NCBI RefSeq assembly: GCF_001418255.1 | Contig: NZ_LIPV01000012.1 | Location: 1 to 55,240, forward strand | Origin: Thiomonas bhubaneswarensis | GTDB taxonomy: Bacteria; Pseudomonadota; Gammaproteobacteria; Burkholderiales; Burkholderiaceae_C | Length of the DNA stretch: 55,240 nucleotides | Direction: 5' to 3' | In this document: positions 1 through 55,240 of the stretch, piece by piece | Layout of the letters: every line of letters starts with the position of its first letter | Numbering within the stretch: position 1 is the stretch's first letter | Program-made: the position numbers and the translations under genes | Notes under the pieces: model-generated | Told to the model about the DNA's origin: nothing | Databases searched by the model: none | What the model saw: the letters and a program-made list of their open reading frames with translations, nothing else

Positions 1-151
1 CGTCGGCCGCAGCCTGACCGACCCAGTTGATGATGCTCTGCGCGGTACAGCCGAACTCGCGTGCCAGCTCCGCCGGGGTGCGCCCAGCGTGCACGAGGTC
101 GACCATCTGCTGCCGGAACTCGGCAGGATACGGCGGACGTGACTTGGACAT
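1..151 (-). CDS. IS3-family transposase OrfA (partial)
   Basis: The frame opens with ATG at 151 and runs off the left edge after about 50 codons, starting MSKSRPPYPAEFRQQMVDLV. The motif AELAREFGCTAQSIINWV is the helix-turn-helix typical of the OrfA DNA-binding protein of IS3-family elements. In intact elements a programmed frameshift joins OrfA to the OrfB integrase downstream. It has the same orientation as the OrfB remnant at the right edge of the window. Confidence 0.75.
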   Translation of the reverse strand, partial: MSKSRPPYPAEFRQQMVDLVHAGRTPAELAREFGCTAQSIINWVGQAAAD

Positions 152-199
152 GATGTGGACTCCTTCATCAAAAGATTAGGTGTCCACGAAGCGGGGTCA
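1..199 (-). mobile_element. IS3-family insertion sequence, 5' end (partial, runs off left edge)
   Basis: This is the left end of an IS3-type element read on the minus strand. It holds the OrfA start and, outside it, a terminal sequence that reads inward from about position 199 as TGACCCCGCTTCGTGGACA. The outer end seen at 54897 reads TGACCTGCCCCCTGTAGAC, so the two are plausible left and right inverted repeats of the same kind of element, with gaps and mismatches. The exact boundary is uncertain (199 or 205). Only the 5' part is in the window. Confidence 0.65.
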
Positions 200-200
200 A
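173..200 (-). promoter_or_regulatory. possible transposase promoter in the IS end
   Basis: On the minus strand TTGACC (200-195) and TAATCT (178-173) are separated by 16 bp and lie just upstream of the OrfA start. Placement of the -35 box across the element end is common in IS3 elements. This is a pattern match only. Confidence 0.35.
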
Positions 201-265
201 CTCCAGCCCAACCGTGTTCAACTCGCTAGTTGGTATTACAGGCGGCTGATGGCGATCGGTCAAAG

Positions 266-355
266 TGGCGGTGGGTCAGGGATTCGAACCCTGGAAGGAC
301 TTACATCCTTGCTAGTTTTCAAGACTAGTGCATTCAACCGCTCTGCCAACCCACC
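266..355 (-). tRNA. tRNA-Ser(UGA)
   Basis: The minus strand folds as a complete class II tRNA: acceptor GGTGGGT/ACCCACC, a D-arm with GCAGAGCGGTTGAATGC, anticodon stem CTAGT/ACTAG with loop CTTGAAA (anticodon TGA), a long variable arm, and a T-arm with GGTTCGAATCC. The CCA end is encoded at 268-266. The long variable arm and the anticodon give serine. Confidence 0.93.
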
Positions 356-357
356 TA

Positions 358-385
358 ATTCTGCGAAGCGCTAGGAGTCTGCCAA
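358..385 (-). promoter_or_regulatory. possible tRNA-Ser promoter
   Basis: On the minus strand TTGGCA (385-380) and CAGAAT (363-358) are 16 bp apart and sit immediately upstream of the tRNA. The -10 match is only four of six. Confidence 0.3.
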
Positions 386-474
386 ACGTCGTTAAAGCTA
401 CTGCTGAGAGAGTCGTTTTAAGACTTTTTTTATTTCGTTTTTCGCAAATCTGACACCGCCTTAACGCAAGGCTA

Positions 475-510
475 CGAGACCGGTGCAATCGACCACTCTG
501 CCACGCTTCC
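475..510 (-). pseudogene. 5' half of a tRNA-Ser gene (truncated)
   Basis: Read on the minus strand from 510, the sequence GGAAGCGTGGCAGAGTGG continues through the D-arm and the 5' strand of the anticodon stem (ACCGGT) to CTCG, as in a tRNA-Ser(CGA). After that the similarity stops: there is no 3' anticodon strand, variable arm or GGTTCGAATCC T-loop in the next 100 bp. It therefore looks like a tRNA gene broken at the anticodon loop, not a working tRNA. Confidence 0.6.
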
Positions 511-569
511 CTGTGCTTTGGCCCAGCGGTGGAGCCGAAGGTCGCATTCTAGCCAGGACTGGCTTGCGC

Positions 570-1838
570 TCAATCGGGCAGGAACAACTCGAGCGCGTTG
601 TTCAGCATGTCGAAACCCAGCGGAGTCGTCTTCAATCGGGTGGTCGGGTCGACCATCAAGCACTGGCTTTGGGCTGCCTGCAAGGCTCGCTGAATGGCCG
701 ACGGCGGCAGGCCGGTGCGTTCCGTGAACAGCTCTGTCGGGACGCCCTCGCGCAGCCGCAGGGCGTTGAGCATGAACTCGAACGGCAGATCGCGGCGTGC
801 CACTTCGACTTCGGTTTCGACAGCGCTGGCGCATTCGGCCTGCTCCATGTAGCGCTGCGGGTGGCGCCAACGTGTCTGGCGCACGATGCGGTGCCCAAAG
901 GTGAGTTTGGAATGCGATCCCGCCCCGATGCCGAGATAGTCGCCAAATTGCCAGTAATTGAGGTTGTGACGGCAGGCATGCCCGGCTGCGGCGTATGCCG
1001 AAACCTCGTAACGTTGCAACCCTGCGGCCTCGGCCAGATCGGCTACGGCATGCTGCATGTCTGCGCCAAGGTCGTCGTCGGGCAGGGGCGGCGGCTGGCG
1101 GACGAACAGGGTGTTGGGCTCGAGCGTGAGCTGATAGAGCGAGAGATGCGGCGGCTGATGGGCCAGCGCTTCGCGGACGTCGGCCTTGCAGCCCGCCATG
1201 TCCTGCCGAGGCAGGGCGAACATCAGATCGAGATTGAAGGTCGCGAAGTGATGCGCGGCTTCGGCCACGGCGTCGTGAGCCTGACGCGCATCGTGCACGC
1301 GGCCCAGTGCGCGCAGGGCGTCGTCGTCGAAGCTCTGCACACCGATGGACAGGCGGTTGACGCCGGTCTGTGCGAAAGCCGCAAACCGGTCTCGCTCGAA
1401 GGTGCCGGGATTGGCCTCCAGCGTGATCTCGACATCGGCAACGAGGGGCAGCCTGGCGCGCACATCGGTGAGCAGTTGATCGATGGCGTCGGGCGAAAAC
1501 AGACTGGGCGTGCCTCCTCCGATGAAAACGGAAATGACGCGCCGCCCCCAGACCAGTGGCAAGGCCGCATCGAGGTCGGCACGCAGCGCTGCGAGATAGG
1601 CATGCTCGGGAATCGCCCCGCCCGCGCGCCACTCATGCGAATTGAAATCGCAGTAGGGGCACTTCTTGAGGCACCACGGCAGGTGCACATAAAGACTGAG
1701 AGGCGGCAGCGACTGGAACTGGAGGGTACCGGGCCGCATGTAGTGCGGCAGAGACTGCGCCGCACGTTGATGCGCCGCGTCGCCTGGCTCGATGGGCGCA
1801 GCACCCGCGTCGACGATCGGAATGTGCTTCGGGTTCAC
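570..1838 (-). CDS. hemW: radical SAM protein HemW (heme chaperone)
   Basis: HemW is a cytoplasmic radical-SAM-fold protein related to HemN that handles heme rather than oxidising coproporphyrinogen. The cluster-binding motif CLKKCPYC is at residues 56-63, followed by the family phrase DFNSHEW, then GGGTPSL and IGVQSF. The C-terminal HemN-like domain is complete. The start chosen is GTG at 1838, giving 422 residues, because the proline-rich stretch before LPPLSLYVHLPWC is usual in this order. ATG at 1739 would give 389 residues and is the main alternative. It lies 13 bp after rdgB and ends the rph-rdgB-hemW run. Confidence 0.92.
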   Translation of the reverse strand: MNPKHIPIVDAGAAPIEPGDAAHQRAAQSLPHYMRPGTLQFQSLPPLSLYVHLPWCLKKCPYCDFNSHEWRAGGAIPEHAYLAALRADLDAALPLVWGRRVISVFIGGGTPSLFSPDAIDQLLTDVRARLPLVADVEITLEANPGTFERDRFAAFAQTGVNRLSIGVQSFDDDALRALGRVHDARQAHDAVAEAAHHFATFNLDLMFALPRQDMAGCKADVREALAHQPPHLSLYQLTLEPNTLFVRQPPPLPDDDLGADMQHAVADLAEAAGLQRYEVSAYAAAGHACRHNLNYWQFGDYLGIGAGSHSKLTFGHRIVRQTRWRHPQRYMEQAECASAVETEVEVARRDLPFEFMLNALRLREGVPTELFTERTGLPPSAIQRALQAAQSQCLMVDPTTRLKTTPLGFDMLNNALELFLPD

Positions 1839-1851
1839 CTAGGACGCGCAC

Positions 1852-2493
1852 TTACGAAGAAGCCACCCAGCCCCATTGCGTGCGCAGCAGGGGCAGCAGG
1901 GCCTGAAGGGCCTGCCCGCGGTGGCTGATGCGATTTTTTTCGGCGGCATCGCATTGCGCCAGGGTGCGGCCATCGGCCAGGACGAACAAGGGGTCGTAGC
2001 CGAAGCCGCCCTGCCCTTGCGCGACATGGCCGATATGCCCGATCAGTTCACCACGAACGATGAGTGGCTCGGGATCGGCCGCGTGGCGCAGCGCCACCAC
2101 GACGCTGACGAAACGGGCAAGGCGTTGCGTCTGGCCCTCCATGCGCTGCAGCAGCAGTTGGTTGTTGGCGGCATCCTGCACGGCACGCGGCCCTTCAGTC
2201 TGCGGTGCGAATCGGGCCGAGCGCACGCCCGGCAGTCCGCCCAGCGCCTCGACGCACAGGCCCGAGTCGTCCGCCAGCGCGGGAAGTCCGGTGTGGAAGC
2301 TGGCATGACGCGCCTTGGCCAGCGCATTCTCGACAAAGGTCGGGTGCGGCTCTTCCGCATCGGCAAGATGAAACTCGCTCTGGGCCTGCACATGGCAGCC
2401 CAGCGGCGCCAGCAAGGCCGAGAGCTCGGCGAGCTTGCCCGGGTTGCCGGACGCAAGCACGATCCTGCGCTCGACTGGAGTCGAAGAGCCCAC
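1852..2493 (-). CDS. rdgB: RdgB/HAM1 XTP/dITP pyrophosphatase
   Basis: This house-cleaning enzyme hydrolyses dITP, XTP and ITP to the monophosphates, keeping deaminated purines out of DNA and RNA. The nucleotide-binding motif SGNPGK is at residues 15-20, and LADDSGLCVEAL, PGVRSARFA and GQGGFGYDPLF follow in the usual order. The start chosen is GTG at 2493, two bases after the rph stop (TGACAGTG) with GGAG eight bases ahead. It gives 213 residues, close to the family length. A longer open frame upstream overlaps rph and is not coding. Confidence 0.93.
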   Translation of the reverse strand: MGSSTPVERRIVLASGNPGKLAELSALLAPLGCHVQAQSEFHLADAEEPHPTFVENALAKARHASFHTGLPALADDSGLCVEALGGLPGVRSARFAPQTEGPRAVQDAANNQLLLQRMEGQTQRLARFVSVVVALRHAADPEPLIVRGELIGHIGHVAQGQGGFGYDPLFVLADGRTLAQCDAAEKNRISHRGQALQALLPLLRTQWGWVASS

Positions 2494-2495
2494 TG

Positions 2496-3227
2496 TCAAA
2501 TCTCCAGAGCCTGGCGCTGCAGCGCAACGAGTTCGGCAATGCCGCGTTGCGCCAGATCGATCATGCCGTCGAGTTGCTGACGTGTGAACGGTGTGCCTTC
2601 GGCCGTGCCCTGCACCTCGATCAACGCCCCGTCGGCCGTGCCCACCACGTTCATATCGGTGTCGCACTGGCTGTCCTCGGCATAGTCGAGATCGAGCCGG
2701 TAGTCGTCGCCCAGCAGGCCCACCGAGACTGCGGCCACGAGCTGGCGCATCGGGTTGTGCTGGACGCGGCCCTGGGCGATGAGCCACTGACAGGCATCCC
2801 AGGCGGCCACGGCCGCGCCGGTGATGGCCGCGGTGCGCGTGCCGCCGTCGGCCTGCAACACGTCGCAGTCCAGGGTGATCTGCCGTTCGCCCAGCGCGGA
2901 AAAATCGAACACAGCGCGCAGCGATCGGCCGATGAGGCGCTGGATTTCTTCCGTCCGGCCCTGTTGCTTGCCGCGCTTGGCCTCGCGCTCGCCTCGGGTG
3001 TGCGTCGCCCGCGGCAGCATGCCGTATTCCGCCGTCACCCAGCCCTGCCCGCTGCCGCGCTTGTGCGGCGGCACGCGTTCCTCGACCGAGGCGGTGCAGA
3101 GCACGCGGGTGTGCCCGAAAGCCACGAGGACCGAGCCTTCGGCATGATGGGTGAAATGACGTTCGATGGCAATGGCGCGCAGCGCCGAGAGCCCGCGGCC
3201 TTCTCGCGCAGGATGGGTATTGTTCAT
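2496..3227 (-). CDS. rph: ribonuclease PH
   Basis: RNase PH is a phosphate-dependent 3'-5' exoribonuclease that trims tRNA 3' ends. The 243-residue product has the signature segments [30 protein letters not shown] and [13 protein letters not shown], and ends within the normal family length. The start is ATG at 3227 ([12 protein letters not shown]). It sits 17 bp after the phosphatase gene and is translationally close to rdgB. Confidence 0.94.
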
Positions 3228-3244
3228 GGATGAGGTAGGAAGCG

Positions 3245-4167
3245 TTATTTGCGCGCCGCGCCTTGTCGAATGGCGGCGTTGATTTCGGCGATCGAGCGCT
3301 CGATGTCGGCCTCGTTCATTTCTTCGACCTGAAGATCGGCCAGCTCGCTCTGGATGGTGGACTTGAAGCCACCTTTCTGCATGGTCTCCGTTTCGATGCG
3401 CAGCGAGGTTTCGAGTTCTTCGGGGTCGGCCTCCCATTCGACGCCGAGCGCCGTCACGTTGTCCGAGTCGGCACCGCCTTGTCGCAGCGCCATCTCGACC
3501 ACTTCGGGGACGGCGTCCGAGAGCACCTGTTGACCGAACTGCCGCACCAGAACCGACTCGGGAATCTGCCCCCACAGGCCATCGGAGCACAGCAGCACGA
3601 TGTCGCCCCGTCGCATGGCCTGCGGCAAGCCCACCTCGATCATGGGCAACTGCCCCGACCCCAGACAGGTGAACAACATATTGCGCGTCGGGCCGTCCGG
3701 CTGCAGCAGGGCCAGACCGTGGATCTGATCTTTCTTGTGCTGTTGTTCGATATGCGAATGATCGCGCGTGCGCGTGAGCATGGCGCCATTGCGCATGAAT
3801 ACAGCCGGGAGTCGCCCACATGCGCCCAGTGCGCGGCGCCGTTTTGCAGCACGCAGACCACCACGGTGGTGCGCGGTGAATCGGTCAGCTTCTGCTCCTG
3901 GGCGTAGTGCTGAATCTGCTCGTGTGCGCGAAAGATCGAGCGGCGCAGAAATTCCTGCGGATCGCGCAGCCGAGGCCGGGCCTCTTGCTGAAACAGGTTG
4001 GCAATAGTCTGCAACGCCAATTGTGCGGCCACGTCGCCGCGCGGGTGACCGCCCAGGCCGTCGGCCAGCGCGAACAGCGCACTCTCACGCGTATAGCAAT
4101 ATCCCATGCGATCCTGGTTGGTCGCACGGCCGCCGCGGCGGCTGACCTGATACACCGAAAACTTCAA
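3245..4167 (-). pseudogene. PP2C-type Ser/Thr protein phosphatase, split by a one-base frameshift
   Basis: PP2C phosphatases are metal-dependent and remove phosphate from Ser/Thr, here probably opposing the kinase encoded just upstream. The first frame (from TTG 4167) carries NQDRMGY, ALADGLGGHPRGDVAA and AHVGDSRLY. The second frame (to 3245) carries [35 protein letters not shown] and the late SDNVT aspartate. The break is at about 3798-3800, where adding one T to TATTCATG on the coding strand restores GDSRLYFMRNGA and gives about 307 residues. The TTG start overlaps the kinase stop (TTGA) and has GGGAGAGGAA right ahead. All catalytic aspartates survive across the two frames, so a sequencing error or a very recent mutation is possible. 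Confidence 0.8.
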
Positions 4168-5243
4168 TTCCTCTCCCTGTCAGCTGGCTTGCCCCGATCC
4201 GGCGTCGGGCTCTGCACGGCCTGAACCGGCGCACCAAAGCGGGTGACGTCACGCACTTTCTGGACTTGCGATTTGGTGTCGTTGACCAGCTCGTCGATAT
4301 GCAGGCGCAGCTTCTCTCCCATGGTCAGATTGGTGTAGCGCCGGGCATTTTCCGCGCCGAGTTCGCGTTGGAGGTTGAACACACTCTGCGGCCGAGCCAT
4401 GGCATCCAGCGCCATGCACCATTCGACGATCTCGATCAGATTATCCGAATACACTCCACGCAGCTTGGAGAGCTGCGCCTGCAGCCGGTCTTTCTCCAGG
4501 CGCTGTGGAGCCTCATACGGTGGGTAGCCTGTCATGCAGGCGTAGATGCAGGCGCCGATGGCGTAGATATCGGTCCAGGGGCCGAACGATCCTTCGCGCT
4601 TGTACATCTCTGGTGCCGCGAAACCCGGGGTGTACATCGGGCGAAAGCGCTTGTCCTGCTGATTGAGCACTTCGCGTGCCGCACCGAAGTCGATCAGGAT
4701 GGGCTTATTGTCGTCGGTGATGAACACGTTCGCCGGCTTGATGTCGAGGTGCAGCATCTTGTGCTGATGCACCACGCGCAGGCCCTGCAGGATGTCGTCG
4801 AACAGCGAGCGGATGGTCGATTCACGAAAGATTTTCTTGCGCTTGAGCTCGCGCGCGGTGATGACGAACTCCTGGAGCGACGCACCCTCCAGGTAATTCA
4901 TCACCATATAAACCGTGTCGTTCTCGCGGAAAAAGTTGAGCACGCTGACGACGCTCGGATGAGAAATCTGCGCCAGAGAGCGCCCCTCTTCGAAAAAGCT
5001 CTTCAAGCCCAGACGATAGAGCGCGAGCTTGTCCGGTGGCACCACCGGGCTCGACTCACCAGGCCCCCGCTCCACCAGCGAGGCCGGCAGATACTCCTTG
5101 ATCGCCACTTTTTGCCCGTCCGGGCTCAACGCCAGGTACACCACGCCGAAGCCGCCACTGGCCACCTTGCGCACGATGCGATAGCCGCCCACCTGCGTTT
5201 CGGGCGCGAGTGGGGCGGGCTTGGTTTTGTGCTGGGTTGCCAT
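4164..5243 (-). CDS. bacterial Hanks-type Ser/Thr protein kinase
   Basis: This soluble kinase of 359 residues has a glycine loop VASGGFGVV (27-35), the ATP lysine in VAIKE (K49), the catalytic loop HLDIKPAN (D167), DFG (185-187) and an APE-like PGFAAPEMY. HLD replaces the usual HRD, so it is a non-RD kinase, a class often not controlled by activation-loop phosphorylation. No transmembrane or PASTA segment is seen; the C-terminal 70 residues are of unknown fold. ATG at 5243 is preferred over a start 25 codons upstream that would overlap yicC. Its stop overlaps the phosphatase start, which implies a kinase-phosphatase pair. The substrate is unknown. Confidence 0.88.
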   Translation of the reverse strand: MATQHKTKPAPLAPETQVGGYRIVRKVASGGFGVVYLALSPDGQKVAIKEYLPASLVERGPGESSPVVPPDKLALYRLGLKSFFEEGRSLAQISHPSVVSVLNFFRENDTVYMVMNYLEGASLQEFVITARELKRKKIFRESTIRSLFDDILQGLRVVHQHKMLHLDIKPANVFITDDNKPILIDFGAAREVLNQQDKRFRPMYTPGFAAPEMYKREGSFGPWTDIYAIGACIYACMTGYPPYEAPQRLEKDRLQAQLSKLRGVYSDNLIEIVEWCMALDAMARPQSVFNLQRELGAENARRYTNLTMGEKLRLHIDELVNDTKSQVQKVRDVTRFGAPVQAVQSPTPDRGKPADRERN

Positions 5244-5302
5244 GAGGCGAAGACTAGCAGTCTGCGGGCGAGACGAGTGTGGAAAAATACACGCAAAAGG
5301 GG

Positions 5303-6205
5303 ATGCGATTGAAGCCAATTTATAGCATGACTGGCTACGGCCAAAAGAGTGCGCAACTGTCGACAGGAGCCAAGATCCATATCGAGTTGCGCTCGGTCAA
5401 CAGCCGCTTTCTCGACATCGCCTTTCGGCTTCCGGAGGAACTGCGCGGTGCCGAAGCTGCCATGCGGCAATCCATCACCCAGGCGCTGCGCCGAGGCAAG
5501 ATCGATTGCCGTGCCACGTTCGAGGCACCCCAGAGCACGCCAGCCCTGCCCGACCCGGCCACGGCTGCGCCCTTGCTGGCAGCGGAAGCCGCTCTGCGCG
5601 GCATGGCCCCGCACCTCACCCCGCTCTCGGTCGGCGAGGTGCTGCGCTTCATCGGCGGGGCTCAGGAAGAGCATGCCGACGCCGCCGAGATCGCGCAGAT
5701 CACCGGGCAGGCGCTCGACCAGGCGCTGGCTGCGCTGATCAAAGCGCGTGCCCAGGAAGGTGACCGTCTGCGCGCCCTGCTGCTCGATCGCATCGATCAG
5801 ATCGCCCAGCATGCCGCTCGCGCCCGGGCCATCGTGCCCCTCGCGGTGGAGCGGCAGCAGGCGCGCTTCACCGCTCGCTGGGAAGAGGCTCTGAGTGCGC
5901 TGACCGGCTTGGAAACCAGCGCCGAGACGCTCAACGAGCGCCGCTTGCAGGAAGCCGCCAGTTTTGCCATCCGCATCGACGTCGCCGAAGAACTCGACCG
6001 CCTGCAGGCCCACCTCCAGACCTTGCGAGATCTGCTCGACCAAGGCGGCGAACTCGGCAAGCGACTGGATTTTCTCATCCAGGAACTCCACCGCGAAGCC
6101 AACACCCTGGGCTCCAAGTCCGCCGCGCTCGAACTCAGCGAAATCTCCCTCGAACTCAAGGTACTGATCGAGCAGATGCGCGAGCAGGTGCAGAACATCG
6201 AATAA
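5303..6205 (+). CDS. yicC: YicC-family endoribonuclease/stress protein
   Basis: YicC proteins are conserved and were recently linked to RNA cleavage in the cytoplasm; the exact role in this order is not known to me. The protein has the N-terminal family start SMTGYG, ELRSVNSRFLDIAFRLPEELR and the C-terminal block LDFLIQELHREANTLGSKS. ATG at 5303 gives 300 residues; ATG at 5327 (MTGYG) is an alternative. It is divergent from the kinase gene and lies 12 bp upstream of gmk, the usual neighbour. Confidence 0.88.
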   Translation: MRLKPIYSMTGYGQKSAQLSTGAKIHIELRSVNSRFLDIAFRLPEELRGAEAAMRQSITQALRRGKIDCRATFEAPQSTPALPDPATAAPLLAAEAALRGMAPHLTPLSVGEVLRFIGGAQEEHADAAEIAQITGQALDQALAALIKARAQEGDRLRALLLDRIDQIAQHAARARAIVPLAVERQQARFTARWEEALSALTGLETSAETLNERRLQEAASFAIRIDVAEELDRLQAHLQTLRDLLDQGGELGKRLDFLIQELHREANTLGSKSAALELSEISLELKVLIEQMREQVQNIE

Positions 6206-6217
6206 GCCAGGCTCAAC

Positions 6218-6844
6218 GTGTCCACCCACTTTCCCGGAAATCTCTTTGTCGTCGCCGCCCCCAGCGGGGCGGGCAAGTCCAGCCTCGTCAACGCGCTGCT
6301 GGCCGAGGACTCTCGCATTCAACTCTCGGTGTCCTGCACCACGCGGGCGCCGCGCGGCGCCGAGGTCGATGGCGTGCACTACGTTTTCATTGATGCCCCG
6401 GAGTTTCAGCGTCGCATCGACGCGGGCGAATTCCTTGAATGGGCCGAGGTGCACGGCAACCGCTACGGCACCTCGAAGCGCTGGCTCGAAAGCCGCATGG
6501 CCGATGGCATGGACGTGCTGCTCGAAATCGACTGGCAGGGCGCCGCCCAGGTTCGCGCGCAGTTCGACAATGCGGTGAGCATCTTCATCCTGCCGCCCTC
6601 GTTCGAGGAGCTTCGCCAGCGTCTCACGCGCCGCGCCGAAGACGCGCCCGAGGTCATCGAACAGCGGCTGCGCGAGGCTCGCGTCGAGCTGGCGCAGGCG
6701 AAGAACTTCGACTTTATAATTGTGAATCAAGACTTTACGCATGCCTTGCGCGATCTCAGGCAGGTCGTGGCCGCCCAGCGGCTACGCTATGCCGCGCAAC
6801 GCCTTTCCCACCCCGAGGTCTTTCGTGCCCTCGGCATCCTCTGA
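6218..6844 (+). CDS. gmk: guanylate kinase
   Basis: Guanylate kinase converts GMP and ATP to GDP and ADP. The 208-residue protein has the P-loop APSGAGKSS (14-22), the GMP-binding segment [19 protein letters not shown] and [13 protein letters not shown]. The start is GTG at 6218; the family length supports it. It lies between yicC and rpoZ, the conserved order in betaproteobacteria, and leads into the (p)ppGpp gene, so guanine nucleotide supply and alarmone synthesis are linked by position. Confidence 0.95.
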
Positions 6845-6861
6845 ACTGGAACTCTGACATC

Positions 6862-7065
6862 ATGGCCCGCATCACCGTTGAAGACTGCCTGGAAAAAATC
6901 CCCAACCGCTTCCAGCTCGTTCTGGCCGCAACGTACCGCGCCCGCATGCTGGAGCAGGGTCATTCGCCTAAGCTCGAATCGAAGGACAAGCCCGCCGTCA
7001 CCGCCCTGCGCGAAATCGCCGCCGGTCTGACGGGTATCGAGATGCTGAAAAAAGTACCCACCTGA
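6862..7065 (+). CDS. rpoZ: RNA polymerase omega subunit
   Basis: The omega subunit helps beta' folding and forms part of a ppGpp site on RNA polymerase. The 67-residue protein [20 protein letters not shown] and the following ATYRARML and [13 protein letters not shown] blocks are diagnostic. The start ATG is at 6862, 17 bp after gmk, and the spoT start follows within 10 bp. Confidence 0.96.
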
Positions 7066-7074
7066 TCGTTGACG

Positions 7075-9495
7075 ATGCCCAGCAGCCCTACCGCCGCCAC
7101 CGGCCCGAAATCTTCGGCCGTGGGGCGGTCCGTGCCTGCTGCGGGCAAGCCCGAGGCGATCAAGCGGCCGCGGGCGCGCTCCAAGAGCGCCGCCGCAGAA
7201 CCTGAGCCCGCCTCCGTGGCCTCTGCGGCTCCCGAGGCGAACCTGGATCATCCCAGAATTCCTGCGGCTCCGGCGGCTCTCGAAGAGGGTTCTGCCGCGC
7301 GCTATGTGCCGGTGAGTCTGGCGAGCCTGCTGAGCAAGCTGCAGGCCTATCTTCCCGAAGCCGATCTGCAAAAAATCCGCGAGGCCTACCGCTTCGCGGA
7401 TGCCGCGCACCTCGGCCAATATCGCGCCAGCGGCGAGCCCTACATCTCCCATCCCGTGGCAGTGGCGGAACTGTGCGCCGACTGGAAGCTCGACACCCAG
7501 GCCATCATGGCCGCACTGCTGCACGACACTGCCGAAGATAAGGGCATCACCCAGGCCGAACTCATCGAACATTTCGGCCCCACGGTGGCCGATCTGGTCG
7601 ATGGGCTGACCAAGCTCGACAAGCTGCAGTTCTCCAACCGCGAAGAGAACCAGTCGGAGAGCTTTCGCAAGATGTTGCTGGCGATGGCCCGCGACATTCG
7701 GGTCATCCTCGTCAAGCTAGCCGACCGTCTGCACAACATGCGCACCCTGGGCGCGATGGCGGCAGCCAAGCGGGTGCGCATTTCGCGCGAGACGATGGAC
7801 ATCTACGCGCCCATCGCACACCGTCTTGGCCTCAACCTGGTGTACCGCGAACTGCAGGAGCTCGGCTTCGCCAACAGCCACCCCAACCGCTATGCCGTGC
7901 TGTCACGCGCGGTGCAGGCGGCGCGTGGCAACCGGCATGGTCTGGTGGAAAAAATTCTTGCGGCAACGCAGACCGCACTGAAAGACGCGCAGATTCAGGC
8001 GCAGCTCTTCGGCCGCGAAAAGACGCTGTACTCCATTTACCGCAAGATGCGCGGCAAGCACCTGAGCTTCGCGCACATTCAAGACATCTTCGGCTTTCGC
8101 ATCCTGGTGCCCGAAGTGCTCGACTGCTATCGCGCTCTGGGTGTGCTCCATGGCCTGTACAAGCCCATGCCCGGCAAGTTCGAGGACTACATCGCCATCC
8201 CGAAGGCCAATGGCTATCAGTCCTTGCACACCACGCTGATCGGGCCCAACGGCAACCCGATCGAGTTCCAGATCCGCACCGAGGCCATGCATCGCATCGC
8301 CGAAAGCGGGGTGGCCGCGCACTGGCTCTACAAGACGCAGGACGACAAATCGGCGCCCCAACAGGCGCTGACCAACGCCTGGCTGCAGTCACTGCTCGAC
8401 ATCCAGACCGAGAACCGCGACTGGGCCGATTTTCTCGAAACCGTCAAGGTCGATCTGGCGCCCGATGCGGTGTATGTGTTCACGCCCAAGTCGCGCATTC
8501 TGGCGCTGCCGCGCGGCGCCACGCCGGTGGACTTCGCCTATGCCATTCACACCAATCTTGGCGACCAGACGGTGGCCGCCAAGGTGAACAACGCCCTGGT
8601 GCCCCTGCGCACCGAACTGCGCAGCGGCGACGTGGTGGAGATCATCACGGCACCAACGTCGCGCCCCAATCCGAGCTGGCTGAGCTTTGTGCGCACCGGG
8701 CGGGCACGTTCGAAGATCCGACACTCGTTGCGCACCACGCAGCAGGCCGAGTCGATCGAACTCGGCAGGCGCCTCATGCAGAGCGCGCTGCGGCACGAGC
8801 ATCTCGACCTGGCCGCGCTCGACGACGGGGTGTGGGACAAGCTGCTGCGCTGGACCGGCTTCAAGGCGCGTGACGATCTGTTTGCCGACATCGGCCTGGG
8901 CAAGCGGGTGGCCGACATTCTGGCCAAGCGCGTGGTGGCGCTGGTCTCGCCTCAGGATGCGCTTTCTGCGCCGCTGCTCGACACCATCGAGCGCCTGGAG
9001 AGCCGCGCCGGACGCGATTCGCAGTCCACCCTGCAGCTCGACGGCAGCGAAGGCATTTCGGTGCGATATGCCACCTGCTGCCGCCCGATTCCTGGCGATG
9101 CGATCATCGGCTATCTGGGCAAGGGCGAAGGCCTGATCGTGCATCAGCAGGATTGCGATACCGCCCGGCGCCTGTTCCAGAAGGACCCGGATCGCTGGAT
9201 CGACCTGAGCTGGGCCGACGAATGCACCCGTCCCTTCGAAACCGGCCTGAGCGTGATCGTGCAGAACACCAAGGGCGTGCTGGCCCGGGTGGCCGCCGCC
9301 ATCAGCGAGCACGACAGCGACATCGCCCATGTCACGATGGACGAGGACACCCAGCAGGCCACCACCGAGCTGCGCTTCGTCGTGCAGGTGCGCGATCGCA
9401 AACACCTGGCCGACGTGCTCCGGGCGCTGCGCCGCCTGAAGTTCGTGGTGCGCGCCAGCCGCATGAAAAATCGCGCCAGCGGAACCGCCGCGTGA
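7075..9495 (+). CDS. spoT: bifunctional (p)ppGpp synthetase/hydrolase (RelA/SpoT family)
   Basis: The enzyme makes and hydrolyses the stringent-response alarmones pppGpp and ppGpp. The order of domains is a poorly conserved Ala/Pro-rich N-terminus (1-80), an HD hydrolase with H126 and HDTAED (150-155), a synthetase with REKTLYSIYRKM (about 314) and DIFGFRILV, a TGS domain with LPRGATPVDFAYAIHT, and a C-terminal ACT domain. Because the HD residues are intact it should hydrolyse as well as synthesise. ATG at 7075 is preferred; TTG at 7069 would add two residues. It is cotranscribed with rpoZ. Confidence 0.95.
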   Translation: MPSSPTAATGPKSSAVGRSVPAAGKPEAIKRPRARSKSAAAEPEPASVASAAPEANLDHPRIPAAPAALEEGSAARYVPVSLASLLSKLQAYLPEADLQKIREAYRFADAAHLGQYRASGEPYISHPVAVAELCADWKLDTQAIMAALLHDTAEDKGITQAELIEHFGPTVADLVDGLTKLDKLQFSNREENQSESFRKMLLAMARDIRVILVKLADRLHNMRTLGAMAAAKRVRISRETMDIYAPIAHRLGLNLVYRELQELGFANSHPNRYAVLSRAVQAARGNRHGLVEKILAATQTALKDAQIQAQLFGREKTLYSIYRKMRGKHLSFAHIQDIFGFRILVPEVLDCYRALGVLHGLYKPMPGKFEDYIAIPKANGYQSLHTTLIGPNGNPIEFQIRTEAMHRIAESGVAAHWLYKTQDDKSAPQQALTNAWLQSLLDIQTENRDWADFLETVKVDLAPDAVYVFTPKSRILALPRGATPVDFAYAIHTNLGDQTVAAKVNNALVPLRTELRSGDVVEIITAPTSRPNPSWLSFVRTGRARSKIRHSLRTTQQAESIELGRRLMQSALRHEHLDLAALDDGVWDKLLRWTGFKARDDLFADIGLGKRVADILAKRVVALVSPQDALSAPLLDTIERLESRAGRDSQSTLQLDGSEGISVRYATCCRPIPGDAIIGYLGKGEGLIVHQQDCDTARRLFQKDPDRWIDLSWADECTRPFETGLSVIVQNTKGVLARVAAAISEHDSDIAHVTMDEDTQQATTELRFVVQVRDRKHLADVLRALRRLKFVVRASRMKNRASGTAA

Positions 9496-9496
9496 A

Positions 9497-10060
9497 TCAA
9501 GCGCGCGGCGGGTAAGACACCTCCAGAATGTCCAGCGTGGCAAGCCCCCCCGGCGTGGGCAGGCTCACACTGTCGCCTTCGCGCGCCTTGAGCAGCGCGC
9601 GCGCCACCGGGGAAATCCAGCTGATTCTCCCCTGCAGCGGTTCGGTCTCGTCGATGCCGACGATGGTGATGGTGTGCTCGGCGCCCTTGTCGTCGGCATA
9701 GCGCACAGTGGCACCGAAAAACACCTGATCGTTGCCATGTTGCAGGCTGGCATCGACGACTTCGGCAATATCGAGGCGCTTGGTGAGAAAGCGGATGCGC
9801 CGGTCGATCTCGCGCAGGCGCTTCTTGCCGTAGATGTAATCACCGTTTTCCGAGCGATCGCCGTTCTTGGCCGCCCATGACACGGTCTCGACCACCTTCG
9901 GACGCTCGTCCTCGACCAGCGTCTTCAGCTCGGCGCGCAGCCGGGCGTAGCCTTGCGGGGTCAGGTAGTTCTTGCCGCCCGGCGGCAACGGTGGAAGCTG
10001 GGCGCCGTCGTCGTCGTCATCGGCGTCCGAGGGCTGTTCGCGGACAAAGGCCTTGTTCAT
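9497..10060 (-). CDS. greB: transcription elongation factor GreB
   Basis: GreB rescues backtracked RNA polymerase by stimulating transcript cleavage. The 187-residue protein has an acidic N-terminal tail (DADDDDD) not seen in E. coli GreB, then the coiled coil with KNYLTPQGYARLRAEL and the tip acidic pair in GDRSENGDYIYGKKR, and the C-terminal FKBP-like domain with GRISWISPVARALL. Its ATG overlaps the recD stop by 4 bp. It is convergent with spoT, one base apart. Confidence 0.94.
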   Translation of the reverse strand: MNKAFVREQPSDADDDDDGAQLPPLPPGGKNYLTPQGYARLRAELKTLVEDERPKVVETVSWAAKNGDRSENGDYIYGKKRLREIDRRIRFLTKRLDIAEVVDASLQHGNDQVFFGATVRYADDKGAEHTITIVGIDETEPLQGRISWISPVARALLKAREGDSVSLPTPGGLATLDILEVSYPPRA

Positions 10061-12009
10061 GAGGAGCTCAGTTTATCGATACGCCAGAGCAATCCGCTGG
10101 CGCGGCGCGTGACGCGCTCGATCCCTTCGCGCAGGATCTGCACATCGGCGCAGGCCAGGGTGAAAGCCTCTCGTGCGCGGGTGATGCCGGTGTAGATCAG
10201 CTCGCGGCTCAGTCCGGCATGGTGCTCGGGCAGCACCAAGACGGTGTGCTCGAACTCCGACCCCTGCGACTGATGCACCGTCATGGCAAACGCCGTCTGC
10301 ACATCGGCCAGTCGGCTGGGGCTCACCGTGCGCAGCGCCTGTCCTTGCAGAAACACCACCCGCAGGTCATGCCCGGCCATGGGCAGAGCGATGCCCACAT
10401 CGCCGTTCAGCACGCCCAGATCGGGGTCGTTGCGCGTGACCATGACCGGACGGCCCGCGTACCACGTGCCCCGACAACGGAGCTGACCAAGCGCATCGAG
10501 CTGCGCGGCAATCGCCTCGTTAAGGGCGCTCACCCCCCAAGGCCCTTCGCGCACCGCGCACAACACCCGGCAGCGGTCGAAAGCCCGCAGCACACGGCCC
10601 GCCCAGTCGTCCCACTTCTGCGGATCTGCGGGCGGCTGCTGCTGCAACAGCTCGGCATAGGCGGCATACCCGGCCGCATGCGCCCGCCCCCTGACAGCCA
10701 GCTCGGCGACGATCTGCGCCACCGACACCGCGGGCGAAACCGCCACGGGCAACAGCCGCACGGCAGGGTCGTGGCTGGGCTGCAACAAGCGCAGCGCTGT
10801 GTCAGCATCGCCGTTTTGCACCGCAAAAGCGAGCTGACCGATGGCGCCGCCGAAGCGATGGCTTTTGCGCAGCATCACGACCTGCTGCGACAGCAGCGGG
10901 CCTTCGGGGTCGATGAAACACGCAGGCAACGCCGTGCCGGCCAGCGCCTCGAGGGCCTGCGACGTCTCGGGGGTGTAGCGCCCCTGCTCTGCCCCGCGAC
11001 ACAATTCACCGAGCACCGCACCGGCCTCCACCGAAGCGAGTTGATCCTTGTCGCCCAGCAGAATGAGGCGCGCGGCAGGCGGCAGGGCTTCGAGCACCGC
11101 CGCCATCATTTCCAGATGAACCATGGAGGCTTCGTCGATGAGCAGCACATCGACGTCGAGCAGGTGCGCGGCGTTGCACGCGAACCGGCGGGTATCGGGC
11201 CGTGCGCCGAGCAGGCTATGCAGGGTGCGGGCCGGGCCCAGGCTGTGCGACAGATCGCTCATACCCTCTAGCCCAGAGAGCTTGCCGAGTTCGCGGTCGA
11301 TGGACTGCTTGAGCCGCGCAGCGGCCTTGCCGGTGGGCGCTGCCAGGGCCACTCGCAGCGCCTGAGTGGCTTCGTCCCGGTTCGCCCACAGCAAGGCCAG
11401 CAGGCGTGCCGCGGTGTGCGTCTTGCCGGTGCCAGGGCCGCCAGTGATCAGGGTGAAACGTCCGCGCAGCGCCACGGCACAGGCGAGCTTCTGCCAGTCC
11501 ACCTCATGGTCGGGCGCAGGGGGAAACAGCCGCGCGAGCATGGCCGCGGCCCGCGAAGCATCGAACCCGGTCTCATACTGCAGGCGCTCATGGATGCGCG
11601 CCGCCACGGTGCATTCGTCGCGCCAGTAGCGGCGCAGATACAGCCGTCCAGCGCTGACGACCAGAGGCGCGCCCGCATCCTCCTCACCCTCGACATGGAC
11701 GACCGCGCAGGCGCGGAGCATGGGCATGGCATCGAGCGGCCAAACGACATCGGGCGCCAGGCTGCACGTCGAACCCGCCTGCAGCGCGCGCTCCTTCAAG
11801 GCTGCGAGATGCTGCGGCATCTCGTCGAGCATCACGCAGGTGTGCCCGCGTCCCTCCAGATCGGCCAGAATCGCCACGCCCACCACCAACGCCGATGGCA
11901 TCTGCGGGCAAAGTTCGTGCAGGAAGCGGGCCAGCGCCACATCCAGGCGACGCAACACGCCCTGCTGCGCCCAATCGTGCAGAACCTCGAACACCTCCTG
12001 CTGGGTCAT
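10057..12009 (-). CDS. recD: exodeoxyribonuclease V alpha subunit RecD
   Basis: RecD is the 5'-3' helicase motor of RecBCD, which processes double-strand breaks for recombination. The 650-residue protein has the Walker A motif TGGPGTGKT (189-197), the Walker B segment VLLIDEASMV, LILLGDKDQLASVEAG, and the C-terminal UvrD-like FAMTVHQSQGSEF and YTGITRAR. The start is ATG at 12009, overlapping the recB stop (ATGA); open frame further upstream overlaps recB and is not coding. The stop overlaps the greB start in the same way. Confidence 0.94.
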   Translation of the reverse strand: MTQQEVFEVLHDWAQQGVLRRLDVALARFLHELCPQMPSALVVGVAILADLEGRGHTCVMLDEMPQHLAALKERALQAGSTCSLAPDVVWPLDAMPMLRACAVVHVEGEEDAGAPLVVSAGRLYLRRYWRDECTVAARIHERLQYETGFDASRAAAMLARLFPPAPDHEVDWQKLACAVALRGRFTLITGGPGTGKTHTAARLLALLWANRDEATQALRVALAAPTGKAAARLKQSIDRELGKLSGLEGMSDLSHSLGPARTLHSLLGARPDTRRFACNAAHLLDVDVLLIDEASMVHLEMMAAVLEALPPAARLILLGDKDQLASVEAGAVLGELCRGAEQGRYTPETSQALEALAGTALPACFIDPEGPLLSQQVVMLRKSHRFGGAIGQLAFAVQNGDADTALRLLQPSHDPAVRLLPVAVSPAVSVAQIVAELAVRGRAHAAGYAAYAELLQQQPPADPQKWDDWAGRVLRAFDRCRVLCAVREGPWGVSALNEAIAAQLDALGQLRCRGTWYAGRPVMVTRNDPDLGVLNGDVGIALPMAGHDLRVVFLQGQALRTVSPSRLADVQTAFAMTVHQSQGSEFEHTVLVLPEHHAGLSRELIYTGITRAREAFTLACADVQILREGIERVTRRASGLLWRIDKLSSS

Positions 12010-15000
12010 GCCGTCTCTCCCTGCCGGGCAAAGATTGCATCGAGGCCTTCGAGAAGGGCCGCATCCGGTGCAAGGTGCACGCAGCCCGAAACGGGCCCGC
12101 CGATGCCGCGCAAAAACAGCACCAGCCCTCCTCCGAGGTGAGTCTCGGGGTCGTAGTCCGACCGCAGACGGGCACGCAGCAGACGATGCAGGGCCAGCAT
12201 GTAAAGCGCGCTCTGCACGTCGTAACGATGGTCGAGCACGGCAGCCTCCAGCGCGTCCTTGGTGTAGTCGGCGTCGTCTGCGCCGAGGGCGTTGCTCTTG
12301 TAGTCGAGCACCCAATAGCGCCCGCCGTGGGCAAAGACCAGATCGGCAAAGCCCATCACCATGCCGTGCAGCACGCGCTCGGTCAGCGCGGGACGCGCGC
12401 GCCCCGGCAGGATGTGGCGCTGGCATAGGGCGTCGATCTCGGCCGCGCGTGCCCGCGTCACCGGCAGCCAAAACTCCATCTCGGCCAGGGCGGCACCGAT
12501 CTCGGGTAAGGCCACACCCAGCGGCGGCAGGCGCGTGGCCAGAATCTCGCTGAGCCATTGCAGCAGGTCGTTTGCGCGCGCTTCGTCCCACCCCTGCCCC
12601 GCACAGCGTTGCAGCAGGCGTTGCCGCATCTCGGGCGAGGCCAGGTCGAAACCGTTTTCGCCCAGCCAGGCCAGTTGCTCGTGGACGAACTGGCCCATCA
12701 GCGCCCCGCGCGGAAAGCGATGACGCGCCGCGGCCGATACGCTCACCGGCTGGGTGAGCGGCTGCGCGGTCCACAGTTCGTCTTGCAGCATGACGGGCAC
12801 GGCGGTCTGCTGGGTGGAGCGCGGCGTGAGGTCGCGCACCAGCGCCGAGAAGCTGCCTATGCTCCAGTCGCGCTCGAAGGTGGCGTGATAGACCAGCGGC
12901 TCGACCAGCGCCGCAGTCTCGCTCGCGCGCTGCAGCCTGCGAAACTCGGGCGACGCGGCGGCATCGACGATGTGCACGGCCGAGTCATTGCCAAAGGTGT
13001 CGCGCAGCAGATCGCCCAGCGCCTGGCCCTCGAAGGGCGTCTCGCCGCCGAGCAGATAGCCGATGGCACTTCGGTGCAGCACGCAGGCTTTGGCGTTGCC
13101 GATTTTCAATGCACCGAGCCCCACCCACAGCGCATGTCGTGCGCGGGTCAGCGCCACATAGAGCAGCCGCAGATCTTCGCGCAGACGGTCGCGGTCTTCG
13201 GTACCGTCGCGTGGCTCCTTGAACGCGGTGGCAAAAGGCAGGAACACCACGGGATATTCCAGCCCCTTGGATTTGTGGATGGTGACCACGCGCACCAGAT
13301 CGGCCTCGCTCTCCAGCCGTACCACCTGTTCTTCGTTCCCCTCCTCGGTCATCTGCTGCTGCAGCCATTGGATCAGCGCCTGTTCGCCGTCGAGGGTGCT
13401 GCTGGCGGTCTGCAGCAGCTCGGCCAGATGCAGCACATTGGTCAGGCGGCGCTCGCCATCGGGCTCGTTCAGCCAGTCTGCGGGAAGATCGAGCCGGTGC
13501 AGCATCCGGCGCACCATGGGCAGCACACCCTGGCGCAGCCAGATGCCGTGCAGCTCGGCGAGCAGTTCGAGCCGGTCTTCGAACACGGCATCGTCGGTGG
13601 CGAGCGCGGCCATTTCAGGCAGCGAAGCACCCAGGGTGCGGGTGGCAAAAGCGGCACGGGCCAGGCGCCCATCGCGCGGCGCTGCCACCGCCCGCAGCCA
13701 GCGCAGCAGATCGGCGGCCTCCGGCGAGGCGAACACCGAATCGCGGTCGGAGAGATAGACCGAGCTCACGCCCCGGCCCTTGAGTTCGTCGCGCACCGCC
13801 TGGGCCTCGCTGCCATCGCGCACGAGCACGGCGATGTCGGACGGGCGCAGCCGCACGAAGCCGCCGTCGGCCTGCTCAAACCCCGCTTGCGCATCTTCGA
13901 GCAAGGCGACGATGCGCGCAGCGGCGTGCGCAGCGAAGCGCTCGCGGGCCGCGTTCTTCGACTCGGCCTCGGCGTGCACTGCGCAGGTCAGAGCGGGTAC
14001 CGCGCCTTCGGCGCAGACGAGTCGTTCGGCCCGTCCCTTCGCTGCGACCGCGATGAAGGGCAAGGGGTTGGCATCCTCCGAGTCATCCGCGCGTCGGTAG
14101 AGAAACGCGCCCTCGCCTGCGGCCTGCTCGCGTCTGCCGAACAGACGGTTGATGCATCGCACCACCGCCTCGGTCGATCGATGGTTGGTGGCCAGCGCGA
14201 CATGCCGTCCCTGCGTCGCCAGCCGCGCCTGCAGATAGCTGTCGATGTCGGCCCCGCGAAACGCGTAGATGGACTGCTTGGGGTCGCCGATGAGCAGCAC
14301 GGCGCTGTCCGCGGCGGGCGTGCCCCTCAGCCCGTAGAGGCGATCGAACAGCCGGAACTGCAGGGCCGACGTGTCCTGAAACTCGTCGATGAGCGCCACC
14401 GGATATTGCTGCAGGATGCTCGTGCGCAGCCGCTCGGCGCGAGGCCCGGCCAGCGCGGCGTCGAGACGTTCGATCTGATCTTGAAAGCTGAACTGGCCCG
14501 ACGCTGCCTTGAGTGCGCGCAGCCTCGTCTCGACCTGCGCTGCGGCATGGTCTTGCATGGCTGCGGCGAGGTCGGGAAGTTCGGCCAGCGCATCGCGCAA
14601 GGTCTCGATCGGGCCAAAGACCTCGGGCACGTCGATGGTCTTGCCCTTGTTGCAACCCGCCCGCAGCGCTTCCGGGGTGAGCTTGGAACAGACGTCTGCT
14701 TTGAGGTTGGGCTGCGCCAGGGCCGGGTCGTTCGCCCAGCCCTCCAGCGTCTCGAACCAACCGCAGACCTTGGCTGTGGGGTATTTCGTTTTGCTGAGTG
14801 GATTGTCCGGGTGCTGCAACAGAGTGCACAGCCAATCGCGCATCTCGAGGATGCGCGGCTTCCACTGCGACTTGAGTTCGCTGGCCTTGGCCTGACGTTG
14901 CGAGGCCACGCGCTGCCAGAGCGCCAGCAGCGACTCGTCCGCAGGTGCCTGCCGTGGCGCCACCTCGGGGGCGGCACGTAGCCGCATCCTTCGGGCGGCC

Positions 15001-15608
15001 TGCACCGTGGCGATGACCGCTTCGACATCGGGCCACACTTCGAGCACGCCGTCGAGGGCCTCGCCTGCAAGGGGATAAACCTGCTGCCGCCAGTAGTCGT
15101 GCACCGCCTGTTGGATGAGCGCGTTCTCGTCGGCGACGAGATCTTCGTCGAAGGCATGGCCACTGTCGAAGGCATGTTCGCGCAGCATGCGCTGGCACCA
15201 CGCGTCGATGGTGAACACGGCGGCATCGTCCATGCCCTGCGCGGCCACGGACAGGCGCCAGGCCGCCGCTTCTCGGGTGGACCCAGGCGGGTAATCGGCC
15301 AGCAGGCGCTGCAGATATTCATCGTCGGCCTTCGGCTGCGCTTCGCCCTGAAAGCAGCGCGCAGCCTCGACCAGGCGGCGGCGGATGCGGTCGGTCAGCT
15401 CGCGCGTGGCAGCCCGGGTGAAAGTCATCACCAGAATGTTCTCCGGCATGAGCGCACGCGAGAACGCCGCTCCATTTGCGCCATGACCGAGCACCAGACG
15501 CAGGTAGAGCGCGGCGATGGTCCAGGTCTTGCCGGTACCCGCGCTGGCTTCGATGAGGCGGCTGCCCTGCAAGGGCAGGCTCAGCGGATCGAGCAAGGGC
15601 GTCGTCAT
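12006..15608 (-). CDS. recB: exodeoxyribonuclease V beta subunit RecB
   Basis: RecB is the 3'-5' helicase and the only nuclease of RecBCD. The 1200-residue protein begins with Walker A EASAGTGKT (20-28), carries VALIDEFQDTSALQF, LIGDPKQSIYAFRGAD and VVTIHKSKGLEYPVV, and ends in the PD-(D/E)XK nuclease with GFADLVFAHGGRYWVLDYKS. All catalytic parts are present. It is coupled by 4-bp overlaps to recC upstream and recD downstream. Confidence 0.95.
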   Translation of the reverse strand: MTTPLLDPLSLPLQGSRLIEASAGTGKTWTIAALYLRLVLGHGANGAAFSRALMPENILVMTFTRAATRELTDRIRRRLVEAARCFQGEAQPKADDEYLQRLLADYPPGSTREAAAWRLSVAAQGMDDAAVFTIDAWCQRMLREHAFDSGHAFDEDLVADENALIQQAVHDYWRQQVYPLAGEALDGVLEVWPDVEAVIATVQAARRMRLRAAPEVAPRQAPADESLLALWQRVASQRQAKASELKSQWKPRILEMRDWLCTLLQHPDNPLSKTKYPTAKVCGWFETLEGWANDPALAQPNLKADVCSKLTPEALRAGCNKGKTIDVPEVFGPIETLRDALAELPDLAAAMQDHAAAQVETRLRALKAASGQFSFQDQIERLDAALAGPRAERLRTSILQQYPVALIDEFQDTSALQFRLFDRLYGLRGTPAADSAVLLIGDPKQSIYAFRGADIDSYLQARLATQGRHVALATNHRSTEAVVRCINRLFGRREQAAGEGAFLYRRADDSEDANPLPFIAVAAKGRAERLVCAEGAVPALTCAVHAEAESKNAARERFAAHAAARIVALLEDAQAGFEQADGGFVRLRPSDIAVLVRDGSEAQAVRDELKGRGVSSVYLSDRDSVFASPEAADLLRWLRAVAAPRDGRLARAAFATRTLGASLPEMAALATDDAVFEDRLELLAELHGIWLRQGVLPMVRRMLHRLDLPADWLNEPDGERRLTNVLHLAELLQTASSTLDGEQALIQWLQQQMTEEGNEEQVVRLESEADLVRVVTIHKSKGLEYPVVFLPFATAFKEPRDGTEDRDRLREDLRLLYVALTRARHALWVGLGALKIGNAKACVLHRSAIGYLLGGETPFEGQALGDLLRDTFGNDSAVHIVDAAASPEFRRLQRASETAALVEPLVYHATFERDWSIGSFSALVRDLTPRSTQQTAVPVMLQDELWTAQPLTQPVSVSAAARHRFPRGALMGQFVHEQLAWLGENGFDLASPEMRQRLLQRCAGQGWDEARANDLLQWLSEILATRLPPLGVALPEIGAALAEMEFWLPVTRARAAEIDALCQRHILPGRARPALTERVLHGMVMGFADLVFAHGGRYWVLDYKSNALGADDADYTKDALEAAVLDHRYDVQSALYMLALHRLLRARLRSDYDPETHLGGGLVLFLRGIGGPVSGCVHLAPDAALLEGLDAIFARQGETA

Positions 15609-18600
15609 GGCGTGTCCCCGTCACCCACGTTCGTATCGTGGACGAACACCGTCGCTTGCTGCGCCCAATCGAACAAGGGCTTGAACAAGGTGGCGGTGTA
15701 GGCGGCCAGACGCCCGTCGGCGGCGAGCGCCGCATAGCCGGGAAACATCCGGGCCAGACAGGGTTCTTGTACTTCAGGAGCGTTGTTGAATCCGCCGTCG
15801 TAAGCCTGCTGGCCCTTGCCGTCCTTCAGATCGGCCAGCGCGGTTCGGGCGGTGAAGGGCAAGGGCTCGCGCATGCCGTCATGCCAGGCTTGCAGCAGCG
15901 CGAGCAGATGCCCGGTCGCTTCATCCTTTCCGAGCGGTGGCACCTCGATGCGCGCATCCAGGCCGACCAGCACACCGCCGACCGAGTGGCCGCAGGAGCT
16001 GGCGACGATCTGGCGCACCCAGGCCTCGAGCAGCCGATCCGCCCGCACCTTCCCATCGCCATCGCAGAGTTTCGACGCGCTCAGTTCGAGCCACACCTTC
16101 TTCCGACCGCCCGAGCGCAGGCCTTCGAGCCAGTCGTCGATCTGCAGGCCGAACAAACCGAGGTTCAGACGCAACTTGTCAACGGCTTCGGGGTAGGCTT
16201 GCGCGAGGGTCTGCCAGCAGGCGAGTGCGGGTTGCACATCGCGCACCAGCGACACCGCGACGCGCTCGCCCAGGTGGCGCATGGGGAGCACCCCGCTGCC
16301 CAGCTCCCGCTGGGCGCGTCGCGCCAGCACGGCTTGCGCATCATCGCAGGTGAGGGCATGAGGGTCCTCGATCAGGCGGTCTCTCAGCGCGTAGCGGTCC
16401 AGGGGGTCGAGGCTGAAGACCTCATCGTCGTCATGCGTTTGCAGCTCGTCGAACACCACGTCGAGCCTTGCCCGGAAAAAGGTCTTGACCGGGTTTTTCA
16501 GAAAGCGGGCCAGCTGCTGCACCGTCAGGGGTTCGGTCCAGGGCTCGAACTTCGGTGACTCTTGCGCGGTCGCAGTCGGCCCAGTGTGAGCCTGCCGCCA
16601 TTCGCGGGCATAGGTAAAGAGTTGTGCATCGCCCTCGAAATAGCGGCGGCTGAACGGCTGCAGCGGGTGCACCGTGGTGCGCTGCGCGAGCAGGTCGCCC
16701 GGCTTGCCATGCGCATCGGCCTCGCCCTGCCAGCCGGCGGCGAGGTAGTCGCGCAGCTGCGCCACTAGCACCGAGGGCGGCTGCTCGGTGTTGTCACGCG
16801 CGCTGCGTCCTGCCCAACTGACGTAGAGCATGCGCCGCGCCGAGAGCAGCGCCTCGAGCATGAGATAGCGATCGTCCTCGCGGCGGGCGCGGTCGCCGGG
16901 GCGATACTGGCCCGGCTGATGCAGCAGATCGAAATCGCTGCGCGGGCTCTGGCGCGGATAGTCGCCTTCGTTCATGCCCAGCAGACAGACCACCTCGAAC
17001 GGAATCGACCGCAGCGGCATCAGGGTGCAGAAGGTCACGCCGCCGGCCAGGAAGCGGCCACCCGAAGCGGCTTCATCCAGGCCGCTGAGCCAGGCCTCGC
17101 CCAGCACTTCCAGCGGCACTGCTTCATTGAATCCGGCCGAGGCGCAATGCTCGACCCAGCTCGACAGGGCATCGTCAAGACTGGCGCGGGTTTCGCGCTC
17201 GCGCAGGTCTTGCGGCTGGCTGATGGCGTCGAGCAGGTCGCGGGCACGCTGCGCCCATTGCAGCGGCGTGGCGCCTTCACGGGCCGTGCGCCACCAGTCC
17301 TGCAGCACATCGAGCAGGTCGGCCAGCGGCCCCACCAGCGCGGCGTCCAGCCCACCGATTTCGTCGAAGGGCACGATGCCCGCAAACCCGTCATCCCCCG
17401 CGCCGGTGTAGCCCAGCAGCATGCGGCGCAGGCCGAAGCGCCAGGTGTTCTGCTCGCCGCAGGCACCAAGGCCGAGACCGGCGCGCTGCTCGGTATTCAG
17501 CCCCCAGCGCACCCCCGCCCCGGCGATCCACTGCGTCAGGCGGGGCCGGTCTTGCGGTTCGATGCCGAAGCGCCGGGCAATGGCCGGTACGTCGAACAGG
17601 GCGGCGACTTCGGAGGCCAAGATGCGCTCCTGCGGCAGACGCAGCAGCCAGTCCAGGGCGACGAGGAAGGGCTCGGTCGTGCGCGCAGAAAGGTCGGCGA
17701 TGTCGAAGGGAATGAAGCGCGCATCGCCCGGTGGATATTGGCCGAACACCGCACGGATAGCGGGCGCAAAGGGGGTGATGTCGGGGGTCATCACCACGAT
17801 GTCACGCGGCCGCAGAGGTCTGTCCCCCGGCTGCGCCAGCAGATGCAGCAACTGATCGTGCAGGATTTCGACTTCGCGCTGGGCACTGTGCGCGATGTGA
17901 AAGACCACCGAACGATCCGCCGCAGGCATGACATGCCGCGGATGTTCGGGCAGGGGCAGCAGGTCGCGGATGGCGGCCTGCACCTGTTCGAGCAGGGTGT
18001 CGCCCGGCGCTTCGTCGAACTGATCGAGCCGGGGCAGACCGGGGCTGTCGTTCGCTGAGGCCCGGTCATCGAAGGCATCGAGCTGGCGCATGAAATCGCG
18101 CCCCTGACGTCCCCACGCGGCCAGCAGCGGGTGGGCGTGGGCATGCATCGCCTCCAGGCTCACACCAGCCAGGTCTTCGGCACGCAGGGGGCGGCGCCGG
18201 GGAGCGTCGCGCAGCAGTTCGCGTCCATCGATGATGTCGGCCCAGTGGTAACGGCAGGGATTGGGCAGCGCGATCAGGACCTGCGCATGGCGCGACAGCG
18301 CCACGAGAGCGTCGAGCACCACCGCAGGCAGATGCGAGGCGCCGAACAGCACCACGCGGCGCGGCAGCTTGCCCGCAGCCAGGGGTGACTGCAGGGCCTG
18401 CACAAAGGCTCGCTGCACCTCGGCGCGGGTGCCCGCGCGTTCAGCCTCGCTCAGTTCGCCGAGCACGCGGCGCCACAGCCAGGGCTGCCAGCGTTGATCC
18501 TCCGGAAGAGGCGTGGTCTGGCCACGGGCATCGATGAGCACGTCGCGGTCGCGCGCCCAGGCGTCGAGCCAATCACCGCGGTAGATCTGATACTGGTCGT

Positions 18601-19024
18601 AAAGATCGGCCAGCCGTTGCGCCAGTTGCAGCCGCCGCTGCGCACCCTGCCCCTGAAGGTACTGGCGCAGCGGTTGGCACACGGTCTCGTCCGGCAGATC
18701 GCCCAATAGCCGCATGAGCCGCCAGACCAGCAGTGGCTTGTCCAGCGGCGACTGCGAGGGCGTGGCCGCACGCCCCAGCACCTGCCGGTAGATGCGCCAG
18801 AGAAACCGTCCTGGCAGCTCCACCCTCGTGGCCGCGCAGATGCCGCCGTGTGCGGCCAACGCCATTTTCAGCCACTCTGCGGCGCCATTGCTCTGCACCA
18901 GAACGACCTCTTGCTTCAGAGGCGCCAGCGGCTGCCGCGCCAGAACCTCGAGCACCAGATCGCGCAGCCATTCGAGTCGGTTGCCCTGCAGGATGAACAA
19001 GCCGGGGGGAAGATCGTCAGTCAT
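15605..19024 (-). CDS. recC: exodeoxyribonuclease V gamma subunit RecC
   Basis: RecC is the Chi-recognising scaffold of RecBCD. The 1139-residue protein starts LPPGLFILQGNRLEWLRDLV and has the family segments QSNGAAEWLKMALA, VVLFGASHLP, DIVVMTPDI and LLGMNEGDYPRQ. As expected for RecC it keeps a helicase-like fold without working Walker motifs. It is the first gene of the recC-recB-recD-greB run and is divergent from the toxin-antitoxin genes. Confidence 0.94.
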   Translation of the reverse strand: MTDDLPPGLFILQGNRLEWLRDLVLEVLARQPLAPLKQEVVLVQSNGAAEWLKMALAAHGGICAATRVELPGRFLWRIYRQVLGRAATPSQSPLDKPLLVWRLMRLLGDLPDETVCQPLRQYLQGQGAQRRLQLAQRLADLYDQYQIYRGDWLDAWARDRDVLIDARGQTTPLPEDQRWQPWLWRRVLGELSEAERAGTRAEVQRAFVQALQSPLAAGKLPRRVVLFGASHLPAVVLDALVALSRHAQVLIALPNPCRYHWADIIDGRELLRDAPRRRPLRAEDLAGVSLEAMHAHAHPLLAAWGRQGRDFMRQLDAFDDRASANDSPGLPRLDQFDEAPGDTLLEQVQAAIRDLLPLPEHPRHVMPAADRSVVFHIAHSAQREVEILHDQLLHLLAQPGDRPLRPRDIVVMTPDITPFAPAIRAVFGQYPPGDARFIPFDIADLSARTTEPFLVALDWLLRLPQERILASEVAALFDVPAIARRFGIEPQDRPRLTQWIAGAGVRWGLNTEQRAGLGLGACGEQNTWRFGLRRMLLGYTGAGDDGFAGIVPFDEIGGLDAALVGPLADLLDVLQDWWRTAREGATPLQWAQRARDLLDAISQPQDLRERETRASLDDALSSWVEHCASAGFNEAVPLEVLGEAWLSGLDEAASGGRFLAGGVTFCTLMPLRSIPFEVVCLLGMNEGDYPRQSPRSDFDLLHQPGQYRPGDRARREDDRYLMLEALLSARRMLYVSWAGRSARDNTEQPPSVLVAQLRDYLAAGWQGEADAHGKPGDLLAQRTTVHPLQPFSRRYFEGDAQLFTYAREWRQAHTGPTATAQESPKFEPWTEPLTVQQLARFLKNPVKTFFRARLDVVFDELQTHDDDEVFSLDPLDRYALRDRLIEDPHALTCDDAQAVLARRAQRELGSGVLPMRHLGERVAVSLVRDVQPALACWQTLAQAYPEAVDKLRLNLGLFGLQIDDWLEGLRSGGRKKVWLELSASKLCDGDGKVRADRLLEAWVRQIVASSCGHSVGGVLVGLDARIEVPPLGKDEATGHLLALLQAWHDGMREPLPFTARTALADLKDGKGQQAYDGGFNNAPEVQEPCLARMFPGYAALAADGRLAAYTATLFKPLFDWAQQATVFVHDTNVGDGDTP

Positions 19025-19075
19025 GGCAGGAGCGTACAGGAGCAGGACGGCATACGGTAAGGCGGACGATGAGTC

Positions 19076-19092
19076 TTGCCAATTTTTGCCAA
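19076..19092 (+). promoter_or_regulatory. direct repeats upstream of the antitoxin, candidate operator
   Basis: TTGCCAA occurs at 19076-19082 and again at 19086-19092, one helical turn (10 bp) apart, about 20 bp before the antitoxin start. Ribbon-helix-helix antitoxins normally bind such short repeats and repress their own operon, so this is a plausible site. No binding is shown by sequence alone. Confidence 0.4.
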
Positions 19093-19110
19093 AAGACCTA
19101 CCCTTGCACC

Positions 19111-19362
19111 ATGAGCACGATGAACATTTCTCTCCCAGACACCCTGAAATCCTTCGTGGACGAACAGGTCAGCCAGCGTGGCTATGGCACGAGCAGCGAG
19201 TACGTGCGCGAGTTGATCCGCAAGGACCAGGAACGTCTGCAACTGCGCAGCTTGCTGTTGGCCGGGGCCGCGTCGGCGCCGACGGCACCAGCCGATGTCG
19301 GCTACTTTGACGGGCTGCGGGATCGGGTGCGCAATAACCCCAAGGCCGACGCTCGCGGGTGA
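19111..19362 (+). CDS. ParD-like ribbon-helix-helix antitoxin
   Basis: The 83-residue protein begins MSTMNISLPDTLKSFVDEQV, the beta strand and first helix of a ParD-type ribbon-helix-helix DNA-binding domain, continues with YGTSSEYVRELIRKDQER, and ends in a flexible Ala/Pro-rich tail that would wrap the toxin. ATG at 19111 is used; ATG at 19120 is possible. The gene overlaps the toxin gene by 4 bp, the standard order with antitoxin first. Confidence 0.85.
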   Translation: MSTMNISLPDTLKSFVDEQVSQRGYGTSSEYVRELIRKDQERLQLRSLLLAGAASAPTAPADVGYFDGLRDRVRNNPKADARG

Positions 19363-19688
19363 AAGCCAAGCCTGTCATCCCGCGTGGGCAGGCCCATCGT
19401 GATGTGGAAGAGGCTATTGCCCACTATCTGAGTGAGGCAGGCGAAAGCGTGGCGCTCGATTTCATCTCCGCCCTGGAGAAGGCCTACGGCCATATCGGCC
19501 GCCACCCGACCACGGGCTCGCCGCGCTACGCCCTTGAGCTCGCCATTCCGGGGCTGCGCGCCTGGGCGCTGACCCGCTACCCGCACCTCGTGTTTTACGT
19601 CGAGCATCCGAGTCACATCGATGTTTGGCGCGTACTGCACGCACGGCGCGACATCCCCGCGTGGATGCAAGAGCCCGACGAAGTCTGA
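19359..19688 (+). CDS. ParE/RelE-superfamily toxin
   Basis: This 109-residue protein has the ParE fold pattern: an N-terminal strand, AHRDVEEAIAHYL, ALDFISALEKAYGHIGRHPTTGS, and a C-terminal LTRYPHLVFYVEHPSHIDVWRVLHARRD. ParE toxins usually poison DNA gyrase, RelE relatives cleave mRNA; sequence alone favours ParE because of the partner. The start is GTG at 19359, overlapping the antitoxin stop. It appears intact. Confidence 0.83.
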   Translation: MKAKPVIPRGQAHRDVEEAIAHYLSEAGESVALDFISALEKAYGHIGRHPTTGSPRYALELAIPGLRAWALTRYPHLVFYVEHPSHIDVWRVLHARRDIPAWMQEPDEV

Positions 19689-19738
19689 CGGTCTGTCGCC
19701 TGGGTCCTTGACCTCTGCAGATGACGCATCAGGACATT

Positions 19739-19766
19739 TTGACCCGCATTCGACGTCTTCTAGTAT
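19739..19766 (+). promoter_or_regulatory. possible promoter of the formate dehydrogenase operon
   Basis: TTGACC (19739-19744) and TAGTAT (19761-19766) are 16 bp apart, 66 bp before the first formate dehydrogenase gene. A TATAAG follows at 19771 and could be an alternative -10. The long leader is otherwise featureless. Confidence 0.35.
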
Positions 19767-19831
19767 TTGCTATAAGGTATGTTCATGCAGTCGTTCCCGA
19801 CCAAGCGCAACAAGGCTTCGGTACAAAAACC

Positions 19832-21619
19832 ATGACAACTTCCACCCATATGCCCGACGCCGTGCCGCTGGGCTCAGCCGACGACATGCGCAGCCGCCTG
19901 CGTCGCAAGAGCAGGCTCAAGGGCCGTCAGGCCGATCCTGTGTCGATCGCCGAGGTTCAGGCGCTCATCGGTCTTGCCCCCCATCGCCGCGACATGCTGA
20001 TTGAGAATCTGCACAAGCTCAACGACGCATGGCACGGTCTGCACGACCGCCACCTGGTTGCGCTCGCGCGCGAGATGAACATCCCGATGGCCGAGGTGTT
20101 CGAGGTCGCGACCTTCTATCACCACTTCGAGGTGCTGCGCGGCGACGATCGACCGGCCGCGCTGACGGTGCGTGTCTGCAATGGCCTGTCGTGCGAGCTG
20201 GCGGGTGCGAAAGACCTGCTGCAACGCTTGCCAGCGCTGCTCGGCACCGAGGTGCGCGTGGTAGCCGCGCCGTGCGTGGGCCGCTGCGAGCAGGCGCCGG
20301 TGGCCGTGGTCGGACAGGCACCCGTCGTCCACGCGAAGACGGTGGACGTTCAAGCCGCGGCGCAAGCGCGCGCCGTGCTTCATCGCGCGGCGACCGACGA
20401 CGCGGTCTTCGACCCTGCCGCCGCCGGCCCTTGCGCGATCACCACTTCGCCTGACGAGATTTCGCCCGCCTACGTTGGCTTTGATGCTTACCGCGCCCGG
20501 GGCGGCTACCGGCTCGCGGCGGCGGTTGCCTCGGGCGCCAGGCCTGCCGACGAGGTGCTCAAGGCGATGACCGACTCAGGGCTGCGCGGTCTGGGTGGCG
20601 CGGGCTTCCCCGCAGGGCGCAAGTGGAGCATCGTGCGCGACTATCCGGCTCCGCGCCTGATGGCGGTCAACATCGACGAAGGCGAGCCCGGCACGTTCAA
20701 GGACCGTACCTATCTCGAGCGCGACCCGCACCGTTTTCTCGAGGGCATGCTGATTGCCGCAAAGGTCGTCGGCATCGATGCCTGCTACATCTATATGCGC
20801 GACGAGTACCACGGCTGCCGCGCACTGCTGACCAAGGAGCTCGAACGCCTGCGCGCCGATCCGCCCTTCGAGCTTCCGCTAATTGAACTGCGTCGCGGCG
20901 CCGGTGCCTACATCTGCGGTGAAGAGTCTGCGATGATCGAGAGCATCGAGGGCAAGCGGGGCGAGCCACGCATGCGCCCGCCGTACATCGCGCAGATCGG
21001 TCTGTTCGGCCGACCGACGCTGGAGCACAACTTCGAGACCCTGTACTGGGTGCGTGACATCGTCGAGCGTGGCCCGGCTTGGTTCAGCGGTCACGGGCGC
21101 AACGGCCGCAAGGGGCTGCGCTCCTTCAGCGTCAGTGGCCGCGTGCGCGAGCCTGGGGTCAAGCTCGCGCCGGCAGGCATCACCCTGCGCGAACTCATCG
21201 ACGAATACTGCGGCGGCATGCTGGCCGGGCATGAGCTTTATGCCTACCTGCCCGGCGGCGCCTCCGGCGGCATCCTCCCGGCCTCGATGGCCGACATTCC
21301 CCTCGACTTCGACACCTTGCAGCCGCACGGCTGTTTCATCGGCTCCGCGGCAGTAATCGTGCTGAGCGACAAGGACCGGGCGCGCGACGCAGCACTCAAC
21401 ATGATGCGCTTCTTCGAACATGAAAGCTGTGGTCAGTGCACGCCGTGTCGCGTGGGAACGGCCAAGGCAGCGCAGTTGATGCAAGCGTCGCACTGGGATC
21501 ATGCAACGCTGGAAGACCTGAACCAGGTGATGATCGACGCATCGATCTGCGGTCTCGGCCAGGCCGCGCCGAACCCGGTGCGCTGTGTGCAGAAATACTT
21601 TGCGAAAGAGGTGGTCTGA
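19832..21619 (+). CDS. NAD-dependent formate dehydrogenase, fused gamma-beta (NuoE-NuoF) subunit
   Basis: This subunit carries electrons from formate oxidation to NAD+ in the cytoplasm. Residues 1-180 are NuoE-like with a thioredoxin-type [2Fe-2S] site (C116, C121, C148, C152). The rest is NuoF-like, with FMN/NADH segments GLRGLGGAGFPAGRKW and EGEPGTFKDRTYLE, and a [4Fe-4S] site CGQCTPC (C533, C536, C539 and C573). In Cupriavidus-type enzymes these are two genes, fdsG and fdsB; here they are one, as in the Methylobacterium FDH1 beta subunit. ATG at 19832 is chosen because the longer frame upstream has no family similarity. It stops immediately before the catalytic gene. Confidence 0.92.
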   Translation: MTTSTHMPDAVPLGSADDMRSRLRRKSRLKGRQADPVSIAEVQALIGLAPHRRDMLIENLHKLNDAWHGLHDRHLVALAREMNIPMAEVFEVATFYHHFEVLRGDDRPAALTVRVCNGLSCELAGAKDLLQRLPALLGTEVRVVAAPCVGRCEQAPVAVVGQAPVVHAKTVDVQAAAQARAVLHRAATDDAVFDPAAAGPCAITTSPDEISPAYVGFDAYRARGGYRLAAAVASGARPADEVLKAMTDSGLRGLGGAGFPAGRKWSIVRDYPAPRLMAVNIDEGEPGTFKDRTYLERDPHRFLEGMLIAAKVVGIDACYIYMRDEYHGCRALLTKELERLRADPPFELPLIELRRGAGAYICGEESAMIESIEGKRGEPRMRPPYIAQIGLFGRPTLEHNFETLYWVRDIVERGPAWFSGHGRNGRKGLRSFSVSGRVREPGVKLAPAGITLRELIDEYCGGMLAGHELYAYLPGGASGGILPASMADIPLDFDTLQPHGCFIGSAAVIVLSDKDRARDAALNMMRFFEHESCGQCTPCRVGTAKAAQLMQASHWDHATLEDLNQVMIDASICGLGQAAPNPVRCVQKYFAKEVV

Positions 21620-24496
21620 ATGAACGCACCCTCCCCCACATTCGCGCCGCCGAGCACGATCGACTTCGAGCTCGACGGCAAGCCGGTGCAGGCCTTCGAA
21701 GGTGAGACCATCCTCGAGGTGGCCGACCGCCACGGCCTGTCGATCCCGCGGCTGTGTTTCAAGCCGGGTTATCGCCCCGACGGCAATTGCCGCTCCTGCG
21801 TCGTCGAGATCGACGGTGAGCGCACGCTCGCGCCGAGCTGCTGCCGCGCCCCCGCCGCCGGCATGAAGGTCAAGGCGACCAGCGAGCGTGCCCTCAAAAG
21901 CCAGAAGATGGTGCTGGAGATGCTGCTCTCTGACATGCCGACGCAGGGGCACAAATGGATCGGCGACGATGCAACGCTGCAGCACGGCGAGCTGAGTGAC
22001 TGGGCGCAGCGCATGCAGGTCTCGGTTCGCCCGGCGCTGGCGGCGATTGCGCGCACACAACCCGCGCCTGATCTTTCGCATCCGGCGATGGCGGTCAACC
22101 TGGATGCGTGCATCCAGTGCAATCGCTGCGTGCGCGCCTGCCGCGAAGAGCAGATGAACGACGTGATCGGCTACGCTTTCCGCGGGCATGAGAGCGCGAT
22201 CGTCTTCGACTTGCAGGACGACATGGGCGACAGCACCTGCGTGGCCTGCGGCGAGTGCGTGCAGGCCTGCCCCACCGGGGCGCTGATGCCCAAGAGCCAC
22301 ATCGGTGCGCAGGCGGTCGACCGCAAGGTCGATTCGGTCTGTCCGTTCTGCGGCGTCGGCTGCCTGCTTACCTACAACGTGAAAGACGAAGTCATCGTCA
22401 GCGTCGACGGCCGCGATGGCCCGGCGAACCACGGCCGTCTGTGCGTGAAGGGCCGGTTCGGTTTCGACTACGCACACCATCCGCAGCGACTGACCAAGCC
22501 CCTGATCCGCAAGCCCGGCGTGCCGAAGAATCCTGACGCGCTCGGCGACCCGACGAACTGGCGCGAGATGTTTCGCGAAGCGAGCTGGGATGAAGCGCTC
22601 GATCTGGCGGCAGGCAAGCTCAAGTTCTTGCGCGACACACATGGCCCCAAGGCGCTCGCCGGCTTCGGCTCCGCCAAGGGCAGCAACGAAGAGGCCTACC
22701 TGTTCCAGAAGCTGGTGCGCACCGGCTTCGGCAGCAATAACGTCGATCACTGCACGCGGCTTTGCCATGCGTCCAGCGTCGCCGCGCTGCTCGAAGGCGT
22801 CGGCTCGGGCGCGGTCAGCAACCAGGTCAACGACGTCGAGCACGCGGGTCTCATCCTCGTCATCGGCTCGAACCCGACCGCCAACCACCCCGTCGCCGCG
22901 ACGTGGATGAAAAACGCCGCCAGGCGCGGCACGAAGATCGTGCTCGCCGATCCGCGCGTCACCGACATCGGCAAGTACGCATGGCGCACGCTGCAGTTCC
23001 GCGCAGACACCGATGTGGCGCTGCTCAACGCCATGATCCACACCGTGATCGACGAAGGCCTGGTCGATGCCGATTTCGTCGCGCGCCGCGCCTCCAACTT
23101 CGAGGCGCTCAAGGAGAACGTCAAAGGCTACAGCGCCGAGGCGATGGCGCCGATCTGCGGCATTCCGGCCGAGACCATCCGTGAGGTGGCGCGCGAGTTC
23201 GCGACCAGCAAGGGTTCGATGATTCTGTGGGGCATGGGCATCAGCCAGCATGTGCACGGCACCGACAACGCCCGCTGCCTGATCGCGCTGGTCACCGTGA
23301 CCGGCCAGATCGGCAAGCCTGGCAGCGGCTTGCATCCGCTGCGCGGGCAGAACAATGTGCAGGGCGCGAGCGACGCCGGGCTGATCCCGATGATGTACCC
23401 GAACTACCAGCGGGTGGACAACGCGAAAGCGCACGACTGGTTCGAAGCGTTCTGGAACACCCGACTCGACAGCCAGCCCGGCTACACCGTGGTCGAGATC
23501 ATGCACAAGGCGCTCGCGCCTGACAGCGACCCGCACAAGATTCGCGGCATGTACATCATGGGCGAGAACCCGGCGATGAGCGACCCCGATCTGAACCACG
23601 CGCGCCACGCGCTAGCATCGCTCGAACATCTGGTCGTGCAGGACATCTTCATGACCGAGACGGCACTTCTGGCCGATGTCGTGCTGCCAGCCAGCGCGTG
23701 GCCTGAAAAGACCGGCACGGTCACCAACACCGACCGCATGGTGCAGATGGGTCGCCGCGCGCTGAACCCGCCCGGCGATGCCAGGCCCGATCTCTGGATC
23801 ATCCAGGAAATGGCCCGACGCATGGGCCTGGCATGGAACTACCAGGGCCCCGAGTGTGGCGTCGCCGAGGTGTATGAGGAAATGCGGCAGGCGATGCACG
23901 AGGCGATTGAAGGCATCACCTGGGAGCGCATCGAGCGCGAGCAGAGCGTGACCTACCCGTGTCTGTCGGCGGACGATCCTGGCCAGCCGACGGTGTTCGT
24001 CGACGACTTCCCCACCCAGGACGGACGCGTCAAGCTGGTGCCCGCAGACCTCATCCCCGCCAACGAACGCCCCGATGCCGACTATCCCTTCGTGCTCATC
24101 ACAGGGCGGCAACTGGAGCACTGGCACACCGGCAGCATGACCCGACGCGCTACTGTGCTCGACGCGATCGAGCCCATCGCCACGGCATCGATGAATGGCG
24201 CCGACCTTCAGAGGCTGGGCCTGCAGCCCGGCGACACCATCACCGTCAAATCACGTCGCGGCGAGGTGGTGATCACCGTTCGACGTGACGACGGCACGCC
24301 GACCAACGCCGTTTTCATCCCCTTCGCCTACTACGAAGCGGCGGCCAACCTGTTGACCAACCCGGCACTGGACCCCTTCGGCAAGATCCCGGAGTTCAAG
24401 TACTGCGCGGTTGCCGTCACGCCCGGCGGCACGCCGGTTCCCACGGTGGGCTATCGCCGCGAAAGCCCATCGCCCGCAGAGGCAACGCCCTTCTAA
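21620..24496 (+). CDS. NAD-dependent formate dehydrogenase, catalytic alpha subunit
   Basis: This is the molybdenum or tungsten bis-MGD subunit that oxidises formate to CO2. The order is a plant-type [2Fe-2S] domain (C46, C57, C60, C74), a ferredoxin-like region with CIQCNRC and CVACGECVQACP (164-217), a [4Fe-4S] site with CPFCGVGC (241-248), and the MopB domain. The metal-ligating residue is C382 in DHCTRLCHASS, so it is a cysteine, not a selenocysteine, enzyme. The C-terminal molydopterin-binding domain includes LITGRQLEHWHTGSMTRR. The 958-residue length is typical. Whether the metal is Mo or W cannot be read from sequence. Confidence 0.94.
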   Translation: MNAPSPTFAPPSTIDFELDGKPVQAFEGETILEVADRHGLSIPRLCFKPGYRPDGNCRSCVVEIDGERTLAPSCCRAPAAGMKVKATSERALKSQKMVLEMLLSDMPTQGHKWIGDDATLQHGELSDWAQRMQVSVRPALAAIARTQPAPDLSHPAMAVNLDACIQCNRCVRACREEQMNDVIGYAFRGHESAIVFDLQDDMGDSTCVACGECVQACPTGALMPKSHIGAQAVDRKVDSVCPFCGVGCLLTYNVKDEVIVSVDGRDGPANHGRLCVKGRFGFDYAHHPQRLTKPLIRKPGVPKNPDALGDPTNWREMFREASWDEALDLAAGKLKFLRDTHGPKALAGFGSAKGSNEEAYLFQKLVRTGFGSNNVDHCTRLCHASSVAALLEGVGSGAVSNQVNDVEHAGLILVIGSNPTANHPVAATWMKNAARRGTKIVLADPRVTDIGKYAWRTLQFRADTDVALLNAMIHTVIDEGLVDADFVARRASNFEALKENVKGYSAEAMAPICGIPAETIREVAREFATSKGSMILWGMGISQHVHGTDNARCLIALVTVTGQIGKPGSGLHPLRGQNNVQGASDAGLIPMMYPNYQRVDNAKAHDWFEAFWNTRLDSQPGYTVVEIMHKALAPDSDPHKIRGMYIMGENPAMSDPDLNHARHALASLEHLVVQDIFMTETALLADVVLPASAWPEKTGTVTNTDRMVQMGRRALNPPGDARPDLWIIQEMARRMGLAWNYQGPECGVAEVYEEMRQAMHEAIEGITWERIEREQSVTYPCLSADDPGQPTVFVDDFPTQDGRVKLVPADLIPANERPDADYPFVLITGRQLEHWHTGSMTRRATVLDAIEPIATASMNGADLQRLGLQPGDTITVKSRRGEVVITVRRDDGTPTNAVFIPFAYYEAAANLLTNPALDPFGKIPEFKYCAVAVTPGGTPVPTVGYRRESPSPAEATPF

Positions 24497-24520
24497 CCAA
24501 GAAACCAAGGCTTGCCGCGC

Positions 24521-25450
24521 ATGGCTCTACTGCCTGCAGACCTGCTCGAACCGCTGGCCTACGACGCGGTCGATCTGCCGCGTTCGGCAGGTGCGCCGCG
24601 CCTGAGCAGGGCCAAACGCCCGCTGTTGCGCCACATCGTGATCGTCGACGAGCGCGGCAAGCGGCGAACCATCGACATTCCCGCCGAAAGAGCGCTGACC
24701 GTCTTCGTCGACAAGCGCGAGCTGGTCACCCTGATGACGCTGGGCGCATGCCCCGAGTTGCTGGTCCTGGGCTATCTGCTCAACCAGGGTCTGATCGCGA
24801 GGCACGCCGATGTCGACAGCATCGACGTGGACTGGGACGTGAACGCCGCCGCGGTGAAGACACGCGCGGGCATCGAAGACTTCGACGCCAAGACCGCGCA
24901 CAGGGTCGTGACCACGGGGTGCGGACAAGGCACCGTGTTCGGCGAAGCGATGGCCGAGGTGGATGCCATCGAGCTGCCTGCGCCGACCGAGGCGCGCATC
25001 TCCCATGCCACGCTCGCGGTCGTCCTGGAACAGATGCGTCAGCGCCACAGCGTTCACAAGCAAGCTGGCTCCGTGCACGGTTGCGCCCTCTTCAAGGGCA
25101 GCGAGATGCTGGTGTTCGTCGAAGACGTGGGTCGTCACAACGCGATCGACACCATCGCAGGCTGGATGGCCGTGCACGATGTGGCCGGGGGGGACAAAAT
25201 CTTCTACACCACCGGGCGGCTGACCAGCGAAATGGTGATGAAGGCAGCCAAGATGGGCATCCCGATCGTCGCCTCCCGAAATGGCGTGACGGCCATGGGG
25301 CATGAACTGGCGACAAGGCTCGGCATGACCCTGTTCGGCCGGGCGTCGGCTCGACGCTTTCTTTGCTACAGTGGGGCCGATCGCTTCGAGCCCGAAGACG
25401 GCGCAGGCGACGTCCATGCACAAGCCGTGGCAGCCTCCGCCTCGCAGTAG
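24521..25450 (+). CDS. fdhD: FdhD-like formate dehydrogenase accessory sulfurtransferase
   Basis: FdhD passes sulfur to the molybdenum cofactor so that the metal gains its terminal sulfide, which formate dehydrogenases need. The 309-residue protein has ACPELLVLGYLLNQG, the active-site loop TTGCGQGT (C134) and VEDVGRHNAIDTIAGW. E. coli FdhD has CGVC in this loop; here the second cysteine is glycine, a form I associate with the FdsC-type accessory proteins. ATG at 24521 is preferred over TTG at 24512. It follows the alpha subunit by 24 bp and ends the operon. Confidence 0.88.
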   Translation: MALLPADLLEPLAYDAVDLPRSAGAPRLSRAKRPLLRHIVIVDERGKRRTIDIPAERALTVFVDKRELVTLMTLGACPELLVLGYLLNQGLIARHADVDSIDVDWDVNAAAVKTRAGIEDFDAKTAHRVVTTGCGQGTVFGEAMAEVDAIELPAPTEARISHATLAVVLEQMRQRHSVHKQAGSVHGCALFKGSEMLVFVEDVGRHNAIDTIAGWMAVHDVAGGDKIFYTTGRLTSEMVMKAAKMGIPIVASRNGVTAMGHELATRLGMTLFGRASARRFLCYSGADRFEPEDGAGDVHAQAVAASASQ

Positions 25451-25474
25451 CGTTGCAAAGGGAAAGTAGGGACG

Positions 25475-25506
25475 AAAAAAAGCCCAACCTTTCGAGTTGG
25501 GCTTTT
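25475..25506. terminator. bidirectional intrinsic terminator
   Basis: AAAAGCCCAAC (25478-25488) pairs with GTTGGGCTTTT (25496-25506) around a 7-base loop. The T-run is stronger on the minus strand (seven), where it would end the tRNA-Arg transcript; the plus-strand run (four) would end the formate dehydrogenase operon. Confidence 0.85.
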
Positions 25507-25535
25507 CCTCAAATCTCCTGATTTCTCAGGAATGA

Positions 25536-25613
25536 TGGTGCGCCCGGCAGGATTCGAACCCACGACCCCTTGGTTCGTAGCCAAGTACTCTAATCCAACT
25601 GAGCTACGGGCGC
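25536..25613 (-). tRNA. tRNA-Arg(ACG)
   Basis: The minus strand gives a full cloverleaf: acceptor GCGCCCG/CGGGCGC, GCTCAGTTGGATTAGAGT D-arm, anticodon stem CTTGG/CCAAG with loop CTACGAA (anticodon ACG), and T-loop TTCGAAT. The T-stem has two wobble pairs. CCA is encoded at 25538-25536. The ACG anticodon is read as ICG after deamination. Confidence 0.94.
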
Positions 25614-25625
25614 TAAAGAAAAGAA

Positions 25626-25655
25626 ATTATAGACACACTTTTGCGGGCGCGTAAA
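25626..25655 (-). promoter_or_regulatory. tRNA-Arg promoter
   Basis: On the minus strand TTTACG (25655-25650) and a consensus TATAAT (25631-25626) are 18 bp apart, 13 bp before the tRNA. This is the best sigma-70 match in the window. Confidence 0.65.
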
Positions 25656-25710
25656 GCCCCCTGGTGTTTCGCTTCGGCTTGGCTCTGCCGCGCAGGCACA
25701 ATGCCCGTCC

Positions 25711-27195
25711 ATGTCAATGTTGCGCATTTTCTCGCTCAGCCTGCTGCTTCTGGCCGCCAGCCGCCTGCTGGGGCTGGTGCGGGACGTGGTGGTGGCCACG
25801 CAGTTCGGCCTCTCCGGGCATGCCGATGCCGCATTGGTCGTGTTGTCGTTTCCCGACCTCGCGGTGAGCCTGCTGTGGGGGGCGGCCATTCCTGCGGTGA
25901 TGGTGCCGCGCATGGCCGGGCGCGATGCCGTGCATATCGCTGCCGAGGGCGCGCGCTGGTCGCGGCTGGCGACCGTGCTCTTCATCCTGGCGGGCATGGT
26001 CGTGTGGTGGGGGCAGCACCTGATCGTGCATCTGCTGGCCCCGGGGCTGGATGCGTCTGAAGCCGCTCTGGCGGCGCAGGCGCTGGGGTGGTCCGCCCTT
26101 GTCGCCCTGCCCGCGGGCGCGGTGGCCATGGTGGGCAACGCCATGCTGCAGGCGCAGGGGCGGCTGCAATGGCAGTACACGGGGCAGGTGGTGTTCAACC
26201 TGAGTCTGATCGGCGGGCTGATCGTTGCGGCGCATACAGGTCAGTTCACCTGGGTGACCCTGGGTGTGGCCGTCGCCGCGCTGGCGCGGCTCGTGCTGAT
26301 GCGACGGGCCAGCCGAATGGCAACGCCGGGCGCGGTGTCGGGCCAAGTCTGGCCGGACATGGCCAGTCTGCGCGCCCTGGTGCTGGCGCTCGCGGCTTCG
26401 GGGCTGACGGTGCTCTACACCCTGGCCGCCCGCGCGCTGATGTCCGATGCCGGGCCTGGGCAGCTCGGCGTGTTTCAGTATGCGCAGCGCGTGGGCGAGT
26501 TGCCGCTGCACACGGTGTTCGCCGTCGCCTCGGCGCTGGCGCTCGCCCGACTGAGCGCTGCGGAGAGTCAAGGCGATTCTGCCCGCGCACAGTCGGAGAC
26601 GCGCCAATGGCTGCAAGCGATGCTGTGGCTCTCTGCCCTCATCGCGCTGGCAGGCATGGTGGCCGCGCCCGGCATCGTCCGGCTGCTGTTCGGCTGGGGC
26701 CGGATGACCGCCGAGGCCCAGCAGCAGGTGACCGAGGCGATGCGCTGGATCCTGCTGCTGCTGCCACTGCAGGCAGCGCAACTGGTGCTGGCCACGCGGC
26801 TCAACAGCCACCGTCGCATCGCCGATCAGGTGCTGGGTTACGGCGCGGGGCTGGCGGCGCTGGCTGCGGTCGGCACGGTGCTTGCCGCCCAGCCCTGGCG
26901 CGGGCTGGCCGCCTACGGCGCCGCCTGGGCGGTGGCGGTGGCCGTGCTGTGGTGGCGACTGGCGCGACATCAGCGCGATGCCCAGTGGCGCAATGCCGCC
27001 GTGCTGCTGGGGGTGCTGCTGATTCTCGCCGCCGCGGGTGCGGCGCTGCACGCCGCAGCCCTGCCCTGGGCGGTGGCTCTGGTCGCGGCGGCCTTGCTGT
27101 TTGCGGCGGGCGTGGCGGCGCTGCTGCGCTTCGATCCGCTGGGGCGGCTGGTGCGCGATCGCTACACTTCCCGTCGGCTGCGCCGCGCATCCTGA
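25711..27195 (+). CDS. MurJ/MviN-family lipid-linked glycan flippase (divergent)
   Basis: This 494-residue integral membrane protein has about 13-14 hydrophobic helices and an N-terminus, LAASRLLGLVRDVVVATQFG, that matches the MVF start (SRxxGLxR). MurJ flips lipid II; this copy differs from standard MurJ in its arginine-rich and cavity regions and heads a glycan operon, so a dedicated role in flipping another undecaprenyl-linked sugar is more likely. ATG at 25711 is used. The next gene begins 15 bp later. I cannot tell whether the genome has a second, housekeeping murJ. Confidence 0.75.
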   Translation: MSMLRIFSLSLLLLAASRLLGLVRDVVVATQFGLSGHADAALVVLSFPDLAVSLLWGAAIPAVMVPRMAGRDAVHIAAEGARWSRLATVLFILAGMVVWWGQHLIVHLLAPGLDASEAALAAQALGWSALVALPAGAVAMVGNAMLQAQGRLQWQYTGQVVFNLSLIGGLIVAAHTGQFTWVTLGVAVAALARLVLMRRASRMATPGAVSGQVWPDMASLRALVLALAASGLTVLYTLAARALMSDAGPGQLGVFQYAQRVGELPLHTVFAVASALALARLSAAESQGDSARAQSETRQWLQAMLWLSALIALAGMVAAPGIVRLLFGWGRMTAEAQQQVTEAMRWILLLLPLQAAQLVLATRLNSHRRIADQVLGYGAGLAALAAVGTVLAAQPWRGLAAYGAAWAVAVAVLWWRLARHQRDAQWRNAAVLLGVLLILAAAGAALHAAALPWAVALVAAALLFAAGVAALLRFDPLGRLVRDRYTSRRLRRAS

Positions 27196-27209
27196 CCCTT
27201 TCTCACACG

Positions 27210-28031
27210 ATGGACTTCATCCAGATCACCAACGACCCCGACTTTGCCGCTTTTGCCGTGAGCTGTGGCGTGGCGCGCATCATGGTGGACCTGGAGCAGC
27301 ACGGCAAGCAGGAACGGCAAGGGGGGCTGGGCACCTTCATTTCCGATCACGTCCCGGCCGACGTGCCCAAGGTGCGGCGGGCGGTGCCGCATGCCGATTT
27401 GATTGTGCGCATCAACCCGCTGCACCGCGACAGCGGCGCAGAAATCGACCGCGCGATCGCCGATGGCGCCAGCCACCTGATGCTGCCGATGTTCCGCAGT
27501 GCCGAGGTGCTCGCCCAGTTCGTTGCGCTGGTGGCCGGACGGACACGCACCATCGCCCTGCTGGAAACGCGCGACGCGTTGCAAACCCTGCCGGAGTGGG
27601 CAGGTCTTGCCGGTCTGGACGAGATCTACGTGGGCCTCAACGACCTGCACCGCGAACTGGGGCTGAGCTTCATGTTCGAGCCGCTGGCCGACGGGGTGGT
27701 CGATCGCGTCGCGGCGGAGGCGAAGCAGCACGGCAAACGCTTCGGCTTTGGCGGCATCGCCCGCCTCGACGAAGGTCTGCTGCCCGGACGCGTGGTGCTG
27801 GGCGAGCATCTGCGTCTGGGTTCGAACAGCGTGATTCTCTCGCGCACTTTCAACCGCGAGCGCATCGAAGCCCCCGACTCAGACTGGCATGGCATTTACG
27901 CCGAAGAGATCAGGAGGCTGCGCCATGCCGCGCAGGTGCTGGCGCAGCGCGAGCCTGCGGAGGTCGAGAGCGACCGTCTGCTGGCGATGGACCTGATCCG
28001 GCGCGTGGCGCAAACCTTGAACGCGCGCTGA
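27210..28031 (+). CDS. HpcH/HpaI aldolase/citrate lyase-family protein
   Basis: The 273-residue protein has a TIM-barrel family pattern: MVDLEQHG near the N-terminus, ALLETRDALQTLPEWA with the metal-binding glutamate, EIYVGLNDLHRELG with the second acidic ligand, and FGFGGIAR. Family members make or break C-C bonds with pyruvate or oxaloacetate-type donors. In a locus that also has a phosphoenolpyruvate-using synthase, it could supply or modify an acidic sugar, but the substrate is not known. ATG at 27210 is used. It lies between the flippase and the sugar-phosphate transferase. Confidence 0.72.
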   Translation: MDFIQITNDPDFAAFAVSCGVARIMVDLEQHGKQERQGGLGTFISDHVPADVPKVRRAVPHADLIVRINPLHRDSGAEIDRAIADGASHLMLPMFRSAEVLAQFVALVAGRTRTIALLETRDALQTLPEWAGLAGLDEIYVGLNDLHRELGLSFMFEPLADGVVDRVAAEAKQHGKRFGFGGIARLDEGLLPGRVVLGEHLRLGSNSVILSRTFNRERIEAPDSDWHGIYAEEIRRLRHAAQVLAQREPAEVESDRLLAMDLIRRVAQTLNAR

Positions 28032-28037
28032 ACCTCC

Positions 28038-28595
28038 GTGGCCAAACGTCTGTTCGACATCGTGCTGGCACTGCTGGCGCTGTTGCTGCTTTCGCCCGTG
28101 ATGCTCGCCGCCGCGCTGGCCGTGTGGCTGGACTCAGGCCGACCCGTGCTGTTCGCACAGACCCGCGTGGGGCGAGGCACCCAGCCGTTTCAGCTCTACA
28201 AATTCCGCAGCATGGTGGTGGATGCGCCCCGCCTCGGTTCTCACTCTACGGCGCAGAACGATCCGCGCATCACCCGCGTCGGCCGCATCCTGCGGCGCAG
28301 CAGCGTGGACGAACTGCCGCAACTGTTCAACGTGCTGCGAGGCGACATGAGCCTGGTCGGCCCGCGCCCCGACGTGCCGGCGCAGCGCGGCAACTACACC
28401 GAGGAACAATGGGCCCTGCGCCATCGCGTGCGGCCGGGCATCACCGGCCTCGCCCAGGCCCTCTACCGCTCGCGCGCCACACCGCAGCAGCGGCTGCAGG
28501 CCGATCTCGACTACGCACAGCATCATGGTCTGCTGGTCGATCTGCGCATCATCGGCCTTACTGTGCTGCAACTTTTCCGGCGCAGTGCCAACTGA
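28038..28595 (+). CDS. PglC/WecP-type undecaprenyl-phosphate sugar phosphotransferase
   Basis: This enzyme starts a lipid-linked oligosaccharide by moving a sugar phosphate from a nucleotide sugar to undecaprenyl phosphate at the inner membrane. The 185-residue protein is the short monotopic form: [20 protein letters not shown] forms the re-entrant helix, then [37 protein letters not shown] with the catalytic Asp-Glu, and RPGITGLAQ. The start is GTG at 28038. Its presence implies that the operon builds a glycan on a lipid carrier. Confidence 0.88.
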
Positions 28596-28624
28596 CTTGC
28601 GCACCAAAACACGACAATCCCGCC

Positions 28625-30427
28625 ATGTGTGGAATTTATGGATTTTTCGACCGCTCGGCGCAAAACCTGAGCGAGCAGGCCCTCGCCGCGATGGGCACCA
28701 GCCTGATCCATCGCGGCCCGGATGACAGCGGCACCTTCACCGCGCCCGGAGTGGCCATCGGCAACCGCAGGCTGTCCATTATCGACATCGCGGGCGGCCA
28801 CCAACCCTTCGTGAGCGACGACGGGCGCATCGCTCTGGTGCAGAACGGCGAGATCTTCAACCATGTGGAACTGCGTGCCGAAGCGCAGCGCCAGGGCGTG
28901 CGCTTTCAATCCGATCACAGCGACACCGAGGTCTTGCTGCGGCTGTTTGAGCGTGAAGGGCTGGCCTTTCTGCCGCGACTCAACGGCATGTTCGCCATCG
29001 CCATCTGGGACGGGCGCGACCCCGAACGCCCCCGACTTCATCTGGTGCGCGACCGCATCGGCGTCAAGCCGCTGTTCGTGCATGACGACGGCCAAGGCAT
29101 CCTGTTCGGCTCCGAGATCAAGGCCGTGCTCGCCGCGCTGCCAGGGCGCTCCGCGCTCGATCTGCCCGCGCTGCAGCACTACCTCGCCTACAACTACGTT
29201 CCACCGCCGTTCACCCTGTTCGAGGGTATCCGCCACGTCATGCCGGGCACGGTGCTGACCGTCGATGGCACCGGCAGCCACACCCACCGCTGGTGGAGCC
29301 TGTCCGAGCAGACACCCACGCCGCAGAACTTCACCGCATGGCAGGAAGCCTGTCTCGCCCTGCTCGACGATGCCGTGCGCCTGCGCCTGCGCGCCGATGT
29401 GCCCTTCGGCGCATTTCTCTCGGGCGGGGTGGATTCGAGCAGCGTCGTGGCGCTCATGGCACGACACATGCGCGAGCCCGCCCGCACTTTCTGCATCGGC
29501 TTTCCCGACCCGCGCTTCGACGAATCGCCCTACGCCCGCGAAGCCGCGCAGCGCTTCGGCACCACGCACCGCGAGCGCATCGTGCAGCCCGACATGCTCG
29601 ACGACTGGGGCCGCGTGCTGTGGCACTGCGACCAGCCGCATGGCGACGCCTCGTTCATGCCCACACGCGAGGTTTCGCGCCTTGCGGTGCAGGATGTGAA
29701 AGTCGTACTCACCGGCGACGGCGGCGACGAGTTGTTCGCCGGTTACGACAAATACGCCAGCTTCCAGGCCGACCCCGCGCTCCGCGACCTGCCCGCCGCC
29801 GATTTCGCCCGGCACTATGTCGAGCACACAGGTCTGTTCGGCGAGCAGGCCAGAGCCGCGCTGTTCCAGCCCTGGCTGCGCCAGAAGCTGGCCGATGTGG
29901 ACAGCGTGCGCGACGTCGCCGCGCCGTGGTTCGAGCAGGCCGCGCACTTCGACCGCGTCAACCAGATGCTGTTTCTGGACATGATGTTGCTGCTGCCCGG
30001 AAACAACCTCGTCAAGCCCGACCGCATGGGCATGTCGGTGTCCTTGGAGGCACGCACGCCGTTCCTCGACTGGCGCATGATGGAGTTCGCCTTCCGCGCG
30101 CCCGGCGACACCAAGCTCAAGGACGGCGACAAGAAGCATTGGTTCAAGCGCGCGGTCGAACCGCTCATTGGCGCCGACCTCGCGCATCGCAAGAAGCAGA
30201 TGTTCACCGTCCCCATCGGCGAGTGGTTCCGCGGGCCGCGCAAGGCATGGCTGGCCGATCTGCTGTTCGCCCCCACCGCGCTCGGCGCACAACTGTTCAA
30301 CGCCGACACGGTGCGCAAACTATTCGACGATCATGTCTCAGGCGCGGCCAATCACACCCGCGAGCTGCGCGCGCTGGCCGCGCTGGAGCTTTGGGCGCAG
30401 CAGTTCGAGCCTATGTTGCCGACATGA
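28625..30427 (+). CDS. AsnB-type glutamine-dependent amidotransferase
   Basis: The 600-residue protein has the Ntn glutaminase half with Cys2 (MCGIYGFFDR) and the synthetase half with the ATP loop LSGGVDSSS and GDGGDELFAGYDKY. Housekeeping asparagine synthetase B is the nearest well-known relative, but copies in glycan loci commonly amidate a sugar carboxylate. Its place between a sugar-phosphate transferase and a glycosyltransferase-like gene favours that role, for example on a uronic or nonulosonic acid. The stop overlaps the next start (ATGA). Confidence 0.85.
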   Translation: MCGIYGFFDRSAQNLSEQALAAMGTSLIHRGPDDSGTFTAPGVAIGNRRLSIIDIAGGHQPFVSDDGRIALVQNGEIFNHVELRAEAQRQGVRFQSDHSDTEVLLRLFEREGLAFLPRLNGMFAIAIWDGRDPERPRLHLVRDRIGVKPLFVHDDGQGILFGSEIKAVLAALPGRSALDLPALQHYLAYNYVPPPFTLFEGIRHVMPGTVLTVDGTGSHTHRWWSLSEQTPTPQNFTAWQEACLALLDDAVRLRLRADVPFGAFLSGGVDSSSVVALMARHMREPARTFCIGFPDPRFDESPYAREAAQRFGTTHRERIVQPDMLDDWGRVLWHCDQPHGDASFMPTREVSRLAVQDVKVVLTGDGGDELFAGYDKYASFQADPALRDLPAADFARHYVEHTGLFGEQARAALFQPWLRQKLADVDSVRDVAAPWFEQAAHFDRVNQMLFLDMMLLLPGNNLVKPDRMGMSVSLEARTPFLDWRMMEFAFRAPGDTKLKDGDKKHWFKRAVEPLIGADLAHRKKQMFTVPIGEWFRGPRKAWLADLLFAPTALGAQLFNADTVRKLFDDHVSGAANHTRELRALAALELWAQQFEPMLPT

Positions 30428-31704
30428 GCAGCCGCCCGTCCATCCTTGCCGTGGCCTATGGCGGAGGTCATATCGCCATGATGCTGTCGGTGCTGCGAGC
30501 GCTACGCACGCGGCTTCCCCATCTCGACATCGCCCTGCTGGCCCTCACCACCGCCGCGCGCGTGGCGCGCGAAGCCGGCGAACACCCGCTGGGCTATGCC
30601 GATCTGCTACACCTGCTCTCGTCTGAGGAGCAAGCCCGGGCGCTGACGCTCGGCCGCGCGCTGCTGGAGGGCAACTCGCACCCCGACATTCCCGCGGCCG
30701 AAAGCGTGGCCTATCTCGGCATCAACGCCTGGGACCTGCAGCAGCAACTCGGCGCCGATGCCGCGCAAGCGCTGCTCCAAACCCGTGGGCGCCAGGTCTT
30801 TCATCCCCTGCATTTCTTTCGGCGCATCGTCGCCCACCTTCGGCCCGTTCTGGTGCTGGCCACCAACTCGCCGCGCAGCGAATTTGCGGCGATCGACGCC
30901 GCCAGCGAAGCAGGCATCCCGACCTTGGCAATGCTCGATCTTTTCGCCCTGCCGGGCGATGCTTTCGCCGCGCGCAACCGCTACCCCAGCCGGGTGTGCG
31001 TCTTGTCCGATGCCGTGCGCAACAACCTCATCCGCGCTGGTTGGCCGCCCGAGCGCATCGCCGTCACCGGCAATCCGGCCTTCGATGCGCTGAGCGCCCC
31101 GCAGATCCGCGCAGCCGGGCTTGAGATGCGCAAGCAGCTAGGCGCTCCGCACAGGCGCTTGGTGCTCCTCGCGCTGCAACCCGAGCCCGCCACGCATCCG
31201 GCCTCGCCCGGTCGCGAAGGCGACCCGCATCTGCCCGAGCGGGTGCTGCAGGCCTGCATCGACAGCGTGCGGGCTCATCCCGACTGGACGCTGATCGTGC
31301 GCCCGCACCCTTCCCAGCTCGCCCCCGCTCTGCCCGACGACTCGCAACTGCGCCTGTCGCCATCCAGCGAGCCGCTGCACCCGCTGCTGCACGCCGTGGA
31401 CGCCGTCATCACCGGCACATCCACTGTCGCCCTCGAAGCGCATCTTGCAGACAAGCGCGTGCTGCAACTGCTCGATTCCATCGCCGCGCCCGCCATGCCT
31501 TATGTCGCGCTGGGCGTGGCCGACGCCGCCTGTCACCTCAGCGATCTGCCGCAGGCGCTCGCCGCCCTGCTCGCGCTGCCGGCAAAAACGCCCACCACGC
31601 GGGTAAGTGCACACGCCGCGGCAGACCAGGTGAGCGAGCAGGCGCTGGCTTTGCTCGCATCCCGCAATCGTCCTGTGCCCTCTGCCCTTGGCCTGAACCC
31701 ATGA
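30424..31704 (+). CDS. GT-B-fold protein, glycosyltransferase or UDP-sugar 2-epimerase-like
   Basis: I do not recognise a precise family. The 426-residue protein begins AVAYGGGHIAMMLSVLRAL, like the substrate-entry loop of GT-B enzymes. It has an RNRYPSRVCVLSDAVRNNLI segment, IAVTGNPAFDAL, WTLIVRPHPSQL and the late VITGTSTVALEAHLADKRVL that resembles the nucleotide-binding end of UDP-GlcNAc 2-epimerases and CDP-glycerol or polysialic acid transferases (RPHP). It may transfer the activated nonulosonate made by the next two genes, or stand in for the missing NeuC-type hydrolase. It overlaps both neighbours by 4 bp. Confidence 0.6.
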   Translation: MSSRPSILAVAYGGGHIAMMLSVLRALRTRLPHLDIALLALTTAARVAREAGEHPLGYADLLHLLSSEEQARALTLGRALLEGNSHPDIPAAESVAYLGINAWDLQQQLGADAAQALLQTRGRQVFHPLHFFRRIVAHLRPVLVLATNSPRSEFAAIDAASEAGIPTLAMLDLFALPGDAFAARNRYPSRVCVLSDAVRNNLIRAGWPPERIAVTGNPAFDALSAPQIRAAGLEMRKQLGAPHRRLVLLALQPEPATHPASPGREGDPHLPERVLQACIDSVRAHPDWTLIVRPHPSQLAPALPDDSQLRLSPSSEPLHPLLHAVDAVITGTSTVALEAHLADKRVLQLLDSIAAPAMPYVALGVADAACHLSDLPQALAALLALPAKTPTTRVSAHAAADQVSEQALALLASRNRPVPSALGLNP

Positions 31705-32399
31705 CCACCATCGCCACCATCTGCGCCCGCGGCGGCAGCAAAGGCCTGCCGGGCAAGAACATCCTGCCCTTTGCGGGGCTGCCGCTCATTCATCACAGCA
31801 TCCGCTATGCGCTGCAGCATCCAGTCATCGGCGCCGTTTATGTGTCCACCGACGACGCCAAGATCGCGCAAATCGCCCGCGAAGCAGGCGCCATCGTTCC
31901 CTATCTGCGTCCGCCCGAACTGGCGCGCGACGACAGCCCCAAGCTGCCGGTTATCGAACACCTCGTGGCCCATCTCGAAGCGCAGAGACAAATCGTCACC
32001 CGCATCGTCGATCTGCAACCCACCTCACCGCTGCGCGCGCCCGAAGACCTCGACGGCTGTCTCGCCCGCGCCGAAGCGCCGGACGCGCCGGGGCTGGTGG
32101 TCAGTGTGTTCGACAGCGGCTTCAACCCCTATTTCAACCTCGTCGAGGAGCAGCCCGACGGCAGCGTCAGCATCAGCAAGGGCGGTGGCTTGGCCACCCG
32201 CCAGAGCGCGCCGAAAGTCTGGGCGCTCAACGGCTCGATCTACGTCTGGCGCCGCGAAGCCCTGGCTCATGCCGCGCAGCACGGACTGTGGAGCGTGAGC
32301 GTGGCCGCCCATGCCATGCCCCCGAAGCGGTCGGTGGACATCGACACCGCCGACGATTTTGCTCTTGCCGAATGGTTGCACCATCGGCAGCCAACATGA
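31701..32399 (+). CDS. CMP-N-acylneuraminate (nonulosonate) cytidylyltransferase
   Basis: The enzyme activates a nine-carbon acidic sugar with CTP to give the CMP-sugar donor. The 232-residue protein has the CTP-binding loop CARGGSKGLPGKNILP (8-23), VYVSTDDAKIAQIA, DLQPTSPLR and the late KRSVDIDTADDFALAEW with the metal-binding aspartates. It is NeuA/PseF/LegF-like; which nonulosonate (sialic, legionaminic, pseudaminic) it uses cannot be decided here. Its stop overlaps the next start. Confidence 0.88.
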   Translation: MTTIATICARGGSKGLPGKNILPFAGLPLIHHSIRYALQHPVIGAVYVSTDDAKIAQIAREAGAIVPYLRPPELARDDSPKLPVIEHLVAHLEAQRQIVTRIVDLQPTSPLRAPEDLDGCLARAEAPDAPGLVVSVFDSGFNPYFNLVEEQPDGSVSISKGGGLATRQSAPKVWALNGSIYVWRREALAHAAQHGLWSVSVAAHAMPPKRSVDIDTADDFALAEWLHHRQPT

Positions 32400-33448
32400 A
32401 CTTAACGTCCGCCATGCCCCGCGACCGCGTCTTTCTCATCGCCGAAGCCGGCGTCAATCACAACGGCCAGCTCGACCTGGCGCTGCAACTCGTCGAAGCC
32501 GCCCGCGAAGCAGGAGCCGACGCGGTCAAGTTCCAGACCTTTCGCGCCGAAGACCTCGCTCTGCCCGGCACCGCCACCGCCGCCTACCAGCAGGGCGCCA
32601 CTGGCGAGACCGATCAGTTCGCCATGCTGCGCAAGCTCGAACTCAGCGCCGAACAGCACCGCATCATCGCCGCGCATTGCGAGCGGGTCGGCATCGAGTT
32701 CATGTCCACCCCGTTCTCCGAAGATGCGGTCGATCTGCTGACTAGTCTTGGCGTGCGGCGGCTCAAGCTGTCGTCCGGCGAGATCGTCAATAGATCTCTG
32801 TTGACCAAGGCCGCTGCCACAGGTTTGCCGCTCATCCTTTCCACCGGCATGGCGACCCTGGCTGAAGTCAGGCAGGCCGTCGGCTGGGTGCGGGCGGCCT
32901 GGGCAGAACGCGGGGGAGACACACCGGCGCTCACCTTGCTGCAATGCACCTCCGCCTACCCCGCGCCCGACGATGCGCTCAATCTGCGCGCCATCGCCAC
33001 GCTGCGCGACGAAACCGGCCTGCCCACAGGCTATTCCGACCACAGCCTGGGCAACGTCGCCGCTCTCGCTGCCGTGGCGCTTGGGGCCTGCGTGATCGAA
33101 AAGCACATCACCCTCGACCGCGCCCTGCCCGGCCCCGATCACAAAGCGTCGAGCGAACCTGCCGAGTTTGCCGCCCTGGCGCGCGACATCCGCCGCATCG
33201 AAGCCATGTTGGGCGACGGCATCAAGGCGCCGCGTCCCGACGAGATCGACGTGCTCAAGGTCGCACGCCGCAGCGTGGTGCTGGCCACCGCCCTGCCCGC
33301 AGGCACCGTGTTGCAACGCGAACATCTGCAACTGCGCCGCCCGGCCAGCGGCATCCCCGCCGCCGATCTCGACAACGTCATCGGCCGACGTCTGCTCGCC
33401 GACGCCGCTGCGGGCACGGTGCTGCAGTGGGCGCACCTTGAGCGCTGA
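32396..33448 (+). CDS. N-acetylneuraminate (nonulosonate) synthase with SAF domain
   Basis: The enzyme condenses phosphoenolpyruvate with a six-carbon amino sugar to make the nine-carbon acid. The 350-residue protein has the TIM-barrel NeuB motifs IAEAGVNHNGQLDLA, DAVKFQTF, FMSTPFSEDAVD, KLSSGEI and GYSDHSLG, then VIEKHITLDR, and a C-terminal antifreeze-like SAF domain from about residue 285. Activity normally needs the domain-swapped SAF partner, which is present. It ends the operon; an inverted-repeat element follows 10 bp later. Confidence 0.9.
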   Translation: MNLTSAMPRDRVFLIAEAGVNHNGQLDLALQLVEAAREAGADAVKFQTFRAEDLALPGTATAAYQQGATGETDQFAMLRKLELSAEQHRIIAAHCERVGIEFMSTPFSEDAVDLLTSLGVRRLKLSSGEIVNRSLLTKAAATGLPLILSTGMATLAEVRQAVGWVRAAWAERGGDTPALTLLQCTSAYPAPDDALNLRAIATLRDETGLPTGYSDHSLGNVAALAAVALGACVIEKHITLDRALPGPDHKASSEPAEFAALARDIRRIEAMLGDGIKAPRPDEIDVLKVARRSVVLATALPAGTVLQREHLQLRRPASGIPAADLDNVIGRRLLADAAAGTVLQWAHLER

Positions 33449-33458
33449 ACCGGCGCTA

Positions 33459-33565
33459 GGAGCCTGTCGGGCTTGGCGCGCGTAAGGCGAAAAATGGGCA
33501 TGCGGATGCCATGTGGCGGCGCAGGGCCATTTTGCAGCCCGCGATCTTCAAGCCCGACAGGCTCC
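33459..33565. repeat. inverted-repeat element, copy 1 (107 bp)
   Basis: GGAGCCTGTCGGGCTTG (33459-33475) is perfectly repeated in inverse at 33549-33565. The inside contains GGGCATGCGGATGCCATGTG and GCAGGGCCATTTTGCAGCCC, both found again in copy 2 at 45084-45247. It lies in the 132-bp space between the convergent neuB-like and metC-like genes and could form a long hairpin. No coding potential is seen. It looks like a REP- or MITE-type non-autonomous element. Confidence 0.8.
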
Positions 33566-33580
33566 CAGTCTCCTCCCCGC

Positions 33581-34813
33581 TTACCCCGCCATGCCAGCCG
33601 CCCCGAGAGCTCGGGCCAGATCGTCGATCAAGTCCTGAGGATCTTCCAGGCCGATGGCCAGTCGCACCAGACCGCCGGCATGCGGCCAATGCGACGAGGG
33701 CCGCATGAGCTGTACGTCGTAGGGCACGGCCAGACTGACCGGCCCACCCCAGGAGTAGCCGATCTTGAACAGCCTCAGCGCGTCGACGAAGGCATCGATC
33801 TGCGCGGCGGTGTAGCGCGGCTGGAAGAGCACGCTGAACAAGCCACCTGCCGCGGTGCAGTCGCGCTGCCAGAACGCATGTCCGGGACTTCCCGGCAGCG
33901 CGGGATGAAGCACCTGCGCCACGGCGGCCTGCTGCTGCATCCAACGGGCGATTTGCCGCGCGCTGGCATCGTGCGCGGCATAGCGCAGCGCCAAGGTGTG
34001 CAGGCCGCGCAGCACGCGTGCCGCATCGTCTCCGCTCACCCCCAAGCCGAGCCGCATGTGGGTGAGCAGCAGACGTTCGTGCAGGGCGTCGTCGCGGGTG
34101 GTCACGCTGCCCATGAGCACGTCGGCGCCGCCGCTCTGATACTTGGTGAGCGCCTGCATCACCACATCAACGCCGAGATCGAAGGGCTTCAGCGCGATGC
34201 CCGCAGCCCAGGTCGCGTCGATGGCGGTGAGCACGCCATGCTGCCGCGCCACGCCGATGAAACCGCGCAGGTCGGGCATTTCCATCGTCACCGAACCGGG
34301 CGCCTCCAGCCAGAGCAGCTTGGTCTGCGGGGTGATGAGGGCGGCGAGTTCGTCCGGCGTGCAGGAGGCGTCATAGAGCCGGTGCTCAATGCCCCAGGCG
34401 CCGAGAAAACACTCGGCGAGTTCGCGGCTCGGGCCGTACACGTTCGACGGCAGCAGCACGGTGTCGCCTTGCTGCAGCAAGGCCAGATCGACCAGTGCGA
34501 TGGCCGATAGCCCCGAGGGACAGAGCACGCAGTGACGCCCGCCATCGAGCGCGGCCAGTCGCTCTTCGAGAATGAAGGTGGTGGGGGTGCCGTGCAGGCC
34601 GTAGGTATAGCCGGCCTTGCTGCGCCAGTCGCGCGCGCGCATGGCCGCCACATTGGGGAAGATCACGGTGGAGGCGTGGTGCACACCCGGCTCCACCGCA
34701 TCGAAACCGGCTGGCGCCTGATACGGATGATGTTGCAGCCGGGTGGACAGTGCGAGATTTTCGGAGGAAGGCAGGGGTTTTTGGTCTAATTGGGGCTCTT
34801 GTTGACTCGACAT
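33581..34813 (-). CDS. metC: cystathionine beta-lyase/trans-sulfuration family PLP enzyme
   Basis: This PLP enzyme most likely cleaves cystathionine to homocysteine in methionine synthesis. The 410-residue protein has ASTVIFPN, YTYGLHGTPTT, LCPSGLSAIA, the aspartate of TAIDATWAAG, and the PLP lysine K224 in ALTKYQSGGADVLMG. The SYxWGGPVSL stretch near the C-terminus fits the bacterial MetC branch. ATG at 34813 (MSSQQEPQLD) is preferred; a longer frame upstream lacks similarity. It is convergent with the glycan operon. Cystathionine gamma-lyase activity cannot be excluded. Confidence 0.88.
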   Translation of the reverse strand: MSSQQEPQLDQKPLPSSENLALSTRLQHHPYQAPAGFDAVEPGVHHASTVIFPNVAAMRARDWRSKAGYTYGLHGTPTTFILEERLAALDGGRHCVLCPSGLSAIALVDLALLQQGDTVLLPSNVYGPSRELAECFLGAWGIEHRLYDASCTPDELAALITPQTKLLWLEAPGSVTMEMPDLRGFIGVARQHGVLTAIDATWAAGIALKPFDLGVDVVMQALTKYQSGGADVLMGSVTTRDDALHERLLLTHMRLGLGVSGDDAARVLRGLHTLALRYAAHDASARQIARWMQQQAAVAQVLHPALPGSPGHAFWQRDCTAAGGLFSVLFQPRYTAAQIDAFVDALRLFKIGYSWGGPVSLAVPYDVQLMRPSSHWPHAGGLVRLAIGLEDPQDLIDDLARALGAAGMAG

Positions 34814-35135
34814 GGAATGGGCTCCGGGCAGTTTCGATCTTGTTTTCGTGGCCTTGCGCGGGCTGTCACGACTCGCGCAAGACTGTGAGAAGCATAGGCC
34901 GATTGCCCGATCCGTTCCGACACCCCTCCTTGGACCCTGACCCTGCGTCTTTGTTGCCCGGCTCATCGTTACCCAACCCCTGTGCCGGGTCTGCCCCCAC
35001 CGCCCTGCGTTCTGCGCCGCTCTCGCGCCGCGACCGCAACGCCCGCCCGATCTTGCCACGGGGTTCTGAGTGCGTCCGCCGGGCCGTCACGCCGCCTCGT
35101 GTTTTCCGTGTTTCGTCCGCCCTGGAGCGCCCGTC
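34814..35135. other. divergent intergenic region between metC-like and CNNM genes
   Basis: The 322 bp hold no supported gene. A hairpin TTGCGCG/CGCGCAA lies at about 34853-34879, in the leader of the minus-strand gene. No convincing riboswitch or strong sigma-70 promoter was found. Confidence 0.5.
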
Positions 35136-36473
35136 ATGGAAGTGCTGATTCTCTTCGGCCTGATTCTGCTCAACGGCTTGTTCGCCATGTCGGAAATCGC
35201 GCTGGTCACGGCGCGGCGCGCACGGCTGACGGCGCTGGCCGAAGCCGGCAACGACAACGCCCGCACCGCGCTGCATCTCTCGGAGCAGCCCACGCGCCTG
35301 CTCTCGACGGTGCAGATCGGCATCACCTCGATCAGCGTGCTCAACGGGATTCTGGGTGAGGCGGCGTTTTCCGAGCCGGTGGCCAACTGGCTGGTCTCGC
35401 TGGGCATGCTGCCCAGGTTCGCCGGGGCCACGGCCACGGCCATCGTCGTGGTCGTCATCACTTTTGCCTCCATCGTGATCGGTGAGCTGGTGCCCAAGCG
35501 GCTGGGGCAGCTCGCGCCCGAGCGCATCGCCATGGTGATGGCGCGGCCGATGACCTGGATCGCCCGCGCCGCCTCGCCCTTCGTCAAACTGCTGTCGATC
35601 TCCACCGACCTGCTCCTCACCCTGCTGCGCGTGCGGCACGACACCATGCCGCAGATGACCGAAGCCGAGATCAACGAGGTGCTCGAAGAAGGCTCCGACG
35701 CCGGGGTGATCGAAGAACAGGAACACGAAATGGTGCGCAATGTGTTCCGCCTCGACGACCGCCAGATCGCCTCGCTGATGACGCCGCGCAACGAGATCGA
35801 GTTCCTCGACGTCGATCAGCCGCTGGCGGAAAACCTCAACAAGATCGCGCAGTCCACGCACTCGCGCTTTCCTCTGGTCAAGCGCGGGCTGGAGGAAGTG
35901 GTCGGGCTGGTCTCGACCAAGGAACTGCTGGGCCGCTTCATCCGCCGCGAAGGCATCGACGATCTGAGCAAGGCCGCCACGCCGGCGACCTTCGTGCCCG
36001 AAAGCCTGACCGGCCTGGAGCTGCTGCAGACTTTCCGCCAGAGCGCCGAGCACACCGCTATGGTGATCGACGAATACGGCCAGACCATGGGCATCGTCAC
36101 GGTGCAGGACCTGATGGAAGCCATCGCCGGAGAGTTCAAGTCGCATCCATCCGAAGAGCCCTGGGCGATACAGCGCGAAGACGGCTCCTGGCTGATGGAC
36201 GGCCTCATCACCGTGGACGATCTCAAGGCCCGCCTCAACCTCGGCCACCTGCCCGACGAAGAGAAGCAGCGCTACAACACCCTCTCGGGCATGCTGATGC
36301 TGCTGCTCGCGCGCCTGCCCGCCACCGGCGACATCGTGCACTGGGACGGCTGGACCTTCGAGATCGTCGACATGGACGGCAAGCGCATCGACAAGGTGCT
36401 GGTACAGCGCAAGCCCGAAGAAGCGCCTGACGAATTTTCCGAGCCCACTGACGCGCGCGAATCACGGCTTTGA
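35136..36473 (+). CDS. CNNM/CorC (hemolysin C-like) membrane protein with CBS domains
   Basis: These inner-membrane proteins are linked to Mg2+ or Co2+ movement. The 445-residue protein has a DUF21 membrane domain (1-180, with LNGLFAMSEIALVTARRARL and VIGELVPKRLGQLAPERIA), a paired CBS domain (about 205-340, with MTPRNEIEFLDV and VIDEYGQTMGIVTVQDLMEA) and a CorC-HlyC C-terminal domain (WLMDGLITVDDLKARL). The start is ATG at 35136. The transported ion is not shown by the sequence. Confidence 0.88.
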   Translation: MEVLILFGLILLNGLFAMSEIALVTARRARLTALAEAGNDNARTALHLSEQPTRLLSTVQIGITSISVLNGILGEAAFSEPVANWLVSLGMLPRFAGATATAIVVVVITFASIVIGELVPKRLGQLAPERIAMVMARPMTWIARAASPFVKLLSISTDLLLTLLRVRHDTMPQMTEAEINEVLEEGSDAGVIEEQEHEMVRNVFRLDDRQIASLMTPRNEIEFLDVDQPLAENLNKIAQSTHSRFPLVKRGLEEVVGLVSTKELLGRFIRREGIDDLSKAATPATFVPESLTGLELLQTFRQSAEHTAMVIDEYGQTMGIVTVQDLMEAIAGEFKSHPSEEPWAIQREDGSWLMDGLITVDDLKARLNLGHLPDEEKQRYNTLSGMLMLLLARLPATGDIVHWDGWTFEIVDMDGKRIDKVLVQRKPEEAPDEFSEPTDARESRL

Positions 36474-36512
36474 TCGCGCGCCCGGGCGCTGCGCCCAAAG
36501 CCTGCTTGTCCC

Positions 36513-37412
36513 ATGCTGCATGACGCCCTGCTGCTCCTGCCCGATTTCACGCTGATCGCGCTCGGGCTGGTGCTGGTGCGCCTGCCCACCCTCAACCGCA
36601 GCGTTTGGGACGGGGTGGAGCGTCTGGTGTATTTCGTGCTGTTTCCGGCGCTGCTGTTTTCCACCACCAGCCGTGGCCACGCCAGCCTGAGCGACACCCG
36701 CGATCTGGTCATGGCGGGTGCGGCCATGCTGCTCATTGGCATCGCGCTGGCGTATGCCGCATTCTGGGCGCGCAAGGCCGATCGTCGTTGCGTGGCCAGC
36801 GGGGTGCAGACGGCATTCCGCTTCAACTCGTACATCGCCCTGGCGGTGGCCGACCGCGTCGGCGGTGCGCCAGCAGTGTCGCTGGTCGCGGTGCTCATCG
36901 CGGTAGGCGTGCCGTTGTGTAATCTCGCCGCGGTCTGGGCGCTGGCGCAGCACGCGCAGAGCAACGTCTGGCGTGAATTGCTGCGCAATCCGCTGCTCAT
37001 CGCCACGGTGGCCGGGCTGACGGTGCATGCGCTGGGCTGGTCGCTGCCCGAGCCGGTTGTGCCGGTGCTCGACCGGCTCGGGCAGGCCTCCATCGCGCTC
37101 GGGCTGATGACTGTGGGCGCGGGGCTGCAGTGGCGCGGGCTGCACCGCGAGTTGCCGGTGGGCCTTTGGTTTCTGTCCATCCGCCATCTGCTGCTTCCCT
37201 TGGTGGCGATGGCGCTGGCGTGGGGTTTCGCCTTGCCGCCTCTGCAGGCGCTGGTGCTGGTGCTGTTCGCCGCCATGCCCACGGCATCGAGCGCCTATGT
37301 GCTGGCCGCACGCATGGGGGGTGACGGCCCTTACGTCGCCGGCCTGGTCAGCCTGTCCACGGTGCTGGGGGCCGTCTCGGTGCCCCTGTTTCTCGCGCTC
37401 ATGCGGCCCTGA
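36513..37412 (+). CDS. AEC-family (auxin efflux carrier) transporter
   Basis: This 299-residue integral membrane protein has about ten hydrophobic helices in two halves, starting LLPDFTLIALGLVLVRLPTLN and including the conserved FNSYIALAVADRVGG and the C-terminal VLVLFAAMPTASSAYVLAARMGGD. AEC proteins carry malate, malonate or other organic anions in bacteria. It follows the CNNM gene by 39 bp. The substrate is unknown. Confidence 0.85.
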   Translation: MLHDALLLLPDFTLIALGLVLVRLPTLNRSVWDGVERLVYFVLFPALLFSTTSRGHASLSDTRDLVMAGAAMLLIGIALAYAAFWARKADRRCVASGVQTAFRFNSYIALAVADRVGGAPAVSLVAVLIAVGVPLCNLAAVWALAQHAQSNVWRELLRNPLLIATVAGLTVHALGWSLPEPVVPVLDRLGQASIALGLMTVGAGLQWRGLHRELPVGLWFLSIRHLLLPLVAMALAWGFALPPLQALVLVLFAAMPTASSAYVLAARMGGDGPYVAGLVSLSTVLGAVSVPLFLALMRP

Positions 37413-37520
37413 GTCCGGCCGCGGACAATGCCGACGAAATCGTGGTGGCTTACTGACGGCTGACATATACGCCGTGTATCCTTCGTCACTTCCGACGTCA
37501 CACGAACGAAACTCCCTAAT

Positions 37521-38012
37521 ATGTCGAATTTCAATGTCATTTTCTGGCGTCATGCCGAGGCGGAGGACGCTTTGGGATCGACCCAGGGCGACGAGACCGA
37601 TCTGCGTCGCAACCTTACCAAGCAAGGCCGCCGCGACGCGGCTCAGGTCGCAGGGTGGATCAAGTCGCAACTGCCCAAGCCATGGACGGTCATCTCCAGC
37701 CCCGCGCAGCGCGCACGCCAGACCGCGCAACACCTCAACGACTATGCCGGCACCGATGCACGCTTGCGCCCCGACGCCTCGATGGAGGAACTGCTCTCGA
37801 TCGTGTCGGAGTTTCCGCGCGACGGCGGCGGCCTGATTCTGGTCGGCCACCAGCCCACCCTGGGCCGCGCCGGGCTTTACTGGATCACCGGCTGTGACCA
37901 ACAGTTTTCCATGCGCAAGAGCGGCCTGCTCTGGGCCGTGGAGCGCAGCCGCGAGGTGGGCATCAAACGCAGCCTGCGCGCATGCATCAGCGCCGATCTG
38001 CTCGCGGACTAA
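37521..38012 (+). CDS. sixA: SixA-type phosphohistidine phosphatase
   Basis: SixA removes phosphate from histidine on phosphotransfer proteins such as NPr of the nitrogen PTS. The 163-residue histidine-phosphatase fold has the catalytic RHAEAED (H11), ISSPAQRARQTAQ and LVGHQPTLG with the second catalytic histidine. The protein is small and lacks a signal peptide, which separates it from acid phosphatases. It is upstream of olsB but the Pho box at 38046 suggests separate control. Confidence 0.87.
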   Translation: MSNFNVIFWRHAEAEDALGSTQGDETDLRRNLTKQGRRDAAQVAGWIKSQLPKPWTVISSPAQRARQTAQHLNDYAGTDARLRPDASMEELLSIVSEFPRDGGGLILVGHQPTLGRAGLYWITGCDQQFSMRKSGLLWAVERSREVGIKRSLRACISADLLAD

Positions 38013-38045
38013 AGCGCGCGAACACAACTCGTCAGCACAGTTGCA

Positions 38046-38101
38046 CTGTCACACCAAATTCACAAGACCTTCACTGAACTGTCACCCGGCTTTTCTATCT
38101 T
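38046..38101 (+). promoter_or_regulatory. four-unit Pho box and -10 upstream of the olsB-like gene
   Basis: Four 7-bp units occur every 11 bp: CTGTCAC (38046), AATTCAC (38057), CCTTCAC (38068) and CTGTCAC (38079). This matches the PhoB binding mode of direct repeats on an 11-bp phase, as two tandem Pho boxes. A -10-like TATCTT lies at 38096-38101, 10-11 bp past the last unit, as in PhoB-dependent promoters that lack a -35 box. GGAGGAA precedes the ATG at 38130. Confidence 0.75.
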
Positions 38102-38129
38102 TCTTTCCAGATACTCTGGAGGAAAGACC

Positions 38130-38927
38130 ATGTTCGATGACGAACATCCGCATCAGGCTGCGATGCGGGCACCGCATGACCCGGCCCAGACCTGGGCCAC
38201 CGCGACGAAGGCCGCGCCTGCGCTCACGGTCGCCTGGGCGCGCCATGCGGACGAAGTGCGCGAGGCTCAACGTTTGCGCTACAAAGTGTTCGTCGAAGAG
38301 ATGGGCGCGCAGATCAAGACCCCAGAGCCCGACCTCGACATCGACCTGTTCGATGCCTACTGCGACCATCTGCTGGTGCGCGACGCCGATGGACGCCTGA
38401 TCGGCACCTACCGCGCCCTGCCGCCCCATCAGGCCAAGCGCGTGGGCACGCTCTACACCGAAACCGAGTTCGACCTAACGCGGCTCTATCACCTCAAACC
38501 GAGGCTGCTGGAAATCGGCCGTTCCTGCGTGCACCGCGACCACCGCAGCGGCGCGGTCATCATGGCCCTGTGGAGCGGCATTGCCACCTACATGCAGCGC
38601 CACGGCCTCGATGCCCTCATCGGCTGCGCCAGCATGTCCATGCACTGTGGCGGCCATACCGCAGCCAGCCTCTGGGCGCAGTTGCAGCGCAGCCATCTGG
38701 CCGCGATCGAAGACCGGGTGCATCCGCGCCTGCCGCTGCCGGTGCAGCACCTGCGGCAAGACCTCGCGATAGAGCCGCCGCCGCTGCTCAAGGGCTATCT
38801 GCGCGTAGGCGCCAAGGTGTGCGGCGCCCCGGCCTGGGACCCGGACTTCGGCGTGGCCGACTTTCCGGTACTGCTGCGCCTGAGCCAGGTCAACCGCCGC
38901 TACGCGCGGCATTTCCTCGGCGAGTAA
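38130..38927 (+). CDS. olsB: OlsB-like ornithine N-acyltransferase (GNAT fold)
   Basis: OlsB moves a 3-hydroxyacyl group from acyl-ACP to ornithine, the first step of phosphorus-free ornithine lipid synthesis. The 265-residue protein has REAQRLRYKVFVEEMGA, DIDLFDAYCDHLLVRD, IGTYRALPP, LLEIGRSCVHRDHRSG and the C-terminal PPLLKGYLRVGAKVCG, all typical of the PF13444 branch. No OlsA O-acyltransferase is in the window. A Pho box upstream fits induction under phosphate limitation. A hairpin CTGCCC/GGGCAG at 38947-38962 follows but has no T-run. Confidence 0.85.
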   Translation: MFDDEHPHQAAMRAPHDPAQTWATATKAAPALTVAWARHADEVREAQRLRYKVFVEEMGAQIKTPEPDLDIDLFDAYCDHLLVRDADGRLIGTYRALPPHQAKRVGTLYTETEFDLTRLYHLKPRLLEIGRSCVHRDHRSGAVIMALWSGIATYMQRHGLDALIGCASMSMHCGGHTAASLWAQLQRSHLAAIEDRVHPRLPLPVQHLRQDLAIEPPPLLKGYLRVGAKVCGAPAWDPDFGVADFPVLLRLSQVNRRYARHFLGE

Positions 38928-39098
38928 CCAGGCGCGAACCTCTATCCTGCCCGCCCGGGCAGCCCATCTGTGGCGTCTATCTCGACGCAACTTTAGCGGG
39001 GTCGCGTTGTAACATGCACGCTTTCGCGGCAATGCCACTGCCTCCCCGGGCACGGGCGGACACCTTCGGTGGACCGCGACATCCGCCCACCGGTGCCC

Positions 39099-40481
39099 AT
39101 GCCCGCCTCCCTCACCCAACGCAGCCTGCAAGCCGTCTGGCATCCCTGCACTCAGATGCATCGGGCCACGCACGTGCCGCCGCTGGGCATGGTGCGCGGC
39201 GCAGGCCCCTGGCTGTTCGATGAGGCCGGAAGGCGCTACTTCGACACCAGCAGTTCGTGGTGGGTCAATCTGTTCGGCCATGCCGACGCCGACATCAACG
39301 CCGCGCTCAAAGACCAACTGGACCTGCTGCCGCACGTCATGCTGGCGGGCTGCACGCACGCGCCAGCGGTGGAACTGGCCGAACGCCTGTCGCGACTGAC
39401 GGGCGATGTGCTGGGGCACTGCTTCTTCGGCAGCGACGGCGCCTCTGCCGTGGAGATTGCGCTGAAGATGAGCTTTCATTACTGGCGCAACACCGGCAGG
39501 CCCGACAAGCAGGAGTTCGTCTGCCTGCGCCAGAGCTATCACGGCGAGACCCTGGGCGCGCTGGCCGTCACAGACGTGGCCGTGTTCCGCGATGCCTACG
39601 ACCCACTACTTATGCGCGCGCACCTGGTGATTTCGCCCGACGCGCGTCAGGCCGTGGCGGGCGAATCCACCGCCGATGTGGCGCGCCGCGCCGTGGCCGC
39701 GCTGCGCGCGCTATTCGAGACCCGCGCAGAGCGCATCGCCGCCTTCATCCTGGAACCGCTGGTGCAGGCGGCCACGGGCATGGCCATGTACGACGCGATT
39801 TATCTGCGCGAAGTCCGTGCGCTGTGCGACGAGTTCCAAGTGCTGCTGATCGCCGACGAAATCGCCGTGGGCTGCGGCCGCACCGGCACATTTTTCGCCT
39901 TCGAGCAGGCCGTGCAGCCAGGTGCTGCCCCCATCTGGCCCGACCTGTTGTGCCTGTCCAAGGGCATCAGCGGCGGCTATCTGCCGCTGTCCGTGGTGCT
40001 ATCGCGTCCGGCTCTCTACGCCGCCTTCCTCGACGACGACGTCGCCCGCGGCTTCCTGCACTCGCACTCCTACACTGGCAACGCGCTGGCCTGCCGAGCG
40101 GCCCTCGCTGTGCTCGACCGTTTCGACAGGGCCGACGTTCTGCAGGCCAACCGCCAACGCGCCGCGCAGCTCACCGAGGCGCTGGCGCCGCTACGCGAAG
40201 ATACGCGGCTGGAACATGTGCGACAGATCGGCATGATCTGGGCCTTCGACGTGCGCGAGCCCTTTGTCGGCGCGCGCTTTGCCGAGCGTTTTCATCTGGC
40301 GGGTCGGGCGCGCGAGCTGCTCATCCGCCCCATCGGCCGCACCGTGTACCTGATGCCGCCGTATGTGCTCGATGCCGCACTGTCGGCCTGGCTGGCACGG
40401 CAGCTGCGCGCCACGCTCGACGACGTGCTTCAAGCAAACCATCCCGGTGCTGATCGACCATCTGAACCAGCAGTTGCTTGA
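39099..40481 (+). CDS. bioA: adenosylmethionine-8-amino-7-oxononanoate aminotransferase
   Basis: BioA converts KAPA to DAPA with S-adenosylmethionine as amino donor in biotin synthesis. The 460-residue PLP enzyme has WHPCTQM at the N-terminus, SSWWVNLFGH, the phosphate-binding GSDGASAVEIALKM, SYHGETLG, IADEIAVGCGRTG and the PLP lysine K288 in LSKGISGG. ATG at 39099 is preferred; GTG at 39069 is possible. It is the first gene of a bioA-bioF-bioD-P450 operon and overlaps bioF by 35 bp. Confidence 0.94.
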   Translation: MPASLTQRSLQAVWHPCTQMHRATHVPPLGMVRGAGPWLFDEAGRRYFDTSSSWWVNLFGHADADINAALKDQLDLLPHVMLAGCTHAPAVELAERLSRLTGDVLGHCFFGSDGASAVEIALKMSFHYWRNTGRPDKQEFVCLRQSYHGETLGALAVTDVAVFRDAYDPLLMRAHLVISPDARQAVAGESTADVARRAVAALRALFETRAERIAAFILEPLVQAATGMAMYDAIYLREVRALCDEFQVLLIADEIAVGCGRTGTFFAFEQAVQPGAAPIWPDLLCLSKGISGGYLPLSVVLSRPALYAAFLDDDVARGFLHSHSYTGNALACRAALAVLDRFDRADVLQANRQRAAQLTEALAPLREDTRLEHVRQIGMIWAFDVREPFVGARFAERFHLAGRARELLIRPIGRTVYLMPPYVLDAALSAWLARQLRATLDDVLQANHPGADRPSEPAVA

Positions 40482-41667
40482 GCGCGCCGCCGAGGGCCTA
40501 CAGCGCCAGCGCCGCACCGCGCACACCGCCTGCGCCCCGCGGCAGCAGGTGAGGGCTGGCGACGGCGCGCCCCCGCGCGACCTGCTCGGCTTCTGCAGCA
40601 ACGACTATCTCGGCTTGGCCAATCACCCGGCACTGATCGAGGCCATTACCAGCGGCGTCCACCTCTACGGCGCGGGCAGCGGCGCCTCGCACCTGGTCAG
40701 CGGCCATTCGCAAGCACACGAGGCGTTGGAGAGTCTGCTGGCGCAATGGATGGCGCCTGCCATTCCCCAAGCCCGCGTGCTGACCTTCAGCACCGGCTAT
40801 ATGGCCAATCTGGCGCTGCTGACTGCGCTGGCTGACGAGCAGGCGACGCTGTTCTGCGACAAACTCAATCACGCCTCCCTGATCGATGGCGCCCGGCTGT
40901 CCAAGGCTGAGGTGCGGCGCTATCCGCACGGCGACCTGGCCGCCCTGGAGCGGCAGTTGAGCACCTGCACCACGCCGCTGCGGCTCATCGTCACCGACAC
41001 CGTGTTCAGCATGGACGGCGACCAGGCCGACCTGCCCGCCCTGCTGGCGCTGGCCGAGCGCTTCGACGCCTGGCTGATCCTCGACGATGCACACGGCTTC
41101 GGCGTGCTCGGCCCGCAGGGCCAGGGCAGCCTTGCGCAGGCGGGTCTGCGTAGCGAGCGCTTCATCCTCATGGGCACGCTAGGCAAGGCCGCAGGTGTGA
41201 GTGGCGCCTTCGTCGCCGCGCACCCCATCATCATTGACTGGCTGATGCAGACGGCACGCACCGCAGTATTCACCACGGCTTCGCCTCCTGCGCTGGCCCA
41301 TGCTCTTTTGACCAGCCTTCAGCTCATCGCCAGCGAGGAAGGCGTCCAGCGTCGCGCCAGGCTGCAGCAGCACATCGCCCAGTTGCGCAGCGGTCTGCAG
41401 ACCTTGATCGCCCAGTTCCTCGAACTCGGCTGGAGTATGGGCGCGTCCGATACGCCTATTCAGCCCCTGATCGTTGGGGACAATGCGCAGGCGCTGAGCC
41501 TGTCCAGCGCGCTGGATGCGCAGGGGCTGTGGATTCCCGCCATCCGGCCGCCCACCGTGCCGGTGGGCAAGGCGCGTCTGCGCATCACCCTAAGCGCTGC
41601 GCATACTTCTGACGACATCCAGCGCCTGCTTGCCGCACTGCACGAAATTGCACGAGACTTTCGATGA
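40447..41667 (+). CDS. bioF: 8-amino-7-oxononanoate synthase
   Basis: BioF condenses pimeloyl-ACP (or -CoA) with alanine to form KAPA. The 406-residue PLP enzyme has FCSNDYLGLANHP, YGAGSGASHLVSG, TDTVFSMDGD, LDDAHGFGVLGPQG and the PLP lysine K247 in GTLGKAAG. GTG at 40447 fits the family N-terminus (VLIDHLNQQL) and lies inside the bioA end; TTG at 40475 is an alternative. Its stop overlaps bioD (ATGA). Confidence 0.93.
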   Translation: MLIDHLNQQLLERAAEGLQRQRRTAHTACAPRQQVRAGDGAPPRDLLGFCSNDYLGLANHPALIEAITSGVHLYGAGSGASHLVSGHSQAHEALESLLAQWMAPAIPQARVLTFSTGYMANLALLTALADEQATLFCDKLNHASLIDGARLSKAEVRRYPHGDLAALERQLSTCTTPLRLIVTDTVFSMDGDQADLPALLALAERFDAWLILDDAHGFGVLGPQGQGSLAQAGLRSERFILMGTLGKAAGVSGAFVAAHPIIIDWLMQTARTAVFTTASPPALAHALLTSLQLIASEEGVQRRARLQQHIAQLRSGLQTLIAQFLELGWSMGASDTPIQPLIVGDNAQALSLSSALDAQGLWIPAIRPPTVPVGKARLRITLSAAHTSDDIQRLLAALHEIARDFR

Positions 41668-42383
41668 AACAACCGATCGCACCGCGTGGATGCTTCGTCA
41701 CCGGCACCGACACCGAAGTCGGCAAGACCCGAATCAGCGCCGCTCTGCTGCGCTGGTGCACCGACCAAGGCTGGCGCAGCGCCGGGTTCAAGCCGGTGGC
41801 CGCCGGCCTGGAGCAGGTGGACGACCAGTGGATCAACGCCGACGTGCAGGCGCTGCGCCAAGCCAGTTCGGTGCCGCTCGCCGAGGACGAAATCTGCCCC
41901 TGCCAGTTCAGAGCCGCCTGTGCACCGCATCTAGCCGCCGCACAGGAAGGGCGGGTCATCGACTTAGACGCCGTGCTGCATGCCGCTAGGCACCTCGCGC
42001 GAAAGTCAGACGCGCTGGTCGTCGAAGGTGTAGGCGGATTCGTCGTGCCCCTGGACGCGCAGCGGGATACCGCCGATCTGGCGCAGGCACTCGGCCTGCC
42101 AGTGGTGCTGGTCGTCGGCCTGCGCTTGGGCTGCCTCAATCACGCCATGCTCACCGCACAAAGCGTTCAGGCGCGCGGGCTGCGACTGGCCGGCTGGGTG
42201 GGTAACACCGTCGATCCGGCCATGCCCTGGAAGGACGACAACTTCGCCACCCTGCAGAAGATGCTGTGGACACGGCATGGTGCGGTCGCTCTCGGCCATG
42301 TTCCCCGCCTGCCCGACCCCAGCCCACAGGTCATCCTGTCCCACCTCGACACAGCCGGTCTGCGTCAGGTCTTCGCGCAATGA
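41664..42383 (+). CDS. bioD: dethiobiotin synthetase
   Basis: BioD closes the ureido ring of DAPA with CO2 and ATP. The 239-residue protein has the P-loop GTDTEVGKT (14-22), the GFKPVAAGLE substrate loop with the catalytic lysine, and VVEGVGGFVVPL. It overlaps bioF at its start and the P450 at its end by 4 bp each. Confidence 0.93.
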   Translation: MKQPIAPRGCFVTGTDTEVGKTRISAALLRWCTDQGWRSAGFKPVAAGLEQVDDQWINADVQALRQASSVPLAEDEICPCQFRAACAPHLAAAQEGRVIDLDAVLHAARHLARKSDALVVEGVGGFVVPLDAQRDTADLAQALGLPVVLVVGLRLGCLNHAMLTAQSVQARGLRLAGWVGNTVDPAMPWKDDNFATLQKMLWTRHGAVALGHVPRLPDPSPQVILSHLDTAGLRQVFAQ

Positions 42384-43618
42384 AGGCGCTGCTGCAGCCG
42401 CCACTGGTCGATGCCGCCTTTCTGGCCGACCCCTACCCCACCTATCGGGCGCTGCGCGACGCCGGGCCGCTGCACTGGAGTGAGGAATTCTTCGGCGGTG
42501 CCTGGCTGCTGACGCGGCATGCCGACGTCGAAGCTGTGCTGCGCGACACGCGCTTCTCCGCGCAGCGCACTGGCGGCTGGATCAACGACGTGGAGGTGCA
42601 ACGTGGCGAGTTCGCGCCCTTTCAGCGCCTGTTCTCGCGCGCCCTGCTGTTTCTCGATGCACCAGAACACACCCGGGTGCGCGGGCTGATGCAGGCGGCC
42701 TTTCGCCCCGATGCCCTGGCAACGCTGCGGCCGCGCATCGAGCGCATCGCCGACACCCTGCTCGACGCCATCGACCCCGGCGTCCCGTTCGATTTCATGG
42801 CCAGCGTGGCCAGAGTGCTGCCGGTGCGCGTGATCTCGATGCTGCTGCTAGGCACGCCGCAGGCTGCTGGCGCGCCGCTGATGCACTGGTCGGACGACCT
42901 AGCCGCCTTCATCGGCGCGCCGCAGCCCACCCGCGCCCTGGCACAGCGCGCGCAAGCCAGCCTGCTGGCCATGACCCGTTACTTCACGCGGCAGCTCGAC
43001 TGCCCGCGCGCCGATCGAGTCGGCACCGAGCCACCGGCCCTGCTCGACGAGCTGCGTCAGGCCCGCGCCCGCGGCGCGCTCAAGGACGACGCCGAACTGC
43101 TGTCGCAATGCGCCATGCTGCTGTTCGCCGGACACGAAACCACCCGCAACCTGCTTGGCAACGGCTTGCTCGCCCTGCTCACCCATCCCGAGCAATGGCA
43201 GGCCTTGCAGAGCGACCCTGAACGCGTACCGGGCGCGGTGCGCGAACTGCTGCGCTACGACAGCCCGGTGCAGTACAGCGGGCGGCGTGTGACCACGACG
43301 CTGACGCTGCACGGCAGACAACTCAAGCGCGGCGATCTGGTGTTACCGCTGATCGGTGCGGCTAACCGCGACCCGGCTCGCCACCCGCACCCCGACCGCC
43401 TCGACATCCTGCGCCCCGACCCCGGAGCGCTGTCCTTCGGCTCCGGCACGCACGCCTGCCTGGGTGCCGCGCTCACCCGCATGGAAGCCGACATCGTGCT
43501 GCGCCGCCTGCTGCAGCGCTGGCCGCATCTACGACTGGCGCAGGCGCCGCGCCAACTGCGGCGGTGCGCCAACCCGGCCTATCGCGGACTGACTGCGCTA
43601 CCGCTGCACACGCGGTAG
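42380..43618 (+). CDS. cytochrome P450 coupled to the biotin operon (BioI-like candidate)
   Basis: This soluble class I-type P450 of 412 residues has all core motifs: I-helix AGHETT (250-255), ExxR (E289, R292), and the heme loop FGSGTHACLG (353-362) with ligand C360. In Bacillus, the P450 BioI makes pimeloyl-ACP by cutting acyl-ACP. Here the start overlaps the bioD stop (ATGA), so it is translated with the biotin genes, and bioC, bioH and bioB are not in the window. A pimelate-forming role is therefore attractive. Against it, sequence motifs do not distinguish BioI from other CYP107-like enzymes. No redox partner gene is adjacent. Confidence 0.85.
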   Translation: MKALLQPPLVDAAFLADPYPTYRALRDAGPLHWSEEFFGGAWLLTRHADVEAVLRDTRFSAQRTGGWINDVEVQRGEFAPFQRLFSRALLFLDAPEHTRVRGLMQAAFRPDALATLRPRIERIADTLLDAIDPGVPFDFMASVARVLPVRVISMLLLGTPQAAGAPLMHWSDDLAAFIGAPQPTRALAQRAQASLLAMTRYFTRQLDCPRADRVGTEPPALLDELRQARARGALKDDAELLSQCAMLLFAGHETTRNLLGNGLLALLTHPEQWQALQSDPERVPGAVRELLRYDSPVQYSGRRVTTTLTLHGRQLKRGDLVLPLIGAANRDPARHPHPDRLDILRPDPGALSFGSGTHACLGAALTRMEADIVLRRLLQRWPHLRLAQAPRQLRRCANPAYRGLTALPLHTR

Positions 43619-43633
43619 ACAGGCCCGGGCACG

Positions 43634-45067
43634 TTACTCCGCGTTGCGCACCATGCTCTGCGGCCGCACCCAGCGGTCGAAGTCTTCCGCGCTGACCAGG
43701 CCCGACGCGAGCGCGGCCTCGCGCAGCGTGGTTCCGTGGTGATGCGCCGCCTTGGCAATGGCCGCGGCTTGGTCGTAGCCGATGTGCGGCGCCAGCGCGG
43801 TGACGAGCATCAGCGAACGCTGCATCAACTCGGTGATGCGCGTGCGGTCGGCTTCGATGCCACGCGCCAGATGGTGGTCGAAACTGGTCATGGCGTCAGT
43901 CAGCAGACGCAGGCTTTGCAGCACGTTGTGCGCGATCAACGGCTTGAACACATTGAGCTCGAAGTTGCCCGATGCCCCGCCGATGTTGATCGCCACGTCG
44001 TTGCCGAAGACCTGTGCGCACACCATGGTGAGCGCCTCGCATTGCGTGGGGTTGACCTTGCCGGGCATGATGGAGCTGCCCGGTTCGTTCTCGGGAATGC
44101 GGATCTCGCCCAGGCCGCTGCGCGGCCCTGAGGCCAGCCAGCGCACATCGTTGGCGATTTTCATCAGCGCTGTGGCCAAGGTCTTGAGCGCGCCGTGCAG
44201 GAACACCAGGGCCTCGTGGCCGGCCAGGGCGGCGAACTTGTTGTCGGCGCTGGTGAAGGGCAGGCCGGTCTGCCGCGCCAGTTCGGTGGCCACGCGCACG
44301 CCGAACGAGGCATGCGTGTTCAGCCCGGTGCCCACTGCGGTGCCGCCCACGGCCAGCGCATAGGCCGGGCCGAGCGCGGCGTCGATGGCCCGACGAGAGA
44401 TATCGAGCTGGGCGACATAGCCTGAAAACTCCTGCCCCAGCGTCAGCGGCGTGGCGTCCTGCAGATGGGTGCGGCCGATCTTGACGATGTCGGCGAACGC
44501 GTCGGCCTTGGTCTGCAGCGTGGTGCGCAGGGCGATGAGCGCGGGCAACAGATATTGCGCCGTCTGCGCGGCGGCAGCCACGTGCATGGCCGTGGGGAAA
44601 ATGTCGTTGGACGACTGCCCCATGTTCACGTGGTCGTTCGGATGCACATTGCGCGCCAGGCCCACGCTGGCGCCGAGCAGCACCGAGGCGCGGTTGGCCA
44701 GCACCTCGTTCATGTTCATGTTCGTCTGCGTGCCCGAGCCGGTTTGCCAGACCGACAGTGGAAACTCGTCGGGATAGCGCTCGGCGATGACCTCGTCGGC
44801 CGCTTCGATGATGGCCCGTGCGGTGCGCAGATCGAGCTTGCCCAACTCGGCGTTGACCCCGGCGCAGGCGCGCTTGACCAGGGCCAGGGCGCGGATGAGT
44901 TCGCGCGGCATCTGCTCGGTGGAAATGGCGAAGTGCTGCAGCGAGCGCTGCGTCTGCGCGCCCCACAGATGCGCCTCGGACACTTCGATGGGACCGAACG
45001 AATCGGTCTCGATCCGCATGCCCTCGGCGGGCTCGATATCCGTTTGGGCGCTACTTGCTTGGTTCAT
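43634..45067 (-). CDS. fumC: class II fumarate hydratase
   Basis: FumC interconverts fumarate and malate in the TCA cycle without an iron-sulfur cluster. The 477-residue protein has [47 protein letters not shown] and the signature [15 protein letters not shown]. It is convergent with the P450 gene, 15 bp away. Upstream lies copy 2 of the inverted-repeat element. Confidence 0.95.
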
Positions 45068-45083
45068 GGCTTTTCTCCCGCTA

Positions 45084-45247
45084 GGAGTCTGTCGGGCTTG
45101 GGGCGCGGAAAGCGAAAAACGGGCATGCGGATGCCATGTGGCGGCGGGTTTGCAGCCCCATAGCCGTAGCGATGGGGCAAAAAGCCGCTGCCGCAGGGCG
45201 CCGCAGGGCCATTTTGCAGCCCGCGATCCTCAAGTCCGACAGACTCC
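45084..45247. repeat. inverted-repeat element, copy 2 (164 bp)
   Basis: Arms GGAGTCTGTCGGGCTTG (45084-45100) and CAAGTCCGACAGACTCC (45231-45247) are inverted with one G-T mismatch. The core shares GGGCATGCGGATGCCATGTG and GCAGGGCCATTTTGCAGCCC with copy 1 at 33459, but has about 57 extra bases between them, including a CCCCATAGCC/GCGATGGGG hairpin. Compared with copy 1 the arms changed C to T on one side and G to A on the other, keeping pairing. It lies just upstream of fumC. Confidence 0.8.
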
Positions 45248-45374
45248 CAAGTTTTCCGATGTTGTAGTGCCTGCGGCGCAACAATGCCACCGACGCAGTT
45301 GTGACCGCGTCATTCCGTGACAGGCGATGGGTCAGGTTTGGTCATGGTGCTTGCATCTGGATACGCCCGTCAGC

Positions 45375-45404
45375 TTGACCCAGCTTGGGGCAAACTCCTA
45401 GACT
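45375..45404 (+). promoter_or_regulatory. possible promoter of the Hyf-like operon
   Basis: TTGACC (45375-45380) and TAGACT (45399-45404) are 18 bp apart. The -35 lies in an imperfect palindrome TTGACCC-agctt-GGGGCAA that could be a regulator site. No sigma-54 pair (GG-N10-GC) was found. Confidence 0.4.
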
Positions 45405-45479
45405 GGTTTCAACAAATACGGCGATGGAGTTCGCCAAAACCGCGCGGGGCTGTCCCGTAGCTAATGACTCCTACCTGCC

Positions 45480-45501
45480 GCAAGACTCGTTGCAGTCTTG
45501 C
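45480..45501 (+). other. leader hairpin before the Hyf-like operon
   Basis: GCAAGACT (45480-45487) pairs perfectly with AGTCTTGC (45494-45501) around a 6-base loop, 21 bp before the first start codon and just ahead of the GGGAGGA ribosome site. It has no T-run, so it is not a simple terminator; it could affect mRNA stability or translation. Confidence 0.5.
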
Positions 45502-45522
45502 GCATCACGACAGGGAGGAACC

Positions 45523-46467
45523 ATGCGCGGTGACGTCATCTTGCAGCAGATTGCCCAGGTTCTGGCTATTTTGTTGCTCTCCCCGCTGTTGCACGGCTTC
45601 ATCGCCAAGATGGAAGAGATCGTGCAGCGCGGCAGCGGCCCGAGCCTTTTTCAGCCGTACCGCGATCTGTTCAAGCTGTTGCGCAAGGAAATCGTGGTGC
45701 CGCAGACCGCCTCATGGGTGTTCTGGGCGGCGCCGGTGGTGGCCTTCGCCTGCATGCTCACGGTGCCCATCCTCATCCCGGTGCTCACCGACTATCCGCT
45801 GCCGCTGTCCGACATGGGCGACATTCTGGGCGGTGGCCTGATCCTCACCCTGGGGGGCTTTGCCATCCTGCTCGCGGGTCTGGACAGCGGCCATCCCTAC
45901 GGCGGCCTCGGCTCCAGCCGCGAGACCATGCTTTCCATCCTCGCCGAGCCCACGCTCATCATGGTGTTCGTCGGCATCACCCTGCTGGCGCAAGCCATGT
46001 TGCCCTTCGTCGTCAATCATCTGCTGGTGGCGCAGCCTGCGGTGTTCTGGAGCCCGGCGCACCTGTTTCTGGTGGCGGCGTTTTTCATTCTGCTGACGGT
46101 GGAAACCGAGCGGCTGCCGATCCATTCGAGCATTCACTACGAGATCTACATGATCGGCGAGGCCCGCATCCTCGAATACTCGGGCCCGCTGCTGGCGCTG
46201 CTGAAGTGGGCTTCGTGGATGAAGCAGGCCATTCTCTACACCATCTTTCTCAACGTGCTGACCATCCCGTGGGGGCTGTCGACCGAGGGCACGGCGCTGG
46301 GCATGCTGGGGGCAACCCTCGCGCTGCTGGGTAAATGGGCCATCGTCGCGCTGCTCATGGTGTTCGTCGATACCGCGCAGTCGCGGCTGCGCTTCTACCG
46401 CTATCAGGAACCGCTGGCGCTGTCGTTTCTGATGGCGATTCTCGCCATCGTGGCGCGGCAGGTTTGA
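45523..46467 (+). CDS. HyfC/HycD-like membrane subunit (NuoH family)
   Basis: In group 4 hydrogenases and complex I this subunit anchors the hydrophilic arm to the antiporter-like subunits. The 314-residue protein has about eight hydrophobic helices and the diagnostic loop FQPYRDLFKLLRKE, then GSSRETMLSILAEP and the ETERLPIHSSIHYE acidic segment. The start is ATG at 45523 with GGGAGGA ahead. It opens an operon of six genes that lacks a HyfD homologue. Confidence 0.88.
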   Translation: MRGDVILQQIAQVLAILLLSPLLHGFIAKMEEIVQRGSGPSLFQPYRDLFKLLRKEIVVPQTASWVFWAAPVVAFACMLTVPILIPVLTDYPLPLSDMGDILGGGLILTLGGFAILLAGLDSGHPYGGLGSSRETMLSILAEPTLIMVFVGITLLAQAMLPFVVNHLLVAQPAVFWSPAHLFLVAAFFILLTVETERLPIHSSIHYEIYMIGEARILEYSGPLLALLKWASWMKQAILYTIFLNVLTIPWGLSTEGTALGMLGATLALLGKWAIVALLMVFVDTAQSRLRFYRYQEPLALSFLMAILAIVARQV

Positions 46468-46640
46468 GAGATTGTGAACAAATCCGCCATGACCGCTCAT
46501 CGCGCCCCAAACGCCCCACTCGGCGTTGCAAATGCTCGCCGTGCCGACGGGCACAGCTGTGCTTTGCGCCTTGATTGGAACCTTTCGGACGCGCTGCTCG
46601 GCCACGCCGGATTCATTCACAACCTCTGGAGGGCCCAGCC

Positions 46641-47321
46641 ATGCTGATCTTCCACCTCGGCGGCGTGCAGGCCTCGTTGTTCAGTCTGCTGACCATCATC
46701 GCGCTGATCCTGGCCTTCGTGATGCTCGGCTCGCACTGGATCAAGAACCACATTCTGGCCTTCGCCGCCGAGTCCTGGGTGATCGCGGCACTGTCGGCTG
46801 CCGTAGGCATCAGCGGGCATTACCCCGAGCTGATCTTCATCGCCGCCCTCACCGCTTTGTTCCGCGGCAGCCTGCTGCCGTATCTGCTGCTGCGCATCGT
46901 CAACGACCTGAAGCAGAACCGCGAGTTCACTCCCCTGCTGCAGCCAGCGTCGAGCGTGGTGCTCGGCGGCTTTCTGGTGCTGTTTTCCTACGCCGTGGCC
47001 GAGAAGCTGGGCATGCGCATGCATCTGGTGGACAACATCGCGGTGCTTGCGCTCACGGCCATGTTCTCGCTTAAGCTCATCGGCTTTCTCATGCTGGTGC
47101 TGCGCGCGGAGGCGGTGAGTTCCATCCTTGGTCTGCTGGTGATCGAAAACGGCATCTTTCTCGGTTCGCAGATTCTGGTGCCGGGCATGCCGCTTTTGCT
47201 GGAAATGGTGATCCTGTTCGACTTGCTGATCATCGTCTCGACCTTCGGCCTGCTCATCCGCTACCTGCACAAGGAAGTGGGCACCACGAGCAGCCGCGAA
47301 CTGACGCGACTGGTGGGGTGA
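46641..47321 (+). CDS. HyfE-like membrane subunit (NuoK-related)
   Basis: HyfE is a small membrane subunit with a NuoK-like C-terminal part. The 226-residue protein has about seven hydrophobic segments, ending IVSTFGLLIRYLHKEVG. The glutamate in VIENGIFLGSQIL falls in the NuoK-like helices and is a candidate proton-path residue. It follows HyfC after 173 bp with no supported gene and lies 4 bp before the HyfF-like gene. Confidence 0.84.
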   Translation: MLIFHLGGVQASLFSLLTIIALILAFVMLGSHWIKNHILAFAAESWVIAALSAAVGISGHYPELIFIAALTALFRGSLLPYLLLRIVNDLKQNREFTPLLQPASSVVLGGFLVLFSYAVAEKLGMRMHLVDNIAVLALTAMFSLKLIGFLMLVLRAEAVSSILGLLVIENGIFLGSQILVPGMPLLLEMVILFDLLIIVSTFGLLIRYLHKEVGTTSSRELTRLVG

Positions 47322-47325
47322 CGCG

Positions 47326-48783
47326 ATGATCTGGAACGTGCTCTACGCGATCTGGATCGCCACCGCCGTGGCGATGGTGGGCAGCTGGGTCTCGCGCAAT
47401 AGCCGCGTGGCTGAGGCGCTCAACCTAGCGGCGGCAGTCATCGATTTCGTCCTGGTCATCGTGTTGCTGATCGCCACGCCCGACCAGGGCGCCACCGCGC
47501 TGAACCACTATCTGCTGCTCGACGATTTCGGCGTGTGGGTGATGTTCTGCCTGGCCATCGTCTATCTGCTGGCCAGCGTGTACGCCATCGGCTATATGCG
47601 GTGGATGCGCGGCGAGCAGGCGCGGCTGCATCGCTTTTACGCGCTGTTCGCGGCGTTCGCGCTGACCATGTTCTTTGCCCCGGCGCAGAACAATCCGGGG
47701 CTTTACTGGATCGCCATCGACCTCACCACCATCGTCAGCGCGTTTCTGGTGGGATTTCAGCGCGCGCCCGAGAGCATCGAGGCGGCGTGGAAATACATTG
47801 TCATCGTCTCGGCCGGGCTGGGCCTGGCGCTGCTGGGCACGGTGCTGTTCTACTGGGGCGGCACCTTCATTCTCGGGCCGGTGTACGACATGACCTGGGC
47901 CAATCTCGCGCTCATCGCGCCCAAGGCCGAGCCGCTGCTGTTGCTGCTGGCCTTTCTGCTGGTGCTGGTGGGTTTCGGCACCAAGGTGGGCCTGGCGCCG
48001 ATGCACACCTGGCTGCCGGATGCGCACAGCGAAGGCCCGGCTCCGGTGTCGGCCATGCTGTCAGGGGCGCTGCTCAATTGCGCCATGCTGGGCATCGTGC
48101 GCTACCTGCAGATCGTCGAGCACACCTCCATCGAGACCACGGCACGCACCGCGCTGGTGGTGCTGGGCGCGTTCAGCCTGCTGGTGGCCGCGCTGTTCAT
48201 CAGTCGGCAGACCATCGTCAAGCGCCTGGCCGCGTATTCGAGCGTGGAGCACATGGGCGTGATCGCGCTCGGTTTCGGCTTCGGCGGGCCGCTGGGGGTG
48301 ATCGGCGCGCTCTATCACATGCTCAATCACTCGCTGACCAAGTCGCTGGTGTTCTTCGGCGCGGGCAACATGATGCACGCCTACGAGAGCAAGGAAATCG
48401 GCAGCATCCGCCGCGTGCTGCGCTACTTTCCGCGCACTGGCGCGATCTGGCTGGCCGGTGCGGTGGCCATCACCGGCGCGCCGCCGTTCGGGCTGTTTCT
48501 GTCGGAGCTCACCATCCTGCGCGGCGGCATGCAAAGCGCCAACCCTTGGGCGGTGTGGTGGATGGGGGTGCTGCTCATCGTCATCTTCATCGGCTTTCTC
48601 AACCATTTCCGCGCGATGTTTTTCGGCTCTCGCCCCGAGCATGCACCGCACTTGAAGCTGAAGTTCGTCCACGTCGCGCCGATGGCCGTGGCGCTGGCCG
48701 CCATCCTGCTGCTGGGTCTATGGTGGCTGCCGCCGATCTGGGCCCATCTGGCCGCCATCGCCAACCAACTTGGAGGCGTGTGA
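47326..48783 (+). CDS. HyfF-like antiporter-type subunit (NuoL/M/N family)
   Basis: This is one of two antiporter-like, presumably proton-pumping subunits. The 485-residue protein has about 14 helices, the lysine in GTKVGLAPMHTWLPDAHSEGPAPVSAMLSG, the histidine in GALYHMLNHSLTKSLVFFGAG, and a C-terminal lysine/glutamate region (SELTILRGG). These are the residues that mark MrpA/D-like proton paths. It is followed one base later by the large-subunit gene (TGAGATG). Confidence 0.9.
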   Translation: MIWNVLYAIWIATAVAMVGSWVSRNSRVAEALNLAAAVIDFVLVIVLLIATPDQGATALNHYLLLDDFGVWVMFCLAIVYLLASVYAIGYMRWMRGEQARLHRFYALFAAFALTMFFAPAQNNPGLYWIAIDLTTIVSAFLVGFQRAPESIEAAWKYIVIVSAGLGLALLGTVLFYWGGTFILGPVYDMTWANLALIAPKAEPLLLLLAFLLVLVGFGTKVGLAPMHTWLPDAHSEGPAPVSAMLSGALLNCAMLGIVRYLQIVEHTSIETTARTALVVLGAFSLLVAALFISRQTIVKRLAAYSSVEHMGVIALGFGFGGPLGVIGALYHMLNHSLTKSLVFFGAGNMMHAYESKEIGSIRRVLRYFPRTGAIWLAGAVAITGAPPFGLFLSELTILRGGMQSANPWAVWWMGVLLIVIFIGFLNHFRAMFFGSRPEHAPHLKLKFVHVAPMAVALAAILLLGLWWLPPIWAHLAAIANQLGGV

Positions 48784-48784
48784 G

Positions 48785-50305
48785 ATGCGTCATTGCGACA
48801 CCACCCGCCTGAATCCCGCCGAACTGCCGACAGCGGCCGATAGTCTGCTCACCGCACTGGGCGACGCGCCCAGCGCCCATGGCCGCATGCAGATGGCCTA
48901 TGCGTGCGGCTGCGCCGACGACAGCGTGGACGTGGTGTATGTGCTCAGCCAGGGCCCCGGCCTGCCTTACAAGGTCTGGCGCGTGCGCCCAGAGCATCAC
49001 ACCCTGCCCTCGCTGGCGAACAAGCTGCCGTTGCTGGGCTGGTACGAACGCGAAATGATGGACCTTTATGGCCTGCGTTTCGAGGGTCACCCCGAGCCCC
49101 ACCCGCTGGTGCTGCACGAAGGCATGCCGCGAGAGCCCGCGCCGTTGCTCAAGCCTTTTGACCCGCAGGCCGCCGCGCTCGACTTCTCGCCGCAGCCGCC
49201 CACCGTGCCCCAGGTGCTCGGTCCGGACATCCAGCGCCTGCCTTTCGGGCCGGTGCGGGCCGACATTGTCGAATCGGCGCAGTTTCTGTTCTTCTACATC
49301 GGCGAAGGCATCCTGCACTATCACCCGCGGCTGTTCTACAAGCACCGGGCGATGGAGGCACGGTTCCAGGGCCAATCGCTGCGCTCGGGCGCGGTGCTGG
49401 CCGAGCGCGTGAGCGGCATCGACTCGGTGGCGCACGCCCTGGCCTACGCCCAGGCGGTGGAAGGCGCGATGGGCTGGCGCGCGCCCGCGCGTGCGCGGTA
49501 TCTGCGCGTCATCCTGGCCGAGCTGGAGCGTCTGTACAACCATCTGCACTACCTCGGCCATCTATCCAAGACCACCACCCTCAAGGTCGGCGAGGCCGAG
49601 GGGCATTTGCTCGAAGAGCGGGTCAAGCAGATCAATGGCAAGCTCACCGGGAGCCGCTTTCTGCGCGGCCTCATCACCCCCGGCGGCCTGCGCCGCGATC
49701 TCGACATTGCCGGTCTGGACAAGGCGCTCGACGCGATCAGCGACGACATAGCCCGCTATCTCGACCGCCTTGAATCCACCCGCAGCTACCTCGACCGCCT
49801 GATGACGACTGGGGTGCTGGCGCGCCAGGTGGCGTTCGACCAGGGCGCCACCGGCCCGATCGAGCGCGCCAGCGACCTCGACCGCGATCTGCGGCGCGAC
49901 CACCCTTACGCCAACTACGAGAAGGTGCGCTTTGCCGTTCCCGTGGAGACGGTCGGCGACGCCTACGCGCGCTCGCGGGTGCGCATGGAGGAAATCCGCG
50001 AGTCGCTCGCCATCATCCGCCAGACCATCGGTCGCACCAAACCAGGCGAGGTGCTGCGCTTCGATGTGATGGAAGACGCCGACCTGCGCGGCGAAGGCCT
50101 GGGCTGGGTCGAGGCCACGCGCGGTGGGCTGCTCTATGCCGTCCATCTGAGCGAAGACCGCACCCTGCTGCAGCGGGTGAAGATCAAAGAGCCGTCGTTC
50201 TCGAACTGGCGGGTGTTTCCCTTCACCGTGGAGGACAGCAACATGATGGACTACGCCATCAACGAAGCCAGCTTCGGCCTGTCCATCGCAGGCGCCGATC
50301 GCTGA
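48785..50305 (+). CDS. HyfG/HycE-like large subunit lacking [NiFe] ligands
   Basis: The 506-residue protein is a NuoC (1-115) to NuoD (150-506) fusion, the same build as HycE and HyfG. The NuoC part has WYEREMMDLYGLRFEGH. In HycE the Ni-Fe site is RVCGICGFAH and DPCYSCTDR. Here the first site reads RVSGIDSVAH (S210, D213) and the last residues read ASFGLSIAGADR (S500, G503), so all four cysteines are gone. The protein therefore cannot be a hydrogenase of known type. It matches what has been called energy-converting hydrogenase-related (Ehr) complexes. The real electron acceptor or donor is unknown. ATG at 48785 is used. Confidence 0.88.
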   Translation: MRHCDTTRLNPAELPTAADSLLTALGDAPSAHGRMQMAYACGCADDSVDVVYVLSQGPGLPYKVWRVRPEHHTLPSLANKLPLLGWYEREMMDLYGLRFEGHPEPHPLVLHEGMPREPAPLLKPFDPQAAALDFSPQPPTVPQVLGPDIQRLPFGPVRADIVESAQFLFFYIGEGILHYHPRLFYKHRAMEARFQGQSLRSGAVLAERVSGIDSVAHALAYAQAVEGAMGWRAPARARYLRVILAELERLYNHLHYLGHLSKTTTLKVGEAEGHLLEERVKQINGKLTGSRFLRGLITPGGLRRDLDIAGLDKALDAISDDIARYLDRLESTRSYLDRLMTTGVLARQVAFDQGATGPIERASDLDRDLRRDHPYANYEKVRFAVPVETVGDAYARSRVRMEEIRESLAIIRQTIGRTKPGEVLRFDVMEDADLRGEGLGWVEATRGGLLYAVHLSEDRTLLQRVKIKEPSFSNWRVFPFTVEDSNMMDYAINEASFGLSIAGADR

Positions 50306-50319
50306 CAAGGAGCAAAACC

Positions 50320-51150
50320 ATGCCCGTGTGGACCTGGTTGGGCCTGCAGAAAGGCCGCGCCACAACCCCTTGGCCCGAGCGCCCCGGCCCCGATGGACAG
50401 GACGGCGTGCTCGGCCTGCCGCGTTTCGATGCGGCTCGCTGTTCGACCGCGCAAACCGGCTGCACCGACTGCGTCGCGGCCTGCCCAGCGTCGGCCATCA
50501 GCCGCGGCGCAGCAGGCGGGGTGCAGCTCGACTACGCCCGCTGCGTCGGCTGCCAGCTCTGCACCGAGGTCTGCCCGGAGCCCGCGTTCACCCCGAGCCA
50601 CGACTGGGCTTTCGGCGTGCGCGACAAGGCCGATCTGCTTCATGTAAGTAGCGAGCAAAACGCTCTACCGAGCGAGAAAGAAGAACCGATCACCGCCGAA
50701 CTCGAGCAGGAACTCAAAGCCTTCGGCAAGAGCCTGCACATCCGCCATGTGGACGCCGGTTCATGCAACGGCTGCGAAAGCGAGCTGCAAGCGCTGTTGA
50801 ATCCGTTTTACAACCTGCACCGGCTGGGTATCTTTTTCACGCCCTCGCCTCGGTTTGCCGATCTGCTGCTGGTCACCGGCCCGGTGACCGCCGCGATGCG
50901 CGAGCCGCTGCTGCGCACCTATGAAGCCATGCCGCAGCCGCGCTGGGTCATGGCGGTAGGCACTTGCGCCACCGGCGGCTGCACGAATGGCGGCGGCTAC
51001 GCCTGCCATCAGGGGCTGGACGGCATCCTCCCCGTGGACGTGTGGCTGCCGGGTTGTCCGCCCAACCCCGCCGCGCTGATCGAAGCGCTGCTTCTGCTGC
51101 TGCGGCGACGTCCGCAACGGGTGCACGGAGGCCGGTATGAATCTGCCTGA
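50320..51150 (+). CDS. fused ferredoxin (NuoI/HyfH-like) and NuoB/HyfI-like small subunit
   Basis: The 276-residue protein joins two subunits that are usually separate. Residues 35-95 form a two-cluster ferredoxin with an unusual first motif CSTAQTGCTDCVAACP and a standard CVGCQLCTEVCP. After an acidic linker (SEKEEPITAELEQELK), residues 140-270 form the NuoB-like domain with AGSCNGCE, VGTCATGGC and LPGCPPNPA, giving all four ligands of the proximal [4Fe-4S] cluster. So the electron path is kept although the Ni-Fe site is gone. It overlaps the next gene by 14 bp. Confidence 0.88.
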   Translation: MPVWTWLGLQKGRATTPWPERPGPDGQDGVLGLPRFDAARCSTAQTGCTDCVAACPASAISRGAAGGVQLDYARCVGCQLCTEVCPEPAFTPSHDWAFGVRDKADLLHVSSEQNALPSEKEEPITAELEQELKAFGKSLHIRHVDAGSCNGCESELQALLNPFYNLHRLGIFFTPSPRFADLLLVTGPVTAAMREPLLRTYEAMPQPRWVMAVGTCATGGCTNGGGYACHQGLDGILPVDVWLPGCPPNPAALIEALLLLLRRRPQRVHGGRYESA

Positions 51151-53140
51151 TGCCATGGGCCTCGCCGCCTTCGTTCTGGCCGCGCTGGCCTGGGTGCTGG
51201 CGCTGCTGGCCGATCTGTTCCTCGGCTCGGCACTGCCGCGCGGGCTGCTGGCGCTGGGCTGCGCGCTCGCGGCCTTGGGCGCGCTATGGGGCCTGCCCTC
51301 GGGCGTTGTTGGCCAGAAGCTGCTGGTGCTGGGCGACGCGCCCGTGGTGTTCCAGCCCGATGCCGCGGCTCTTTGGCTCATGCTGCCCGCGCTGCTGCCC
51401 GCGTTCTTCGCCAGCCTGCTCGGTAGCACGGCGCACGCGAGGGGCTGGGCCGCGGGCGCGGCGCTGTCGTTGCTGGGCGCGCTGGGGGTTTACGGCTTGC
51501 AGGACGGGGCTAGCTTTCTCATCGCCTGGGAGGTGATGGGCTTCGGCGGCGCGCTCATGCTGCTAGCCGATCACCGCAGCGTGCAGGCCGGGCATGACAA
51601 TCTGTTCATGCTCGCTCTGCTCGAAGTCGGTGGCGTGGCGCTGCTGCTGGCGGTGCTCATGCTCGGCCAGAGCCTGGCCTTTGGCACCTACGCGCTGCAG
51701 TGGACCGGATGGAGCGTGGCCTCGGCGTTCTTCCTCGGCCTGCTGTGGCTGGTGGGCTTCGGCGCCAAGCTCGGCCTGCTGCCGTTCTACGAGTGGTATC
51801 CCGGCGCCTATGGCAGCGGCAGTGGGGCCAGCGGCGCGCTGATGTCGGGCGTGGTGATGAACGCGGCCTACTTCGCCTTGGGGCGGGCGTTGCTGCAGTG
51901 GATGGGTGATCCGCCCTGGCTGGCGAGCTTTGGCGTGGTGGTGCTCATCGTCGGCACCTTCACCGCGATTCTGGCCATTCTGTATGCCTTTCAACAAAGC
52001 GACTGGCGGCGGCTGCTGGCATTTTCCTCCTCCGAAAATGCCGGTGTGGCCGTGACGGCGCTGGGAGCGGCGCTGGTGTTTCGCGCCGGGGGCGAAGACA
52101 TGCTCTCGGCCCTGGCCTGGACGGTGGGCATGCTGCACCTCATGGGCCACAGCCTGGCCAAGGGCACGCTGTTCCTCAGCGCCGATGCCGCTGCCGCGCT
52201 GCAGGGCAGTCACCATCTGCGGCAGAGCGCCATCCTGCGCCATGCGCCGCTCACCCTCGGCCTGGGCGCGGTGTTCGGCGCCATGAGCCTGGCCGCCATG
52301 CCGCCCACGGCCGGCTTTGTCAGCGAGTGGTATCTGTTCCAGAGTCTGTTCCACGACTTCACCCTCAAGACCGATGGCTCGCGCATCGCCCTGGCACTGG
52401 CCGGAGCCGGCATGGCGCTGACGGCGGCGATCGCGCTGGCCACCATGGTCAAGGTCTTCGGCGTGGGGCTGCTGGGGCAGAACGAAGCCCACGCCGCGCA
52501 CCACCGCAAACACCAGACCACACTCTCGCCCTTGCAGCGCTGGTCGGTGCTCGTCACCGGGCTTGCCGTGCCCGCGTTTGCGATGAGCCTGGTGTTCTGG
52601 CTGCCGGAGATGTCGGCGTCGGCTTGGCCTGCGACGCAAACGCCGGGGCAGATGACGCACGGCTGGCTGCTGGTGCCGCTGTCGGCTGGCTTTGCCTTCA
52701 TCTCGCCCGCGATGCTAGTGATCGTCGTACCGCTGCTCGCCCTCATTCCACTGACTCTGGTGTGGGCACGCCGCCGCCACCCGGTACGCCGCGCGCCGCT
52801 GTGGTGCGGTGGCGAAGACTATGCCGCACACGCCGGGGCGACGACCGCGCTGTCGTTCTCCAACGCTCTTCGGGTCTTCTACAACTTCGTCTACCGGCCG
52901 CGCAACGCCGTGGCTCGGCAGTTCGAAGGCAAGCCGTATTTCCTGAAAGAATTGCAGTTCGACTATTCGCAGGCACCCATCTTCGGCCCGCTGTTGTTTA
53001 CCCCGTCGATCCATGCGTTGCAATGGCTGGCGCGCAGGCTGCGCTTTCTGCAGAACGGTCTGATGAATGCTTACCTGGCCTATATCGGCATTCTGCTGAT
53101 CGTGATTTTCGGCCTGGTGCTGGTATGGCAACCGGGCTGA
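51137..53140 (+). CDS. HyfB-like antiporter-type subunit (NuoL/N family)
   Basis: The 667-residue protein has about 16 hydrophobic helices, GFGAKLGLLPFYEWYPGAYG with the pump lysine, LAFSSSENAGV, GMLHLMGHSLAKGTLF, PPTAGFVSEWYLFQ, and a long C-terminal end with a conserved CGGEDY motif typical of HyfB/HycC. In E. coli hyfB is early in the operon; here it is last. It is the second antiporter-like subunit, so the complex has two putative pumps. Confidence 0.9.
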   Translation: MNLPDAMGLAAFVLAALAWVLALLADLFLGSALPRGLLALGCALAALGALWGLPSGVVGQKLLVLGDAPVVFQPDAAALWLMLPALLPAFFASLLGSTAHARGWAAGAALSLLGALGVYGLQDGASFLIAWEVMGFGGALMLLADHRSVQAGHDNLFMLALLEVGGVALLLAVLMLGQSLAFGTYALQWTGWSVASAFFLGLLWLVGFGAKLGLLPFYEWYPGAYGSGSGASGALMSGVVMNAAYFALGRALLQWMGDPPWLASFGVVVLIVGTFTAILAILYAFQQSDWRRLLAFSSSENAGVAVTALGAALVFRAGGEDMLSALAWTVGMLHLMGHSLAKGTLFLSADAAAALQGSHHLRQSAILRHAPLTLGLGAVFGAMSLAAMPPTAGFVSEWYLFQSLFHDFTLKTDGSRIALALAGAGMALTAAIALATMVKVFGVGLLGQNEAHAAHHRKHQTTLSPLQRWSVLVTGLAVPAFAMSLVFWLPEMSASAWPATQTPGQMTHGWLLVPLSAGFAFISPAMLVIVVPLLALIPLTLVWARRRHPVRRAPLWCGGEDYAAHAGATTALSFSNALRVFYNFVYRPRNAVARQFEGKPYFLKELQFDYSQAPIFGPLLFTPSIHALQWLARRLRFLQNGLMNAYLAYIGILLIVIFGLVLVWQPG

Positions 53141-53228
53141 CCACCAAGGGAGAACTCGACACAACATCTTCACCCAGACTCCCCAAACGGCCGCCCAAGC
53201 GGCAGCTCTTTACCTCCGACCTTTCTGG

Positions 53229-53621
53229 ATGTACCGAATGACCTACGTTTTCATCGCCCTTTTCGCCATCATTGGTGCGTTCGCGCGCTACGGCCAGACC
53301 CTGGTCGTGCAAAGCGTGCTGGGACGCTCCTTTCCCTTCGCCACGCTGTCGATCAACGTGCTCGGTTCGTTCCTGATGGGTTTCCTGTTCTTCGAAACCC
53401 TGGAGCGCATCAACCTCAGCCCCGAACTGCGCACCGGCATCCTCACCGGCGGCCTGGGTGCCTACACCACCTTCTCGACCTTTTCACTCGAATCGCTCAA
53501 CCTGATTGAAAACGGCGAGATGGTGAAGGCCGGGCTGTACATCGGCGCCTCCGTGGCGCTGTCCGTCTCGGCGGCCATCTTCGGCGCCTATCTGTCACGC
53601 AATATGGGAGTCTCGACATGA
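53229..53621 (+). CDS. crcB: CrcB/Fluc fluoride channel
   Basis: Fluc proteins export fluoride as a dual-topology dimer. The 130-residue protein has four helices, with GAFARYG, SINVLGSFLMGF containing the conserved asparagine, and GLGAYTTFSTFSLE with the sodium site and the phenylalanine box. ATG at 53229 or 53238 are both possible. No fluoride riboswitch was recognised in the 88 bp upstream. It overlaps the DUF190 gene. Confidence 0.9.
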   Translation: MYRMTYVFIALFAIIGAFARYGQTLVVQSVLGRSFPFATLSINVLGSFLMGFLFFETLERINLSPELRTGILTGGLGAYTTFSTFSLESLNLIENGEMVKAGLYIGASVALSVSAAIFGAYLSRNMGVST

Positions 53622-53950
53622 GCGCCAAATCCGTCACCATGGTTCGCGTCTACATCAAGGAAGGCGACAAGGACAGCGGTCATCACGACCTCATGCGCAG
53701 CATCTTCAAGCTGCTGCACGAACAGCACAAGGTGCATGGTGTGACTGTGTTTCGCGGCGTGGCCGGCTTCGGCAGCAAAGGCGAAGTGCATGCCGACGAT
53801 CTGCTGCGGCTCAACGTGCACCTGCCGCTGGTGCTGGAGTTTTTCGATGAACCGGAAGTGGTCGAGGCCGTGCTGCCGCGCATTCAGGAGATGGTGCCGC
53901 CCGGGCACATCGTCTATTGGTCGGCGCAGTGCGGCTGCGCCGTGGATTGA
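53618..53950 (+). CDS. DUF190 (PII-like) protein
   Basis: The 110-residue protein has the DUF190 pattern VRVYIKEGDKDSG, LLHEQHKVHGVTVFRGVAGFG and PLVLEFFDEPEVVEAVLP. DUF190 proteins have a PII-like ferredoxin fold and often sit next to crcB, as here with a 4-bp overlap, so a regulatory role in fluoride export is inferred. The function is not established. A terminator follows 15 bp later. Confidence 0.85.
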   Translation: MSAKSVTMVRVYIKEGDKDSGHHDLMRSIFKLLHEQHKVHGVTVFRGVAGFGSKGEVHADDLLRLNVHLPLVLEFFDEPEVVEAVLPRIQEMVPPGHIVYWSAQCGCAVD

Positions 53951-53964
53951 TCGTTTTCAGCCTT

Positions 53965-53994
53965 GCGACCCGGCACCGACCGGGTCGCTTTTTT
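53965..53994 (+). terminator. intrinsic terminator after crcB-DUF190
   Basis: GCGACCCGG (53965-53973) pairs with CCGGGTCGC (53980-53988) around a 6-base loop and is followed by six T. It is a clear factor-independent terminator. Confidence 0.9.
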
Positions 53995-54037
53995 CCTCAA
54001 TGCCGTCACACCCAACCCGGCTCATGCCGCGATAGCC

Positions 54038-54430
54038 ATGAACCCATCCAAACACGCCGCCGTCTGGATCGATCACAACGAAGCCCATGTGTTCTTCATC
54101 GATCCCGAACATGTGCGCGAATCCATCGTGCACTCCCCTCACCCGCACCAACACCTGCACCACAAGGCCAACACCATCGGCTCGGGCAAGGTGCAGGAAG
54201 ATCAGCATTATTACCACGCGGTCGCCGAGTCTCTGCGTGATGCGCATGAAATCCTCATCACCGGCCCAGGTCAGGCCAAGCTCTGGCTCATCAAACACCT
54301 GCACCACCACGAACCGGACGCTCTGGAGCATGTGATCGCCGTCGAGACGGTGGACCACCCGTCGAACAACCAGCTCGTAGCCCACGCCCGACATTACTTC
54401 GACGTCACCGACCGCCGCATCACTTTCTGA
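54038..54430 (+). CDS. small eRF1-domain-like protein of unknown function
   Basis: The 130-residue protein begins MNPSKHAAVWIDHNEAHVFF and has a histidine-rich middle (HSPHPHQHLHHK), then EILITGPGQAKLWLIKHLHHH and NQLVAHARHYFD. From memory this resembles a short proteobacterial family named translational machinery protein, related to the last domain of eRF1. There is no GGQ motif, so peptide release is unlikely. The histidines could bind metal. It starts after the terminator, as the first gene of a two-gene unit. Confidence 0.6.
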   Translation: MNPSKHAAVWIDHNEAHVFFIDPEHVRESIVHSPHPHQHLHHKANTIGSGKVQEDQHYYHAVAESLRDAHEILITGPGQAKLWLIKHLHHHEPDALEHVIAVETVDHPSNNQLVAHARHYFDVTDRRITF

Positions 54431-54444
54431 AATGCGAGAGTGCC

Positions 54445-54870
54445 ATGGGCGAGCGCAGTTCATTCCAATACTGCACTTGGTGCTTTGCCGAGATACCTCT
54501 CGATGCCAAGGTCTGCCCCGACTGTGGCACCAATCTGGACGACTACGCCAGGCACACACCCTACGCAGACCGCCTGATCCACGCCCTGCGCCACCCACTG
54601 AGCGAAACCCGCATGGGCGCGATCATCGCCCTGGGCAAGCAGGCCCAACCCAACACTATTGGTGCCCTCACCGAATGCGCCATGGACAACCGCGGCGACG
54701 TCATCGAATCCCTGGAAATTCTGCACAGCCTCGCGCAGATGCCTGCCTGCCCAGCGCTCAAGCAAGCCCTGCAACACCTTGCCCAAAACCACCCGGCACA
54801 CGCCGTTCGAGTCAAAGCCACCGAAATGGCGCAAAAATCCGCCCCGCTGCCCACTGCGAGGAGCCGATAG
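54445..54870 (+). CDS. zinc-ribbon plus HEAT-like repeat protein
   Basis: The 141-residue protein starts with a CxxC-x12-CxxC zinc ribbon (CTWCFAEIPLDAKVCPDC, C10 to C27) and continues with helical repeats of about 30 residues (MGAIIALGKQAQPNTIGALT, DVIESLEILHSLAQ, ALKQALQHLAQNHPAHAVRV) that look like HEAT repeats. Such proteins usually bind other proteins. It follows the preceding gene by 14 bp and ends 26 bp before the insertion sequence. I do not know a function. Confidence 0.65.
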   Translation: MGERSSFQYCTWCFAEIPLDAKVCPDCGTNLDDYARHTPYADRLIHALRHPLSETRMGAIIALGKQAQPNTIGALTECAMDNRGDVIESLEILHSLAQMPACPALKQALQHLAQNHPAHAVRVKATEMAQKSAPLPTARSR

Positions 54871-54948
54871 AGTCGTGCGCAAACCAGAAATTTCTGTGAC
54901 CTGCCCCCTGTAGACGTACCAATCAAAAGTGGAAGTCCGGGTTCAAGG

Positions 54949-55240
54949 TTACTCGATAGGTATCGGGGTTGATGGGGATTGAGCTGCATCGCCAGCGCGC
55001 TGGCGATGCAGCTCGGCGAAGCGAGCCGGTGGCATGCGTCCCAGGCTGCTGTGCGGCCTGACCTCGTTGTAGTCCGTTCGCCAGACCGCCACGGCCCTCC
55101 TGGCCTGATGCAGGGTCTCGAACCAGCCCTCGTTCAAATGCTCGTCACGGAACTTGCCGTTGAAGCTCTCAATAAAGCCGTTTTGCATGGGGCGTCCCGG
55201 CTGGATCAGGATGTGGCGAATGCCATGCGCCTGTGCCCAG
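54949..55240 (-). CDS. IS3-family transposase OrfB (DDE integrase), C-terminal part
   Basis: The frame enters from the right edge and stops at 54949. It encodes the end of an rve-type integrase: IRHILIQPGRPMQNGFIESF with the third catalytic residue (E of FIESFNG), then KFRDEHLNEGWFETLHQARR and YNEVRPHSSLGRMPPARFAE. The first two catalytic aspartates lie outside the window. The last 30 codons include a 34-bp perfect palindrome. Confidence 0.85.
   Translation of the reverse strand, partial: WAQAHGIRHILIQPGRPMQNGFIESFNGKFRDEHLNEGWFETLHQARRAVAVWRTDYNEVRPHSSLGRMPPARFAELHRQRAGDAAQSPSTPIPIE
54981..55014. repeat. 34-bp perfect palindrome inside OrfB
   Basis: Positions 54981-54997 (GAGCTGCATCGCCAGCG) are an exact inverse of 54998-55014, with no loop. 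It encodes ELHRQRAGDAA at the end of the integrase. It could form a hairpin in the transposase mRNA or a cruciform near the element end. Confidence 0.85.

Follow-up and report, generated by a model that had tools for sequence, protein, structure and literature searches.

A nickel-ligand-free relative of hydrogenase 4 behind a fluoride riboswitch in Thiomonas bhubaneswarensis

For years Ehr complexes, reportedly the subject of Marreiros 2013, have lacked an assigned function. The relevant passage of PMC6349859 describes them as related to group 4 hydrogenases but devoid of the residues that hold nickel and iron. Here we describe a complex of this kind, encoded in the window (the whole analysed stretch of 55,240 nucleotides of T. 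bhubaneswarensis DNA), which shares with Ehr complexes its Hyf-like subunits and the absence of Ni-Fe ligands. It differs from the Ehr loci used for comparison (L076-L080) in gene order (C-E-F-G-I-B versus B-C-E-F-G-I), in falling into a separate clade, in the fusion of a ferredoxin domain to the small subunit, in its fluoride riboswitch and in a histidine in place of NuoH D213. Hydrogenase 4 and formate hydrogenlyase of E. coli provide the best solved match (HycE) by sequence and by fold; unlike them, however, the window operon lacks the Ni-Fe cysteines, HyfA, HyfD and HycI, and the genome lacks HypD. With complex I (NuoB, CD, H and L/M/N) it has the core subunits and the proton-path charges in common, but it has neither the NADH module nor the NuoD His/Tyr pair, and its small subunit carries CxxC rather than CC.

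For the label 'formate hydrogen lyase', the fluoride riboswitch literature cites Baker 2012 as a source. A passage of Weinberg 2010 (PMC2864571) places formate hydrogen lyase genes among those downstream of the crcB motif, and passages of a 2024 review (PMC11139923) read such riboswitch-linked genes as a move to formate fermentation. The same passages rank Na+/H+ antiporters as the second commonest riboswitch-linked class, and state that both pH and proton-motive force fall when HF enters, the latter being what fluoride exporters depend on. The islands of the clade described here share with the known regulon (crcB, enolase, pyrophosphatase, MutS-like, 'formate hydrogen lyase') not only the riboswitch but also crcB, enolase, MutS-like and phosphatase genes; what is listed there as 'formate hydrogen lyase', in contrast, is here a nickel-free Ehr complex. 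The riboswitch-linked large subunits in our sample cannot hold Ni-Fe, which corrects the reading printed in that part of the review (PMC11139923). A search of titles and abstract openings found no paper that joins fluoride riboswitches with Ehr complexes or nickel-free hydrogenase relatives; subscription papers mostly lay outside it, and others may have noticed the link.

There is very little doubt that the operon encodes an Ehr complex under fluoride control. The riboswitch and the adjacent crcB, both absent from an earlier note on this DNA that had left the role of the complex open, point to a role in fluoride stress, and the operon is most likely part of fluoride survival, not a hydrogen enzyme. 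A regulator of known ligand makes the physiological role of an Ehr complex directly testable.

The operon and its metal-free large subunit

Six plus-strand genes (45523-53140) encode the complex, in the order hyfC, hyfE, hyfF, large subunit, fused small subunit and hyfB; crcB and a DUF190 gene come next on that strand (Table 1). Both proteins that match PF00361 are membrane subunits of the Mrp/antiporter type. The spacer between hyfC and hyfE (46468-46640) measures 173 nt, as against 6-16 nt in 30 relatives, and had no match among the loci compared. Elsewhere in the window, a NuoE/NuoF fusion, an Fdh-alpha gene (708.7 bits, cut-off 666.25) and FdhD make up a formate dehydrogenase cluster (19721-25450) 20 kb upstream of the operon, which itself contains no formate dehydrogenase, this cluster being the nearest. 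Two small genes at 19069-19688 resemble, by eye, a ParD/ParE-type toxin-antitoxin pair, and an IS3-type integrase fragment, also recognized by eye, lies near the window end (54949-55188, minus strand).

Table 1. Features of the riboswitch-controlled operon and its flanks (window positions)
Feature	Position	Strand	Basis
Sigma-70-like promoter match, TTGACC-18-TAGACT (candidate)	45375..45404	+	Consensus scan, 9/12 matches; ends 6 nt before riboswitch
Fluoride riboswitch aptamer (RF01734, crcB motif)	45411..45480	+	Rfam, 49.0 bits vs gathering score 34, E 1.3e-10
Likely expression platform	45469..45519	+	Minimum-energy fold, z -2.33, 3/200 shuffles as good
hyfC/NuoH-like membrane subunit, 314 aa	45523..46467	+	PF00146 E 2.9e-32; start set from relatives
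hyfE-like membrane subunit, 226 aa	46641..47321	+	NF008556 hydrogenase 4 membrane subunit, E 1.2e-14, under curated cut-off; no Pfam match
hyfF-like antiporter-type subunit, 485 aa	47326..48783	+	PF00361 E 1.9e-49
HyfG/NuoCD-like large subunit without the four Ni-Fe cysteines, 506 aa	48785..50305	+	Translation of stop-free ORF, alignments, structure search
Small subunit, 276 aa: two-cluster ferredoxin domain (HyfH-like) fused to HyfI/NuoB-like domain	50320..51150	+	PF01058 E 6.7e-28, Fer4 families
hyfB-like antiporter-type subunit, 667 aa	51137..53140	+	NF005086 hydrogenase 4 subunit B, E 1.4e-83, under cut-off; PF00361
crcB (Fluc fluoride channel family)	53229..53621	+	PF02537 E 4.1e-26
DUF190 (COG1993) protein	53618..53950	+	PF02641 E 1.8e-24

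By sequence, the solved structure closest to the large subunit is E. coli HycE (7z0s_E, E 3.9e-45), followed by NuoD and NuoCD chains of complex I. A Foldseek search with the AlphaFold model (mean pLDDT 85.3) gave the same ranking (7z0s_E on top with TMq 0.87, NuoCD after HycE); beyond the fold, the model seems to add little. Its C-terminal tail (residues 499-506), which closes the cavity, has a pLDDT of about 28, and we therefore placed the tail positions by sequence alignment and left the pocket geometry unread. The earlier note had proposed that SGID (S210-D213) and SIAG (S500-G503) replace the cysteine pairs of HycE, while the surrounding RVxGIxxxAH and the terminal DR are kept. Alignment with HycE, HyfG and NuoCD of E. 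coli MG1655 agrees on all of these points: HycE C241, C244, C531 and C534 fall on S210, D213, S500 and G503, the two CxxC Ni-Fe pairs of a group 4 [NiFe] hydrogenase appearing as SxxD and SxxG, and both flanking motifs are retained.

The substitutions are shared by relatives of the protein, which we collected from a scan of one genome per species (33 loci, L001-L033). Across these and the window (n=34), serine occupies column 210 in 33 sequences and threonine in one; column 213 is Asp in 18 and Gly in 16, column 500 Ser in 16 and Thr in 18, and column 503 Gly in 33 and Ala in one. R506 is invariant and D505 present in 32 of the 34. When the positions equivalent to the four Ni-Fe columns were checked for cysteines in these sequences and two Burkholderia plasmid copies, none was found in any of the 36. 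Judging from these alignments, loss of the nickel ligands is a fixed trait of the clade, neither chance nor a sequencing slip.

A 75-row tree unites the 36 sequences in a single clade (support 100/99) and places other Ehr proteins in a second (33 rows, 99/96); the Ehr proteins as a whole are separate from true HycE and HyfG (96/95). A 57-row tree, which took 18 of the 34 A1 rows, one of the two Burkholderia rows and nine of the 29 unnamed Ehr rows, agrees with it (clade 100/100; Ehr versus hydrogenases 98/97). Both trees were built without Mbx, Mbs and Ech rows, and the exact placement of the long branches (NuoCD, Alicyclobacillus, Variovorax, Allomeiothermus) is unsure. A recent cysteine loss in this strain only, inside the true group 4 hydrogenases, is ruled out by the clade-wide pattern together with the trees.

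HypD is absent from the genome of T. bhubaneswarensis (100% complete by the table), which should thus be unable to build a Ni-Fe site, and its only other relatives of the large subunit are NuoC and NuoD. With no ligands in any clade sequence, Ehr proteins apart from HycE and HyfG in the trees, and no HypD in the host, the assignment to the Ehr class made in the earlier note stands. The absence of HypD is not universal: it is missing from the genomes of 24 of the 33 relatives and present in nine. Among 398 sampled Pseudomonadota genomes, a clade member was found only in that of the window (866 bits; next best 302); within the genus, nine of 13 genomes have one (at least 829 bits), and close kin include Thiomonas intermedia.

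Linkage to the fluoride riboswitch

The riboswitch, whose presence is shown by Rfam, ends 42 nt before the start of hyfC (45523) and is preceded by a candidate promoter (one promoter-like match found versus 0.1 expected in shuffles). In the minimum-energy fold, the 3' strand of the aptamer (45469-45477, UCCUaCCUG) pairs with the Shine-Dalgarno region (45511-45519, CAGGgAGGA) around a hairpin of 8-9 bp. Alternatively, the P1 loop (45426-45430) can pair with 45467-45471, overlapping the same strand; we take this pairing to be the pseudoknot of the aptamer. Such a choice of partners for the aptamer 3' strand fits translation that is turned on by fluoride, a mode of switching that we infer from the fold. 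A like pairing was seen in L002-L006 and L008. However, in six of 18 folded leaders (L015, L016, L019, L024, L028 and L067) the aptamer does not pair with the Shine-Dalgarno region, so the platform varies, which counts against the explanation favoured below. An intrinsic terminator was rejected as the switch, none being found on the plus strand between 45100 and 45600.

All 29 clade loci that include the 5' end of hyfC (26 loci, both Burkholderia plasmids and the window) have a same-strand riboswitch upstream of the operon; the 5' end is missing in seven of the 33 loci (L001, L007, L011, L013, L014, L018 and L025). The distance to hyfC is 37-239 nt in 26 of the 29, and 1.27-1.30 kb in L009, L010 and L012, with crcB in between in L009 and L012. 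Altogether, L001-L033 contain 55 fluoride riboswitches. As a control, we used the 65 other genomes with a match in the sample of 398 Pseudomonadota, 56 with other Ehr proteins (L091 and L103 among the Ehr) and nine with four-cysteine large subunits. Under stricter filters, and with some contigs short, no fluoride riboswitch was found near any of the 65 control genes; at least 8 kb of upstream sequence was available in 44, including all nine four-cysteine genes. A fluoride riboswitch does occur in 13 of these genomes (12 over cut-off), the nearest one on the same contig lying 57 kb away. Likewise, none was found at eight named control loci (L066, L072, L073 and L076-L080: E. coli hyf, hyc and nuo, Azospirillum hyf, and Rhodococcus, Rhizobium, Allomeiothermus and Variovorax Ehr). 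Of the 37 riboswitch-linked large subunits (29 from the clade, M. branderi, Alicyclobacillus and L133-L138), none carries more than one cysteine across the four positions.

Neighbouring genes were counted in the 33 loci and the last 19.2 kb of the window (n=34). A crcB-family gene is present in 17 loci, in 14 of them after hyfB on the same strand; no crcB was seen in the other 17, many loci ending early, and this counts against the favoured explanation. A DUF190 cluster occurs in 14 of the 34 and a second cluster with a DUF190 representative in four more; a literature search for DUF190 and fluoride returned unrelated papers only. Enolase is found in seven loci, and the MutS-like, MFS, histidine phosphatase, HIT, CMAS, dynamin and IlvD families are further common neighbours. 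A link to CO2 fixation, suggested by the hosts, was dropped, though not disproved: inspection of the conserved neighbour clusters without models revealed no RuBisCO, carboxysome or DabA.

Such islands also occur on plasmids of Burkholderia multivorans and B. cenocepacia, the latter typed as conjugative (L067 and L068), where the annotation as NADH-quinone oxidoreductase or nickel-dependent hydrogenase is misleading. The second fluoride riboswitch of the T. bhubaneswarensis genome (L034:1501-1575) precedes a gene of the CMAS (cyclopropane fatty acid synthase) type (1872-3071), 73.5% identical to its counterpart in L008, and genes of the histidine phosphatase and HIT types lie just upstream of it. 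An Alicyclobacillus plasmid carries a lone large subunit behind a fluoride riboswitch (L075:8603-10305); the other five subunits were not found in the 19 kb stretch, in which another riboswitch precedes two proteins that are MutS-like by eye.

Electron path, membrane arm and possible function

The small subunit contains eight cysteines in its ferredoxin domain (41, 48, 51, 55, 75, 78, 81 and 85) and four at the proximal cluster (149, 152, 216 and 246), and all 12 are present in 36 of 36 clade sequences. In the membrane arm, HyfB and HyfF keep the equivalents of NuoM E144 (as E or D), K234, H348 and E407 in at least 33 of 34-35 sequences, while NuoM K265 is Asn in both antiporter-type subunits, as in E. 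coli HyfF, a point against the favoured explanation. HyfC keeps NuoH R148, E157, E220 and E228 in 29 of 29. In the same 29 sequences, however, NuoH D213, which is Asp or Glu in all others aligned, is replaced by His (residue 201 of the window HyfC), and R37 is Glu in 28. These two changes indicate that the coupling path differs from that of complex I, which also counts against the favoured explanation; the histidine at D213 is possibly a key to coupling or to the choice of ion. The columns of NuoCD H224 (V16/L15/M3/Q1/T1) and Y273 (G32/A4) lack the NuoD quinone-headgroup pair in all 36 sequences, and a quinone reductase of the complex I type was rejected on these grounds. As far as conserved residues can tell, electrons can probably reach the cavity, where both H+ at Ni-Fe and a quinone bound in the complex I manner would drop out as acceptor; the complex would, as the earlier note supposed, move both electrons and ions.

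We propose the following course of events. HF that enters the cell frees H+ and F- inside, acidifying the cytoplasm and draining the proton-motive force, as the literature has it. F- would then bind the leader RNA, and the aptamer would capture the strand that masks the Shine-Dalgarno sequence, allowing translation of the operon. The six subunits, whose homology is clear, would assemble with two antiporter-type subunits in the membrane arm and three [4Fe-4S] clusters in the peripheral arm that it carries. Electrons would enter at the ferredoxin-like domain and pass through the proximal cluster to an acceptor in the metal-free cavity, ions, most simply H+, being pushed outward. Finally, the restored potential may power the exit of F- via CrcB, a passive channel whose gene adjoins the operon. 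We are evenly divided over this whole chain, that is, a fluoride-stress Ehr complex acting as a redox-driven ion pump that upholds the potential for F- exit via CrcB.

Alternatively, the complex might carry F- or HF itself, with fluoride export by its antiporter-type subunits tied to redox chemistry or to an inflow of H+, and so be the pump rather than a helper of CrcB. The riboswitch link, as tight as that of an exporter, the 17 of 34 loci with no crcB nearby (some ending early), the clade's own HyfC changes D213H and R37E, and a deep branch that loses Fe-S ligands and keeps membrane charges (see below) all speak for it; but exporters may sit elsewhere in many genomes, and the conserved charges are those of a proton path, with no anion site identified. 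We see direct transport as a minority possibility. A complete electron wire, and a fold nearest to HycE and then NuoCD, in a genome that also has NuoC and NuoD, would likewise suit a stand-in electron entry or exit replacing a respiratory step inhibited by fluoride, the acceptor being a quinone bound in some other way. Given that the NuoD headgroup residues are absent from 36 of 36 sequences and that the operon has no dehydrogenase gene, we find this respiratory role improbable.

The archaeal MBS, defined by polysulfide reduction, is likewise not known to carry Ni-Fe ligands; an MBS chain is among the matches of the large subunit (6u8y_L, E 5.7e-25), and several hosts are sulfur oxidizers (Thiomonas, Halothiobacillus). 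A sulfane reductase with a polysulfide-reducing cavity would nevertheless leave fluoride control unexplained, and clade members come from Acidobacteriaceae, Paraburkholderia, Ancylobacter and Nitrobacter as well, making this reading very improbable. Hardly credible is a formate hydrogenlyase marking a shift to fermentation, as the riboswitch literature labels such genes, even though the operon proteins match hydrogenase 4 models and a formate dehydrogenase cluster lies 20 kb upstream. None of the 37 large subunits linked to a riboswitch has a cysteine at more than one of the four ligand positions, HypD is missing from the host and from most relatives' genomes, and the operon includes no formate dehydrogenase, whose model exceeds its cut-off in just 17 of 34 genomes and has weak matches alone in those of L008, L015, L016, L021 and L033; with ligands, HypD and an operon formate dehydrogenase all missing, and some genomes showing weak matches alone, we rejected it.

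An actinobacterial side branch

Matches to the large subunit of M. branderi were found in 19 of 296 Actinomycetota genomes; 20 of the 21 match places were taken, G628 being left out, and L139 was dropped as the same as L029. The order C-E-F-G-I-B recurs in eight new loci (L131-L138), six of which have a same-strand upstream riboswitch; no riboswitch was found in 11 loci that begin with hyfB (L140-L150). In the 57-row tree all riboswitch-linked rows, together with L131 and L132, lie on one branch (29 rows, 98/97). The riboswitch-linked large subunit of M. branderi has no functional nickel ligand at any of the four positions.

The proximal-cluster cysteines of M. branderi are replaced by N, D, D and A, those of L131 by D, E, D and S, and those of L132 by D, D, D and S; two of the four are left in L133-L136 (with another cysteine nearby), three in L138 and all four in L137. 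In M. branderi, L131, L132, L137 and L138, just C55, C75, C78 and C81 are left in the ferredoxin domain; we take these four to hold one cluster. The membrane charges of the side branch are kept, except for the first acid of HyfF in L137 and L138; L133 and L135, whose contig stretches end before hyfB, were left out of the HyfB check. Loss is also seen outside the fluoride branch (L078, L141 and L144), and complete loss combined with a linked riboswitch was observed at one locus only, that of M. branderi, with a NUDIX gene intervening.

Loss of Fe-S ligands with the membrane arm kept suggests that ion movement may outweigh redox chemistry; a purely redox-driven pump leaves the loss in these relatives unexplained, which again counts against the chain of events favoured above. 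The clade might thus be a purpose-built fluoride defence selected for ion translocation, perhaps of F- or HF, with the actinobacterial branch shedding its redox side, a proposal we hold to be doubtful. If it were true, the M. branderi copy would be a complex I relative working without core redox centres, and a branch that had lost redox coupling would offer a natural test of what drives the membrane arm of complex I. Small subunits with all four proximal-cluster cysteines replaced were seen in L074 (10312-11106), L131, L132 and L078, the membrane charges being intact in L074, L131 and L132.
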